Of a stretch of DNA of 53,051 bases, positions 1-53,051 are shown piece by piece. The stretch comes from Halopiger aswanensis (GTDB taxonomy: Archaea > Halobacteriota > Halobacteria > Halobacteriales > Natrialbaceae). The stretch spans positions 1,963-55,013 of the forward strand of contig NZ_RAPO01000008.1 of NCBI RefSeq assembly GCF_003610195.1, read 5' to 3'. The notes beneath the pieces are model-generated. The model did not search any database, was not told the origin of the DNA, and worked only from the letters and a program-made list of their open reading frames with translations. A program made the translations under genes and the position numbers. Each line of letters starts with the position of its first letter. The first letter of the stretch is position 1.

Positions 1-297
1 GAGTGTGTTCCCCTGTCCATCTCTGTCTCTGCCGATCTCGGTCGACAGTCCGCGATCGTGTCGCCCTGCAGTGAGTGGGGCACCCGTTCGACGCTGGCTC
101 GAGTCTTCATCCGAGGCGAACCATCCGGGGCCATGGTCGAGCTGGTTTTCGTCGACGATCAAGCCACACTCTCGACAGTGTGTTTCGCGGTTCGCTGTGA
201 TCAGTGTGCCACTGCACTCGGGACACGACAGTGTCGATTGCAACTGTTGCGATGCATCTCGAGTGGAGCAACTGCTGACGGTCTGATCTGTAGCCAT
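1..297 (-). CDS. tfb: Transcription initiation factor IIB (TFB), N-terminal part, cut by window edge
   Basis: Reading the reverse strand from ATG at 297 gives 99 residues that run off the left edge without a stop. A zinc ribbon is visible: CPEC at residues 25-28 and CREC at 41-44. It is followed by a B-finger-like segment with WFASDED at 59-65, QRRTGAPLTAGRHDRGLST at about 69-87 and the IGRDRDGQG region. This is the typical start of archaeal TFB, which bridges TBP-bound promoter DNA and RNA polymerase. The cyclin-fold core lies outside the window. A second ATG at 300 is directly adjacent, so the start is uncertain by one codon. Haloarchaea carry several TFB paralogues, so this may be an accessory one. 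It matters because a divergent TBP lies further along the same window. Confidence 0.9.
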   Translation of the reverse strand, partial: MATDQTVSSCSTRDASQQLQSTLSCPECSGTLITANRETHCRECGLIVDENQLDHGPGWFASDEDSSQRRTGAPLTAGRHDRGLSTEIGRDRDGQGNTL

Positions 298-431
298 CAT
301 TTCTCCGACGAGGCATCTGACTGGTCGCCCCGTCACCCCACCTCGGGGTAACAAACCGCCTCAAGGGTACTACTGATGTGACTGTTTGCGGAACCCACTT
401 GAAGGCAAAACTCGGGCTGTAGCTGGTTCGT

Positions 432-941
432 CTATCCAATAACGGAAGCAGATGAATCGAATCCAAGGGGGGTATTATCATTCCACTCGACAGCGTGGAC
501 GGCATTGGGGAACTCTCCTAATCGTTGTTCGATAACATCGAGTGGATGTGAGTCGATGAACCGGGCTGGCTGATGATCAATAGCTGAGGATCCCTTATTT
601 ACCTGTAAATGAACTTGTCCGAGATCGGTGTGCATATCGTCTTGGTGCCAGCCAACTAGTAGACTTCGTTCGGGCTCGATCCAGTTGAACCAGTAGTGCT
701 CATATGGGTCACTTGTCTGGATCTGGAATCCGATTTCGATTCGAGCCGTCGTTGTAGGGTATGTCTCGTCGTCGAGGAATTGACGTGGGTCCACCTCTCC
801 GACAACGCGATATGAACCTGCCTCGCGTGGCTCGGCCCGCCGCCGTCGAACGTTGTCGAGTTCGGCAGTGAGTCGATTTTGGATACGGTCATGCAGGCGC
901 TTGTTCTGCAAGTTAGCCCGGTTAGCGAGAAAAACGACCAT
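432..941 (-). CDS. Haloarchaeal hypothetical protein paired with HTH gene
   Basis: A 169-residue acidic protein whose start overlaps the stop of the upstream HTH gene by one base (TAATG at 939-943), so the two are one operon and probably translationally coupled. The centre carries an aromatic and histidine-rich stretch (HYWFNWIEPER, then GWHQDD and LGQVHLQV) that may be a small globular domain. I do not recognise a named family and no catalytic motif is clear. The layout of an HTH gene followed by a small partner resembles haloarchaeal toxin-antitoxin-like pairs, but that is inference from organisation only. Confidence 0.7.
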   Translation of the reverse strand: MVVFLANRANLQNKRLHDRIQNRLTAELDNVRRRRAEPREAGSYRVVGEVDPRQFLDDETYPTTTARIEIGFQIQTSDPYEHYWFNWIEPERSLLVGWHQDDMHTDLGQVHLQVNKGSSAIDHQPARFIDSHPLDVIEQRLGEFPNAVHAVEWNDNTPLGFDSSASVIG

Positions 942-1480
942 TAGGCGAATGTCGAGTGAGAGCTATTTTCGGGTGAGGAAAGGCCAACAACGTCATCGTA
1001 TAACTGGAGAGCGTGCTTTACGAGCCTGAGTTCCGTGTTGATTGCTTCCCAGGTTTCGACGACGTTGCGACGCTCACGAAGCTCCGCAGCCGATAGATCT
1101 TCCCCAGCGAGTTGTTCCCGAAACTCTGTGAGTGAACTGACGTCGTATTCTGCAGCCAACTCCTCTTGTTCCGTCTTCAACTCTGTAAGCTGGCTCTCGA
1201 GCTCGTCGCGCGAATACTCATTGATCAGGTCAGTTACTTCGTCGAAGAGCATTCGAACAGGGTTCAAGTCGTACGCTTTCGTCCCATCAATCGTCGTTTC
1301 TCTGACCCAGTCGTCACTCTGCAGTCGCTGGAGTTCATCATCCGCTGTCGTGCGAGAGACATCTGCTCGGTCGGCAATCTCTTGGACTGGTGCTGGTTTG
1401 TCAAGTAACTCTACGACATGGCGGACGCGTTCACGTCCGCTCATGCTGTCTGTCCACGATCGCTGATCTGAGTCACCCAT
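941..1480 (-). CDS. Winged-helix/HTH regulator with coiled coil
   Basis: About 179 residues from the ATG at 1480 (MGDSDQRSW); an upstream in-frame start at 1510 is possible but less likely. The N-terminal third is a helix-turn-helix: VQEIADRADVSRTTADDELQ, followed by a wing-like WVRETTIDGTKAYDLNP. The rest is heptad-rich, with charged repeats such as LESQLTELKTEQEELAAEYD, pointing to a coiled-coil dimerisation region. It resembles the haloarchaeal MarR/ArsR-like proteins that sit in two-gene units. It probably binds DNA and controls itself and the 169-residue gene that follows with a one-base overlap. Direct targets are unknown. Confidence 0.75.
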   Translation of the reverse strand: MGDSDQRSWTDSMSGRERVRHVVELLDKPAPVQEIADRADVSRTTADDELQRLQSDDWVRETTIDGTKAYDLNPVRMLFDEVTDLINEYSRDELESQLTELKTEQEELAAEYDVSSLTEFREQLAGEDLSAAELRERRNVVETWEAINTELRLVKHALQLYDDVVGLSSPENSSHSTFA

Positions 1481-1632
1481 TCGTACTCGCTCTTGGATCT
1501 GCAATCTCAAATAATTTGGCTCGAGTCAATTATTCAAACCGCGATTTCCGGAGAATCGTATCCTACGATGGATCAATTAGTTGTGGTGGCGTAGTATCGT
1601 AGCTGAGTGCACCGTCAAAATCTTCGAGAGTC

Positions 1633-2196
1633 TCATCGTTGGAAGGTCCCATCTGGACTGGGAACGAGTCCAGTCCGAATTTCGAGGTCAACACGGCGCA
1701 GATGCTTACAGCCGCCGTCTGGCTGGCGCTGTTCGAAATCAGGGCAGGTACACGTCTCTTCCTCGATGTCGATCTTGTACGTGCTCTCGCTTTCGCTAAT
1801 GACCTTGTAGATCGGCCCCGGCTGAGCGAAGTGGACGTCGATATCTTCGGTGAGTGCACGGCGGGTTCGTGGCTCGTCAATCGAGTAGCCGCCGGCCTCG
1901 AGTGGGGTTTGGGGCTGCGGTTCCTCACAGGCGATCGTGAACTCGTCACGATGGTTGCGCTCGTGGCCGCAGTTCTTGCAGCGCCAGTAACGGGTCCGAT
2001 ACTCGTAGCTGTCTGTAAGATCGATGTCGTAGGGTGATGGTGCTTTGCCGGGGAGCCACTCGTCGATCGCGACGAGTTCGTGTCCGTTTAGACGGGCGGT
2101 ATCACCTGGGTAGTGCTGGGAACGGTCGTTTGTAAATTCGTCGTCAGTCGAACGCTCTCGATGCGTCTCACTCTGAATCGGTCGGTCAGTACTCAT
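1633..2196 (-). CDS. SWIM zinc-finger domain protein, full copy
   Basis: A 187-residue protein with two metal-binding regions. Around residues 75-83 is a CKNCGHERNH knuckle. Near the C-terminus is a SWIM motif of the form CxC-xn-CxH, seen as CTCPDF followed by GGCKHLRRVDLEIRTG. SWIM domains occur in DNA-binding or protein-binding proteins, and small versions are common on haloarchaeal plasmids and islands. The first about 110 residues are nearly repeated in a truncated copy at 3140-3487. Just after the stop, a second frame (1563-1640) also reads as plausible protein, so a late frameshift cannot be excluded. Precise function is unknown. Confidence 0.8.
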   Translation of the reverse strand: MSTDRPIQSETHRERSTDDEFTNDRSQHYPGDTARLNGHELVAIDEWLPGKAPSPYDIDLTDSYEYRTRYWRCKNCGHERNHRDEFTIACEEPQPQTPLEAGGYSIDEPRTRRALTEDIDVHFAQPGPIYKVISESESTYKIDIEEETCTCPDFEQRQPDGGCKHLRRVDLEIRTGLVPSPDGTFQR

Positions 2197-2255
2197 CGAT
2201 GATCTCGAGGCGGACGAACTCGCGCCTCACGCCTCCTGGCGCCCAAAAACCCTCA
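1865..2255. repeat. Direct repeat copy A (SWIM gene 5' part plus upstream hairpin)
   Basis: This segment matches 3156-3546 with a constant offset of 1291 bases and only scattered differences. It covers the first two thirds of the SWIM gene and about 60 bases upstream, including a GCGCC/GGCGC stem near 2228-2250 on the minus strand. Recombination between the copies would delete about 1.29 kb including the toxin-antitoxin pair. Confidence 0.85.
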
Positions 2256-2451
2256 TTCGGGGTCGGCAGAGAATTAGAATTCAGATGTATTCTCGAGCGA
2301 TCAGAGCGTAACGGGTACCTCCTGCAGTTATCATCCTCTCCGAGCTGTTGAAGGAGAACGGAGTACTCGTCCAAGAGGAATGTCGCATACCATCCCGCCG
2401 AAGAGGCTACTTGGCGTGCATGGAACGTAGATGAAGCGCCGAATACGGATA

Positions 2452-2745
2452 TTAGAACCCGTATCTTTTGTGAGCGTCGTCGATGTCCATGATATCGACT
2501 ATACGGACTTCCTGTTCGTCATCTAGGACATCGTAAAAAGCGGTATGGGTCCGACCGATGTGAAGGCGATAGATTTCCTCACCGTCAACCACAATCTTCT
2601 CTTTATCGCCAGACCCGGACCCAGGCCGGGGATACGGGTCGTCCTCTAACTTCTGTAAATTTTCTTTTACAATACGAGTACTCTTCTCGCTAAGTGCAGC
2701 GACGTACTCGCGGGCTTCGTCCGCGAGCAGAACATCATAGCTCAT
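2452..2745 (-). CDS. RelE/ParE-type toxin
   Basis: A 97-residue basic and acidic mixed protein starting MSYDVLLADEAREYVAAL, the usual beginning of RelE/ParE toxins (YDV, then a helical segment LSEKSTRIVKENLQKL). The core strand has DGEEIYRLHIGRTHTAFYDV and the end has VRIVDIMDIDDAHKRYGF, matching the R-x-Y-R fold pattern of the family. RelE homologues cleave mRNA on the ribosome; ParE homologues inhibit gyrase. This one looks closer to RelE by its C-terminal part. It overlaps the antitoxin stop by 11 bases, so the two genes are coupled. ATG at 2745 is preferred over the TTG one codon upstream. Confidence 0.88.
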   Translation of the reverse strand: MSYDVLLADEAREYVAALSEKSTRIVKENLQKLEDDPYPRPGSGSGDKEKIVVDGEEIYRLHIGRTHTAFYDVLDDEQEVRIVDIMDIDDAHKRYGF

Positions 2746-2932
2746 CAAGCGACGTCAGCTCCTCGCTGTCGGCTTCGCGGACCTCGCGCGTTCGTTCGGC
2801 AAGCTGCTGCCGCTGACGCTCTTGGATCAACTCTGCGAGAAGCTCGTCGTAGGTCTCGCCTGCGTCTTTGAGTTCGTTCAGTTCGTGCCATCGTTCTTCC
2901 GTAACTGGGATTCGTTTGTTTGCGTTCGACAT
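2735..2932 (-). CDS. Antitoxin, VapB/RHH-like small protein
   Basis: A 65-residue protein starting MSNANKRIPVTEERWHELNE, with GETYDELLAELIQER in the middle and an acidic C-terminus (READSEELTSLDEL). The N-terminal strand plus two helices fits a ribbon-helix-helix-type DNA-binding antitoxin, and the acidic tail would wrap the toxin. The gene lies immediately upstream of the RelE-like toxin with an overlapping stop and start. An in-frame extension to 3052 exists, but its sequence (PSPRITGSPDNG) is not antitoxin-like, so the ATG at 2932 is chosen. AT-rich repeats (TTGTAAGCGTTGTAAATATT on the minus strand, around 3090) could be a promoter or operator. Confidence 0.82.
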   Translation of the reverse strand: MSNANKRIPVTEERWHELNELKDAGETYDELLAELIQERQRQQLAERTREVREADSEELTSLDEL

Positions 2933-3139
2933 GGCGTTGAGGTGCTTCTTGTGTCGGAGGTTCATCCCCGGTTTAGCAGACGTGAACCCATTATCCGGTG
3001 AGCCTGTTATCCGGGGAGAGGGACGGGCTCCTTTTCTGACGTCCGGTGCCACCCGCTCGCCATTATTCAGAGCGCGTGTGCAATATTTACAACGCTTACA
3101 ACGTAAATGCTTCGCCTAGTCGAGGTAGCTCACGTCGCC

Positions 3140-3487
3140 TCATACTGACGGCCACGTTCGTGGCTCATCGATCGAGTAGCCGCCGGCCTCGAGGGGAGTT
3201 GCTGGTTGTGGTTCCTCACAATGGGTCGTGAACTCGTCGCGATGGTTACGCTCGTGGCCGCACTTCCTGCAGCGCCAGTACCGGGTCCGATACTCGTAGC
3301 TATCCGTGAGATCGATGTCGTAGGGTGACGGCGCTTTGCCAGGGAGCCACTCGTCGATCGCGACGAGTTCGTGTCCGTTCAGGCGGGCGGTATCACCTGG
3401 GTAGTGCTGGGAACGGTCGTTTGTGAATTCGTCGTCAGTCGAACGCCCTCGATGCGTCTCACTCTGAATCGGTCGGTCAGTACTCAT
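3140..3487 (-). pseudogene. Truncated second copy of the SWIM zinc-finger gene
   Basis: The 115-residue reading frame starts with the same residues as the 1633-2196 gene and matches it nearly throughout until about residue 111 (SIDEPRT), then breaks off into WPSV and a stop. The CxxCGHERNH knuckle is present (CRKCGHERNH) but the SWIM motif is lost. The duplication and truncation suggest a recombination remnant rather than a working gene, although a shortened protein could still be made. Confidence 0.8.
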
Positions 3488-3546
3488 CGATGATCTCGAG
3501 GCGGCCGGAGTCGCGCCTCACGCCTCTTGGCGCACAAAAAACGATT
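3156..3546. repeat. Direct repeat copy B
   Basis: Partner of 1865-2255. Similarity continues through the start codon into the upstream hairpin and the run of A residues (GCGCACAAAAAA on the plus strand). Confidence 0.85.
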
Positions 3547-3870
3547 CGCGGAGTCTACAGGCGGGGTAGGCCGAGCGCCTCGAGGCGTGACCCCAAGACG
3601 GTTCACTCTTGAGGACCTAGAAGAAGACTTGCCGGCGGAACTCTGCTGTCACGTGTTACCGATCGGCGATAGCCACCATCACTCGTACTGTCTGCTGTCG
3701 CTCAGTTACGTCGACGTCAACGAGATGGTTTCTAAGAACGAGCGACGAAGTACGGACTCGAATACGAAATCGAAGCTCTGTTCCGGTACCTCGAGACACA
3801 TGCCGAGAACGATGACGACTGTCTCTCCGAGTAAGACAAATTCTACAAGGTGGATCTTCCACAATGAGAA
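3527..3870 (+). pseudogene. Degenerate gene remnant with frameshift
   Basis: No intact gene is seen, but two frames read as normal protein. One gives AHKKRFAESTGG at the start and VNEMVSKNER near 3720-3745; the other, from 3742, gives ATKYGLEYEIEALFRYLETH and AENDDDCLSE before a stop. The switch between frames near 3740 suggests a frameshifted remnant. Family is not recognised. The first 60 bases also resemble 11270-11353. Confidence 0.45.
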
Positions 3871-3989
3871 TGACGGAGTAATCTAGCGACTTTTCTCCTA
3901 CTTAATTAACCAGTAGACACGTGACTCTCGTCACACGAATTATAGATGCTGATCACAGACCGTTGACTATTTCGAGCTCTAACAAGATC

Positions 3990-4414
3990 ATATATCCACG
4001 AGATCCGGGACTTTTCCAAACCTCGGGCAGTCTCGTCGTACAACTGGTCGGCAGCCGATCGAATCCACCACCGGAGCGATCGCGTACTCATGATCTCGAC
4101 GAGCGACGAGTTGGTCGGTGCGTCGCGCACGCCGTCGACCGTCCGGATAGTCGTCACGAGATCGCGCGAGACGGGCGTCTCTCAGAACTTGGAACCTTCT
4201 CGTGCTAGACGCGGAGCATTGTCCCGGCGTCAGTATCGACGATGTCCTCCGGCGCAACGTCGAGGACTTCGTGTGAGCGGAGCCTGCATCGTGCTCCGAG
4301 CGCGAACGCGATCCGTTGTTTGGTGTCGTCGGCCGCTTCGAGCAACTGTCCTACTTCGTTCTGGCTGAGTCAGACCTTCATGTCGTCGCGGTTCTCGTGC
4401 TGTTGCAGATTCAT
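3990..4414 (-). pseudogene. Decayed tyrosine recombinase (XerC/D-like integrase)
   Basis: On the minus strand from ATG 4414 the sequence reads MNLQQHENRDDMKV, a TGA, then LSQNEVGQLLEAADDTKQ, RIAFALGARC and RSHEVLDVAPEDIVDTDAG. After further frame changes it continues VTTIRTVDGVRDAP and STRSLRWWIRSAADQLYDET. This is the core of a haloarchaeal phage-type integrase, including the first catalytic Arg region (GARC-x-RSHE). The window lacks a readable HxLRR and catalytic Tyr, so the gene ends early as well as being frameshifted. It marks a former integrative element; no tRNA attachment site was seen nearby. Confidence 0.8.
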
Positions 4415-4537
4415 GCGTCCGGATTGCCTGCATTCCGGACAAAAACCGCCAGCAATCTAGTTCTGTCGGTGGTCCTCGAGGGGGAAATCGGGCCGATTCT
4501 GTCCGACTCTGTCTGTGTTCTCGCACACACCAATAGG

Positions 4538-5071
4538 CTACCCAGGATAAGCAACAAAGTCGTTAGGAAACTTTTCCTGGAGCAGATCAGCAGTGATCTT
4601 TTCAGCTCGCTCTGCACGTCGATATGTACGGAACCATCCTACCTGGAGTAACCTTACTGGCGGGTATACAGCTGTGAAATATGCACCATCATCAGCTGGT
4701 GAGTTGAGGTGCTCGTCAAGCCGTCGGACCAGATTTGAAGTTACACCGACATAGAGTACACGGCGGTACTCATCGATTCCAGTATATTCAGCGAGACTGT
4801 TTGAGGAAACACCTTGGAGCAATGCTGTTCCTGGAGAGGTTGGGGTACTCGAGCATTCTAACACGTATACAGCATCTGTGCGGAAACTCCCGTCAGCGAA
4901 TGGCAATGAAGTCATCACAAGGGTCGAAATCGATGTGTCATGCTTCAGAGGAAGAAATTGGTCAGTTCCCCAGTACGGATCACTCGGGACCTCGTCAACA
5001 ATTTCCTCCCGGACTTGATCTAGAAAATATTCTTGAGTCCCTTTGGTAATTGTCGCCTCTATACTGGACAT
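4538..5071 (-). CDS. GIY-YIG-like nuclease domain protein
   Basis: A 177-residue protein from ATG 5071 (MSSIEATITKG); an upstream ATG at 5086 is possible. The second half contains a GIY-YIG-type core: VYVLECSS, then RRVLYVGVTSNLVRRLDEHL, which has the YVG motif followed by the Arg-x3-Arg/His helix. Active GIY-YIG enzymes need Tyr, Arg and a later Glu; candidates are the YVG tyrosine, one of the Arg residues and the Glu in RAERAEKITAD. The N-terminal 80 residues have no recognised domain. The gene stands alone next to remnants, so it may be a homing-type or defence-associated nuclease. Assignment to the superfamily is fairly secure; its biological role is not. Confidence 0.72.
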   Translation of the reverse strand: MSSIEATITKGTQEYFLDQVREEIVDEVPSDPYWGTDQFLPLKHDTSISTLVMTSLPFADGSFRTDAVYVLECSSTPTSPGTALLQGVSSNSLAEYTGIDEYRRVLYVGVTSNLVRRLDEHLNSPADDGAYFTAVYPPVRLLQVGWFRTYRRAERAEKITADLLQEKFPNDFVAYPG

Positions 5072-5162
5072 CCTCGGATAGTGCATTACCTCTAAATATA
5101 GTCTAATATCAGATACATATTATGTATTCTGACCGAGGGATCCACGACTACCTCTGACCGCA

Positions 5163-5507
5163 CTATTCCACGTAGCCTTCGCGCATCTTTTTCTCGATAC
5201 GCTCCTCCGAGTAGTCACAAGCGTAGTCGTGGACGTCATCCATCACATGCTCGAACTCCTCGTCGTCAGCGTAGGTCTCCTCCCGCTTGATAACCCATCC
5301 CTCACCGCGTTCTCGGGAAAGATACCGAACGTGATCATCGGTAATGATGATGAGGTCCTCAGTGAATTCTCCCTCTCCCTGAATCGGTGTCTGCCAAGTT
5401 GGCGAAATTGCTCTCTGTACGCCATTGGCAGCGTCAATAGCCTCAACAACAGAATGACTGAGCGGTTCATCTGGAATTGACGAGATGATATCGGATCTAT
5501 CCGACAT
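5163..5507 (-). CDS. Small acidic haloarchaeal hypothetical protein
   Basis: A 114-residue acidic protein from ATG 5507 (MSDRSDIISSIPDEPL). An upstream TTG-type extension to 5576 exists but its composition is unlike the rest. The sequence holds a beta-rich centre (EDLIIITDDHVRYLSRERGEGWVI is preceded by GEGEFT) and a charged helical tail ending in KKMREGYVE. No metal-binding or catalytic motif is obvious and no neighbour gives a function. Confidence 0.6.
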   Translation of the reverse strand: MSDRSDIISSIPDEPLSHSVVEAIDAANGVQRAISPTWQTPIQGEGEFTEDLIIITDDHVRYLSRERGEGWVIKREETYADDEEFEHVMDDVHDYACDYSEERIEKKMREGYVE

Positions 5508-5677
5508 GTGATTCACATCGAACACCCAACCTATGAAGATTTCGTGTAGAAACCTAGAAAAGATCGCGGTGGACAAACATCGAAAGGGCCAGTCGTCGTC
5601 CTAGATGACACTGGACCCCGAAGCGGTAGTCTCGTCGCGCTTGACAGGAGAGTCTGACACCGGACAGTCAGTGTGGA

Positions 5678-5950
5678 TCAGAGATGATCACTAACGATAT
5701 CTCCTGTTTCTGTTAGTCCGTATATTCGATGATGAGGCTGATCTGGGGTTAAGCATTCTATTAGAGGGGGTTCTGTTGTTTTGAGATCTCTGAAATAGTT
5801 TGAAATAGTATCTCTTTGTATATCTAATTCCTCAGAAAGATCTGTAGCAGATGCTGGTTCTTCTTCCAGTAGTTCAATTATCTCAGATTTCCGGTCTGAC
5901 CGGCGAACTCTTGATACTAGATCCCATGGCACATTAGAATCCACTGACAT
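5678..5950 (-). CDS. Winged-helix DNA-binding protein
   Basis: A 90-residue protein almost entirely made of one winged helix: RKSEIIELLEEEPASATDLS, then EELDIQRDTISNYFRDLKTT as turn and recognition helix, and a wing with HHRIYGLTETGDIVSDHL. The size and layout fit haloarchaeal ArsR/MarR-like single-domain regulators. Base composition is AT-rich compared with neighbours. On the same strand, upstream, lie two tiny hydrophobic reading frames (5996-6055 and 6162-6242), which it might control. No effector-binding part is present. Confidence 0.75.
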   Translation of the reverse strand: MSVDSNVPWDLVSRVRRSDRKSEIIELLEEEPASATDLSEELDIQRDTISNYFRDLKTTEPPLIECLTPDQPHHRIYGLTETGDIVSDHL

Positions 5951-5995
5951 GAATTCGACTCCTTGCTGAAATCATAAAAATTCATCGAACCCCCG

Positions 5996-6055
5996 TTAAA
6001 GAGCAATAATAAGGCCAATTGGTAGCACCATAGGAACGCCAAGAGATTTCGCCAT
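5996..6055 (-). CDS. Possible 19-residue hydrophobic peptide
   Basis: From ATG 6055 the minus strand encodes 19 residues (MAKSLGVPMVLPIGLIIAL) and a TAA. It shares the core LPIGL with the peptide at 6162-6242. The pattern fits one membrane helix. The shared motif is the only support for coding. Confidence 0.4.
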   Translation of the reverse strand: MAKSLGVPMVLPIGLIIAL

Positions 6056-6122
6056 ATCAGATAAACTTAGAAATCTTTAAGGGTGGAGGGTGTTGTAGAT
6101 TGAATCGGTGAGACGCAGAGGT

Positions 6123-6143
6123 CCTGGCACTGGTTTTGCCAGG
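6123..6143 (-). terminator. Stem-loop after small hydrophobic ORF
   Basis: CCTGGCA and TGCCAGG pair across a 7-base loop. On the minus strand it follows the stop of the 26-residue reading frame by about 20 bases. It lacks a T-run directly after the stem, so it may be an RNA-stabilising hairpin instead. Confidence 0.4.
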
Positions 6144-6161
6144 TCCTAATTAATCGGGTAA

Positions 6162-6242
6162 TTAGAGGTTTTCATACCCCTCGAGGCCAATAGTTAGCCC
6201 CACAGTTAGCCCAATTGGAAGGGCAACTGAAGGCCGAACCAT
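6162..6242 (-). CDS. Possible 26-residue membrane peptide
   Basis: From ATG 6242 the minus strand reads MVRPSVALPIGLTVGLTIGL followed by EGYENL and TAA. The repeated GL spacing fits a single packed membrane helix. A TATA-like TTTATAAC lies at about 6271-6278, some 33 bases upstream of the ATG, which suits haloarchaeal promoters with very short leaders. The relationship with 5996-6055 and the promoter make coding plausible. Role is unknown; small membrane toxins have a similar look. Confidence 0.5.
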   Translation of the reverse strand: MVRPSVALPIGLTVGLTIGLEGYENL

Positions 6243-6551
6243 AAGATGGGATAGTAGGCCAATATTCTTGTTATAAAGAATATCTCCTTGATCCATTAGG
6301 CTGATTACTTGTCTACCGAACGTCAACTAATTGTTGATTGGTTTACTAGACTCTATTCTCTAAAATCTGGATGCAGCGCCATGCTCGACGAAATATCCTG
6401 ATTCTAAATCGATTCCAAGTCACTGTTTCATAACAGATGGTCTGATTCACACCAAGGAAAATACTTATATGACGGCCGTGCATACCAGCCTACCGGATGC
6501 GCTGACGGACCTCTGCGTCTCACCAACCAGGGTCCTTGCATCCTGATCGCA

Positions 6552-7172
6552 ATGTCCAGTCAGGACACAGAGAGACATGTGTACTCCCAGAAGCGGAGCA
6601 CGAGAAGCGTCGCTGAGCAAGTAGAGATTGCCCATGCGATGTGGGTGAACGGAATCGGACCCGATCATGATGGTCTGAAAGCCAACGAGATCGAAGACGA
6701 ACTCGAGCTGGACCTCGAGTACACCGCCAAGACGTCGCTCAAACACTTGGTGGACGTCAACATCGTCGAAGAGTTCACGCCATCTGGACCAAGCACACTG
6801 GTCATCGCGAGTTGGATGGACGGTGGGGACGGTGACGTCGTTAACGGTAACGTCACTGAGGCCGCCGAAGAGGGCTTGAGGGCCCTTGCAGATGAGGTTT
6901 CGACTGAGCCGTCGTCCGATGGAGAAGCCGCCGCGACAGACGGTGGAGGACTCTCGACTATCATCGCTGACGAGTTCGACCTCGTCATCGACAAGGTTGA
7001 GAACTTCCTCCGTACGACGGACCGGCCCGTCGACGTACTCAACCAGGCTGTTGAGGCTATCGAAGAGGCAGATGGCGTCGAGGTTGGTGAAGACTACGGT
7101 GAGATCGCCTTCATCAACATGCCTCATCGGTTCCGACTCACAGATCGAGCGGTCAGCCTCTACGAACAGTAG
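6552..7172 (+). CDS. Haloarchaeal hypothetical protein, N-terminal wHTH-like
   Basis: A 206-residue acidic protein. Residues about 18-75 resemble a winged helix: VAEQVEIAHAMWVNGIGPD, GLKANEIEDELELDLEYTAK, then a segment ending TLVIASWMDG. A Gly/Ala/Asp-rich linker follows (about 95-120), and a C-terminal region with EFDLVIDKVENFL and AVEAIEEADGV. GC-rich codon use is typical of the host, unlike the AT-rich DNA on both sides. The right arm of the inverted repeat at 6507-6524 lies in its promoter region, so it may be regulated through that site. Family unknown. Confidence 0.78.
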   Translation: MSSQDTERHVYSQKRSTRSVAEQVEIAHAMWVNGIGPDHDGLKANEIEDELELDLEYTAKTSLKHLVDVNIVEEFTPSGPSTLVIASWMDGGDGDVVNGNVTEAAEEGLRALADEVSTEPSSDGEAAATDGGGLSTIIADEFDLVIDKVENFLRTTDRPVDVLNQAVEAIEEADGVEVGEDYGEIAFINMPHRFRLTDRAVSLYEQ

Positions 7173-7458
7173 AGACTGTCCCCTCACCGCAGATTCATAT
7201 TTATGGCTGAATAGTACGATCAGCGGTCTATACCACTAACAGTGCTGTCTTCGATTTCTATTTTTGAGTCTACAGAACATGAAAAACTGGGAAACAGGCA
7301 TACGTACCAGCCGTATTCCAACTCAAAATGTCCTCGAGGACAGGCTTCGCGGACACATCTCGTCCGAATCTCATGCAATTCTTGAGCAGAAATACACTCC
7401 AGATTATATTGATCCCTGAACCTATAAGATACCTCAGCTGAAGAGGAGAATCTATAGA

Positions 7459-9033
7459 ATGGACAAGAGAGGGGACTTACAACCAGGTGATCAAATTGAC
7501 ACCCTTTTAGATCACCAGACACAACGATTAGAGGATATTGCTAACAATGCTGTCGATATCATAAAAATAAACCTACTGATTCTTGGTGCATTTGCGCCGT
7601 TTCTTGGAACAGTATTCAGAAATGAGATATCGACTGAAGTTATATTCGAATCGCAGTTTCTACGATATGCGACTCTTTCGTGGGTGATATCAAGTATATT
7701 CTCTACCATTGTTTATCGGATTGCAAGAGGGAAATCTACCTCTCAATTCGATTTGCTTGAACAAGCGATTGTGAATGATTGGCGAGATCCTGATCTCCGA
7801 GATGAGATGCTAGATAATAGTGAAACATATGAAAAGAATGTAAATCGTTATACTGTTTTAATGGCAATGAGTGTCGGACTATCGTTAGCTACAGTCCTAT
7901 TTTTTGCACTAACTATAGCAGACACAATTTTCGACCTATCTAGCACTTCTAAAAGGAACGCAGTTCTCGTGGTTCTTGGGTTCGGACTGATAACGGGCTT
8001 TGGAATTGAGATTATCCGCCTTCTTGGAAGAGGGCGATTTTGGCTCAGTTCAAAAGTTGACTGGCTTAGCTCAAAAATAGATTTTAACGTTAAGATAATA
8101 GGATTAAATACATTGGAGATAAAGGTAGGAAAAACAGAGATCACGGAGGTAGTAGAATTCTTCGTCGAGAAAGAGAATCTTTCTCCCATTCGTGCAAGAC
8201 TTATAAAGTCTATACATGATCTTTTTGAATACGAACCATGGACATTTGATGACCTCTCATCAAAACTTCAGGACGAATATCCAGATATTGGTTTAACTAA
8301 AGAAATGATTGATCGACTTGTTGATGAGGGATACCTTCAGAAAATTGAATCTAGAGGACCAAGGACATATCTTGTTCATGAGAGAAGGGAGAAGATAGTA
8401 AATGACGAAGATATTGATAAAGTCGTTGGTGAGGAATTAGGTAGGGTAATTGGACATATGAAACAGGATAATGAAGTCAAAGAACTGATATCGCAATACC
8501 TTGGTACTAACCCAAGCAATGCAAAGGAAGTGTTGGTTTCTGGGACGACTCCAGAACGCATTGATAAGCTCAATACCATAATTGATTTGATTAGGAGGGA
8601 GTACCCACACAAGGAGCCGCCTGGAAAAGAATATGGGAAGATTCAATTTAGAAAATCGATGGAAAGGTACCAACTAACGCCAAAAGCATCACGGGCCTTT
8701 GCATTAGTCCTAGTTCAACAAGCGAAAGACGCACTTGCTGAAAAAGCACATATTCAGGCAACTGTTTTAGGATATAATGGATTAGAAGAGTTTATAAGGG
8801 CTCTAGTCCGTCACGAGACGCCCAGTAAAGAACTTGATATCCGAAGCCTTGGGCACCTGTTACAAACTAAAGAGATACAAGAAAAAATTAGTGATGATGA
8901 TCTAGGACTGATCGGTCGATTTAGAGAAATTCGAAATAAAGCAGTACATGAGGATGCACGTCAAATTGACTCAAACGAAGTTCAGGAACTCCTATCTATA
9001 ATAGAGAATATAATCTGGAAATATTCTAATTAA
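7459..9033 (+). CDS. Membrane protein with C-terminal HEPN-like (DUF4145-type) domain
   Basis: A 524-residue protein with about four membrane helices in the first 190 residues (around 34-52, 69-88, 131-155 and 167-190). A cytoplasmic middle region has a winged-helix-like stretch (PWTFDDLSSKLQDEYPDIGL, 250-300). The C-terminal about 110 residues form a helical domain ending GRFREIRNKAVHEDARQ. The R492-N-K-A-V-H497 segment is the Rx4-6H signature of HEPN proteins, many of which are RNases in toxin and phage-defence systems. The gene is strongly AT-rich (22 GC in the 60 bases 8101-8160), unlike the neighbours, which suggests recent transfer. It may be a membrane-anchored abortive-infection RNase; that is inference. 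Some HEPN domains are not nucleases. Confidence 0.82.
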   Translation: MDKRGDLQPGDQIDTLLDHQTQRLEDIANNAVDIIKINLLILGAFAPFLGTVFRNEISTEVIFESQFLRYATLSWVISSIFSTIVYRIARGKSTSQFDLLEQAIVNDWRDPDLRDEMLDNSETYEKNVNRYTVLMAMSVGLSLATVLFFALTIADTIFDLSSTSKRNAVLVVLGFGLITGFGIEIIRLLGRGRFWLSSKVDWLSSKIDFNVKIIGLNTLEIKVGKTEITEVVEFFVEKENLSPIRARLIKSIHDLFEYEPWTFDDLSSKLQDEYPDIGLTKEMIDRLVDEGYLQKIESRGPRTYLVHERREKIVNDEDIDKVVGEELGRVIGHMKQDNEVKELISQYLGTNPSNAKEVLVSGTTPERIDKLNTIIDLIRREYPHKEPPGKEYGKIQFRKSMERYQLTPKASRAFALVLVQQAKDALAEKAHIQATVLGYNGLEEFIRALVRHETPSKELDIRSLGHLLQTKEIQEKISDDDLGLIGRFREIRNKAVHEDARQIDSNEVQELLSIIENIIWKYSN

Positions 9034-9078
9034 CCGACTGATTTCATTCCATTCTACTCTTTGGATGAGTATCTGGAT

Positions 9079-9243
9079 CTATGAGTGATATTTCCATGTC
9101 CCCTCGTCCGTTTTATTTACCTCAACTGGGTGATCATTCACGTTCCTGTTCTCATCGACCAATCCAAGCGCCCGAAGTTCGCTCTTCGGGAGCACGACAC
9201 CGCCCGACGTACGATTAACTTGTGTCAACTGGTGGATTGGCAT
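9079..9243 (-). CDS. Small AbrB-like protein (54 residues)
   Basis: From ATG 9243 the minus strand encodes 54 residues: MPIHQLTQVNRTSGGVVLPK, then SELRALGLVDENRNVNDHPV, ending in WKYHS. The GGVVLPKSELRALGLVDE core resembles haloarchaeal AbrB/SpoVT-like DNA-binding or antitoxin proteins. It is convergent with the HEPN gene. No partner toxin is adjacent. Confidence 0.65.
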   Translation of the reverse strand: MPIHQLTQVNRTSGGVVLPKSELRALGLVDENRNVNDHPVEVNKTDEGTWKYHS

Positions 9244-9347
9244 GACTACGTTGTTAACTAGTTCTGAATCTGATTAACATTGGTCTCACCAGTACAAGAC
9301 TATGATATTCCAGACTGCTATCTGCTTTCTCGAGTCCGTTCTCAGGT

Positions 9348-9497
9348 ATGGGCTCTCCTGACCCACCACATAATGATAAGAAAGACATCGACGAGGTGTA
9401 TCACGACAGAAATCTACTCGCGATTAGATTCGCCACGATCGCGAACGTCACGTGGCCAGGATCAGCCGGCTACTACTGGGAGTCGACCGATGACTGA
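9348..9497 (+). CDS. Small hypothetical protein (49 residues)
   Basis: ATG at 9348 opens a 49-residue frame beginning MGSPDPPHNDKKDIDEVYHD and containing LLAIRFATIANVTWPGSAG, ending STDD. Its TGA (9495-9497) overlaps an ATG at 9490 that opens the next, frameshifted gene, a typical coupled pair. Codon use fits haloarchaeal coding sequence. Function unknown. Confidence 0.55.
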   Translation: MGSPDPPHNDKKDIDEVYHDRNLLAIRFATIANVTWPGSAGYYWESTDD

Positions 9498-9857
9498 GCG
9501 GTTCGAGTTCGGATCGAAGGAGCAGCAGACGCCTTCCGCGAGGAGCACGAGCAGCACCTTTGCACCGACGACGACCGCCGGCTCAAGACCGTGGCGCTCT
9601 CGTCGGACGCTCCCAAGCGAGTCCTTGAGGAGGCGACTGTCCGAGCGGCGTCTGGTCGCGCCGACCAAGGCGCTCGAGGCGGCCAGGTCGAGCTGACCGA
9701 GCAGGAGAAAGAGCGGGTCGGCCCGTTCGAAGGCAGCAACAACTACCGGAAGGCGACGGCGGTCAAGGGCCTGATGACCGACACCGGCGTCGACGACTGG
9801 ACCGCCTACTACGACCCCACTCTCAGCGTCGACGAACGCCGCGAGATCGCCAAGTGA
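9490..9857 (+). pseudogene. Frameshifted hypothetical gene
   Basis: ATG at 9490 starts MTERFE, but normal-looking protein appears in another frame from about 9500: VRIEGAADAFREEHEQHL, later KRVLEEATVRAAS, LTEQEKERVGPFEG and VDDWTAYYDPTLSVDERRE to the stop at 9857. One base gained or lost near 9500-9510 would join the two. No start codon precedes the second frame until a GTG at 9591. It is either a frameshifted gene or a shortened 88-residue product. Family not recognised; it probably formed an operon with the 49-residue gene. Confidence 0.6.
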
Positions 9858-9945
9858 CTCCTCAAATAGTTGTTAGTGACTACCCGAGATTTCCTGCACC
9901 CTCTCTGTTCTTCCTCTGCAGGAACTCGATCGCCGATACAGCTGT

Positions 9946-10473
9946 TTACCTGGGACCGTGGCCGACGATGGTCACCGTATCAGCCCCTGACAATCCATGC
10001 TCGCCAGCCTCAGTTCGTTCCCATTCGAGTCGGCCTCCGGAAGTGTCTCCGTCGAATCCAGTCTCCGCTATTGGGAAGTGTAACACGAGATCGTCTCGCC
10101 CGTCACCGTTTACGTCTTCAACATGACCGTCATGTTTCGGACGTGCACCGCCACCTTCGCCAACAATATCAGGGGCACCAAACCGATACCTGACATCCTC
10201 ACTTGTCGGATCGAACTCGTCTGTCTGCAGGACAGCAACTGGAATCACACCGTTGCTCTTCGGATTAATTGGATTCTTCTCACTTCCAGGCTTGATGTCG
10301 ACTTCGAGGCTAGCAGGGAAGTGCGCGGCGACGTGTCCGCCGAACGTCGCAATACCCATGGTAGATGCCGCGAGTGCAGTGCTCCCTCTCAAAAAGCACC
10401 GCCGTTTGAGCAACGAGTCGTCTGTACTTTCCGTACTGGAGTGTGTGGAATTGTGGTCTGGTTGGGGTTGCAT
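9946..10473 (-). CDS. Tat-exported protein with DVNGDGRDD calcium-type motif
   Basis: A 175-residue secreted protein. Residues 24-45 hold a twin-arginine signal (KRRCFLRGSTALAAST) followed by a hydrophobic stretch and an alanine-rich cleavage region near GGHVAAHF. The mature part starts SLEVDIKPGSEKNPINPKSN, a motif common in secreted bacterial and archaeal proteins. It ends with HVEDVNGDGRDDLVLHF, an FG-GAP/dockerin-like calcium-binding loop. It is probably exported folded through the Tat pathway, which is the main export route in haloarchaea. The substrate or partner is unknown. The start at 10473 keeps a plausible n-region. Confidence 0.82.
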   Translation of the reverse strand: MQPQPDHNSTHSSTESTDDSLLKRRCFLRGSTALAASTMGIATFGGHVAAHFPASLEVDIKPGSEKNPINPKSNGVIPVAVLQTDEFDPTSEDVRYRFGAPDIVGEGGGARPKHDGHVEDVNGDGRDDLVLHFPIAETGFDGDTSGGRLEWERTEAGEHGLSGADTVTIVGHGPR

Positions 10474-10852
10474 ACGTCATTTGGAATTTTACCAGACATA
10501 CGAATATTTACTCTGGTCCATCTGACGAATAATACCCAAAAGTCTACAGCGCCAGTGAGCCAGTCCTGATTCGTACCGGAACACGCCCATAGACGTGGCG
10601 GTGGCGTTTATCGACGATCCGTTAGTGGTCGGACGTTGTCAACGAGTTCAGATAACGTCTCGAGAGAGACCCCAGCCTGACCGAAGACGAGCGTCCGTGA
10701 GTACGACTTGCTCAAGGACCTACGACCGACCGCGAACGGCTATAGTCGGTGCCGGATATCAACGAGGCGCTCCAGCAGGGGAGTATCGCCAGATACGATA
10801 ATCTTGGTAAGTGTGAACAAGATCCAATATGTGGCGCATCCAATCTATATGT
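10474..10852. other. Intergenic stretch with possible gene debris
   Basis: No intact gene is supported. Around 10650-10740 short pieces in different plus-strand frames look protein-like (for example RDPSLTEDER and EYDLLKDLRPTAN), suggesting debris of an unidentified gene. Confidence 0.3.
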
Positions 10853-11239
10853 ATGGAACGATATGTTGATGGGTTTGTTCTTGCCGTTCCGAACGAGAAC
10901 CTCGATGCGTACCGCGAAATGGCCTCCCAGGCCGGAGAACTCTGGATCGAACATGGCGCACTCGAATACGTCGAAGCAATCGGAGACGATATGGAACCCG
11001 ATATGGATGGAATGCCAATGCGTCCCTTCCCTGAACTCGCTGAAGCAGGGGACGACGATACGGTAGTGTTCTCATTCATCGTGTTTGAGTCGCGGGAACA
11101 CCGCGACGAAGTAAACGCGAAAGTGATGGAAGACCCCAAAATGGATCCAGAGAACTTCGACGAGGACGAGGGGATGCCGTTCGACGAAGCACGTATGACC
11201 TACGGTGGCTTCCGTTCCATCGTCAACTATGAGCGTTAA
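10853..11239 (+). CDS. DUF1428 family protein
   Basis: A 128-residue protein from ATG 10853, beginning MERYVDGFVLAVPNENLDAY and continuing REMASQAGELWIEHGALEYV. This start is characteristic of the DUF1428 (YbaA-like) family of small ferredoxin-like-fold proteins. Further features are the FSFIVFESREHRDEVNAKVM segment and the closing GFRSIVNYER. An in-frame upstream start (10829) adds residues that do not fit the family. The family has no firmly established function; it is conserved in many bacteria and haloarchaea. The gene stands alone and looks like normal host coding sequence. Confidence 0.88.
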   Translation: MERYVDGFVLAVPNENLDAYREMASQAGELWIEHGALEYVEAIGDDMEPDMDGMPMRPFPELAEAGDDDTVVFSFIVFESREHRDEVNAKVMEDPKMDPENFDEDEGMPFDEARMTYGGFRSIVNYER

Positions 11240-11269
11240 TGTTTCGCAAGGATTCTCGAATCGAGATGG

Positions 11270-11353
11270 TCTCTTGACGCACAAAAACAATTCGCGGAGT
11301 CGACAGGCGGAGCAGGCCGAGTACCTTAGGGCTTGACTCGAGGCGATTCACTA
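11270..11353. repeat. Short repeat related to 3525-3608
   Basis: The segment from CTCTTGACGCACAAAAA through TTCGCGGAGTC, ACAGGCGG and AGGCCGAG to GATTCACT matches 3525-3608 with scattered changes. In one frame it reads THKNNSRSRQAEQAEYLRA before a stop, so both copies may be remains of the same gene's 5' end. Confidence 0.6.
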
Positions 11354-11371
11354 ACTTGTTCGACCGGACTC

Positions 11372-11680
11372 TCAGGACCTGTCTCGAGAGTCGGATCCAA
11401 CCCGAGCGTAGGCATCTGCAGTCACGTCTAACTCGTTGATTGCCGTAGTAAGCGACAATGGCTCAGGGAGTTGCTCCTCGAGTTGCTGAAGTGTGTGTCT
11501 GATCTCGAGGAGCTCCTCGTGAAGGTCGTCGATGGGCGGAGTCCCGTCATCGACCGTACGTCGTTCTGGACGGCCTCCCTGATTGCCAGATTCTATATTT
11601 GGTACTGAGATATCAATCTCAACTGCTCTGTCGAAATCTGGGACATCGTGTGGACTGGGACCACCCTCGTTGCCAGTCAT
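11372..11680 (-). CDS. Haloarchaeal hypothetical protein, coiled-coil centre
   Basis: A 102-residue acidic protein. The start overlaps the stop of the upstream gene (ATGA at 11677-11680), so the two are translationally coupled. Residues about 50-75 (DDLHEELLEIRHTLQQLEEQ) are strongly helical and probably coil. The N-terminal 45 residues look disordered. No function is recognised; similar small coupled genes occur on haloarchaeal mobile regions. Confidence 0.65.
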   Translation of the reverse strand: MTGNEGGPSPHDVPDFDRAVEIDISVPNIESGNQGGRPERRTVDDGTPPIDDLHEELLEIRHTLQQLEEQLPEPLSLTTAINELDVTADAYARVGSDSRDRS

Positions 11681-11955
11681 CGTTCGAGCACCTCGACATC
11701 GGGGTGCTTTCCAGCTAAGTTGGCGGCTGCTTTCAGAGACTCGAGATCATATAGCTCTCGCTGAACCTGGTGGTTGATTGCATCACCCGACCATCTGTGC
11801 TCACCGGGCGTATCAGCGTGAACCTCCAATCGATTCGAACAGAAGCGTCCAGCGTATCCTAACCGGTGTTGGACAGTATCTCGGCTGATGGGTACTCGAG
11901 GACGATACGACTGACGTGCGGGACGTTTATATCCCGTCAGAAGCAATCGAAACAT
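11677..11955 (-). CDS. Haloarchaeal hypothetical protein with unclear start
   Basis: The convincing part is VPISRDTVQHRLGYAGRFC, EVHADTPGEHRWSGDAINHQ and ELYDLESLKAAANLAGKHPD, ending LER, about 73 residues. The only conventional in-frame start is at 11955, upstream of a TATA-like TTTATA (11926-11931 in plus orientation), which would leave the first codons upstream of transcription. The natural beginning appears to be GTACCCATCAGC at 11895, where GTA takes the place expected for GTG or ATG. The start codon may therefore be mutated or another start is used. It is coupled to the following gene by ATGA. Confidence 0.6.
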   Translation of the reverse strand: MFRLLLTGYKRPARQSYRPRVPISRDTVQHRLGYAGRFCSNRLEVHADTPGEHRWSGDAINHQVQRELYDLESLKAAANLAGKHPDVEVLER

Positions 11956-12127
11956 GGCTTTCAGATCCCGGTTATGGGATGGAAGCCACGTCTCGGGTGG
12001 TGCGACACCCGGGACATTTCAACGCATGCCCCCGCGGCTACATGGGACGTAGCTTCCAACTTGATTGTAGGCTGCTAGTCACTTATAGTATAGGGATGAT
12101 AACTCGAGAGAAACAAAATCGCTTTGC

Positions 12128-12147
12128 GCCATTTCTACCGAAATGGC
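12128..12147. other. Perfect stem-loop
   Basis: GCCATTTC pairs with GAAATGGC across the 4-base loop TACC. It lies in a gene-free stretch (11956-12229) with no other feature that I can support. No T-run follows on either strand. Confidence 0.45.
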
Positions 12148-12229
12148 AACGTCAGCTGCTCAAAATGCTTAACCTGGCCTCACCGTTTAGTTTACACCTC
12201 CGCTGGTTTCTATTCGTGGAGTGATTGGT

Positions 12230-12608
12230 GTGGTCGTTGTGTGGAACTATTTTTGCTGGGTTTCGTTCGACATAATCAGGCTGACCGCTCAACTTCAGCT
12301 GAGAGGGCAGTCAGATAGCCGTAGCCATTGACGAAAAACATGCTATCGGTGAAATCATGTTTTGCGGTCGACCGATGCAGAAACGCGGCAGCTGGATCAT
12401 TGCCTCGTCGTCCAAAGAGTACGACATCAGGCACAAGCTCTACGTCTATTTCAGCGTACAGCCAAGACCAGTCGCTGTTAATCCTGACAGTCGTTTCACC
12501 AATAGTGACCTGCGACAACTTCGCCGTCGGCGGGTCTGGAACGCTGTCAGCCAGCCGACTACCTCCATGACTTGCTCACTTCTCAAACTGGCCTGACTAG
12601 ACGGTGAC
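12230..12608 (-). mobile_element. Decayed IS6-family element
   Basis: On the minus strand the left end GTCACCGTCTAGTCAGGCC, then AGTTTGAGAAGTGAGCA, matches the left end of the IS6 element at 52709. The transposase then jumps by an internal deletion to SVPDP-like sequence and reads SQVTIGETTVRINSDWSW and FGRRGNDPAAAFLHRSTAKH. Catalytic IDET has become IGET, and the frame fails near 12276. Downstream (about 12234-12275) NERNPAK-like traces suggest the rest of the transposase in broken form. The element is inactive. Confidence 0.75.
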
Positions 12609-12718
12609 CTGAAATTGAATAGGTCACTTATTAGATGAACATTCAGGGGACCGAATTAAGAAGTAATTCAATCCGTCATACTTATAATTTCAATTCAATA
12701 GTATTAGTTAAGTAGAGT

Positions 12719-13465
12719 ATGCAAAGGAGGAATGTACAATTCACAGAAAATTCCGAGAAGCCGTTTTTTGAGTCTGGTGATATCGTCATTGACCGCGATG
12801 ACGATTCGCCAAATGAGGCCATAGTCGTAAATACGCCACCAATTGAGGCCTCTGAATGGCATGTCCCAGGAAGAGGAACGCTCACAGAAGATAACCCAGA
12901 CTATCCTAGCGATGACCAAGTCGTGATTGTGATCTATCGCGACACGATCGAAAAGACGTATCCGAACTATACGGGTGCAGGCGTAATCCGATCACGCCGA
13001 TTAAATCAGGATAATGTGCAAACCTACGCGTTCCCATCGCTTCGTCTTCAGCAAGTCGGTGAATTAGAGCCGAAGGAGTTTTACCTTGATAGGCTTGAGC
13101 CTTCGCCATACCACGCACGAAACTTTGAGTTCACCGAAAATAAGGAGTACATCCAAGCAATTCGCGAACAAGGATATCCAGATCCACCGCCATACATACG
13201 TGATTGTGGAAATCGGTTTGAGATAATAAATGGACATAAGCGGGTCTGGGCTAGTCACATAGCTGGTCTCGAATCAATCCCATGTGAATGCATTTATGTT
13301 AGTGATGAAGTAGCTGCGAGGAAATGGATCTGGAGTCATCTTGACGACTATGAAGCTAAAGAGAAAGCAACTGCTCGTGAACGACTTCGATCTAAATTTG
13401 GTTCAAAAGCAGAACAACTTGAGACAGAGGTTCTACAACGAAAAGAAGCAGTTGTCGATGAGTAA
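12719..13465 (+). CDS. ParB-like (ParB/Srx fold) domain protein
   Basis: A 248-residue protein. Residues about 115-205 carry a ParB/Srx-like core: FYLDRLEPSPYHARNFEFTE, YIQAIREQGYPDPPPYIRD, then EIINGHKRVWASHIAGLESI and PCECIYVSDEVAARKW. The NGHKRVWASHIAG segment corresponds to the GEHRxxA box of ParB-like domains, which bind or hydrolyse nucleotides. The N-terminal 110 residues are of unknown fold and the C-terminus is charged and helical. No ParA or partition genes are nearby, so a role in chromosome or plasmid partition is not supported. A TATA-like ACTTATAAT lies about 34 bases upstream. Codon use is AT-rich relative to the host. Confidence 0.75.
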   Translation: MQRRNVQFTENSEKPFFESGDIVIDRDDDSPNEAIVVNTPPIEASEWHVPGRGTLTEDNPDYPSDDQVVIVIYRDTIEKTYPNYTGAGVIRSRRLNQDNVQTYAFPSLRLQQVGELEPKEFYLDRLEPSPYHARNFEFTENKEYIQAIREQGYPDPPPYIRDCGNRFEIINGHKRVWASHIAGLESIPCECIYVSDEVAARKWIWSHLDDYEAKEKATARERLRSKFGSKAEQLETEVLQRKEAVVDE

Positions 13466-13498
13466 TAGCTCCACAGGATTGGCTATCCAGTCAAGTAT

Positions 13499-13648
13499 TC
13501 ACCCTTCAGACACGATATCGACGCGTCTTTGATCTCTGTCGTAATCGAATTCGAAACCGAGACACGGTCGAATCTTTGTGGGACAGTGGTTATTACAGAT
13601 AACTGTTACAGACGTCTGTAACAGTATTTCATCGAACCAGTAAGGCAC
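13499..13648 (-). CDS. Possible small protein with Cys-rich centre (49 residues)
   Basis: GTG at 13648 opens PYWFDEILLQTSVTVICNNH, then CPTKIRPCLGFEFDYDRDQ and RRVDIVSEG before TGA. Residue usage looks natural and three cysteines with a histidine could bind metal, but the start is GTG and no promoter is clear. The palindrome at 13602-13625 falls inside it, so this stretch may instead be regulatory. Confidence 0.35.
   Translation of the reverse strand: MPYWFDEILLQTSVTVICNNHCPTKIRPCLGFEFDYDRDQRRVDIVSEG
13602..13625. promoter_or_regulatory. 24-bp perfect palindrome
   Basis: ACTGTTACAGAC followed by its exact reverse complement. A partial half-site (ATTACAGATAAC) precedes it. Perfect dyads of this size are typical operators of dimeric HTH regulators; the bound protein and controlled gene are unknown. 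Confidence 0.5.
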
Positions 13649-13777
13649 CTTGTCGGGGGTTGCACGCTTTGTTGAAACTGTATTTCACCCACAGTTCCGG
13701 GCGAGGATACTATCTAGAACAGGAACCTACCCTGTCCAAATCTCGAGATCGAGTTGTTCAGTGAATCCGTTTTGAGA

Positions 13778-14167
13778 TCAAGTTTCCGGGAATCCGATAT
13801 CGGAATTTTTGGTACTGGACTTACTTCTCAACCGATATTCTTGAACCACGCTTCGAAGCTGTCGGCAGGCATCAGTCGCTCGTTGTGCGAGCTTATCTTC
13901 GCTCGAAGGGTGGAGTACTCGAGTGTACCAGTCACAGGCATCAGCGGCTAGTTCGAGCCATGCGACTCGAGTGGTGACGTAGCCGTGGTGGCGGCCGGCC
14001 ATCCAGATTGTTGCAATCGTCTCGAGCTGGTCTCCCGCTGTCTCACCACCACAGCTCGCAACCCATTCGCTGCGCAGTTCGCACGCTGATACGACTGTGT
14101 TGCAGAGTTCGGTATCCACCTCGAGGACGATGTGGTGATGTTGGATCTGCTGGATCTCGAGGATCAT
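13778..14167 (-). CDS. Haloarchaeal hypothetical protein, helical
   Basis: A 129-residue protein, mostly helical: LCNTVVSACELRSEWVASCG, QLETIATIWMAGRHHGYVTT, then LELAADACDWYTRVLH. Start ATG at 14167 overlaps the stop of the small gene upstream (ATGA at 14164-14167), so they form a coupled unit. No motif assigns a function. It resembles in size and setting the coupled pair at 11372-11955. The final residues after YRLRSKSS may be an altered tail. Confidence 0.65.
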   Translation of the reverse strand: MILEIQQIQHHHIVLEVDTELCNTVVSACELRSEWVASCGGETAGDQLETIATIWMAGRHHGYVTTRVAWLELAADACDWYTRVLHPSSEDKLAQRATDACRQLRSVVQEYRLRSKSSTKNSDIGFPET

Positions 14168-14316
14168 GCGTTAGTGTCGTCGATGGTGAGTCGAATCTGA
14201 TCTTGATGCGATACCGTACAGGTTGTCGAGGAGTAGACTGTTGGCGTCTTGTTTTCACAGGTTAGGTTCAGACACGCGTCTCTCGATTCTTTGGATCGGT
14301 GGGATTGCTGCGTCAT
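14164..14316 (-). CDS. Small hypothetical protein (50 residues), first gene of coupled pair
   Basis: ATG 14316 opens MTQQSHRSKESRDACLNLTC, then ENKTPTVYSSTTCTVSHQDQ, ending IRLTIDDTNA and TGA. The stop overlaps the next start. Upstream at about 14360-14375 (minus) is GTTTTTGTACGCC, one of the recurring upstream motifs of this region. Function unknown. Confidence 0.55.
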   Translation of the reverse strand: MTQQSHRSKESRDACLNLTCENKTPTVYSSTTCTVSHQDQIRLTIDDTNA

Positions 14317-14746
14317 GATTTCCACGCAGGCACAGTATCAACGCGCCTGCACCCATCTCAGGCGTACAAAAACCGCAGAGAGATATGGTGTTACCCACCT
14401 GATCGTCACCACCGATATCGAAGCAGTTGCCTTCTGGGCGATCAACCAGCCCCGTTCGATCGATATGTCACCGATCTTGATGCAGTGGAGAAATTCGACT
14501 ACGGAGAGGGGTTGTTACAGATCATCCTCATATACACGTAATGAGCAGTCTCAGATGGCGATTTAGGCGAGTGATCTCTCCCGAATGCACTGTGACGGTC
14601 AAATATAGTTGTTGATTGCACGGTCTTGAGTCGATATGTTCCAAAGTGGGTGATCCGTACTCGTCACTACGATCGAGGCGTATTGGTGAGCCTCTCCTCT
14701 CGTGGCGCATAAAAACTCCAAATGCCCCCTCTATCGATGTGTTTGG
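14317..14746. other. Mostly gene-free stretch with a possible remnant
   Basis: On the plus strand a frame ending near 14541 reads PFDRYVTDLDAVEKFDYGEG and LLQIILIYT before a stop, preceded in another frame by VTHLIVTTDIEAVAFWAINQ. Together they suggest a frameshifted remnant of an unidentified gene at about 14380-14541. Nothing further is supported from 14542 to 14746. Confidence 0.3.
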
Positions 14747-15121
14747 TTAGGCACGGAGTCGGTCTTGATCAGGGCGTCGTCCGACGTTCCACTCTTGTTT
14801 AGCAACTGCATCAGATATGCGTCGTAAGCGGCTCTGATGAGCAGCGTCTCGACTTCTGCGAGCGTTGGCGAAAACGAGAGGCGTGTTCGTAGGACAATTA
14901 TCGACGATAGTTTGGAAATCATCGTTGTCTGACAATTCCTCAAGTGCTGCACGGACGTCCGAGACGTCAAGATCTCGAAGGTCTTCGGAGCGATAGGCAG
15001 CATCACCGACGTGAACAACAGGCCCCTCAATATCAAGAACGCGGTACTCACCTATTGGTCTAAGAGAAACTGACTCTGCCTCGATTGCAAAAGAGAGATC
15101 GAGATTTGAACCGGCAGTCAC
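14747..15121 (-). CDS. Haloarchaeal hypothetical protein
   Basis: A 124-residue protein beginning MTAGSNLDLSFAIEAESVSL and RPIGEYRVLDIEGPVVHVGD, beta-rich in the first half, with a basic C-terminal helix region (ARRSRDAAHQSRLRRISDAV). It starts 20 bases after a 40-residue gene on the same strand and is probably co-transcribed with it. No known domain is recognised. Codon use is typical of the host. Confidence 0.65.
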   Translation of the reverse strand: MTAGSNLDLSFAIEAESVSLRPIGEYRVLDIEGPVVHVGDAAYRSEDLRDLDVSDVRAALEELSDNDDFQTIVDNCPTNTPLVFANARRSRDAAHQSRLRRISDAVAKQEWNVGRRPDQDRLRA

Positions 15122-15141
15122 ACGTTAGGAGATATATAGTA

Positions 15142-15264
15142 CTACTCGACCTGGGCTTCGTACTCATCCCAGAGGGTATCAATATCAGTACCGGTTTCAT
15201 CAGCGATGTGACGCAGTAATTGCGCCCGATTTTCGAATCGCCGAAGCTGCCCCTTAGCGCTCAT
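15142..15264 (-). CDS. Small hypothetical protein (40 residues)
   Basis: ATG 15264 opens MSAKGQLRRFENRAQLLRHI, then ADETGTDIDTLWDEYEAQVE and TAG. A TATA-like ATTTATAA (15288-15295) is centred about 27 bases upstream of this ATG, the classical distance for leaderless haloarchaeal transcripts, which favours it over the ATG at 15273. The protein is amphipathic and helical. Role unknown. Confidence 0.6.
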   Translation of the reverse strand: MSAKGQLRRFENRAQLLRHIADETGTDIDTLWDEYEAQVE

Positions 15265-15287
15265 ATCTAACATTGGCTACACAGGGA

Positions 15288-15295
15288 TTATAAAT
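15288..15295 (-). promoter_or_regulatory. TATA box for the 40-residue gene
   Basis: ATTTATAA on the minus strand, centred about 27 bases before ATG 15264, fitting a leaderless promoter. Confidence 0.55.
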
Positions 15296-15320
15296 TGAGG
15301 GGCCACCTCTCAAATTTGAC

Positions 15321-17030
15321 TCAAGATGACTCTACATCGTATTCCTGAAACACCGATTCAAACCCGCCAGCAACAACCTGTTGGACAAGATTGGCAAAGG
15401 CCTCACGATTCGCTGGATCTTCAACCAGTGATCGATAGGTGCTTTCGAAGTGATGGCCATGCGATGGCTGATCGGTACTCGCAGTTTCGTGGGCGGCTTC
15501 GTGCAGGAGTACCAGATACAGATCATGCATCCATACCTCTCGCTGACGACTCGAGACAGCAGAGTCAGTGATTGCGATATATGTCCGGCCGTCAGTCCAG
15601 GCATCGGCACTCGCCTCGCCATAGTAGATCTCACGATCGATCCCGAGTTCGGTAGCGAGAACACGGGCGAACAACAGATAGCGACGCTGATCAGCATTCA
15701 ACTGTGACTCATCGTCGATGCAATTGTAGCCAGTCCACACGCCTTCTGCCTCCGCTCGTTCGCCGACGTCGAACGAAGACGGCAACTCGAGGTCCGCGTC
15801 ATCGCGGTCAGTATACTCACGAAGCCGCTTGGTTGCTGGATCGCTTGTATCGAGAACGACATAGCCACGCTCGACGAGCTTATCCGCGCCTTTCTCGGCG
15901 CTCTCAATCCATCCGATTTCCGGGGCGGCTTGAATTCGAGTAAGACTAATCCGAGACTCATTCGCCAGCTGGAATAGCGACCGGTTAGTCCAGTCGGTGG
16001 AACTCGAGCCCGAGAACATCTGTTCGACCATCACCTCACGGCTTTCATCATCCAAGCGATCGTCTGGTACTTCGTCGTACAGTTCATCTCGAGTCTCCTC
16101 AAGCGTTTGTTCGATCCGTTCCCAGCGATCACAGCCGGACTGGATATCGTTTCGAGCGAAGTTCAGAGTGAGATTGCCCTTCGAGACAACTACTCCACTG
16201 ACGCCGTACTCTCGACTCGTCGTGACGTAGAGCCCGTTGCTGTAGATCTCAAGACCCTCATGCGACGTATGCTCCAGGGCGATCACTGCATCATCCGTCT
16301 CGCGAGTAATCGAGGGTCCTGACGTCTCACTGATTGCCTCACGCGGATCGCCACGTGCTGCTGACTCCCCGTTGATGATAACATCGACGTCGGTCTGTGA
16401 GTGCACGTATGCGAACCGCTTGCGAAGGTCGCGCACATAGCGATGCCATCGGTAGCTCTCTGGATCAGGCACCTCTCCTTCGTAGTGATCGATTTCGACG
16501 AGAACGCCACCGAGGGAGTGCTCAGTCTCAACTACGTTTCCCTCTCGGCCACTGCTGTCTGCCCACGGCCCAGTCGTCCGCTGATCACGATAATCGAAAT
16601 GAAGCGCTCGAGAATGACTCCAGATGCGAACGGCACCCTTTGCGATGATTGCGCCTTTCCCGATTCCCCACTCACCGATGGTCTCGTCATCGGCTCGCTG
16701 CTTCGTCCCGGCACCAAGCACTGACAAGTTGCGTTTCCCCTCGGTTGACTCGAGATCAACACCAGCACCATCGTCGACGATGATTGAGCGTTCGGGTGAG
16801 ACACTAACCAGGACTCGAGTCGAGTTCGGACTGTCGATGCCGTTTTGTACGGCTTCACGAATCGCGTCAGTGAGGTCTGCCATCTGATCTTCGATGAGGT
16901 ACGTCGCGACCTGCTTATCGGCAGTCATCGTGACTGTTTCATTGGATGCATTCGGATCCAGCATCTCAGTCTGCTCATCGGACTCGGACTGTTCGACTGC
17001 GAACTCCGCGAGCGTTGGCTGATCGGACAT
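15321..17030 (-). CDS. GHKL-type ATPase with C-terminal HEAAH metallopeptidase-like motif
   Basis: A 569-residue protein from ATG 17030 (an in-frame GTG lies three codons upstream). The N-terminal half has GHKL/HSP90-type ATP-binding boxes: DAIREAVQNGIDS (N box, about 55-67), IIVDDGAGVD (about 83-92) and GEWGIGKGA (about 119-127). After an insert and a linker, the C-terminal part has YLVLLHEAAHETA at about 506-518 and GHHFESTYRSLVED shortly after, which together look like a zinc peptidase HExxH site with a third histidine region. GHKL ATPases in defence (for example MORC-like) act as clamps, and a fused peptidase could be an effector. It lies directly downstream of McrBC on the same strand with a 77-base gap. 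Degraded pieces of a paralogue occur at 50.8 kb. Fusion role is inference. Confidence 0.8.
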   Translation of the reverse strand: MSDQPTLAEFAVEQSESDEQTEMLDPNASNETVTMTADKQVATYLIEDQMADLTDAIREAVQNGIDSPNSTRVLVSVSPERSIIVDDGAGVDLESTEGKRNLSVLGAGTKQRADDETIGEWGIGKGAIIAKGAVRIWSHSRALHFDYRDQRTTGPWADSSGREGNVVETEHSLGGVLVEIDHYEGEVPDPESYRWHRYVRDLRKRFAYVHSQTDVDVIINGESAARGDPREAISETSGPSITRETDDAVIALEHTSHEGLEIYSNGLYVTTSREYGVSGVVVSKGNLTLNFARNDIQSGCDRWERIEQTLEETRDELYDEVPDDRLDDESREVMVEQMFSGSSSTDWTNRSLFQLANESRISLTRIQAAPEIGWIESAEKGADKLVERGYVVLDTSDPATKRLREYTDRDDADLELPSSFDVGERAEAEGVWTGYNCIDDESQLNADQRRYLLFARVLATELGIDREIYYGEASADAWTDGRTYIAITDSAVSSRQREVWMHDLYLVLLHEAAHETASTDQPSHGHHFESTYRSLVEDPANREAFANLVQQVVAGGFESVFQEYDVESS

Positions 17031-17116
17031 GGTGTCCACCCATCAGGCACCCGAAAAACCCCACAGCGCAACACCGAGATAGGCACCTGTATTGTAGATG
17101 GACCAGCGCCGAACAA

Positions 17117-18364
17117 TCAGATTGCTGCTGTCGTTGATGTCAGCTCTCCTGGAAGCTGCTTCCGAAGTGTCGCTTCGACGGTTTCCTTAAATGTACTGTA
17201 GGCATCGATATCGCCCGTCTGTAGTTCAGTCGCTTGTAATTCGCCGCGACCAGCAGTAGTCCCATCCGGTGTCTCGTATGTGTATGTGTCCTTCATTTCA
17301 CTATCTAAATCTGGATAGACTAGCATCCCTGGAGTTCCATATTTAGCCTGATACGCTGCAATCTGATAGAGATCATTTCGACTGGGATCTGTTCCTGTCT
17401 TCCATTTAGCGTCACCAACGAAGACGATGTCATTCGATTTGTTCACTACCCAGAAGTCAGGATACATCTGAAGGAGACCGCGGTCAGATTCAGTTTGAAC
17501 TAGGTGGCCGATACTCCCGTCCTTGACCTCATAGGACTCCTTGCTGACGATGTTCCTAACAGCCCGATACACAAGTCGTTCGAAGATGGTCTCCATGTCG
17601 ATTAACAGTGACTGAACACGGCGATCGTGGCCCCCTAAATCCGCTACGAATATCTGTTTGAAGATCAGTTTCGCCAGCTCTAGTGCATCTGCATAGTACT
17701 CATCGAGGCGGGTAAGCGAAACACTCTCGATATCACGAACCGACATCCGTTCATGCGAGACGTACTGTTGAAGGCGACTGTAGAAGCGATTCACATCGCT
17801 TCGAATTGCGCTCGTAGTGACGAGTGGACGCAATCGATGGAGACCGTCTAAGAGGATTTTGTTGAGTACCGTCTCAGTCGAGAGTTCATCGTATCGACAC
17901 TCGAATTTCTTTGGTGCAACGCCTTGGCGCTGAAGTTGACGTTGAAGATCCAACTGCCCCCGAAGATGTTTTTCCGATGACTCCTGGACGAGATATTCTC
18001 GGTTCAGTCCTCGTTTCAGAATCGTATCAAGCTCATCGAGGTAGAGTCTGGCAACGAGATCGACAAAGGAATCTCCCATCGAAACAGCTGCATCCGTACC
18101 GCGAACGAGTTCATCGTTGATATCACCGACGTAGGCGAGATAGTGCAGTAGATTGCAGGATGCCTTCGGACGAATCTCGAGAATATTTCCAGACGGTAAT
18201 CCGATGACGCCGACATGGTTAGAGACAGAGACTCGAGGCTGTCCATCACCGGCGTAAGAGACTGTAATCTCTTCAAATGACGCTAAGTGATGGAGATCTT
18301 TCTCTGGGAGATCGACCGCTTGATCGTCACGTTCGGTAATTGAAAGTCGACGACTACTACTCAT
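17117..18364 (-). CDS. mcrC: McrC-like restriction subunit (PD-(D/E)XK)
   Basis: A 415-residue protein from ATG 18364 (MSSSRRLSITERDDQAVDLP), overlapping the McrB stop by eight bases; longer readings upstream are out-of-phase overlap with McrB. The N-terminal part has the McrC-type pattern VSVSNHVGVIGLPSGNILEI and RPKASCNLLHYLAYVGDIND. The nuclease core at about 298-320 has MYPDFWVVN followed by IVFVGDAKWKTG, giving Asp and D-x-K catalytic residues. McrC is the nuclease and GTPase-stimulating partner of McrB in modification-dependent restriction. The arrangement mcrB-mcrC is standard. Confidence 0.88.
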   Translation of the reverse strand: MSSSRRLSITERDDQAVDLPEKDLHHLASFEEITVSYAGDGQPRVSVSNHVGVIGLPSGNILEIRPKASCNLLHYLAYVGDINDELVRGTDAAVSMGDSFVDLVARLYLDELDTILKRGLNREYLVQESSEKHLRGQLDLQRQLQRQGVAPKKFECRYDELSTETVLNKILLDGLHRLRPLVTTSAIRSDVNRFYSRLQQYVSHERMSVRDIESVSLTRLDEYYADALELAKLIFKQIFVADLGGHDRRVQSLLIDMETIFERLVYRAVRNIVSKESYEVKDGSIGHLVQTESDRGLLQMYPDFWVVNKSNDIVFVGDAKWKTGTDPSRNDLYQIAAYQAKYGTPGMLVYPDLDSEMKDTYTYETPDGTTAGRGELQATELQTGDIDAYSTFKETVEATLRKQLPGELTSTTAAI

Positions 18365-21038
18365 CGGGGAGTGAATAGGGCTGGTCAGTGCGTTCCAACA
18401 GCTGCTTGAGTTCCTTGTTGAGCGTCTCCTCATTGAACTGCGCAATCTCTCTGTTTTGCATGTCAAAGAGCGCGCAGTGGTCCGTCTCGAACACAGACGA
18501 CTGGAGCCGACCAAGCTCCTCGAAATAGTACTCTTCTAACAGCGGCAGGATATTGTAGTACCACGCATCGCGTACTTCTTTGACCGAATCCAATCCAAGT
18601 AGGTAGGAGTGGCCAACTCGCTTTCCCTTCCCGAGCTCACCTGAATCCAAAATATTTGCATTCATGACTTGGAGCGCTTGAATAGAGTTCTCGAGGATCT
18701 CCCTGAATGAGAGCTGTTCGTCGACGAAATCACTGAGTCCAGATTGGAGATCATACTCTGTAGCGAACACATCGTAATTGGGTGGGAACGACAGGAAACT
18801 AAACCGACGACGAAGCGCTGCATCGATTAGTGCGATCGAGCGATCGGCAGTATTCATCGTTCCAATGACGTAGAGATTTGGCGGAACACCGAACTCATCG
18901 CCCGAGTGTGCTAGTTCGACAGTCACCTCTTCTTCGGCACCAAGCCGCTTGTTTTGCTCTAACTGCGTGATGGTCTCGCCGAAGATCTTTGCAAGGTTCC
19001 CACGGTTGATCTCGTCGATAATAAGAATGTATGGTGGTGCGTCTGCTGGATCGTCGGCATCGTTGTAAGCTCGCTCTGCATCGCGACAGATCCGTTTGAA
19101 GATCCCATCTTCAATATCGTAGGTCACCGTCCCTGACTCGTCTTGTTTCGCAGTGAGTCCCTCGAGGAAGTCCTCATAGTTGAACGAGGGGTGGAACGTA
19201 ACAATTCGGAGTTGGTCCTCCGTTGGCTGATCCAGTTTTTCGTTCAGCCACCAGTGGGCGAATTTTCGAGCAGTATGCGTTTTCCCTGTTCCTGGCGGAC
19301 CATGGAGAATGACCTGTCCCGTCGACTCTAACTGGGAGGCTATCTCATCTGCTCGATTTGGCTGCGGTTCTGGACTCAGGACATCGATCTCGGACCGATC
19401 GTATTCTCGGGAAGTAACACGCGAAGAGAGGATCTGCAAAATCCAGTAGACCAGTTCACGGTTCTCGTCTTTTTCTACGTGGAGATTGACTAAGACACTG
19501 ACGACGGGGAAATCCTTCTCGCGAAGCTGTTGTGACTTCTCTTTCAGCGTTTCATGAGGAATGCGATTCTGCTTGAGCGCCTTGATTTCAGATTCAATTG
19601 TACTCGTAGACTTCTCGTTGATCGACGTCTCGAGGTCAAGTTCATCGACGTCACCAGTGACGTATAGCTCGTCAAATTCTACGATATTTCGATACTCAAT
19701 GTTCTGATGGAATTCGTTCCACCACCACGATTCGTTTTTTGTCCTCTTATTCGAAACAATGCCACAGCCAATCAATCCTTTCCCCGAAGTCTGGAGCTCG
19801 TCGTTTTTCGTCTCTTGAGTCACATAGAGGAGAATGAGATCGCCGCGATCGATTTTATTGAAGTCATCTTTCTGTGAGTCCGTAAATTGGATCGCGCCAT
19901 GCTGAAGGATCGTGGGGTAATCATCGCTATGGGACGTGAACCGCCAGACAGTGATTTCTTCTTGCTGATTTTCGAGATACTCCGCGACCGGGAACGATTC
20001 GGACGTCTCTGGTGTGTCTTCACCTGCTTTACTAGTAGTGTCATCTTCAGCGGACTCAAAATCAGTCCGCTGCAAGTTGAGAAACTTCACATGGTTCATA
20101 TTCACGGAGAGATCCAACGCAGACTGAAGATCGCGAACCAGGACCACGAACAGGGTCTCAACTGGTGACAGGTCTCCGACAGAGCCAGTTCCGAGCTCAG
20201 ATTGAAGATCTTCAAGGTTCGATTTGATATCATCGTAGAGCGCTTCGATCTGATCAAACACAAACAGCTCCTCGGAGGTTGGCTCTGAGTTCGGGCCAAA
20301 GCCACGGAGTGCAGACGTCCATTGAGATACAATGCTGCGAGTGAGATGCGTCGTTAGCCAGTTCTCGTAGTCCTCTTGCTCTAGCTTTGCGAGGATAGCG
20401 TCTGTGGCTGCGCTAATACCATCGTACGTATCTGACTCCTCGCTTACCGGGTCGTCATCGGCTATGTACGCTTGATAGGCATCAACAAGCGTTTGGAGAT
20501 CCCGAGCAGTCTGATTAGTGGGAGGTATCTCACCGAGCTCGTACCGCTTGTAGAAAATCGTCCCTGGTCCATATAGCCGATTGCGATTCGAAGCATGAGG
20601 AAACTCGAGTTCACCGGCAGTAAACCCATCAGGCTGAATCTCTTGTCGGATGTCCCTAGCAGTTTCTCTCAACTGCTGGCGAGCAGCTTTTGTCCCTACT
20701 TCGTTCTTGAGTTCGGTCACCCCTTGGTTTAATGTCAAGGTGACACGGTCTTCTTGAGGTTCAAACAAATAGACAATGTAGGTCCCTTCCTGGATGCGAC
20801 TTGTCTCTCGCTGATCGAGCACAGCAATCCATGGGATTGACGTCCATCGTCCCTTGCCAGCTGAGGCTTTGACGACTAAATTCTCCATATCGAGTAGCTC
20901 CCGTATTTGCTGCGGAATTCGCTTTTCAATATCAGTCCGCGTTTCGTGGTCAGTGATGCCCTGGCCGATTAACTCAGTTGGATACTCGGCGACGACACGG
21001 TGAAGTAATTCTGAAAAATCTGGAGAGGGTGAAGACAT
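18357..21038 (-). CDS. mcrB: McrB-like AAA+ protein with MrcB-N and EVE domains
   Basis: An 893-residue protein from ATG 21038 (MSSPSPDFSELLHRVVAEYP). The first 160 residues match the MrcB N-terminal domain (DUF3578) pattern: KGRWTSIPWIAVLDQRETS, then GTYIVYLFEP. At about 355-490 is an EVE domain (VWRFTSHSDDYPTILQHGAI, later GLIGCGIVSNKRTKNESWWW), a reader for modified bases. The C-terminal third is an AAA+ module: Walker A GPPGTGKTHTARKFA at about 580, ILIIDEINRGNLAKIFGE and the McrB signature MNTADRSIALIDAALRRRF. It probably recognises modified DNA and translocates to activate McrC. It is first in the minus-strand unit mcrB-mcrC-GHKL. Confidence 0.9.
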   Translation of the reverse strand: MSSPSPDFSELLHRVVAEYPTELIGQGITDHETRTDIEKRIPQQIRELLDMENLVVKASAGKGRWTSIPWIAVLDQRETSRIQEGTYIVYLFEPQEDRVTLTLNQGVTELKNEVGTKAARQQLRETARDIRQEIQPDGFTAGELEFPHASNRNRLYGPGTIFYKRYELGEIPPTNQTARDLQTLVDAYQAYIADDDPVSEESDTYDGISAATDAILAKLEQEDYENWLTTHLTRSIVSQWTSALRGFGPNSEPTSEELFVFDQIEALYDDIKSNLEDLQSELGTGSVGDLSPVETLFVVLVRDLQSALDLSVNMNHVKFLNLQRTDFESAEDDTTSKAGEDTPETSESFPVAEYLENQQEEITVWRFTSHSDDYPTILQHGAIQFTDSQKDDFNKIDRGDLILLYVTQETKNDELQTSGKGLIGCGIVSNKRTKNESWWWNEFHQNIEYRNIVEFDELYVTGDVDELDLETSINEKSTSTIESEIKALKQNRIPHETLKEKSQQLREKDFPVVSVLVNLHVEKDENRELVYWILQILSSRVTSREYDRSEIDVLSPEPQPNRADEIASQLESTGQVILHGPPGTGKTHTARKFAHWWLNEKLDQPTEDQLRIVTFHPSFNYEDFLEGLTAKQDESGTVTYDIEDGIFKRICRDAERAYNDADDPADAPPYILIIDEINRGNLAKIFGETITQLEQNKRLGAEEEVTVELAHSGDEFGVPPNLYVIGTMNTADRSIALIDAALRRRFSFLSFPPNYDVFATEYDLQSGLSDFVDEQLSFREILENSIQALQVMNANILDSGELGKGKRVGHSYLLGLDSVKEVRDAWYYNILPLLEEYYFEELGRLQSSVFETDHCALFDMQNREIAQFNEETLNKELKQLLERTDQPYSLPDE

Positions 21039-21062
21039 AACCCCAGGTATCGATGGGACCAA

Positions 21063-21485
21063 GTTAAAAGTGATTGTACTGGAAATTTGAGATGAGAGAT
21101 TAAGAGTGAGTTCAGTACGAGTAGTTGGGGGAAACTAGACGTCAGCTGCTCTTCGAATTCACCTATTCCAAAGATCGTGATTGTTTGTTTTGTAGTCTGT
21201 ATTCGATTGTTCTTTGTATTTGTATGCTATCATTGATATTACTTAGCAGTCCCCTGGTTTCAGGTTTAACGCTTGTTATAATTGGTGTGCTGTACTTTTG
21301 GATGGGTAGATTCACTTCAATCGGTCTGTCGAGGGTTACATCAAGCAATCCTTGTTACAAAGGACCAAATGTAATGCGGAGGTCCAAGATCCATTTCACA
21401 CAATAGGGTAAGGCAACAACTCAAGCGCTTTTCTGCTACTATAACAAATTATATGTGACTTCATGATACTGCATGGCATATTCAT
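21063..21485. other. Divergent intergenic region; possible small membrane ORF
   Basis: Between mcrB and the 548-residue gene. A plus-strand frame with ATG 21224 reads MLSLILLSSPLVSGLTLVII and GVLYFWMGRF, ending at 21406, a possible 60-residue membrane protein, but no promoter or homology supports it. An AT-rich AATTATATG at 21446-21454 may serve the gene starting at 21486. Confidence 0.3.
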
Positions 21486-23132
21486 ATGAAATTGAGAGAT
21501 CTCGCTGACAAGAACTGGAACAGCTACGAGCAGAAACGGTTTCTCAAAGATGACCCGAAGGAGAAAACAGAATCATTCGACCCAGAGACGTTCAAACATG
21601 ATGGATTTGAAGATCGGGAGAAATATCTCGAGACATACGTTCCAGCGCTGGCAGCCGACGAACGATTGGATGTAGAACTCAATAACTTCACGCCGCCACG
21701 GCTCAGCTCGATTAATGATTCTTCGTACCAAGCATTGGTAATTCGATATGGGATCCTCCGGACGCTGATTCAACAGTTAGACTATAGCATGGAAAAGGAG
21801 GAACTGCTTGAGGCTGTCCAATCCTGGCAACAACGGATCATCGATGACTTCTCCGAGGATGACTTTGCTGAGGATGACGAGTTGCTTCATCTTGCGAAGG
21901 CTGCTGTTGACTATGGTTCAGATGTCTACGATGCCGAACTTCACATGGTTTACAGCTACTTTGAACTCCACAATCGAGCCAGGAACAAGAAACACGAATA
22001 TTATACCTGGTTAGACTTCTTCAAGCGGCTTTCTGCAATCGACCGGTTTCCCAAGGTGTCTCGATCTGAAAAACCAGAACATGCACTGGATACAATCGAA
22101 AAGGGCTTATGGTCGCTTCAAGAGCAAGCGATCGTCTATGAAGTCAATACAGAGGACGTAAATGAACTGGTCGGGATTCCAGAGGATTATGCTGATTTCA
22201 TCCGTGATTGGCTGTACTACGAGATGTCAGAGGACAATTATCGCCAGATGCTCGAGGCGCTCGACTATTTTGACCGGCAACAAACGCTTGTCGATGCTCG
22301 AGATACCTTCGGCGTCGATACAAAGACACAAGGCCTGAACGAAAAACGTCGTGAGAGCCTTGTCAAGGCCGGTGTCTTCCCAAGTGAACTCCTCGCAGAA
22401 GCATTGACTAAAGAGGAATTGAAAGAGATTGTTGATGAATATGGGTTGGACGCCCACAAGCAGAAAACTGACGAGATGATCGAGAAGACCATCGAATATT
22501 TCGAACAATCACAAAAGCAAGTCAGCGATACTGAGGAGGCTAACGCTGAACTCTATCTGCAGTGCTACGAGGATATTTCCGATGGGAACGTTGAGCGAAT
22601 TCCGCCGCAACTGCAACAAGTCATCGATGAAGATGATCCATCAACGAAGTTGGATATCCTCTTCGAAGAAGCGACTGCCGAAATCTTTACAGAGATCTTC
22701 AATATTGATGGGACGGAGCTGTTAGGCCAGCAAGCAACCGGGATCGTCGCAGACGGGGAGATTGTGCAGGATGGCAGATGGCTTCTCTGGGACAATAAGC
22801 GCCGAACAAACAAATTCAAGCTGGATAGTAATACACAGAGTAAGATTAAGAACTACATTGACACAAAAAGCCAACAACACGATGTCGAGTGGTTCTTGAT
22901 TATAGCGCCGGATTTCACAGAGCGGGCTAAACAAAATGCAAAGAAACTCGAGATGCAGGTCGGCGGTATTGACATTCGATTAGTAAAAGCAGCTGACTTC
23001 AAGCAGCTCGCGGAGTACTGGCAAGAAACGTATGGCAGAGATGATCAAGAGCTTCCACTATCCGTTTTCTACGGGTCTGAGGTCTTAGAGCTCGAGATTG
23101 CAAAAGAGGCCCTCAATAGAGAGTTTTCATAA
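21486..23132 (+). CDS. Predicted PD-(D/E)XK nuclease (FokI/type II-like)
   Basis: A 548-residue acidic protein. The first about 370 residues are helical, with repeated DFSEDDFAEDDE-like acidic stretches and a SAP-like or helix-rich region near LLAEALTKEELKEIVDEYGL. The C-terminal 180 residues contain a nuclease-like core: LGQQATGIVADGEIV, WLLWDNKRRTNKF and SQQHDVEWFLIIAPDF. Asp423 with Asp436-x-Lys438 would form the D...DxK site, resembling FokI-type cleavage domains in layout. No methyltransferase is adjacent, so it is not a simple type II system. It stands alone, divergent from mcrB. It may be a type IV-like or effector nuclease. Confidence 0.7.
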   Translation: MKLRDLADKNWNSYEQKRFLKDDPKEKTESFDPETFKHDGFEDREKYLETYVPALAADERLDVELNNFTPPRLSSINDSSYQALVIRYGILRTLIQQLDYSMEKEELLEAVQSWQQRIIDDFSEDDFAEDDELLHLAKAAVDYGSDVYDAELHMVYSYFELHNRARNKKHEYYTWLDFFKRLSAIDRFPKVSRSEKPEHALDTIEKGLWSLQEQAIVYEVNTEDVNELVGIPEDYADFIRDWLYYEMSEDNYRQMLEALDYFDRQQTLVDARDTFGVDTKTQGLNEKRRESLVKAGVFPSELLAEALTKEELKEIVDEYGLDAHKQKTDEMIEKTIEYFEQSQKQVSDTEEANAELYLQCYEDISDGNVERIPPQLQQVIDEDDPSTKLDILFEEATAEIFTEIFNIDGTELLGQQATGIVADGEIVQDGRWLLWDNKRRTNKFKLDSNTQSKIKNYIDTKSQQHDVEWFLIIAPDFTERAKQNAKKLEMQVGGIDIRLVKAADFKQLAEYWQETYGRDDQELPLSVFYGSEVLELEIAKEALNREFS

Positions 23133-23155
23133 TTCCACTCATCTAATCGGATCTG

Positions 23156-23974
23156 CTATTCGAGTTTCTCACCACAATGAGGGCAGTATGTAGGTCCATC
23201 ATCGTCGCCTGCTGCTGCCGCTTGTTCGATAAACCCGGATGCAAGAATCGACGCTGGGAGCGCGAATAGTCCGATCCCGAGTACTGCAACAATGGCACCA
23301 ACGAACTTCCCTAGTGGTGTGATCGGATGGACATCCCCGTAGCCGACAGTCGTCAACGTGGCAACTCCCCACCAGAACGCTGCTGGGATCGACGAAAACG
23401 CCTCTGGTTGGTGCTGGTGCTCAATGTAGTACATTACACTTGAGGCGATGACAAGCAGGAGGCCGTTTGCGAACACAGCGATTACCAGCTTCTCCTTCTT
23501 CTGTCGAATTACTGCGCCGAATGCTTGCATTGCCGACGAGTACCGCGCGAGCTTCAGTAATCGAAATAACCGGACGAGTCGCAGTGCACGGAGGAATCGA
23601 AGCTCCCCTTGGACACCACCGATCGTCAAGTAAAACGGTAAAATCGCTAGTAGGTCAATGATCAATAATGGCCGTGACGCAAATTTGAGACGGCCTGTGA
23701 TCGGCCCCTGGTACTCGGAGTCATCAACAGCAGACCAAATACGAGCGATATACTCGATAGAAAAGACAACCACTGAAAACAGTTCAAACCAATAGAAAAA
23801 GTCCGCATAGGCCGTGCCAAGCGCATCAACTGTCTCGAGAATGACCGCCGCAACGTTCGCGGCGATAAGCGACATGATGAACCAGTCGATATAGTGGCCG
23901 ATTCGGCCGCCAGTCTTGGGATTGAAGAGTTCGTTAGTCTGGCGTCGGAGCCGTCCATATGGTCGCGTCGACAT
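23156..23974 (-). CDS. Voltage-gated K+ channel homologue with zinc ribbon tail
   Basis: A 272-residue membrane protein with six transmembrane helices. S4 carries spaced arginines (RFLRALRLVRLFRLLKLARY, 126-145). The selectivity filter is TLTTVGYGDVHP (207-217), which identifies a potassium channel. A short C-terminal tail has CPHCGEKLE, a partial zinc knuckle (CxxCG). The protein would form a tetramer in the cell membrane. It is convergent with the nuclease gene (24-base gap) and lies just before the BREX cluster. Such channels are common in haloarchaea as ordinary genes; a defence role is not shown. Confidence 0.93.
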   Translation of the reverse strand: MSTRPYGRLRRQTNELFNPKTGGRIGHYIDWFIMSLIAANVAAVILETVDALGTAYADFFYWFELFSVVVFSIEYIARIWSAVDDSEYQGPITGRLKFASRPLLIIDLLAILPFYLTIGGVQGELRFLRALRLVRLFRLLKLARYSSAMQAFGAVIRQKKEKLVIAVFANGLLLVIASSVMYYIEHQHQPEAFSSIPAAFWWGVATLTTVGYGDVHPITPLGKFVGAIVAVLGIGLFALPASILASGFIEQAAAAGDDDGPTYCPHCGEKLE

Positions 23975-24303
23975 TCACGTTTGTGTGCCTTACCAATACA
24001 ATACAATATATCCACCGACAATTGAGCTGTTCATGATCAATTTCGGACTTGTGGAGTGAGGAAAATGGGGTGCTGAATAACACGAATAGAACAGGTAGCA
24101 GTGATACTACTGCAATCAATGAGATAGAGCAGATAGATCAAATACAAGCTTTGTATCTGACTCGAGTATCCCGTTGATTCGAGTTTCTGAAAATCCCTGA
24201 TGTCTAACCTCGATTCTCGCTGACTCGATCTCCTGTAAGTAACAGATCACCTCGATTCGTTTTTCCCTATCAACTAAGTGGTATGGATGGTTCGAGATGA
24301 TAT
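23975..24303. promoter_or_regulatory. Intergenic region upstream of the BREX operon
   Basis: This 329-base divergent region should hold the promoters for the K+ channel and for brxA. It is AT-rich but no box stands out. No reading frame with protein-like composition was seen. Confidence 0.4.
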
Positions 24304-25146
24304 ATGACTCTCCGTACCGACGGGAGGGGTAGTTCTCTACCGTCGCTCAACTCGACATTTTCTCACGAAGAGGTGTCGATGGGTCTCACTAGATGCGGGC
24401 TTCTCGTGGATAGAGCAGAGACACTTGCTCGGCTGTACGCTCGACATCGGGACTGGACGGTTGTCGAAGAGGAGTGGATCGAAGAGCGATTCGACGAACG
24501 AAGTACACGTGAGAGCTCAAAGGGTATCTACCGGGCACTCAGTTCGCGGTTCAAGACTGCCGGTAGTGAGCTGCCGTCTATCGTTCAACTGCCCTCCGTG
24601 TTAGACTTGTGTGAAACGGTACGCGACAAAGCGCAGGTGTTGTACTTCTATTTACTGGAGGACGATCCTCTTGTGAAGTATGCCGTTCACCGATACGTTG
24701 ATCGGCTTCAGGAGTCCGGTGTCGACGGATTGGATTTCGAGCAGGAGACTATTGAGCGTCTTCTAAACGAGTTCCACTACGACGATGGGGGCGAGTTCGA
24801 CTATGCAGAATCGACGACGCGTCGATGGGGAGAAGGGTTCCGGTCGGTGATGAGAGAGATCGGTGTTCTTGACACACAACAGGCCCTTCAAGGACAAATC
24901 CCCAACCTCGGAACGACGCCTCTACTCGTCGCGTCAGGCTACTCATGGGAGACCCACGGGGATGACTGGCTCTCCCAGCCGACCGGCTGGCTCTATCTCT
25001 TTCAGCCGGAACAGTACTGGGACTCCTTGGCCGAACGAGTGAGCGACGATCCGAACTGGGAAGCGAGCGGGATTCACGGTGAACTGAGATTCCAGCCAGT
25101 CGACGACGCATACGACTGGGCCGAACCATGGGAGGGCGAAGTATGA
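24304..25146 (+). CDS. brxA: BrxA (DUF1819), BREX component
   Basis: A 280-residue protein. Residues about 27-60 read MGLTRCGLLVDRAETLARLY and ARHRDWTVVEEEWIEE, like the start of BrxA, and KGIYRALSSRFKTA, then RDKAQVLYFYLLEDDPLVKY and WGEGFRSVMREIGVLD follow the family pattern. BrxA is a small helical DNA-binding protein required in several BREX types. The first 25 residues are less family-like, so a start at MGLTRC is possible, but the ATG at 24304 is the longest reading. Its stop overlaps the brxC start by ATGA (25143-25146). First gene of the operon. Confidence 0.85.
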   Translation: MTLRTDGRGSSLPSLNSTFSHEEVSMGLTRCGLLVDRAETLARLYARHRDWTVVEEEWIEERFDERSTRESSKGIYRALSSRFKTAGSELPSIVQLPSVLDLCETVRDKAQVLYFYLLEDDPLVKYAVHRYVDRLQESGVDGLDFEQETIERLLNEFHYDDGGEFDYAESTTRRWGEGFRSVMREIGVLDTQQALQGQIPNLGTTPLLVASGYSWETHGDDWLSQPTGWLYLFQPEQYWDSLAERVSDDPNWEASGIHGELRFQPVDDAYDWAEPWEGEV

Positions 25147-28100
25147 CCGACGAGAGCTGGTTCGCTGCCGATGTTGGGAGCGATTTCGAGGAGTCCGTCC
25201 GCATTGACCGCGAGGATGACGGTCGCGATCATCGATTGGAATCGATCGACACCTACCACGTGACAGAGGAGTCCGAGGACTTCATGTCTGACTTCTTCTC
25301 GCGCCTGCTCGGCCGTTCTGAGGATATGCGGTCGGGGGCGAACTACTGGCTCTACGGATACTACGGGAGCGGAAAGAGTCACCTCCTTAGCGTACTCCGC
25401 GGGCTTCTGGATAGCGAATGGCTTCGACAGCGAGACGATGTCTGGGAACAGCTAACCGACGGTCGTGAACTAGACACGCTCGAGTCCACGTGGTCATCGA
25501 TCCATGATGAATACGAGGTCATCCCGATCTCGGTGAACCTCCTAAAGCATCAGGGTCAGAAGAAACTGAGCTTCAGCGAGATCGTCCTCCGAAGCGCTCA
25601 CACGTCGGAACGACTCACTGGTACGGAGGGAGGGCTCTCGTCGCAACTCGACGTTGCATTCTTCGAGGACTGGTACCGGACGACCGACGCGTGGGATGAC
25701 CGGACTGCCAACACCCAAACGGCACTCCAGAGTACGGTTGACAGCCCCGAGAAGTACGACTGGGAGGACGTTCAGCAGTACAACGCTCTCGCAGACGCCG
25801 TTCTTCCCACACTCTTCAAGCAGGAGACCGGCACGGAGGATGGTCTAGACGACTTGATGCCGTCCGATCTCGACCCTCAAGCGATGGTCGAGCGCCTCGA
25901 ACAGTTACGGAGCGATCGCGAAGAGGAACTCGGTCATCCGGTCAAGCTCGTGCTGTTGCTCGACGAGGTCAGTCTCTTCATCGGGACGGATTTCGACCGA
26001 CTCACCGAGTTGCAGACGCTCGCAGAGAGCGTCGACGAGACTGGTGACGGCGACATCCAGCTGGTGGCAACAGCACAGGCCAAAATCGAGGACGTCCAGC
26101 CGCAGTTTGCGGCTCGCGGGGCCGACTTCAGCATCGTCAAGGATCGGTTCCCGCACCGGTTTGGCCTTCCGAGCCGACACGTCGGTGAAATCTCGACCCA
26201 ACGGTTACTCAAAAAGTCGGAAGCCGGAAGGGAGGACACGGAACGCGTCCTCGACCGAACCAGCAATGAGCCTGAGACACTGCTCGTATACTCGGGCATC
26301 GAACAGAACACCGAACCCCCGCTCGACGACATCGACCGCGAGCACCTCGTCGAGTTCTATCCGTTCCTCCCGTATCAGCCACCGCTGTTCCTCGAAATCC
26401 TCTCGAACCTCCGGCAGGAAGCACATGATCCGGCGAAGTCGATCTTCTCGGGAACTGCGCGGGCTATTCTGGCTCTCGTTCACGGACTTCTCCAAGAGTG
26501 GATAGAGGCCGGCGAAGAGGCCCACGTAATCTCGCTGGTCGACTTCTACGATCTCATCGAACCGGAGCTCGATGACATTACGCCACAGGACGTGGGTGTC
26601 ATCGAGGAGATCGAGGAACAACACGAGGCAGGGGAACTGGAGGAGATCGACGTGGATGTCGCGAAGGCCGTGCTCCTCCTCCAACACATCCCGGACACCA
26701 TTCCGATGTCTGAGCGGAACCTCGCAGTCGCCGTGTTGAGCGACCTCGACGGCCCGACTCAGTTCCAGATGGAGAACCGCGTCGAGGACTCGCTTCAACG
26801 GCTCCGGAAGTTCATCCGACCGACACACGACGAAACCGGGCCGAAGTACGCGTTCACTCATCCGGAAGAGCGCGAGATCATCGAAGCCTCTGAGCAAAAC
26901 CTCGACAACCCGGACTGGCAGTCCATCATCGAAGCCGTAGACGGGTATCTCTGGGAGGACATCGTGCGCGACCTTTCACTTCCGACGTCGGCCGAGTATG
27001 GAGATACCGGCGAACAGTATCCTGTACGGTACGAATTCAGTATTGACGGAATCGAACTTGATACGACGGTTGATGAAGAGGACGCCCTCGATGTCGAGGT
27101 CGCTGTCGAAGGGATTTCTCCCGCTACAGCAGACATCGACTACGACGGCGATCCGCTCGAATGGACGATCGGACAGGACGGACTCGACGATCTCCGAGAT
27201 AGCCTTATCGAGTGGTGGTCTCTCAGAGATCCAGTCGGAGACCACACGCTTCCACAGTCCGTCGAGCGTGATCTTTCAGATCGGGCAACTCGCGTCCAGA
27301 GCAAACTTGTCGAGGCGCTCAAGAGCGGGACGTTCGATGTCAAGGACCGCGGCGATCAGATCGGGGGCATGGTCTCGGGAGTCGAAGAGTATCTCGACGT
27401 CAACTACCCCGACGACTTCCACCCCGTAATGCTGCAGGTAAGCGACGAGCACTTACAGGAACTCCGAGGACTCTCCGCACAAGATCCGCTACCCACGTGG
27501 GCCCAGCAGATCGATGTTGCGACGGAAGACCCAGAAACGCACGGTGGTTCGATCCAGAACAACGTGCGCGCCTTCACTGGCCGACAGTTGAAGCAACGTG
27601 GCGGGAACCTCGCGATGGCCACGATCCTCGACGGAATCGTCAAAAAGAAGCCGATCTATGAGGACGCTCGCCCCGCACTGTGTGCGATTATCTGGGGCCT
27701 CTGCCGGAAGGGTGACTTCCTGCCCGTTGACGAGACGGGAGACTCCCTCGAACTCGACGCCGTCATCGATCTGAACAAACTGACGACGACGCGTCTCAAG
27801 ATCGCGGGGAGTGGCGGTGTGCGAGGCATTCTTCGCGAGGGTGGGTTCATCGACTCGACGGAGACTATTCCGGACGGAATCGTCAGGCTCCAGTCCGCGA
27901 ACGACACACTCGCGGGTCGACTCGGTAGTCTCGTGGAAGACGTCAGGCTGGTCGTCGAGAGTGACATCCAAACGCCAACCGTTCGCAACCTCCTCGAGTC
28001 GTTCGTGGAGGCGCTCGAAGCCGAGCAACAGAGCGCGATCGACCGAAGAGAGGCCGTTAAATCACGCGACACCGACTGGGAGGAAGTTGTTGAAGCAACC

Positions 28101-28826
28101 AACGAGGCCCGGGAATGGTATGACGATGCCGAGGAAGTGTGGAGCTTGCGACTTCCCGCGCTCACACGAATCGATGCGCAGCTAACTCTCGCCCAGCAGT
28201 CGTACGACTGGCTGACCGAGGAGTGCGAAACGGCCAGCCAGACGCTTCGCGAGAGCATCGACGGCTACGAGGGCGAATGGTGGACACACGATGGCTGGGA
28301 TCGATTCAACGACGCCCAAACCACCTCACCGGCACTCGACGATGCGATTGAGACGGCGTGGGATTCGTTCCAAGAGGAAACCGAGATCAACGCATTCGTC
28401 GACGAGTTACAGGAGCATCCGTGGATCCTTCCCGCAAGCGAGTTTGGGTCGAACGTTCGGCCGGCCTTCGAGAGCAAATACATTACACCGCTCCGTCGCG
28501 CCGCATCGTGGTACGAGGACGTCTCAAATGCGGTGTCGACGGTGACTGGTGGAACGACCAACACCGAGGCTGACGACTTCATTCGAGCGACGAACACACT
28601 GCTAGACAGCGAACCCCTCGCTGTGGTTGCCGGTAGCGACATCGACGAATTACGAGATACGTTCGAGGAGCTACAGACACTCGTTGGAGATCAATCTCCC
28701 ACAGACATCACGGCAATTGGAGTTCTCCCGTCGGATCGGGAATCACTGGACTCCGAACTGGAACGGCTCGTCGAACACCATGACATCAGTATCGAGCGGA
28801 CTGAGACGGGGGTAATCATCCGATGA
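25143..28826 (+). CDS. brxC: BrxC (first copy), AAA+ ATPase
   Basis: A 1227-residue protein from ATG 25143. Walker A is YGYYGSGKSHLL at about 71-82, following NYWLYG, which is typical for BrxC/PglY. Walker B is KLVLLLDEVSLFIG at about 268-281, then QLVATAQAKIED and a sensor-like region. The remaining 800 residues are helical and acidic and contain the usual BrxC length (about 1200). BrxC is essential for BREX defence and likely forms a large ATPase assembly with BrxB and PglZ. It overlaps brxA and brxB by ATGA at both ends. A second, distinct copy lies downstream, a mark of type 5 BREX. Confidence 0.93.
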   Translation: MTDESWFAADVGSDFEESVRIDREDDGRDHRLESIDTYHVTEESEDFMSDFFSRLLGRSEDMRSGANYWLYGYYGSGKSHLLSVLRGLLDSEWLRQRDDVWEQLTDGRELDTLESTWSSIHDEYEVIPISVNLLKHQGQKKLSFSEIVLRSAHTSERLTGTEGGLSSQLDVAFFEDWYRTTDAWDDRTANTQTALQSTVDSPEKYDWEDVQQYNALADAVLPTLFKQETGTEDGLDDLMPSDLDPQAMVERLEQLRSDREEELGHPVKLVLLLDEVSLFIGTDFDRLTELQTLAESVDETGDGDIQLVATAQAKIEDVQPQFAARGADFSIVKDRFPHRFGLPSRHVGEISTQRLLKKSEAGREDTERVLDRTSNEPETLLVYSGIEQNTEPPLDDIDREHLVEFYPFLPYQPPLFLEILSNLRQEAHDPAKSIFSGTARAILALVHGLLQEWIEAGEEAHVISLVDFYDLIEPELDDITPQDVGVIEEIEEQHEAGELEEIDVDVAKAVLLLQHIPDTIPMSERNLAVAVLSDLDGPTQFQMENRVEDSLQRLRKFIRPTHDETGPKYAFTHPEEREIIEASEQNLDNPDWQSIIEAVDGYLWEDIVRDLSLPTSAEYGDTGEQYPVRYEFSIDGIELDTTVDEEDALDVEVAVEGISPATADIDYDGDPLEWTIGQDGLDDLRDSLIEWWSLRDPVGDHTLPQSVERDLSDRATRVQSKLVEALKSGTFDVKDRGDQIGGMVSGVEEYLDVNYPDDFHPVMLQVSDEHLQELRGLSAQDPLPTWAQQIDVATEDPETHGGSIQNNVRAFTGRQLKQRGGNLAMATILDGIVKKKPIYEDARPALCAIIWGLCRKGDFLPVDETGDSLELDAVIDLNKLTTTRLKIAGSGGVRGILREGGFIDSTETIPDGIVRLQSANDTLAGRLGSLVEDVRLVVESDIQTPTVRNLLESFVEALEAEQQSAIDRREAVKSRDTDWEEVVEATNEAREWYDDAEEVWSLRLPALTRIDAQLTLAQQSYDWLTEECETASQTLRESIDGYEGEWWTHDGWDRFNDAQTTSPALDDAIETAWDSFQEETEINAFVDELQEHPWILPASEFGSNVRPAFESKYITPLRRAASWYEDVSNAVSTVTGGTTNTEADDFIRATNTLLDSEPLAVVAGSDIDELRDTFEELQTLVGDQSPTDITAIGVLPSDRESLDSELERLVEHHDISIERTETGVIIR

Positions 28827-29404
28827 CGACCAAACGTCCCTTCCACGACTTCACAGAACGGCTCGCACAGTTCGCCGACGGGCGACGCGGCATCCGAAAC
28901 CCGTTCGTGATCGTTCCCGTCCAGCCAAAATACGAGCGACGGGTCGCCGAACGACTCACCGAGTGGGCAGCGAACCCGCATCGTACCGAGGACTTCCCGG
29001 ATGACGGAACCGTTCAAGTCCTCCGGCTGGACGAGCTGTTCGTCGAAACCGATGTCTTCGAACTAGCGGTCGATCTTGGCGAGAACAATCAACCAGCGAC
29101 GATCACCGAAACGATGCAAGACCGATTAGCGGAAGAACTCGTCGCGGTTATGGTCGAGAAAATCGAGGCGCCAGCTCAGCAGCGACACGTCGTCCTCCTC
29201 ACGCATCTTGGGAGCCTCTACCCGTTCACGCGTGCCTCGGAACTCCTCGACGAACTCGATCGTCGCAACGTCCAGTCTACGATCGGCATTCCGTTCCCCG
29301 GAGACATCGTCGGTGGGAAACTGAGCTTCTTCGGCGAGGAATCACGCAACTACTACCCGGCCCACCAGATCGAGGGCCGAATTGAGGGGGTGCATCTCCA
29401 ATGA
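28823..29404 (+). CDS. brxB: BrxB (DUF1788), BREX component
   Basis: A 193-residue protein, the usual BrxB length. It begins TTKRPFHDFTERLAQFADG, then GIRNPFVIVPVQPKYERRVA and ERLTEWAANP, and has RHVVLLTHLGSLYPFTRASE followed by IGIPFPGDIVGGKLSFFGEE near the C-terminus. This order matches DUF1788. BrxB is thought to scaffold BrxC with PglX or PglZ. Overlaps of four bases with both flanking genes show tight coupling. Confidence 0.92.
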   Translation: MTTKRPFHDFTERLAQFADGRRGIRNPFVIVPVQPKYERRVAERLTEWAANPHRTEDFPDDGTVQVLRLDELFVETDVFELAVDLGENNQPATITETMQDRLAEELVAVMVEKIEAPAQQRHVVLLTHLGSLYPFTRASELLDELDRRNVQSTIGIPFPGDIVGGKLSFFGEESRNYYPAHQIEGRIEGVHLQ

Positions 29405-32400
29405 GTGAAACACACATTCACGACATCTTCCAGCAGTCACCGACCCGCGAACTCGAGGAAGTTCAGAAGGTCAATGCCCGAGCGCAAGCTGAAAACGACG
29501 TCCGCGAGTTCTACGAGACTGATAGCGCACGCGACGTGCTCACTACACTCGGGAACCTTGTCGATAAGTATCCACACGAGGAACCGCGCTTCCTCTACAT
29601 CTCCGCGACGTTTGGGTCAGGGAAGACACACCTTCTGAAACTCATCGGGTTCGCTGCCGACACCGAATCGGAGTTTGCCGATCTCGGCGAAGAGCTGGCG
29701 AACAGATGGCCGGGCTTCCAGTCATTCCGACAGAGCGTCGCGAACTCTCACGTCGACCGGCTGAAACCCGTCTTCCTGAACCTCCTCAACCGGGACGCAT
29801 CACAGGAACCGCCGCTCCCGTACCTCATCTACGAGGCGATCGGCCGCGAACTCGGGTATCCGACCGATCCAAATTGGCTGCTCGAGTGGACGTGGCAGCT
29901 CGATATGAACCATGGGGACTGCTGGGAGCGACTACAGGAAGTCGAGTACGACGGACAGACGTTCGAGGATGTGTACGAAGAACGGGCGTCGCTACGGAGC
30001 TGGCTCTACGAAGCTGTTCCGACCCTCGAGGACTCACCGTTCTCGTCTCGGGAGGAGGTCAAGCAGTCGATCGACAACGCCATTGAGGAGGTCGACCCCG
30101 ACGAGTTTGACCCGGACGAACTTGTCGACCGCGTCGAAGCGGCTCAAGAGTCGCTGAGCACGCCGGAGACCAAGACGGAGTTGCTGATCGGGCTCGACGA
30201 GGTGGCGCTGTTCATCGGCGATGGCCGCCATCGCTACAGAGAGTTCCAAGAGACGATGGAAGCGCTGACAGAGTTGGGTGTCGGGCCCAACCCGCCGGTC
30301 ATCGGGACTGGACAGTATCCGATCGGGCGTATCCACGGCGAGTTCGACGATACGGAAGTTACGGAGCAACCGTGGTACGGTGCTCAAGAACCGCTCGAGG
30401 GAGCCGACACCGAGATCATCGTCCGGAAGCGGTGGCTGCAGAAGGACACCGAGGGTGGAGAGGCCGTCGAGTCCGTGCTTCGGGAGATGCCCGACCTGAC
30501 GCTCGACGCATACTCCGATATTGCCGGGGCCGACCCGGACGCGGTCGAGTCGTACCCGTTCCGCGAGTACGATCTCGGGTTGCTCCGGACGGTGATTCAG
30601 CAACTGATGCCGCGTGGACGCGTGACCGAAGAAGAGTACGTGCAGGGTCGGGCGTTGCTCATCCTCGTCCGCTCGCTGTTCACGCGGTTCGAGTGGGGAG
30701 ACAAGCAGGTCGGTGCCCTCGTCACATGGGACGAGTTGTACGATCTGCTGGTCGAAGAGACGACCTACATCCCGCTATGGGTACAGGAGATGGTCGAGAA
30801 CAAACTCATCCCCTCGGCCGGGGGCGACGAGGATGTGTTCTCCGTCCGCGTTGCGAAGGCGCTATACCTGTTGAATCAAGTTCGTTCCGAGGTGCCGTCA
30901 ACGCCGGCGAACCTCGCCCGACTGATGGTCAAGTCAACTGACGAGTCGTTCGAATCCACCAGGGGCGATGTCAAATCGGCGTTGTCTGACCTCCTCGAGG
31001 ATCGGAAGGTACTGACGGAGACAAACGACCGCGGCGACGAGGAGTACCTGTTGGTCTCCGAGGAGCAGGAGGACATCCTGACGCGGGCGAAGACTCGCGC
31101 ACAGCAGATCCCATCGCATCGACTTTCGGCCAAGTTAGAGAACTCCCTTCGGGAGGGAAGCGACCTCCTGCTCTCTGAGGGCAGTCGACACGAGGTCGAT
31201 CTCGAGGGAGAGCGCAAAGTCCCACTCCGGTTCGGCTACTCTGTCCTCGACCCTATCGAACAAGCACCGACGCCGGAGTTTGACGCCGTTCGTGTGCGGT
31301 TGGTCGCTGGCCGAGGCGATGAGGTTAGTGATCAGGTTGATGCGTGGCAGTCGACGAACGAAGGGCGGGATGGGGGCGAACACGTCCTCGTCGCCGTCGA
31401 TCTACAGGGATCGACGATCGATCGCCTGCGGGACGTGATGGGTATGCAGGAAGTTCTCTCAGAGGAGACGGAAACGTATCCGGACCTGGAGTCCGACCAC
31501 CGCGACGAACAGCGGGCACTCGAGTCGACGATTCGTGAGCAACTCGAAGATGCGGATGTCTACATCCGAACAGGCGGGACGAGAGGACGATATGGGGACG
31601 TGTTCGAGCAGGTCGTGGAAACGCAAGTCAAGTCCGTGTTCAGCGAGACGCGCTTCGTCCTGACTAACGGAATCACGGAAGTTGAGGACGCCAAGCAGAT
31701 GGCGCGGTTCTTCCGCGGCGTCGATGACTGGCCGCTCTCGAGCGAGGACGCTGTCACACTCGGTGTGGATACTGACCGGGCAGAACTCGCCGACGGCCGA
31801 TGTCAGGAGTTTCTCGACGAGTACGAGGACACCCAGTCGCTTCGCGCCGAAGACCTTCTTACCCAGACCGTCCAGCGCGGGGGCACGTATCGCGGGACAC
31901 CGCAGGAATCGATCTCGGCACTATTGATCACGCTCGCAACGGCCAACAAAATCGCGCTGCGCCGTGACGACGAGTACATTACCGAACCAGACGAGATCGG
32001 GCGAGCGGTCAGAAACAAGACGAACCTGACCGACGTACAGATTCGCTTCGAGTCGATCGGCGATACCGATCCAGAGCAGATTCGGGAAACCGTCGAGACG
32101 CTGATCGACAAGGAGACAGAGGGAACCGATCCCGACGCGTGGCTCTCTGAGTTAGCAGAATGGGTGGACGAGAACAGTGTGCTGGTGAAACGCATATTAC
32201 GAGGCGTCAGCAGGGAGTTCGGCGAAGGCGCTTCGCTGGACGAACTCGAGACGGCTCTCCAGCCCGCACTCGGCGGCGAATCTCTCGAAACGGACGATTT
32301 CGCAGCCGACGAGATCGAACGGCAGTCCGAGCGCTTCGCTCGGGCAAGAGGGCTCTTCCGATCGGTCGAGGATGGCGACTCTCTCTGGGAGCAGTTCAGC

Positions 32401-33243
32401 CAGCGGACGACGGAGATGCAGCGACTCTACCCCGGTTCGGACATCACGGGGGAGATGCAAGCGATCGTCGGTGGGGACGAAGTGCCAGATGCCGACCGGC
32501 TTCGAGCGACGATCGACGAAGCCGACGCCCACAGACGAACCGTCGTCCGCGAGCAGTACGAACGCATCACGGGAGAGTCGCCGCCGGACGAGGAGCCCGA
32601 GAGCGTGGTTTCCAGTCTCGCGACGTGGCTCTACACTCACGATGGGAGCAGCAAGGAAACTGCCGACCACGTCGTCGTCGAATTCGACGGTGTAACCATC
32701 GACGATCTCTACGATCTCTTCGAGACGGCGTGGAACGGTGGCTCGTTCTCGGAGGAAGACCTCGTCGACCCGACGGTCGTTCAGCAAGCCAAGCGGTACG
32801 AACGGGCACGGCGCCTCCTCGAAGCATCCGGTAGCGAGGCCTCGCTCTGGTCGCAGCTTCGGGAGGCATCGGAACGGCTGGAAGAAGAATATCCGAACCA
32901 CCCAGTCACGACCGATGTGAGCGAGATGCTCAGTTGGTCGCAGCCGCCGAGTGTCGGGGAGGTAGAACAGCTCCTCGATGACGCGGAGAACCCCTTCGAG
33001 GTAGACGAGCGACTCGAGGAACTCGCCAGCGAACTGCAGTCCGAGTATCCCGACCACGATCTCACCCAAGAGATCGTCGATGCAGTAGAGGGAACCAGCC
33101 CGCCGAGTGAGGAACACGTGGGTGAATTGATCGAAGATGCCGAGCAGTTGCTCGACGGTGTTGACGAGCAGCTGCGGCGGATTCGGGAGACCATGGATGA
33201 ACTACCAGATGGGTCTGTTATGATGATCGAGCCGCTCGACTGA
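29401..33243 (+). CDS. brxC: BrxC (second copy), AAA+ ATPase with C-terminal repeats
   Basis: A 1280-residue protein. Walker A is ISATFGSGKTHLLKLIG at about 68-84 and Walker B is ELLIGLDEVALFIGDG at about 260-275. The sensor region has PPVIGTGQYPIGRIHGEF. It is clearly related to, but diverged from, the first BrxC. Three similar segments near the C-terminus (about residues 1008-1041, 1161-1194 and 1213-1247) share a Y-P, T-x-E/D, P-P/P-D and L-x-x-x-D/E-A pattern, suggesting repeated small helical domains. Possession of two BrxC proteins is known for type 5 BREX; they may act as a hetero-oligomer. Last gene of the overlapping operon. Confidence 0.92.
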   Translation: MSETHIHDIFQQSPTRELEEVQKVNARAQAENDVREFYETDSARDVLTTLGNLVDKYPHEEPRFLYISATFGSGKTHLLKLIGFAADTESEFADLGEELANRWPGFQSFRQSVANSHVDRLKPVFLNLLNRDASQEPPLPYLIYEAIGRELGYPTDPNWLLEWTWQLDMNHGDCWERLQEVEYDGQTFEDVYEERASLRSWLYEAVPTLEDSPFSSREEVKQSIDNAIEEVDPDEFDPDELVDRVEAAQESLSTPETKTELLIGLDEVALFIGDGRHRYREFQETMEALTELGVGPNPPVIGTGQYPIGRIHGEFDDTEVTEQPWYGAQEPLEGADTEIIVRKRWLQKDTEGGEAVESVLREMPDLTLDAYSDIAGADPDAVESYPFREYDLGLLRTVIQQLMPRGRVTEEEYVQGRALLILVRSLFTRFEWGDKQVGALVTWDELYDLLVEETTYIPLWVQEMVENKLIPSAGGDEDVFSVRVAKALYLLNQVRSEVPSTPANLARLMVKSTDESFESTRGDVKSALSDLLEDRKVLTETNDRGDEEYLLVSEEQEDILTRAKTRAQQIPSHRLSAKLENSLREGSDLLLSEGSRHEVDLEGERKVPLRFGYSVLDPIEQAPTPEFDAVRVRLVAGRGDEVSDQVDAWQSTNEGRDGGEHVLVAVDLQGSTIDRLRDVMGMQEVLSEETETYPDLESDHRDEQRALESTIREQLEDADVYIRTGGTRGRYGDVFEQVVETQVKSVFSETRFVLTNGITEVEDAKQMARFFRGVDDWPLSSEDAVTLGVDTDRAELADGRCQEFLDEYEDTQSLRAEDLLTQTVQRGGTYRGTPQESISALLITLATANKIALRRDDEYITEPDEIGRAVRNKTNLTDVQIRFESIGDTDPEQIRETVETLIDKETEGTDPDAWLSELAEWVDENSVLVKRILRGVSREFGEGASLDELETALQPALGGESLETDDFAADEIERQSERFARARGLFRSVEDGDSLWEQFSQRTTEMQRLYPGSDITGEMQAIVGGDEVPDADRLRATIDEADAHRRTVVREQYERITGESPPDEEPESVVSSLATWLYTHDGSSKETADHVVVEFDGVTIDDLYDLFETAWNGGSFSEEDLVDPTVVQQAKRYERARRLLEASGSEASLWSQLREASERLEEEYPNHPVTTDVSEMLSWSQPPSVGEVEQLLDDAENPFEVDERLEELASELQSEYPDHDLTQEIVDAVEGTSPPSEEHVGELIEDAEQLLDGVDEQLRRIRETMDELPDGSVMMIEPLD

Positions 33244-33430
33244 CGCCCTACCGTTATATAAGGATGCCTAGAGAGACGATGGTCGATCTTGAAGATAACT
33301 CGGTCGTGTTGGTCAAGTCTCTCGATTGATACATGTGGCAATATTTTCCTTATTGGAAAAAATATCATGGACTTCGTCGACAGTTCGGCTGGCGTACCGT
33401 GTTCAATTGGGGCATGGGGTCTTAGAACAA
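33244..33430. promoter_or_regulatory. Intergenic with strong TATA-like box
   Basis: TTATATAAGG at 33253-33262 directly follows the brxC2 stop. It faces no gene at leaderless distance, since the next gene is on the other strand, so it might drive an antisense or small RNA. The rest shows no feature. Confidence 0.35.
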
Positions 33431-33976
33431 TTATTCTAATGCACTCTGCTTGATGCGCTCTTCTAACGCTGTGAATGCATCCTTATCCTCTTTCCGCGTC
33501 CGACCGCCTGTAATCACCACCTTACCACTTCCGAACACAAGTAACACACAGTTCGTCCCATCAGGGCGATACACCAGTCCTGGGAACTGCTCAGGTTCGT
33601 ACTCCACATCTTCAATTCCAAGCTCAATCGTTAACGCGTTCAAATCCACCTCGTGTCCTAAATTGCCGACCGCAACCACATTCTTAATCTCTAACTCTGC
33701 TGCGTCCACTTCGACACCCATCTCCTCCAACAACCCCAAGAACCGCTCGTTCACCGCGTACATTATCTCAAACTCATCCCCACCACGCAGAATATACTTC
33801 CCAGACGTATAGAGAATCACCAGTTCCCCATCCTCTTCGAAGCGAAAGAACGATGCGTTGAACTTTGGGTCGTAGTTGGAAACGGGTAGGGGCGCGTCCG
33901 CAGCCAACACCTCGATGTCTACCTCACTCTGAAGATTCCCAAGACCAACGATATTCACAACCTTGATACCAGCCAT
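33431..33976 (-). CDS. tbp: Divergent TATA-box-binding protein (TBP) inside the BREX cluster
   Basis: A 181-residue protein with the two-fold TBP saddle. The C-terminal repeat is well preserved: EIKNVVAVGNLGHEVDLNAL, YEPEQFPGLVYRPDGTNCVL and LVFGSGKVVITGGRTRKEDK. The N-terminal repeat is diverged: KVVNIVGLGNLQSEVDI, then YDPKFNASFFRFEEDGELVI and LYTSGKYILRGG, so the usual QFPGLVYR is replaced and one of the DNA-bending Phe positions is Tyr. Length matches archaeal TBP. It lies between brxC2 and pglX on the opposite strand, sharing a promoter region with pglX. It may direct transcription of this cluster with a special promoter preference; that is inference. No other TBP is in the window, but a TFB is at its left edge. 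Confidence 0.9.
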   Translation of the reverse strand: MAGIKVVNIVGLGNLQSEVDIEVLAADAPLPVSNYDPKFNASFFRFEEDGELVILYTSGKYILRGGDEFEIMYAVNERFLGLLEEMGVEVDAAELEIKNVVAVGNLGHEVDLNALTIELGIEDVEYEPEQFPGLVYRPDGTNCVLLVFGSGKVVITGGRTRKEDKDAFTALEERIKQSALE

Positions 33977-34050
33977 TACTCATGCATTGAGGGGCATAAC
34001 TGGTAGACTTTACTTCATCAAATTACAATCGCTTCTCTGTCACTTTTTCG

Positions 34051-37000
34051 ATGGACAATCTTCAAAACACCTCCGTGGGTTTTGAATATACATCGGCTGA
34101 CTCTCATATGGAAGGGAATTCTGCGACACAACGCAAGGCCCAGCTCGACAAGGAAGAACGTGAGCATCTCGAGGACGTCGTCACCGAGATGCGTGACCGC
34201 GTCGAGGCGAACGTTCGTTACCAACTTGAGGACGAGTACGCCCTCGACAAGAAGCCAAACGACGACGCGTCCCTGAGCGAGGAGCAAGAAGACCTCGTTG
34301 AGGCGATTGAACTCGAAGCCGTCGACGGCAACGACTGGGAAGACGGTTACGAGGAGTACATTACCGGTGTCGGGTACACCATCGTCAATCGGCTGGCTGC
34401 GCTCCGTTGTATGGAGGTTCGCGGATTCATTGACGACGAGGTTACTGCCTTCCGCGACGATGGACTCACGCCAGCAGCAGACCGGCTGGTCACGGAGGAG
34501 TTCATGCTCGAGGAGGAGGCTGTCCTCGAAGCCTACCGAAACGCGTGCGACGACCTCGCCGAGGAGATCGAGATTCTCTTCGACCGCTCGACCGCCTACA
34601 GCCTGATCGACCCCGATGACGACACGTTCGAAGACCTCTGTGGAATGCTCGACGAAGTATCCGACGAGGTCTGGCGGGCCGACGACGTGCTCGGCTGGGT
34701 CTATGAGTACTACAACGTCAAACTTCTCGACGATCTCCGCCGGAAGGGTGACCGGGAAGGTCTGGAGCCCGAGGACGTACCGGCGGCGAACCAGTTCTAC
34801 ACCCCGCATTGGGTTGTCCGGATGCTCACCGACAACTCGCTGGGCAAGCTCTATCTTGAAGACAGAGGCGACCTGCAGGAAACCGTCGAGAGACAGGACT
34901 CGCTGACACCTAACGAGCGCAAGAACCGTCCTCTCTCTCCTGATGACGCTCCAGACATCGCTGACTTCTGCACCTATCTCGTCCCATCCGAAGAGGAAGG
35001 CGAACCACCGGAGTTCGACGGCCCTGAGGACATCCGCGTCATCGACCCTGCCTGTGGCAGCGGTCACTTCCTGCTATACGCGTTCGACGTATTGGAGCGC
35101 ATCTGGCGAGCAGAAACTAATCTCGACCCTGCAGAGATCCCTCACAAGATTCTCTGCAATAACCTCTATGGTGTCGACCTCGATATGCGGGCCTGTCAAC
35201 TCGCTGCGTTCAATCTCTATCTAAAGGGCCGTACGCGTGCCGAAGCTGAAGGAGCTGATGGCTTCGATATGCCGGAGGTTGGCATCGTCTGTGCCGACGC
35301 GAAAATAGCCGATGTCGAAGGCGTCGAGGCGGTTTTCGAGGAAGTTATCTCGAGTAGTTCGAGTATTGAGGGTGCTCTGAGTGAGGACGAAGTTCGTGAA
35401 GCGTTAGAAAGTATTCTCGGAGCATTCGAAGATGTCCACGGGCTCGGTAGCCTCCTCGATGTTCGGGGAACCATCGGTGAGATGTTTAGCGATGATGAAG
35501 GTGGCTTGCAGTTAACCTTCGATGACGAGTTCTCTGCGGACTACACTCTGAGCAGTTTCCTTCGTACACTACAGGAGGCAATTTCGGAGCATCGTAACGA
35601 GGATTCGTTCTTGGCTCAGGACTTGCGGAGCTTTGTTCGGTTACTAGATGTTCTGGGACAGGATTATGACGTTGCGTTAATGAACCCTCCTTACGGTTCA
35701 AAAAAGCGAATGCCCGATCCGATTCAGGATTATATTGAGTCTCATTACGAATACTACCCGAACTTCTACATCAGCTTCTTTGAGGTATGCGACAATTTGA
35801 CCAAAGAGGCCGGTCGTATCGGTATGCTCGTCCCTCGAACATTTTTGTTCCTAGATAGTTTTGAGAACTTCAGAGAAGACTTCGTTGGGGAAGAAGGAGG
35901 ATTTGATTTCTTAGCAGAATTTGGGATCGGAATATTGGATAATGCAACAGTACGGACTGTCGGCACCGTTGTTAGATCGGAAACCAATAAAAGCAGGACT
36001 GGTGTATTCGTTCGACTCTACGATCAGGATAGCTCTATGAAAGAGGATACTTTCACACAAACTATCTCCAAAACTAATAACAATATTGACAGATACTTCG
36101 AGATAAATCTCGACGAATTTGCAGAGATTCCTCGAACCCCCATATGTTATTCTACACCATCGGAGGTGAGAAGTCTCTATGAGACGAAGACTCTCCTTGA
36201 CGCCGAACAAGCAGATGTAGATGGTGATTCTGCTTTCTACGCTGTCACAGGCATTATTACGTCAGGAATTGACCGGTTCTTGAGAAAACACTGGGAAGTA
36301 AGAGACAAGCAAACTTTCAAGCCAATCGCAAAAGGAGGGGAAAATGCTTGGATTCTCCCACAAATAACCAAATCAGTAGAGTGGGGTGAGAGAGGGACTG
36401 TTCTAAAACGATCCAGTAACTCGATCCGCACTCCTAATGAAGAACTCTATGGCAACCCAGGCCTTACTTGGACATATATTAAAGATACCGGCCGTCGATT
36501 TGGCTACTACTTCGGAGGTCTTTTTAGTGTAACAGGTATGATGCTCTTCCCGCGTGAAGACGGATCTCTCTGGGAAATTATGGCGATACTGAATTCTGAT
36601 TTATACCACAGTCTATTCCTATCCCAAACTATTGAAAGAAACTGGAATCCAGGAGAGATTGGCGCAGTTCCGTGGATTCGAGAACTGATGGAAGGAAACT
36701 CACTATCTAACCTCGCGAAGGAACAATACCAGATTATGCTACAACGTCAAATGAATGATGCTATAAGCCCATTTTATGCAGGGCCAGAACTATTACCGTC
36801 TGAATCTAATCAAAATTTCTTCTACGATCATCCCCACACCTCTGTTATTGAGGTGCAATTTGAAAGCGACAAAAATGGTGTCTCTGCAAGTACAAGCATT
36901 GAGGATGCAGCCCGTGAAAGACGGAAACAAAACCTTGAGAATCTAAACAAGCTAGAGAGTATATCGACTGAAATCAACGAACGTGTCTACAATAAACTTG

Positions 37001-38451
37001 GAATAACAGACGATACACGTGAGGCTATTGAAACAGAGATATTCCTACGTACTTCTGAAGATCCATCTGATCGTGAAGTTCCAGATCCAGATACCATTCC
37101 TGAAATACTTGACAATCTCGAAGAAAGGGTTAAAAATCTCGTACACCACTTCGCGATGGAGGCCGTCCGTGAGGAAGACGGTGGCATCATTCCACTGGAA
37201 GGCACGGACGAACAGGCAGACATACTTGACCGCATCATCGAGCAGTTTCACAACGCGTACGGCGAGCACGCCGAAGACCGTCTCGTCGAGGTCGATGACA
37301 TCCTCGGTGCTGAATCGGCTGCCGACGAGGCGTATCCGAATTTGCGGGCGTTCATCGAAAACGACCTCTTCAACTACCACGTCGAGACGATGGAGAACAC
37401 ACCCATCTTCTGGAAACTCAGCACGGAGCGACTCCTCGCCGACTCGAAGGGCGAGGGCTTTGCCTGCTTCGTCGACTACCACCAGCTCGACGCCAGCCTC
37501 TTCGACCGCCTGAGCAACCACTACCTCGAGCCCCGAAAGGCTGAACTCCGCGAGCGCCGATCGGCTGCGAACCGTCGGCAGAACGACGAGTCGCTCTCGA
37601 CCAGCGAGCGGGCCGAAGCCACTGACGAGTTCGAGTTCTGTTCGAGCGCCCTCGAGCAGATTGCCGAACTCGAAGAAGTGATTCAGGAACTCGGTAGCAC
37701 AAGCGAGCGGGACTTTGACGAGGACGAACGCGAACTTGTGGAAGAACTCGCGCCGAAGGTGACCGCGTTCCGCGAGGTGACGGCCGAGCGAATCGAGACG
37801 CTCGCCGAACTTCGAGAGCGTAACGGCGAGGAGTGGTTCCAAGATACCTTCTCGGACAACTTCTGGGACGCAGTCGACAAATGGCGTGACGAGTGGCTGG
37901 ACGCTCTCGACGAACTCGAACGTGCCTGCAAAGAGTACGCTAAGCCGAGTGACGAACCCGTTGAGGCCCATCTGGCAGACCTCTTCGACTACTTCAACTG
38001 GCGACTCAAGGGCTCGGATCACTACTCCAGTACGGGCATCCTCTTCATGACCTACTACTTCGAACGTGAGGGGAGCAAACTCCTCAATGACGAGGATAAA
38101 CCATTCGACAACCTCACCGAAGACGAGGAGATGCTCGCCTCGCTCGCGATGGGCGTCGACGATGCGTCCATTCTCGACGAGCAATACCTTCAGCAGATTG
38201 CGGACGAGGAGGACATCGACGACGTGGACGACTTACCACCGCTAGCGGAGTTCAAGGCGCTCGCCGAAGAGATCGACGACCGCTGTCAGACGGTGGACAA
38301 ACAAATACCCTCGGACTGGTCAGACCGGGCACTTTCGGAGATCACAACTGCCGGCTACCAGCCCAACCAGAAGCACGGCGTCGCTATTAATATCACGCCG
38401 CTTGCGGAGAAGAACATTGTTCCCGAGGTCGTCGAGGACAAGGTGTTGTAG
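34051..38451 (+). CDS. pglX: PglX, BREX DNA methyltransferase
   Basis: A 1466-residue N6-adenine-type methyltransferase. The SAM-binding motif I is VIDPACGSGHFLLYAF at about 330-345 and the catalytic motif IV is NPPY at 545-548. The N-terminal 300 residues are helical (with NQFYTPHWVVRMLTDNSLGK just before the domain), and the C-terminal 400 are helical and highly charged. PglX methylates a BREX site to mark self DNA. An alternative start at 34108 (MEGNSATQRK) follows an AT box TTGAATATA at leaderless distance. Between about 35640 and 37130 the gene is much more AT-rich than its ends (18 GC of 60 at 36061-36120 against 36 of 60 at 34141-34200), including the probable target-recognition region. 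Confidence 0.94.
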   Translation: MDNLQNTSVGFEYTSADSHMEGNSATQRKAQLDKEEREHLEDVVTEMRDRVEANVRYQLEDEYALDKKPNDDASLSEEQEDLVEAIELEAVDGNDWEDGYEEYITGVGYTIVNRLAALRCMEVRGFIDDEVTAFRDDGLTPAADRLVTEEFMLEEEAVLEAYRNACDDLAEEIEILFDRSTAYSLIDPDDDTFEDLCGMLDEVSDEVWRADDVLGWVYEYYNVKLLDDLRRKGDREGLEPEDVPAANQFYTPHWVVRMLTDNSLGKLYLEDRGDLQETVERQDSLTPNERKNRPLSPDDAPDIADFCTYLVPSEEEGEPPEFDGPEDIRVIDPACGSGHFLLYAFDVLERIWRAETNLDPAEIPHKILCNNLYGVDLDMRACQLAAFNLYLKGRTRAEAEGADGFDMPEVGIVCADAKIADVEGVEAVFEEVISSSSSIEGALSEDEVREALESILGAFEDVHGLGSLLDVRGTIGEMFSDDEGGLQLTFDDEFSADYTLSSFLRTLQEAISEHRNEDSFLAQDLRSFVRLLDVLGQDYDVALMNPPYGSKKRMPDPIQDYIESHYEYYPNFYISFFEVCDNLTKEAGRIGMLVPRTFLFLDSFENFREDFVGEEGGFDFLAEFGIGILDNATVRTVGTVVRSETNKSRTGVFVRLYDQDSSMKEDTFTQTISKTNNNIDRYFEINLDEFAEIPRTPICYSTPSEVRSLYETKTLLDAEQADVDGDSAFYAVTGIITSGIDRFLRKHWEVRDKQTFKPIAKGGENAWILPQITKSVEWGERGTVLKRSSNSIRTPNEELYGNPGLTWTYIKDTGRRFGYYFGGLFSVTGMMLFPREDGSLWEIMAILNSDLYHSLFLSQTIERNWNPGEIGAVPWIRELMEGNSLSNLAKEQYQIMLQRQMNDAISPFYAGPELLPSESNQNFFYDHPHTSVIEVQFESDKNGVSASTSIEDAARERRKQNLENLNKLESISTEINERVYNKLGITDDTREAIETEIFLRTSEDPSDREVPDPDTIPEILDNLEERVKNLVHHFAMEAVREEDGGIIPLEGTDEQADILDRIIEQFHNAYGEHAEDRLVEVDDILGAESAADEAYPNLRAFIENDLFNYHVETMENTPIFWKLSTERLLADSKGEGFACFVDYHQLDASLFDRLSNHYLEPRKAELRERRSAANRRQNDESLSTSERAEATDEFEFCSSALEQIAELEEVIQELGSTSERDFDEDERELVEELAPKVTAFREVTAERIETLAELRERNGEEWFQDTFSDNFWDAVDKWRDEWLDALDELERACKEYAKPSDEPVEAHLADLFDYFNWRLKGSDHYSSTGILFMTYYFEREGSKLLNDEDKPFDNLTEDEEMLASLAMGVDDASILDEQYLQQIADEEDIDDVDDLPPLAEFKALAEEIDDRCQTVDKQIPSDWSDRALSEITTAGYQPNQKHGVAINITPLAEKNIVPEVVEDKVL

Positions 38452-38460
38452 ACCTGCTTA

Positions 38461-39687
38461 TCATCCCTCGTTCGCGAATTCTTCGAGACGTTTCAATCGG
38501 TAAGCGAGTACTGGCCCTACACCATCAATCTGTTCCAGTTCACCCAACGAGGTTTGCTCGAGATACTCGATCGAGGGTAACTCCTCACGGAGGGTTTTCT
38601 CCTTATTGTCCCCGATTCCGGGGACAATCGACCATCTGCCTTCTCTAAAGGCGTTCCGAACTTCTTGCTGATCGAATTCATCGAGATCAAGTCCTTGAGA
38701 ACTGAGAGAGGTCTCGATCGAAGCGACCCGCTCGTTCATATCTCCGACTTCATCCAGTAATTGCTCAACCTGACGCTCAGTCGCTTTCGTTTCCTCAATT
38801 TCGGACAAACGAGACTCGAATTCGTCGGCGAATTCATGGAAGTTTGAACGAAGTCGCGATGTCTCATTCATCATTTCGTCTACTTCCGACAAGATCTCAT
38901 CCCGAGTTCCCTGAAACTGCTCGTATGTTGTGTCAGAGACATACGATGAAACTTTCTCGGCGAAAGCTTCTGTGGACTCCATTCGTCCGGGTGCAACAAC
39001 GAACGGCCCTTCTCTAGACTCATCAAATAAATTCTCTAATTGATCTCGGATGTCACCTAATCTGTTGAGGATTCTCTCTTGATTTGATGTAACTTCCTCG
39101 TCATCAACCTCGAATTCCAAGTCATTCGGTGAAAAATCGGTAGACGCTGAAGCATCTTCACGATCATATCTTTCCATCGCCTTCTGATACGCAGCCATGC
39201 CGATCGCATCCCCAAGATTACTACTGATAGCACCCACAACCACGATGAGAAACAGGGTATCAACTATATTAGCAGACAATGTGGCGAGGGGAATTGTCAA
39301 AGCACTCCCAAGGAAAATCCCCGAATATCTAGGTAGAGACAGGCGAGGCAAACTTCGAGTCCCGCCATCTGTTCTTACGACTACCCTTGCAGAAACTAGC
39401 AATTGTATTAGCTCTCGGAGACGGCTGATCTCTTCACGCAGGGAGTCTTCTGGCCTAATGTCGCCAATAGCGGGATACTGCAATGTGAACTGAACCCCGG
39501 TCAACACCGCAGCTACGAGCAGCACAGAAAAGATGTTTTCAGGATTGAAAAACGCCGGGAGAACAGCAGGAGCAGCACCAGCAGTATAAATTAGAACTTG
39601 GGTGATTAGATTCGCCGCGACTCCCTCAGAAGTGTTCTTGCCATATCGAGCGAGTTGAGCCCGTACATCGAGACCAATAACTCTCAC
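38461..39687 (-). CDS. Membrane/coiled-coil protein with C-terminal helix-hairpin-helix
   Basis: A 408-residue protein. Membrane segments are visible at about 23-47 and 52-69 and as a long hydrophobic stretch at 121-163 (GIFLGSALTIPLATLSANIV). From about 190 to 345 it is a charged coiled coil (ESRLSEIEETKATERQVEQL and neighbours). The last 55 residues carry two helix-hairpin-helix-like motifs: WSIVPGIGDNKEKTLREELP and LEQIDGVGPVLAYRLKRLEE, usual for DNA binding. It ends 10 bases after the pglX stop in convergent orientation and starts 64 bases after the FokI-like gene, so the two minus-strand genes are probably one operon. It could tether DNA to the membrane. No family is recognised. Confidence 0.75.
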   Translation of the reverse strand: MRVIGLDVRAQLARYGKNTSEGVAANLITQVLIYTAGAAPAVLPAFFNPENIFSVLLVAAVLTGVQFTLQYPAIGDIRPEDSLREEISRLRELIQLLVSARVVVRTDGGTRSLPRLSLPRYSGIFLGSALTIPLATLSANIVDTLFLIVVVGAISSNLGDAIGMAAYQKAMERYDREDASASTDFSPNDLEFEVDDEEVTSNQERILNRLGDIRDQLENLFDESREGPFVVAPGRMESTEAFAEKVSSYVSDTTYEQFQGTRDEILSEVDEMMNETSRLRSNFHEFADEFESRLSEIEETKATERQVEQLLDEVGDMNERVASIETSLSSQGLDLDEFDQQEVRNAFREGRWSIVPGIGDNKEKTLREELPSIEYLEQTSLGELEQIDGVGPVLAYRLKRLEEFANEG

Positions 39688-39751
39688 ACTTCCACCCCAT
39701 TAGCCATTTTCTGGATGCGTATTGAAATCGCAAATCTATGATTGTACCTCT

Positions 39752-42223
39752 TCATTCTGGATAGTATTCGAGCTGGTCTCGGTCGTAGCGTTCGAGTCGA
39801 CCAATGAGATTTTCCCGAACGTTAGCTACCGAGTCGCTATCAAAGTGAACGAAGGATTCACCATCTACCGTCTGTTCGTTGTTCAATTCGTCAATCACGT
39901 AGCTGTCGAACTTCCCACGGATTCGAGCGTCACGAAGTGCCCACCAGTACTCGTTCAGAAGCTCATAGAGTTCGACTACTGCTCTGAACTCCATGAACAC
40001 CAATTTCTGATTGGGAGCCTCTCCATCAGTATAGGTTAAGATGTTCTCTTGGACGTGGCCAGCGATACGGGAGAAATCATCCTCGTCGAAGTTCTGTGAG
40101 ATGAGGAGATGTGCCGACAGACCGTCATCACCCGTCTTGTTCTCGATTGCCTCTCGCTCATCTTCAGTAAGGATGTAACGCGTGGCCTGATCTTCTTCCT
40201 CTGAACCGAGGTCGTATCCGCCCTCACGGTGGGAGAGCTTTGCGTCGTAAGTGGCCACGTAGTAATCGCTCGGGTCTTCCTCCGGTACGATAAGCACTCC
40301 ATCTGCTTCTCGCTCACCAATGCGCCCCCATCGTTCGGTCTGTGAGTAGAGCCTCTTCAGGAGGTAGAAGAGGTGCTTTTCAAAATAGCTGTCATTAGAG
40401 GGGTCGTAGATCTCCTCCAATTCGTCCTTGTTTTCGTGCATCGGCCCCAGTTCATCGACGAGCCCGTAGTATTCGCCTGTCTCTTCGTGGGCCTCGCTTG
40501 CCTTACTGATGAGCCGATCTTTGACACCGACAATGGCATTGTGGAGGGCATTCCCGATGAGTGCGTCGAGACTGTCTGCTGTGATAATGTCGTAGAGGGG
40601 AAGTCGACCATACCCCTCGTCATCTGCAGAGGCAGATTGTCCATAAGTTACGTAGACACACTGCAGGAGATAGTCGTTAACAGTACCCGGACGTGGATGG
40701 TTGCCGTGAGGTACCACATCGACCTCTTGATACGAGCTCGTCGTTCTCCGCCCTTCCGAATCAGTTAACGAAAACGAAGTCTCGACGATCTTTCGATCGC
40801 CCATCTTCCGATCTCCGACATTCCAGCCGGAGAAATCCCGTTTCGGGTGCGTTGGTGAGATCTCGTCCAGTCGGTTCTGGATGTACGTGGCGACACTCGT
40901 TTCGTTGACCTCGACCACGGTCTCCTCAACAGATTCCGAGAAGTCTTCTGCTCCGCACTCCTCACACTCTGACTCCGAAGCAGGGTTCTTCTCCGAACAC
41001 TGTGAGCAAGTCTTGAATTCCTCGACTTCTGTACCAATAAGCGCGTTACCAGTTGTATCTACGTTGCCCTCTAGTACATCCTGAACCTCATCACTCAACT
41101 CCTCGTAGTAATTTTCGTACGCAGTTCCCCGTTCGGCGAGGATTCGATTGAACAGGTACTCCTCGTCTTGCGACCCATACTCGTAGATTTTCTCGAATTC
41201 GATACCCGTTACTGCAGTGAAACCCTGCTTGAACCGACTTCGCTGTTCGTCCAGTTTGTGATTCGTCTTGAGTTCGAACTCGACTCCGTCGACACCATGA
41301 GTGAGTTCAACACGGAACTTCCCACCGTGGCGGATGTCTTTGAGATATAACTTATTGACTTCGGAAATCCCATCGAAAGAAACGAGATTTTCGTTCCGCA
41401 ACGAGTGGATGTCTCTGTAGATAGATCGTTCATTCTTCACCCGTAATCTGGAGTTCTCGGGGAGTTCAGATTCTGCAAAGTCAACCCCAACCACACGGAA
41501 CTCCTCATTATCTTCGACGAGGAGGTTCTCTACCTTCCCAACGATTGGTTCTTCTGCTGGTTCTGGTTGCTGCTCTTGGAGATTGTCGTCTGAGCGTAAC
41601 CGCGTCACGACTTTCTTCCGATCCGACTGTCGACCTCGAACCTCGAACGACTCTTCGTATTTCCGAACTACGACTGGTTTCGTCTGTAGATACCGGCGGG
41701 CAACGATTTCACCGTCATCTACCTCTTTACCGATCGTAGGCTGCCCCGGCCACAGAAGGTCGAACTCATCGTTGATCGTCTCTTGTACGAGGTTCTCTTC
41801 GTCATCAACTAAATCGAGTTCTGTTGGATCGTCATCGTCGCTCTCGAATACTTCACCTTCCTGATTCTGAATCCAGATATATTCCACATATACTTCGTTC
41901 AACAATCTTCTTGCGTCATCATCGTCGGCCGTTAAGACTCTCTGTTTGAATTCGTTGACGGAGCCGTATTTATCCTCGATGACACGTTTCTTTCGCCGGA
42001 TAAAGACCTCGAGAAGCGCCCCTCCGAAAGATTCTGGCCCCTCCGAGTCTTCTGAATCTTCCTCGTCTGTATCTGTCTCGCTCTGGGAATCTTCTCCCAA
42101 AGTTGAATCGTCTTCGTCCTCTTCGGTCTGAACTAATCTCCGTGCTTCTTCGTAATCAACGTCAATTTTGTACCAAAATTCAGGGTCATCGAATACTGTC
42201 GGAATTGTAACCTGTTGGGGCAT
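39752..42223 (-). CDS. FokI-like nuclease with zinc ribbon, embedded in BREX cluster
   Basis: An 823-residue acidic protein with an Asp/Glu-rich stretch at 34-62. At about 404-424 a zinc ribbon CSQCSEKNPASESECEEC is seen. The C-terminal third resembles the FokI cleavage domain: EREADGVLIVPEEDPSDYYV, then ATYDAKLSHREGGYDLGSEE and EDQATRYILTEDEREAIEN. Asp641 and Asp660-x-Lys662 would be the catalytic D...DxK residues, and the GGY(D/N)L after the Lys also matches FokI. The N-terminal 600 residues have no recognised domain and could hold specificity. It is on the opposite strand between pglX and pglZ, followed by the HhH membrane gene. It may cleave invading DNA that lacks PglX marks; that is inference. 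Confidence 0.78.
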   Translation of the reverse strand: MPQQVTIPTVFDDPEFWYKIDVDYEEARRLVQTEEDEDDSTLGEDSQSETDTDEEDSEDSEGPESFGGALLEVFIRRKKRVIEDKYGSVNEFKQRVLTADDDDARRLLNEVYVEYIWIQNQEGEVFESDDDDPTELDLVDDEENLVQETINDEFDLLWPGQPTIGKEVDDGEIVARRYLQTKPVVVRKYEESFEVRGRQSDRKKVVTRLRSDDNLQEQQPEPAEEPIVGKVENLLVEDNEEFRVVGVDFAESELPENSRLRVKNERSIYRDIHSLRNENLVSFDGISEVNKLYLKDIRHGGKFRVELTHGVDGVEFELKTNHKLDEQRSRFKQGFTAVTGIEFEKIYEYGSQDEEYLFNRILAERGTAYENYYEELSDEVQDVLEGNVDTTGNALIGTEVEEFKTCSQCSEKNPASESECEECGAEDFSESVEETVVEVNETSVATYIQNRLDEISPTHPKRDFSGWNVGDRKMGDRKIVETSFSLTDSEGRRTTSSYQEVDVVPHGNHPRPGTVNDYLLQCVYVTYGQSASADDEGYGRLPLYDIITADSLDALIGNALHNAIVGVKDRLISKASEAHEETGEYYGLVDELGPMHENKDELEEIYDPSNDSYFEKHLFYLLKRLYSQTERWGRIGEREADGVLIVPEEDPSDYYVATYDAKLSHREGGYDLGSEEEDQATRYILTEDEREAIENKTGDDGLSAHLLISQNFDEDDFSRIAGHVQENILTYTDGEAPNQKLVFMEFRAVVELYELLNEYWWALRDARIRGKFDSYVIDELNNEQTVDGESFVHFDSDSVANVRENLIGRLERYDRDQLEYYPE

Positions 42224-42378
42224 GAGAACCAGTTATTACCACCTTTCAACATGCCAGTTTCAAATAGATATTGGCTAGTGCACTTGTTCCCTCAGAGCGT
42301 AGCAGCAAAGTTAAGAAACTGATGTACGTCGCATCCATTTACAGATCGAACAACACATTCGCCTTTCTCTAATCACTC
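42224..42378. promoter_or_regulatory. Divergent promoter region between FokI-like gene and pglZ
   Basis: The 155-base gap must hold both promoters. AT-rich stretches occur at about 42260-42275 and 42305-42320, but no unambiguous TATA box is identified. Confidence 0.4.
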
Positions 42379-44571
42379 ATGCAAGCAACTCAGACCCTAC
42401 CCGACGCCGCGAAAGAGACTATCCAAAGAGAGTTCGACCGGGCCGAGTCGTCAGACCCGATCGTCCTCTGGTGGGACGACGGGAACTACCTCGAAGACAT
42501 CATCCAGCAGGCCTGTGATGAACTTGGCATTCACCTGAAGGTCGCCGAGGAGACGCCGCTGGAACTCCGTGCAAATCCAGTCGATGGCGAACAGGTCTGG
42601 TACGTCCCACACGTCAAGGAGCCCGGAGACGTCGAGGGCGACTACGACTGGTTCCGCGACGTTGAGCACACGGGCGGCGAGGTCAAGATGAGTATCGAAG
42701 ACCTCACCGTCCACGCGTTCGAGCGCGGCCAACTCGATGCGTGGGAACTGAAAACCGCGACTCAGGCGGACGATCCCGCAAAGCGTCGCGAGATTGCGCG
42801 GATTCTCCACGACCAGCTCACTGGCGGACAGCTCCCGACGCTCGAACAACTCCGCACGCAGATCGTCACCGGTGGCTACACCGATCCGGTCGCGTTCGTG
42901 CTGGAGAACGGCTGGGGCGACATCGACGACAGCCCCGACACTATCGAGCAGATGCAGGACTTGCTGACCAGCGAGGGCGTCGATGCGGTCGCCAGCGAGG
43001 ACGAACCGGTCGGGATCGTCACGGTGACGCGTCGATGGGCCGTCGCTGAGTGGCTGATCCACGCCGGTGCCGACGCCAAACGCTTCCCGAGGGAGTTCCG
43101 CGCTGAGACGGCCGGCGATCACGACCTCCCCGAGCTCAAGTCGCTGTTGAACAACACCACCTCGGCCAGTCTCCTCGCCGATCGTTACCTCGGCGAGATG
43201 ATCTGGCCCGACGTCGTTGCGGATGTGGACGACCCGTGGGAACTCGCGGACTGTATCGTCGACGCTGCGCTCGAGCGTCGCCTCTGGGAGGAGTGGCACG
43301 CGTCCTTCGACGCCGGCGACTACGTGACGTGTCTCGAGCGCGCCGAGGAGCGGTACGACGCCCTTCTCGGGAGCGAGGACTTCCGCGGCACCTACCGGGG
43401 AGCCTACGGCCCGGATAGCCCGTGGACGCGGACATGGGAGCAGGCTTCGGAGATCGCCCGCCTCGCGCACCAGCTCGAGACGTGGGACGAGAGTGCGCCT
43501 GACGACGTCATCTCGCTGTACGCCGACCCCGACGACGGCACGTGGCAGATCGACAACGCGGTGCTCAACCTCGTCGTCGCCGGCGAACCTGAGTCCGACC
43601 TCCCCGACGATCATCCCGCGACCGCCGCGCTCGACGACCTCCGTACCCAGCTCCAGTCGGAATACGTCGAGTACCTCGAAGACCTCGGTGATCTCGTCAC
43701 CGAGACCGTCGAGGCTGGCGCTCCGTTCGTCGACGAGGATCACTCCTACCAGTTCTTCACCAAGGAGTCCGATGGCCTCGAAAGCGGCCAGACGGTCGCG
43801 TTATTCGTCATCGACGCCCTTCGGCTCGACCTCGCCCGCCGGCTCGCAGACGAGTTGCGTGATTATGTGGCGACGCTACCGTCCGACGCCCCCGAGTTCG
43901 CCGTCGATGAAGACGTCTGGCTCGGGACGCTTCCCTCGGAGACTGAGTTCGGGAAGGCTGCGCTCACGCCGGGAGAGATCCAGATGTTCGACGTCTCGCT
44001 GGTCGACGGCGAGTTACAGCCCCTCCGAAACAACCGTCGCGTGACGACCAATCGCCGCGAGTCGCTGTTGGGCGGCGACGGCTGGACGGTCACTCGCGAG
44101 GAGGACGACGGCTGGCAGTCGACGCGTGTCGCCTACTTCAAGAACGACATCGACGACATCGGCGAGAAGGAACTCAGCGACCTCGAGGCGATGCTGGCTC
44201 GACGCGTCGACTCGCTCGCGGAGTTCATCGGAACGAAACTCGAACAGGGGGAGTGGGATCAGGCCTACGTGCTGACCGACCACGGGTTCGTCCTCCTCCC
44301 GGACAATGCGTCGCCGGAGAAGATTTCGCGGCCGACGGAAGCGTCCGACTCCGGGCGCCGATGGATCGCCGGGAAGGATGTGGACGAGGATTCGCCCGGC
44401 GTACTACTCGACTCCAGCTCCCGACTGGGGTACCTCGACGCCAACGTCAGCGTCCTTGCGAGCCCACTCAAGCGGTTCAGAAAGCAGGGGCTCGGTGACG
44501 CGCGGTTCTACCACGGCGGACTGCTCCCACAGGAGTTCGTACTCGACTTCATCAGCATCACGCAAGGGTAA
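42379..44571 (+). CDS. pglZ: PglZ, alkaline-phosphatase-superfamily BREX protein
   Basis: A 730-residue protein. The PglZ domain occupies roughly 460-680: VALFVIDALRLDLARRLADE at about 473-492 carries the metal-binding Asp and the family Arg, and YVLTDHGFVLLPDN has the D-H pair at 634-635. The N-terminal part is acidic and helical and starts with WWDDGNYLEDI, usual for PglZ. PglZ is essential for BREX and in some systems acts as a nuclease or phosphodiesterase partner of PglX or BrxB. High GC composition and typical codon use. Separated from brxHII by 242 bases, so it may have its own transcript end. Confidence 0.93.
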   Translation: MQATQTLPDAAKETIQREFDRAESSDPIVLWWDDGNYLEDIIQQACDELGIHLKVAEETPLELRANPVDGEQVWYVPHVKEPGDVEGDYDWFRDVEHTGGEVKMSIEDLTVHAFERGQLDAWELKTATQADDPAKRREIARILHDQLTGGQLPTLEQLRTQIVTGGYTDPVAFVLENGWGDIDDSPDTIEQMQDLLTSEGVDAVASEDEPVGIVTVTRRWAVAEWLIHAGADAKRFPREFRAETAGDHDLPELKSLLNNTTSASLLADRYLGEMIWPDVVADVDDPWELADCIVDAALERRLWEEWHASFDAGDYVTCLERAEERYDALLGSEDFRGTYRGAYGPDSPWTRTWEQASEIARLAHQLETWDESAPDDVISLYADPDDGTWQIDNAVLNLVVAGEPESDLPDDHPATAALDDLRTQLQSEYVEYLEDLGDLVTETVEAGAPFVDEDHSYQFFTKESDGLESGQTVALFVIDALRLDLARRLADELRDYVATLPSDAPEFAVDEDVWLGTLPSETEFGKAALTPGEIQMFDVSLVDGELQPLRNNRRVTTNRRESLLGGDGWTVTREEDDGWQSTRVAYFKNDIDDIGEKELSDLEAMLARRVDSLAEFIGTKLEQGEWDQAYVLTDHGFVLLPDNASPEKISRPTEASDSGRRWIAGKDVDEDSPGVLLDSSSRLGYLDANVSVLASPLKRFRKQGLGDARFYHGGLLPQEFVLDFISITQG

Positions 44572-44600
44572 CACCGCTAGCGCCGATAATCAGTACGCAC

Positions 44601-44702
44601 TCAGTCCTCACGGACATTCTCTGTGGCCTCGGTGACGATCTCGGCGACGACATCCGCGAGAGATTGATGCTCCGCGAATGCTGTTGCGAGCGTCTCAAAG
44701 TA
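44601..44702 (-). pseudogene. C-terminal gene remnant between pglZ and brxHII
   Basis: On the minus strand YFETLATAFAEHQSLADVVA, then EIVTEATENVRED and TGA, looks like a real protein end, but an in-frame TAG lies directly upstream (44703-44705) and there is no start codon. It is likely debris. The rest of the 242-base gap shows nothing else. Confidence 0.4.
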
Positions 44703-44813
44703 CTAACTGTCAGCCGATGGCGTTGATGCACTACGGTTGGTCTCACTGGGAACTGCCGACCGCGACCCACCAACATTCAAGACGGCGTCAACCGTTGCAA
44801 TCACTATCAGTTA

Positions 44814-47732
44814 ATGACGGGGTCTCCACAATTTTCTCCCGGCCAGCGGGTGATTCTCAACGATACTCCTGCAGAGGTCATCCGGACTCGGACTGTCGGT
44901 GACATCGAGTACCTACGAGCCTATATTGAAGGGGAGGGTGCCAAAACCGTTTGTCTGGATGACGTCGAGATTCAGCCCTCTCAGAGTGGAATCGAGAGGA
45001 TTTCCGATCACCAACTCGACGCCCTTCATCCTGATCACGATACGGTCTCGGCGCAGTGGTTCGACCTCCACACACAGGCGACGAAACTCAAGCTCGCCCA
45101 CGAGCAGGGACAGCTCCTGAGCATCTCGAACTCGCTCGTTCGACTCGAGCCCTACCAGCTCGACGCCGTGAACTGGGTGATGCAGAAACTCCGACAGCGG
45201 GCGCTCATCGGCGACGACGTCGGGCTCGGGAAAACGATAGAGGCTGGGCTCATCCTCAAGGAACTCTCCGCCCGAAATCGCGCCGACCGTGTCCTGTTCG
45301 TCGTTCCCGCGCACCTGCAGAAGAAGTGGATCCGGGATATGGATCGCTTCTTCGACGTCGATCTCACCGTCGCAGACCGGGCCTGGGTCGAAGGTGAGCG
45401 GCGCCGGCTCGGCGAGGAGGCCAACATCTGGAACCAGGATCAGCAACAGCTCGTCACCAGCATGGCGTTCCTGCGACAGGACGAGTTCCGGCCTGCACTC
45501 CGGGACGCGTTCTGGGACGTCGTCGTGGTCGACGAGGCACACAAGGCCGCAAAGCGGGGGGACTCGCCGAGCAAGACGGCAAACATGGTTGATACCGTCA
45601 CGGGAAACTCCGACTCGCTGCTGCTTCTCAGTGCGACGCCCCACGACGGGAAAGGCGAGGCGTTCCGCTCACTCGTCGAGTACATCGACCCGTTCCTCGT
45701 CGCCGAGAACCGAGAACTCTCACAGGAAACAGTCGATCGCGTGATGATCCGTCGCGGCAAGACCGACATCTACGACGAGGATGGTGAACGCGTCTTCCCA
45801 GACCGGGAGGTCAATTCGGTCTCGGTCTCAATGACGCACGACGAGCGTCAGTTCTACCGGGCGGTCACCGACTACGTCAAAAACGTCTACAACCGCTCGG
45901 AGAAGTTGAACGAACCCGCGGTCGGGTTTGCGATGGCACTCATGCAGAAACGGCTGGTGAGCAGCGTCGGCGCGATTCACGCGACGCTTCGTCGACGACT
46001 GGACGACCTCCTCGACGAAGAAGCGGAAACTGAAGGCCTTTCTGAGGAAGCGCGAGCCTACCTCGATGGCGAGGATCTAGACGAGGACGATAAGGAACGC
46101 GCGGAAGACGAGATCGCCGGTCTGACAGTCACCAGCACCGACGAACAGCTCCAAGAAGAGATCGACACACTCCGCGACCTCGTCTCGCTGGCGGAGGACT
46201 TACCGGTCGACTCCAAAGCACAGAAGGTCAGGCGATTTATCTCCCAACTCCTCGAGGAACAACCGGACGAGAAACTCCTGTTGTTTACCGAGTACCGAGA
46301 CACGCTCGACTACCTCCTCGAGTTCGTACAAGATGAGCCGTGGGCCGACGAGATTCTCGTGATTCACGGCGACGTGGACAAGGAGGAACGAGCACGGATC
46401 GAAGACGAGTTCAATCACGGCCAGTCGCGACTCCTGTTCGCGACCGATGCAGCGAGCGAGGGGATCGACCTTCAGCACAGTTGCCACATTATGGCCAACT
46501 ATGAGCTCCCATGGAACCCAAACCGGCTCGAGCAGCGGATCGGGCGCATCCATCGCTACGGACAGGAAGAGGAGGTCAAGGTCTGGAACTTCCTCTTCGA
46601 CGATACCCGCGAGAGCGAGATCTTCGAGATGCTCCAAACCAAGGTCGAAGAGATTCGCTCCCAGCTCGGAAACACGGCGGACGTACTCGGCATCCTCGAC
46701 GACATCGACGTGGACTCGCTCATCATGGAGTCCATCGAGAACGACGAACCGCCGAGTGCAACCAAAGAGGAACTTGAAGAGATGATCGAGGAGCGTCAGC
46801 GGACACTCGAGGAGTGGTACGAGCGGAGCCTCGTCGATACCAGCACATTCGACGCGGAGAGCCGCCGGCAGATTCAGGAGGTTGTCGACGAGTCAGAGGA
46901 CGTCTACGGAAGCGAGGGGGACATTCGCGAGTTCTTTGAGCGAGCAGTCGAGGCCTTCGGGGGCGAATTCGAGAAGCGCGGCACCAACCTCTATCAAGCC
47001 GAATTGCCGGATGGAATCAATCAGCCCGGCCAAGACACGACATTCGGTCCGTTCACGTTCGACCGAGACTTCGCGATGGATCACGAGGACATCACCTATC
47101 TCGCTCCGGACACAGACGTCCTACAACGGCTTATGGCACGCGTGTTGGAGGACGAGCGCGGTGAGGTCGGACTCAAACTGCTTCCGTTCATCGACACGCC
47201 GGGAATCACCTACAACTATCGCGTGGCGTTCGAGGACGGTACTAGCGATGTGATTCGCGAGGAGACCATCCCCGTCTTCGTGGATGCTGCGCAAGAGGAC
47301 GCTCAACAGGCGCTTGGTGAACGTGTTGTCGAGGGTGACTCGGTGACAGCAAAGCCCGACGTCGACGACCTTCGGACAGTACTCGACGCTCAAACCGACT
47401 TACGGACGGCTGCCGATCGCTATGTGAGCGTGCGGGTCAACGAGATCAAGAACCACCTTCAAGAGAAGCGCCACGAGGAGACCGCTCGGGAGCTAGAGAA
47501 TCTCGACGAATACGCACAAGCGGAACGGGAACGGATCGAGGCGTTCATCGAGGAATACGAGCGCAAGGCGGACACTGGCTCGGATATGGACATCGCGATT
47601 CGTGGTCAACAAGAGCGTCTCGAGCAGCTTGAAGACAGAATCGAAACACGTCGCGAAGAACTCCGGCGTCGAGAGCAGATCATCTCCCTAGCGCCAGAGG
47701 TCGAGAACTACTGTCTCACGCTCCCCCTTTGA
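44814..47732 (+). CDS. brxHII: BrxHII, SNF2/RapA-like helicase of BREX
   Basis: A 972-residue superfamily 2 helicase. The Q-like region is YQLDAVNWVMQKLRQRALIG, Walker A GDDVGLGKT at 133-141, DEAH box VVVVDEAHKAAKRG at about 236-249, motif III LLLLSATPHDGKGEAF and helicase C motifs LLLFTEYRDTLDYLLEF, FATDAASEGIDLQHSCHIMA and LEQRIGRIHRYGQ (about 572-584). The tail is helical. This is the BrxHII type, found in BREX types 3 and 5, and distinct from BrxHI. It probably remodels or translocates on phage DNA. Start at ATG 44814; it is the last core BREX gene. Confidence 0.92.
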   Translation: MTGSPQFSPGQRVILNDTPAEVIRTRTVGDIEYLRAYIEGEGAKTVCLDDVEIQPSQSGIERISDHQLDALHPDHDTVSAQWFDLHTQATKLKLAHEQGQLLSISNSLVRLEPYQLDAVNWVMQKLRQRALIGDDVGLGKTIEAGLILKELSARNRADRVLFVVPAHLQKKWIRDMDRFFDVDLTVADRAWVEGERRRLGEEANIWNQDQQQLVTSMAFLRQDEFRPALRDAFWDVVVVDEAHKAAKRGDSPSKTANMVDTVTGNSDSLLLLSATPHDGKGEAFRSLVEYIDPFLVAENRELSQETVDRVMIRRGKTDIYDEDGERVFPDREVNSVSVSMTHDERQFYRAVTDYVKNVYNRSEKLNEPAVGFAMALMQKRLVSSVGAIHATLRRRLDDLLDEEAETEGLSEEARAYLDGEDLDEDDKERAEDEIAGLTVTSTDEQLQEEIDTLRDLVSLAEDLPVDSKAQKVRRFISQLLEEQPDEKLLLFTEYRDTLDYLLEFVQDEPWADEILVIHGDVDKEERARIEDEFNHGQSRLLFATDAASEGIDLQHSCHIMANYELPWNPNRLEQRIGRIHRYGQEEEVKVWNFLFDDTRESEIFEMLQTKVEEIRSQLGNTADVLGILDDIDVDSLIMESIENDEPPSATKEELEEMIEERQRTLEEWYERSLVDTSTFDAESRRQIQEVVDESEDVYGSEGDIREFFERAVEAFGGEFEKRGTNLYQAELPDGINQPGQDTTFGPFTFDRDFAMDHEDITYLAPDTDVLQRLMARVLEDERGEVGLKLLPFIDTPGITYNYRVAFEDGTSDVIREETIPVFVDAAQEDAQQALGERVVEGDSVTAKPDVDDLRTVLDAQTDLRTAADRYVSVRVNEIKNHLQEKRHEETARELENLDEYAQAERERIEAFIEEYERKADTGSDMDIAIRGQQERLEQLEDRIETRREELRRREQIISLAPEVENYCLTLPL

Positions 47733-48268
47733 GTTCCGCCATATCTCACCGCTGACCGCAGTCTTCTCGGTATCTGCTTACGTTGGCGCCCCCGTCCTCA
47801 TTAAGATCGATCACTCTTCAAATGGACTATCGACTACGAATAATTCTGACTCGAGTCGCGCACGATTCACTCATAGTGAACGATGATCGTATGTCATGAG
47901 TCTGGAGCCAGTCACTCGCGGGTCTCTTCGAACTCCTAAATTCTGAGTTCCTCGACGCTTCTATTCTACATCTCATTGTACACTGCTTCGATGTAGGGTC
48001 TATAAAAAGCATACGAGGAAGCTACAATCCGCGAGATTGGAAAAATCGCTCTTGTTGTCCTGACTGCAGTCAGTTTCTATTCGTTGTTGTATCCCTATTC
48101 GAACTCATGCGTTCATCACTTGAATTGGATTAGCATATCTGACTTCTGAATAGAAAGGGGACAAGTGAGTAGCTAATCCAAATGGGAACTTTGGCTTTTC
48201 AAGACGATTCAGGTTCTCTGAATAGAGTTTCTTGGCACTAGAGACCATAGCACATAGACTGTGCAGTC
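47733..48268. other. Gene-poor stretch after BREX
   Basis: No intact gene. On the minus strand a short piece ARLESELFVVDSPFEE before a TGA (about 47818-47868) reads as a protein end, and DWLQTHDIRSSF occurs in a neighbouring frame, consistent with debris. No promoter for the next gene is clear. Confidence 0.3.
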
Positions 48269-49081
48269 ATGGTTGAACTTGAAGTCGAAAATACGTACTA
48301 CGAACAAGTAACTGAAACAGAAACCGTACAGATATGTGATGCATGCGGCGAACCATGTGAAGAAAACGGAGGCTATAATCCAGTCACAGTTCACGGCGAT
48401 TGGAACGAGAAGTACGATCTTTGTGAAAACTGTGTATGCACCCTTGACGACACAAGTCAAGTACTTCAGATAGCCCATTCTACCGAGAATAGCAGAAAGG
48501 CTCCTACTGATTCACCTATACGACCAATTATCGAATGGACAAAATATGCTCTTCAGTGGGCTCGAAGTAGCATATGGCGATTTATAGGTGTCTTTTTCGC
48601 ATTGTGGCTGGGATCCGGATTACTCTCGTTCGTTGCTGAACCACTCGGTAGCTTACTCGGACTCATCCTTCTTGGGTGGATATCATATGAGGGGTACCGG
48701 AAATTCAGCAGTTTAGATCTCTCAGGACTACAGGAAATACCTCAGGTCAAGGATTCTCGAGTAGTCCGTCAAACAATGAACGAAATTCAGTCACATATAT
48801 CGAATATAGGATCTAACAAAAATAGTATTATGTCTAATGTGAGTTCTGATATGAAATCGTCCAAAGACAGTGATGCACCGTTTGACTGGTACGGTGATAC
48901 CGATGTTGACGTCGAGGAAGTATTGGATTACATTGATGCCGAAATTGATCAGGAGACTAGGGAACGCATCAAAGCTAGCGTCGAAAAACACAGAAATCGC
49001 GGTGATGCAGTTGACGCGGCAGACATCCGCTGGATAGCGGAGGCATCTGAACAACTAGATTTAGAAGGAGATCATTCGTAG
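48269..49081 (+). CDS. Zinc-knuckle membrane protein of unknown function
   Basis: A 270-residue protein. The N-terminal 60 residues have a probable zinc site: CDACGEPC at about 23-30 and CENCVC at 52-57. Around 101-142 is a hydrophobic hairpin (two membrane helices, FIGVFFALWLGSGLLSFVAE and LGSLLGLILLGWISYEGY). The C-terminal half is soluble, Ser/Asp-rich, and ends in DVDVEEVLDYIDAEI and RIKASVEKHRNRGD. AT-rich codon use contrasts with brxHII. No family is recognised; it may be an accessory defence gene because it sits between BREX and a nuclease gene. Confidence 0.65.
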   Translation: MVELEVENTYYEQVTETETVQICDACGEPCEENGGYNPVTVHGDWNEKYDLCENCVCTLDDTSQVLQIAHSTENSRKAPTDSPIRPIIEWTKYALQWARSSIWRFIGVFFALWLGSGLLSFVAEPLGSLLGLILLGWISYEGYRKFSSLDLSGLQEIPQVKDSRVVRQTMNEIQSHISNIGSNKNSIMSNVSSDMKSSKDSDAPFDWYGDTDVDVEEVLDYIDAEIDQETRERIKASVEKHRNRGDAVDAADIRWIAEASEQLDLEGDHS

Positions 49082-49297
49082 CAGTGAATAGATAGTTCAG
49101 CTCGAAACGGGATTCTAGGACTGAATTTCTGAAAAACGTTATCTAAGTGACCTCTCATTCGGACAGTCTGTGAAAACTAGAGACGCGGATGACTGGGAAT
49201 TCCGTTCGACGATAAGAAAGAAAAGTGCCGAACAGAATTAACCCGGCCACGAACAGCCAGTACCTTCAGCAAATCAGTTCGTAAAGCGGTCCCAGTT

Positions 49298-50608
49298 TTA
49301 CTCCTCGACCTCCCGTATCGCAGTTGCCAGTATATCATTGATGACTGGCGCGATCTCCTGATGTTCCTTAACTGCCTGCGATAGTGTTTCGTAGTAGCTA
49401 TCAGGGAGATCAGTTTTCACGACTGAGTAAACCTTCTCAGTGAATCGCGGGTTGTTATACGAATAATCAGCGCGTTTCTGGATGTCGTGCTTTCCCAACA
49501 CCGGGTCAAGTTCATCCGCGAATCGATCACTGACGAACAGTTCCTTGAACCGCTCTCTATAAGGAGAGCTGCCCGGCCAACGTAATTGCACTGTCAGTTT
49601 CCCGTCTTTGAAAGACTTAATGTTCCGAATCAGATGCACAAAATGCATTCGAACATCGGCGTCCTCAATCGCTAATGAGTTGTCTTGCCGCCAGTTCGAG
49701 TGGTAAAACTGCCCGTTGTGATCGGGGTTACAGTGCCAATTTTCGGACCACGTCTCGGGGAGGTACCCTTCAACGAAGTTTCGCCGCCAATTCTCTCTTT
49801 CATGCTGATAGACGGCCTCTAGTCCGTCAATCGCTTCATTGATCGCGTCTTCATGGTTGAAGTACAGTTCCATCTTCTCGCGTTCCGTTTTGAGATGCTT
49901 GTCTTCGGTCATGTCTTGCTGGATCGTATCGAGAAAGTCACTCAGCTGCGCTGTGGTTCGAGTGGGATACCTCCCCTGATTTTCGGAGAGTAGAGGCCTA
50001 AGCCAGGAATGTACCTGTTTCCAGGTAATGTTCACAAAGCTATCTGACTCTGCATCCTTGTGTCCAGGGCGCTTAATGTACAAATAGTGGTGGCCACCTT
50101 CAGGGAACTCGCTCTTGCTTGTTTGGCCGAGCTGCGTGTCCTTAATGTATCGTCGTGTCTGGTTCTCACCCTCTTGTGAGTACAGTTTTAATTCGCAGCA
50201 TATGAAGAACTGGCCGGACGATTGGATTACCAAATCAGGCTGATTCCCGCTTTCAGACCGCTGCTCAGCTACGACATCAATCGCCTCTGGTGCGTAGTCG
50301 GGAATATCACCATCTACGTACCCATCAACCCCTTGGAGAAATCGGTTAAGTGCGTCTGTACCGAGTCCATGAGGGAATTCCGGGTCGAGAAAATACTCGA
50401 GATAATTCTGCCATGCACCTTCACTCCCAGCACGCCCCTGTAACTGTAAGGTCGTTCGTGGTGGCGGTTCTGGAGACGGTATGCGCTCAATCGCCGTTTC
50501 AAAGTTGCTCAATCGTTCTTTCGTCCGAGTTACAGTCTTTTCATCGACTGATTCTTGGAGGTGACTGAGTTGAGTTCTCAGTCGGTCCGTCGATTTACGC
50601 TCTGCCAC
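49298..50608 (-). CDS. PD-(D/E)XK nuclease family protein
   Basis: A 436-residue protein; GTG at 50608 is a likely start, with a TTG two codons upstream (50614) possible. The core reads NQPDLVIQSSGQFFICCELK, which gives P-D (D127 in the longer numbering) and E141-x-K143, preceded by GSEGAWQNYLEYFLDPEF with an early helix Glu. This is the PDDEXK_4-like arrangement seen in many stand-alone defence or unknown nucleases. The C-terminal 250 residues (for example WRRNFVEGYLPETWSENWHC) have no clear fold. No partner ATPase or methyltransferase is coupled to it. A defence role is inference from the neighbourhood. Confidence 0.8.
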   Translation of the reverse strand: MAERKSTDRLRTQLSHLQESVDEKTVTRTKERLSNFETAIERIPSPEPPPRTTLQLQGRAGSEGAWQNYLEYFLDPEFPHGLGTDALNRFLQGVDGYVDGDIPDYAPEAIDVVAEQRSESGNQPDLVIQSSGQFFICCELKLYSQEGENQTRRYIKDTQLGQTSKSEFPEGGHHYLYIKRPGHKDAESDSFVNITWKQVHSWLRPLLSENQGRYPTRTTAQLSDFLDTIQQDMTEDKHLKTEREKMELYFNHEDAINEAIDGLEAVYQHERENWRRNFVEGYLPETWSENWHCNPDHNGQFYHSNWRQDNSLAIEDADVRMHFVHLIRNIKSFKDGKLTVQLRWPGSSPYRERFKELFVSDRFADELDPVLGKHDIQKRADYSYNNPRFTEKVYSVVKTDLPDSYYETLSQAVKEHQEIAPVINDILATAIREVEE

Positions 50609-50784
50609 TACCAATTGAGTTGACTAGTGAAATCATGAACTTATCGGAAACTATCATTTGTTCGGCTGACGATCGCTACACTTCAAAAACATTATAATTG
50701 TGACTTAACTAGGGAAATATACATCCGATTCTCATAATCAGAACTCATCTCTGACATAGTTCAGGGATCCGCTTGCTACGCTTA

Positions 50785-50932
50785 TCGTCATCACTGTTGA
50801 TCACAACCGAGACACCCGTTCGTGCCTTAGTGAACACGAACTGCTTGCGAAGATAACGAACATATCGCCCCCAACGATAGCTGGATCGGGGACTTAGGAT
50901 TCGTAGTGATCGATTTCGATGAGTACGCTCTT
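50785..50932 (-). pseudogene. Fragment of a GHKL-ATPase paralogue
   Basis: On the minus strand the frame reads VLIEIDHYES, stop, VPDPA, then with a frame change YRWGRYVRYLRKQFVF and GVSVVINSDD. It aligns with VLVEIDHYEGEVPDPESYRW, YVRDLRKRFAYVHS and DVDVIINGES of the protein at 15321-17030. Internal stop and frameshift show it is dead. It ends abruptly where the AAA fragment begins. Confidence 0.75.
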
Positions 50933-51184
50933 CTCGGAGCCACGAACAGAACCGACAGCGTGGACGAGGCAGTGAAGGGTAGTCACCGGGCACAGGAACT
51001 AATCGAAGTACCTCAACCGGATGTAGACACACGGAAGAACTTGTACCGGTACTTCCTCGAGAAACAGGACGTGAGGAGTACTGTTGATTTGGTCTGCTTG
51101 GTGGAGGAGAGCCAGTGTTTCCCCGCAGCAGATATTAAAATTATTTGTGAGAAAGCAGCCTGGTACGCAGCCGATGGGCACTAG
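50927..51184 (+). pseudogene. C-terminal fragment of a Cdc48-like AAA ATPase
   Basis: The plus strand reads LLGATNRTDSVDEAV, LIEVPQPDVDTRKNLYRYFL and FPAADIKIICEKAAWYAADG before TAG, which are the sensor 1 and C-terminal lid parts of a Cdc48/p97-type AAA module. Walker A and B are missing, so the fragment cannot be an ATPase. The junction with the opposing GHKL fragment at about 50927 marks a recombination scar. Confidence 0.7.
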
Positions 51185-51275
51185 AACAGGGGACAGTAAT
51201 GGAAAAGATTGAAATTCGAAAAGAGGATTTAGGAAAGCGCTTGACTGTGTTTAGACCAGGTTGCGGTTGTATCAG

Positions 51276-51701
51276 TTATCTTCTTGTAATCAGTGGAGAC
51301 CGCCGTTGGCTTCTCGAGTTCAAGATATAGCGGAAAACTGGTTTCCAGGACCAGATCAAGGTACCCAGAGCGACTATTATAGCACCGAAAACGATCGCTC
51401 CCATATCACCGGATTGTGGCTGTGTGAATAAGGAACTGGCACCAGCCCATTCGAAGAGGAAGCCGATAACTCCGAACGGTCCTGCTTTGATAGTCGCCGC
51501 AGCGAAGCCAGTCAGTGTCAGAATCATGGGAAGTAGAGCAAGTGAAAAAAGGATCAGGTATGCCTCGGTGCTGAAAACGTTCCCAGAAAGTGCCTCAGTA
51601 TCTGCCAGTGCAGAAGCAAAAGTAGCGATAAATACGGAGAGTAGGCTGCTTGCAATAACATCAGCTATCCTCAAGCGAATACGTTCTATGAAATTCATCA
51701 T
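51276..51701 (-). CDS. Four-helix integral membrane protein, hypothetical
   Basis: A 141-residue protein from ATG 51701 (MMNFIERIRLRIADVI). Four hydrophobic helices are visible: DVIASSLLSVFIATFASALA, TEAYLILFSLALLPMILTLT, AGPFGVIGFLFEWAGASSLF and DMGAIVFGAIIVALGTLIW. The C-terminal tail is basic (SRSQRRSPLITRR). A TTG six codons upstream could extend it. No family is recognised and the neighbours give no hint. Confidence 0.62.
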   Translation of the reverse strand: MMNFIERIRLRIADVIASSLLSVFIATFASALADTEALSGNVFSTEAYLILFSLALLPMILTLTGFAAATIKAGPFGVIGFLFEWAGASSLFTQPQSGDMGAIVFGAIIVALGTLIWSWKPVFRYILNSRSQRRSPLITRR

Positions 51702-51765
51702 TAGATAGTAATTGGTCAATATCCAAAAAACATTCTAGGCGATAATTGCCCTACTGGAAAGGTTG

Positions 51766-52230
51766 TTAATGTTGTTCTCTCTCAACCTCGTACATTCGGT
51801 ACTCAAGGTCTTCAATGTCGTCAGAAAGGTGCTCAAGATTTCGCTCGATACTGTTAAAATTTGCTGGGAATTCATCGTGGACAGCAGATAATGGCGAGAT
51901 TGTCTCATCGTCGGAATACGAGAAATATGTTCGTCTCCCGCCATCATCTTGTTCTACAATACGCCAGGTAATGCATTGCCGCCAATTTAATTCCTCCAAC
52001 TTTGCTGCTACACGGGTTTTGACTAAATCGCGAGTCTTCTCCCCGACTTCACCTCCAATCTCTTCTAAAAGGAACAGAGAGTTGGCTTCGTTCTCGAGAA
52101 CGTGGTCAACGATTTCATCGAGGAAAAATGCTTGCTCAGAGTTGTCAGCCAGAAACTTGCGGATATGCACCTCAAGTGGGTCAGGCCGTTGACCGTTTTC
52201 CCAGTTGTCGGAGTCAGTATTGATGGGCAT
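51766..52230 (-). CDS. Hypothetical protein with HTH-like region and coiled-coil tail
   Basis: A 154-residue protein from ATG 52230 (MPINTDSD), which lies about 27 bases after an AT box TTTTAATG, a leaderless distance; a GTG at 52254 would give eight more residues. The middle resembles a winged helix (QAFFLDEIVDHVLENEANSL, then VKTRVAAKLEELNWRQCITW). The end forms a coiled coil (NSIERNLEHLSDDIEDLEYR). Function unknown. Confidence 0.65.
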   Translation of the reverse strand: MPINTDSDNWENGQRPDPLEVHIRKFLADNSEQAFFLDEIVDHVLENEANSLFLLEEIGGEVGEKTRDLVKTRVAAKLEELNWRQCITWRIVEQDDGGRRTYFSYSDDETISPLSAVHDEFPANFNSIERNLEHLSDDIEDLEYRMYEVEREQH

Positions 52231-52328
52231 GAGCTGTTGATTTTCCTGTGTCACATTAAAACATGTTGCTGCTGTGGATTATAACTAAGACCAGAAGTTT
52301 GACACACTATCTGTGAGAGACTCCTGGT

Positions 52329-52708
52329 ATGATCGGGAAGCGACGTTCAGATCATATCCTATTGGTGGGTATTCCTGTTATTGGAGTCCTCGTTCTGGGA
52401 ATGATTTTCCTGAACTATGGAGGATGGCTTGGAGATCAGTTCGCTACTCTGGTTATTAGTGGTGTCAGTGCTTTTGCGTCGGCTGCTCTGGCAGTAGCAA
52501 CATACACTACTGTTTTGCAGAATCGGCGTACGGTGGAGGAGTTGCAGAAGGACCGGGAAAAACCGCTTGCTGAGGATAAGCTCCGTCAGTTGATCGTCCC
52601 GTTCATTGATGAAATAGACGATAAAGTAGAGACCATCGAAGAGGGAGATGATTCGTGGGTACGTGTTCGCAATGCGTATGGAAATCACGTTGGCATATCA
52701 CCTTATCA
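52329..52708 (+). pseudogene. Two-membrane-helix protein truncated by IS6 insertion
   Basis: The frame begins MIGKRRSDHILLVGIPVIGV with two membrane helices (LLVGIPVIGVLVLGMIFL and LVISGVSAFASAALAVATYT) and then a soluble stretch RTVEELQKDREKPLAEDKLR. At about 52708 the sequence enters the IS6 left end, and the reading stops a few codons later (52724). The family is of small membrane proteins with a long cytosolic tail; most of the tail is lost or lies beyond the element. Confidence 0.72.
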
Positions 52709-53051
52709 GGCACCGTCTAGTTAGCGCAGTTTGAGAAGTGAGCAGGTCGTAGAGTTTGGTTGGAACTATGCTCGCAGACCTGCTCAGCGAGTGCTACGCG
52801 GCGGAATTTGATGAATCTTGGGAGCGTGAGCGGACGGCAACACCCGTCAGGGTGTTTGCCGTCCGTCTCCACGCGACCGGTTGTTCTCTCCGTGAGACAC
52901 AAGCAATTCTTCGCTTGATTGGCGTAGAACGCTCTCATCAAGCAATCTGGAACTGGGTACATCGGCTGGCTGACAGCGTGCCAGACCCGCCGACGGCGCA
53001 GCCGTCGCGGGTCGCCATTGATGAAACCGCTGTCAAGATTAACGGTGACTG
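52709..53051 (+). mobile_element. IS6-family insertion sequence, left end (runs off window)
   Basis: GGCACCGTCTAGTTAGCGC at 52709, followed by AGTTTGAGAAGTGAGCA, matches the left end of the decayed element at 12608. The transposase starts 59 bases inside. The right end is beyond the window. Confidence 0.82.
52768..53051 (+). CDS. IS6-family DDE transposase, N-terminal part
   Basis: ATG 52768 opens MLADLLSECYAAEFDESWER, then VFAVRLHATGCSLRETQAIL and RSHQAIWNWVHRLADSVPDP, an HTH region typical of IS6-family transposases. The first catalytic Asp is in VAIDETAVKINGD at the window end. The frame is open to 53051 and shows no damage, so the element may be intact. It catalyses replicative transposition to form cointegrates in this family. 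Confidence 0.88.
   Translation, partial: MLADLLSECYAAEFDESWERERTATPVRVFAVRLHATGCSLRETQAILRLIGVERSHQAIWNWVHRLADSVPDPPTAQPSRVAIDETAVKINGD

Follow-up and report, generated by a model that had tools for sequence, protein, structure and literature searches.

An altered TATA-binding protein in BREX-5 loci of haloarchaea, from a class linked to DNA methyltransferase systems

A TBP gene in a BREX-5 cluster of Halopiger aswanensis

The window (the whole stretch of 53,051 nucleotides of Halopiger aswanensis that was analyzed) carries a BREX cluster with the gene order brxA-brxC1-brxB-brxC2-[TBP]-pglX-pglZ-brxHII, in which a gene for a TATA-binding protein (TBP) sits among seven BREX genes that PADLOC models cover at full or nearly full length. 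All seven lie on the forward strand. The cluster opens with brxA (24304..25146; PDLC02456, 6.8e-171), followed by brxC1, a BrxC/PglY gene (25128..28826; PDLC02474, full length), brxB (28823..29404; PDLC02467, 2.2e-120, and Pfam BrxB) and brxC2 (29401..33243; PDLC02473, full length), the second BrxC/PglY gene that is the mark of type 5. Beyond the TBP gene come pglX, which encodes an adenine-specific DNA methyltransferase (34108..38451, in an ORF that opens at 34051; PDLC02518 and Pfam Eco57I), pglZ (42379..44571; PDLC02562, full length) and the gene for the brxHII helicase (44814..47732; PDLC02504). Because brxA, brxB, two brxC genes, pglX, pglZ and brxHII were all found, the system is a complete type 5 BREX (BREX-5).

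Two reverse-strand genes are inserted between pglX and pglZ. One encodes a 408-aa protein with an HHH motif (38461..39687; weak match to Pfam HHH_2) and the other an 823-aa protein of unknown family (39752..42223) that has no Pfam or PADLOC match. Copies of the latter that are 91-93% identical occupy the same place in three other BREX-5 loci (L104, L108 and L109), and we regard it as a candidate BREX-5 accessory gene. On the left, a McrBC-type type IV restriction pair adjoins the BREX cluster (15321-21062), with an MrcB_N/AAA_5 gene (18357-21062) and an McrBC gene (17117-18514) that are both on the reverse strand; because this pair stands beside BREX, the window can be described as a defence island. 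On the right of the cluster is a PD-(D/E)XK nuclease gene (49298-50614, reverse strand; PDDEXK_4), which corresponds to the PADLOC candidate PDC-S26.

The TBP gene itself (33431..33976) is read on the reverse strand, from 33976 to 33431, as an ORF of 181 codons with an ATG start and no internal stops. Its product matched the Pfam TBP family (PF00352, 118 bits, E-value 1.6e-34) over two repeats; TBP matches were the only ones obtained in Pfam, with no helix-turn-helix match of the kind found in C proteins, and the PADLOC search returned no match for this ORF. The AlphaFold2 model is a confident saddle (mean pLDDT 94.1, pTM 0.84) that Foldseek aligned to solved archaeal and eukaryotic TBPs with TM-scores of 0.86-0.90. 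Chance is ruled out as an explanation, because the fold is supported by AlphaFold and Foldseek and because close homologs occupy the same slot in other genera. The ORF is an intact, genuine TBP gene. By fold and descent its product belongs to the TBP family, and its DNA contacts, as judged from aligned residues, are altered. In repeat 1, YDPKFNASFFRF replaces the YDPEQFPGLVYR of housekeeping haloarchaeal TBPs, and repeat 2 retains YEPEQFPGLVYR. Sequence and Pfam thus agree with the preliminary description of this DNA, which had reported a two-repeat TBP with the characteristic box gone from repeat 1 and present in repeat 2. The Halopiger genome encodes two TBPs, the BREX TBP and a housekeeping copy on another contig (C3), and about a dozen TFB genes.

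The neighbors of the TBP gene are brxC2 on the left and pglX on the right, both on the forward strand, so the placement back to back with pglX and between core BREX genes is as previously described. The first ATG of pglX (34051) is 74 bp from the TBP start. Because homologs align from residue 20, pglX probably starts at M20 (34108), in which case the divergent TBP/pglX promoter region is ~131 bp long (33977..34107) and holds CAATCTTCAAAACACC.

Distribution of the BREX TBP and of the altered TBP class

We searched for TBPs in 391 genomes of the class Halobacteria. Relatives with 60-70% identity to the BREX TBP formed a separate group in these genomes, the next best matches being at ~50%. BREX-5 loci were located in the same genomes from the coordinates of BrxC2 and PglX, with 20-kb windows per locus. 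The clade of the BREX TBP is known from 11 independent loci in several haloarchaeal families, and all of them are inside BREX-5. Two of the 11 are plasmid loci, on Halorarius halobius unnamed3 and Halococcus dombrowskii unnamed1; the locus on Halanaeroarchaeum sulfurireducens pHSR2-01 duplicates one already counted from a genome. In the window, L094, L095, L098, L099 and L254 (Halococcus), brxC2 and pglX flank the TBP gene, which is on the opposite strand. The TBP gene is divergent from brxA in L096, and it directly follows pglZ in L093, L097, L100 and L252 (Halorarius). Since a single clade holds three BREX-5 slots, a functional link is favored over simple vertical hitch-hiking. Three copies of the clade have decayed, through a frameshift (G319), loss of the C-terminus (G217) or loss of the N-terminus (G299), and the BREX TBP is therefore dispensable.

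Among ~67 BREX-5 loci, at least 9 contain a TBP of this clade and at least 13 contain any TBP; these counts are lower bounds, many windows stopping before the far ends of the locus. TBPs of other clades occur in L116, L125, L151 and L155, and L099 has both kinds. The TBP of L116 (13987-14919) lies between pglX and pglZ and has ~110 extra N-terminal residues without a Pfam match. Seven BREX-5 loci (L098, L110, L112, L113, L143, L146 and L152) have a second pglX downstream of pglZ, possibly for methyltransferase exchange or specificity switching. Because most BREX-5 loci are without a TBP, and because the conserved element upstream of pglX (see below) is kept either way, the TBP is an accessory of BREX-5 and not a core component.

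Phylogenetic trees of 164 TBPs (FastTree) and of 74 TBPs (IQ-TREE) agreed. The nine BREX TBPs that are complete or almost complete form a single clade (support 100/97), and housekeeping TBPs separate from all altered TBPs with a support of 100/100; the tree rules out that the BREX TBP is a housekeeping paralog. Closest to the BREX clade are TBPs of loci with an N6/N4 methyltransferase and a UvrD-PDDEXK protein, followed by TBPs of type II restriction-modification (R-M) loci. When system types, assigned by hand from the neighbor analysis, were placed on the tree as labels, they required 11 changes compared with a mean of 38.6 for shuffled labels, and 0 of 200 shuffles were as low. Because members of one clade span several host families, the TBP tracks the system and not the host.

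To assess the neighborhoods of related TBPs, we assembled an accessory set from TBPs that matched the BREX TBP at an E-value of 1e-30 or lower and from matches on named plasmids and genomes. The resulting 54 unique loci are a part of the TBP matches, ~40 weaker or short-flank matches not having been read at full length. Gene calls followed a simple longest-ORF rule, and the genes were clustered into families, the representatives of which were identified with PADLOC or Pfam. For 48 of the 54 loci, a methyltransferase, a BrxHII/DrmD-type helicase, HsdS or HsdR was encoded at most five genes away. Genes of these families filled 45 of 122 gene slots at distance 1 and 27 of 111 at distance 2, and none of 397 at a distance of six or more (distances 1-2 versus six or more, Fisher p ~2e-35); this distance profile rules out chance or a general defence-island background. 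According to PADLOC, the family representatives are type IIG RE-MTase/DrmMI/PglX, BrxHII/DrmD, the type I specificity subunit and the type I restriction enzyme.

Among the six remaining loci, two (L101 and L255) pair an N6/N4 methyltransferase and a UvrD-type helicase. In three others the TBP gene is followed by a gene for a MjaI- or NotI-type endonuclease, accompanied by an N6/N4 methyltransferase: L291, L287, where the methyltransferase is on the other strand, and L265, where the endonuclease ORF overlaps the TBP stop codon and the methyltransferase was identified by its TSPPYP motif and its likeness to that of L291. The sixth is a 3-kb contig, too short to judge. In total, 53 of 54 loci with an altered TBP are near methyltransferase or restriction genes, compared with 1 of 27 in the housekeeping-TBP control.

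Relatives at 42-52% identity on annotated plasmids also adjoin methyltransferase genes. For instance, Halorientalis marina, Halobacterium salinarum pHS4, Halorubrum lacusprofundi pHLAC01 and Halolamina have the order methyltransferase-helicase-TBP with overlapping ORFs, Halobaculum roseum has methyltransferase-hypothetical-TBP, Haloferax lucentense has a divergent TBP/methyltransferase pair, and Halobacterium DL1 has an altered TBP in an R-M-like cluster. The complete pNRC100 carries four kinds of TBP gene, and the sole one with an altered repeat 1 is also the sole one in a methyltransferase-helicase operon. This gene (111987-112532) is probably tbpC, an assignment made from its residue signature because the record gives no gene name; the pNRC100/pNRC200 TBP with this signature is of the same class as the BREX TBP. 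Altered haloarchaeal TBPs are tied to methyltransferase systems of types I, II and IIG, not to BREX alone. Their association with these systems is strong and specific, and from it we infer regulation of the linked systems.

Neither of the two outcomes that the preliminary description named as refuting its idea was obtained: the TBP recurs in related BREX-5 loci (11 loci, five or six of them with the gene in the same slot), and the BREX TBPs form one clade (100/97) apart from housekeeping TBPs. Its reading is supported in part; the gene is an accessory, and the association extends beyond BREX to a wider R-M class.

A search with repeat 1 alone against 393 genomes of the phylum gave nothing better than ~1e-6 outside Halobacteria, and a viral collection contained seven distant TBPs, none in the BREX clade. 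On one IMG/VR contig classed as viral (L245), a methyltransferase gene stops ~26 bp before the TBP ORF. Ten loci encode two different TBPs (L273, L284, L288, L198, L194, L282, L289, L276, L166 and L099). They include several R-M loci and one BREX locus, with arrangements such as methyltransferase-TBP-helicase-TBP or hsdMSR with TBPs on both sides; the second TBP is often more degenerate, and such pairs may act as a regulatory couple. Two short ORFs of ~124 aa (G003:C1:397715 and G065:C1:77548) match the altered first TBP repeat only.

Conserved residues, promoter elements and TFB

The roles of TBP residues are known from yeast and archaeal structures of TBP-DNA-TFIIB/TFB complexes. Of the two halves of the protein, repeat 2 and its stirrup hold TFB and recognize the upstream side of the TATA box, and repeat 1 recognizes the downstream half. 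In repeat 2, the equivalents of F190, N159, E186 and E188 are present in all 62 accessory TBPs and in all nine BREX TBPs, and that of F207 in 60 of 62 and in nine of nine. Repeat 1 differs from this pattern of conservation. The equivalent of F116 is Tyr in 57 of the 62 accessory TBPs and in 9/9 BREX TBPs, all nine BREX TBPs have Arg in place of T124, and their clade shows no conservation at F99; F116 and T124 are present in 29 of 29 housekeeping TBPs.

In the BREX TBP of the window, repeat 2 is complete (N99, F131, F148 and T156), and E127 and E129 are the predicted contacts of the C-terminal stirrup with TFB/TFIIB (yeast E186/E188). Repeat 1 has Tyr56 in place of F116 and Arg64 in place of T124. 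The protein therefore departs from the full set of four intercalating Phe with central Asn/Thr contacts because of its altered repeat 1, and it has the combination typical of TbpC-like TBPs, with the N-terminal Phe pair gone and the C-terminal pair present. The natural inference from these residues is a TBP that would still work with TFB and would read a different or weaker downstream half-site. Values of dN/dS between 0.06 and 0.27 for unsaturated pairs indicate purifying selection.

We compared the regions upstream of pglX, the TBP gene and brxA and found no TBP-specific promoter element in them. A strongly conserved, atypical core-like element lies ~40-50 nt upstream of the start codon in pglX promoters of BREX-5 loci and exists in three versions (GGCAACATTAAAG, GGACAATCTTCAAGAC and AAGGGAACTTTGATG); in the window, the region 34035-34107 has the local version CAATCTTCAAAACACC. 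This element is conserved in BREX-5 loci with and without a TBP, and we rejected it as a TBP-specific site on those grounds. Since the pglX element is independent of the TBP, the simple dependence of pglX expression on this TBP that was proposed earlier is unsupported; the TBP may instead tune or time expression, or act at a different promoter in the locus. By eye, five loci share a short common stretch of the CCACCAGAGTAAT type upstream of the TBP gene. In the methyltransferase-helicase-TBP operons, the methyltransferase gene closely follows a preceding gene, which makes the promoters unreadable.

We also looked for a private TFB partner. TFB-like matches in the accessory windows were few and far from the TBP; since the loci have no TFB of their own, a TFB partner must come from the host. 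The window begins with a TFB-like sequence (1-231, reverse strand), and TFIIB repeats lie just beyond its edge (contig C8:11-523); both share the 55-kb contig with the TBP gene and are ~30 kb from it.

Proposed transcriptional control of methylation-based defence and alternative explanations

We propose, with a probability of about 0.62, that the BREX TBP is a dedicated, cis-encoded TBP variant that sets the transcription of the genes of its BREX-5 system together with a host TFB. It would stay with the BREX-5 system as the system moves between haloarchaea, bind TFB, read a non-canonical promoter element and time or tune the expression of methylase and restriction genes. Its targets would probably include the promoter of pglX or brxA next to it as well as its own gene, and its effect could be either activation, or repression through competition with the housekeeping TBP. 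Counting against a dedicated controller are the many BREX-5 loci that have no TBP (the majority), the TBP-independence of the pglX element, the lack of a TBP-specific site in the regions compared, the three decayed copies and the tbpC deletion in Halobacterium NRC-1, which had no apparent phenotype (PMC2121645). Whether the whole TbpC-like class consists of cis-encoded controllers of DNA methylation-based defence, with a separate clade for each defence type (BREX-5 and type I, II and IIG R-M), we consider an even bet.

If this proposal is right, the BREX TBP would play in archaea the part that controller (C) proteins, small helix-turn-helix regulators of sigma-type promoters, play in bacterial R-M systems. 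Like C proteins, the altered TBPs are small DNA-binding proteins whose genes adjoin or overlap the R and M genes and are inherited with the system. A C-R-M-like order with the TBP gene in first place is found in L265 and L291, and also in L287 with the methylase on the other strand. The altered TBPs differ in fold and would exert control via TFB and the basal machinery of archaea, so that we view them, by analogy, as comparable to C proteins and not as members of that group. A regulator gene is likewise part of bacterial BREX loci, where BrxR is a WYL-domain repressor (PMC9122589) and not a TBP as here.

A TBP of this kind could also act negatively: by forming weak or dead-end complexes it would tie up TFB or sit on the promoters of the locus and so damp the defence genes. 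The loss of the repeat-1 Phe pair with all TFB-contact residues retained is compatible with such a competitor, as is the C-R-M-like gene order, C proteins often being both activators and repressors. However, the repeat-1 changes are conserved substitutions, with Tyr and Arg fixed in the BREX TBPs, and they are under purifying selection, which is not the picture of random decay, and we consider a purely negative factor unlikely. It is quite unlikely, in our assessment, that the TBP saddle has a role outside transcription, recognizing or bending DNA within the BREX or R-M machinery as one of its subunits, a role that has been suggested for TBP-like domains in TOTE/TALON conflict systems. The tight operonic linkage to methyltransferase and helicase genes, with overlapping stop and start codons, and the TBP-like proteins known from other defence operons (PMC12458937) would fit a subunit, but the TFB-contact residues are strictly retained, most BREX-5 loci manage without a TBP, in at least seven BREX loci transcription of the gene runs away from the operon, and in L265 it occupies the slot of a C protein.

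Persistence of defence could be another function, if, along the lines of the second idea in the preliminary description, the BREX TBP were a back-up basal factor on which defence genes could rely once a virus had disabled or redirected the host TBP. A divergent sequence could evade a viral anti-TBP factor, and linkage to defence genes of several types is what one would expect. This is nevertheless very unlikely: we know of no viral anti-TBP factor in haloarchaea, the promoter of the back-up gene would itself need the host TBP first, and the C-R-M arrangement suggests timing and not persistence. Finally, a plasmid-borne TBP paralog might hitch-hike in defence islands without any role, a reading that could draw on the patchy distribution, the decayed copies, the location on plasmids and small contigs, and the earlier suggestion that TbpC may be non-functional (PMC4230888). 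It is already disfavored and highly improbable, because the association is gene-adjacent and not island-wide (0/397 slots at a distance of six or more), TBP clades track system type across host families, and one clade under purifying selection holds three BREX slots.

The proposal of a dedicated, system-linked TBP can be set against earlier work on the same proteins. The TbpC-like TBPs described previously (Becker et al. 2014, PMC4230888) are the same protein class as the BREX TBP, with the N-terminal Phe lost and the C-terminal pair kept; that study noted the loss of the N-terminal pair, suggested loss of function or a very specialized role, and mentioned neither restriction nor BREX. New here, relative to PMC4230888, are the link to R-M and BREX operons and the BREX-only clade. 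In Halobacterium NRC-1, deletion of tbpC gave no apparent phenotype in assays that did not include defence, and extra plasmid TBPs were proposed to select promoters together with particular TFBs (PMC2121645). The ideas put forward there concerned environmental stress and regulation in trans; unlike in those proposals, the altered TBP class is linked in cis to a single function, DNA methylation-based defence.

The preliminary description knew of no BREX cluster with its own basal transcription factor, and we found none in the open-access papers searched, including a 2026 BREX survey that mentions neither TBP nor TATA (PMC12839542). Nor is the link between TBPs and R-M or BREX drawn in two surveys of archaeal or haloarchaeal R-M (PMC10609329 and PMC6471742) or in a paper on haloarchaeal TBP expansions (PMC3404096). 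TOTE/TALON defence operons do contain TBP or TBP-like proteins, with TBP listed as a component (PMC12458937). These systems are mostly bacterial and include TPR-CSD proteins and other effectors, whereas the BREX TBP is archaeal, has two repeats and carries the TFB-contact residues, and a general Pfam scan of the BREX proteins gave no match to TPR-CSD, OB or effector genes of that kind.

Altered TBPs may have consequences beyond this locus. A TBP with an altered repeat 1 is a simple genomic marker for new archaeal defence operons. If the proposal is true, it would explain why a TbpC deletion has no phenotype in ordinary growth, it would supply the archaeal counterpart of bacterial controller proteins that has been missing so far, and it would be an instance of a mobile gene cluster having a general transcription factor as its private regulator. 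Haloarchaea have many TBPs; why they do is an old question, and the usual answer has been environmental adaptation. Our results give a large part of the haloarchaeal TBP set a different, testable role, that of traveling with R-M and BREX systems.
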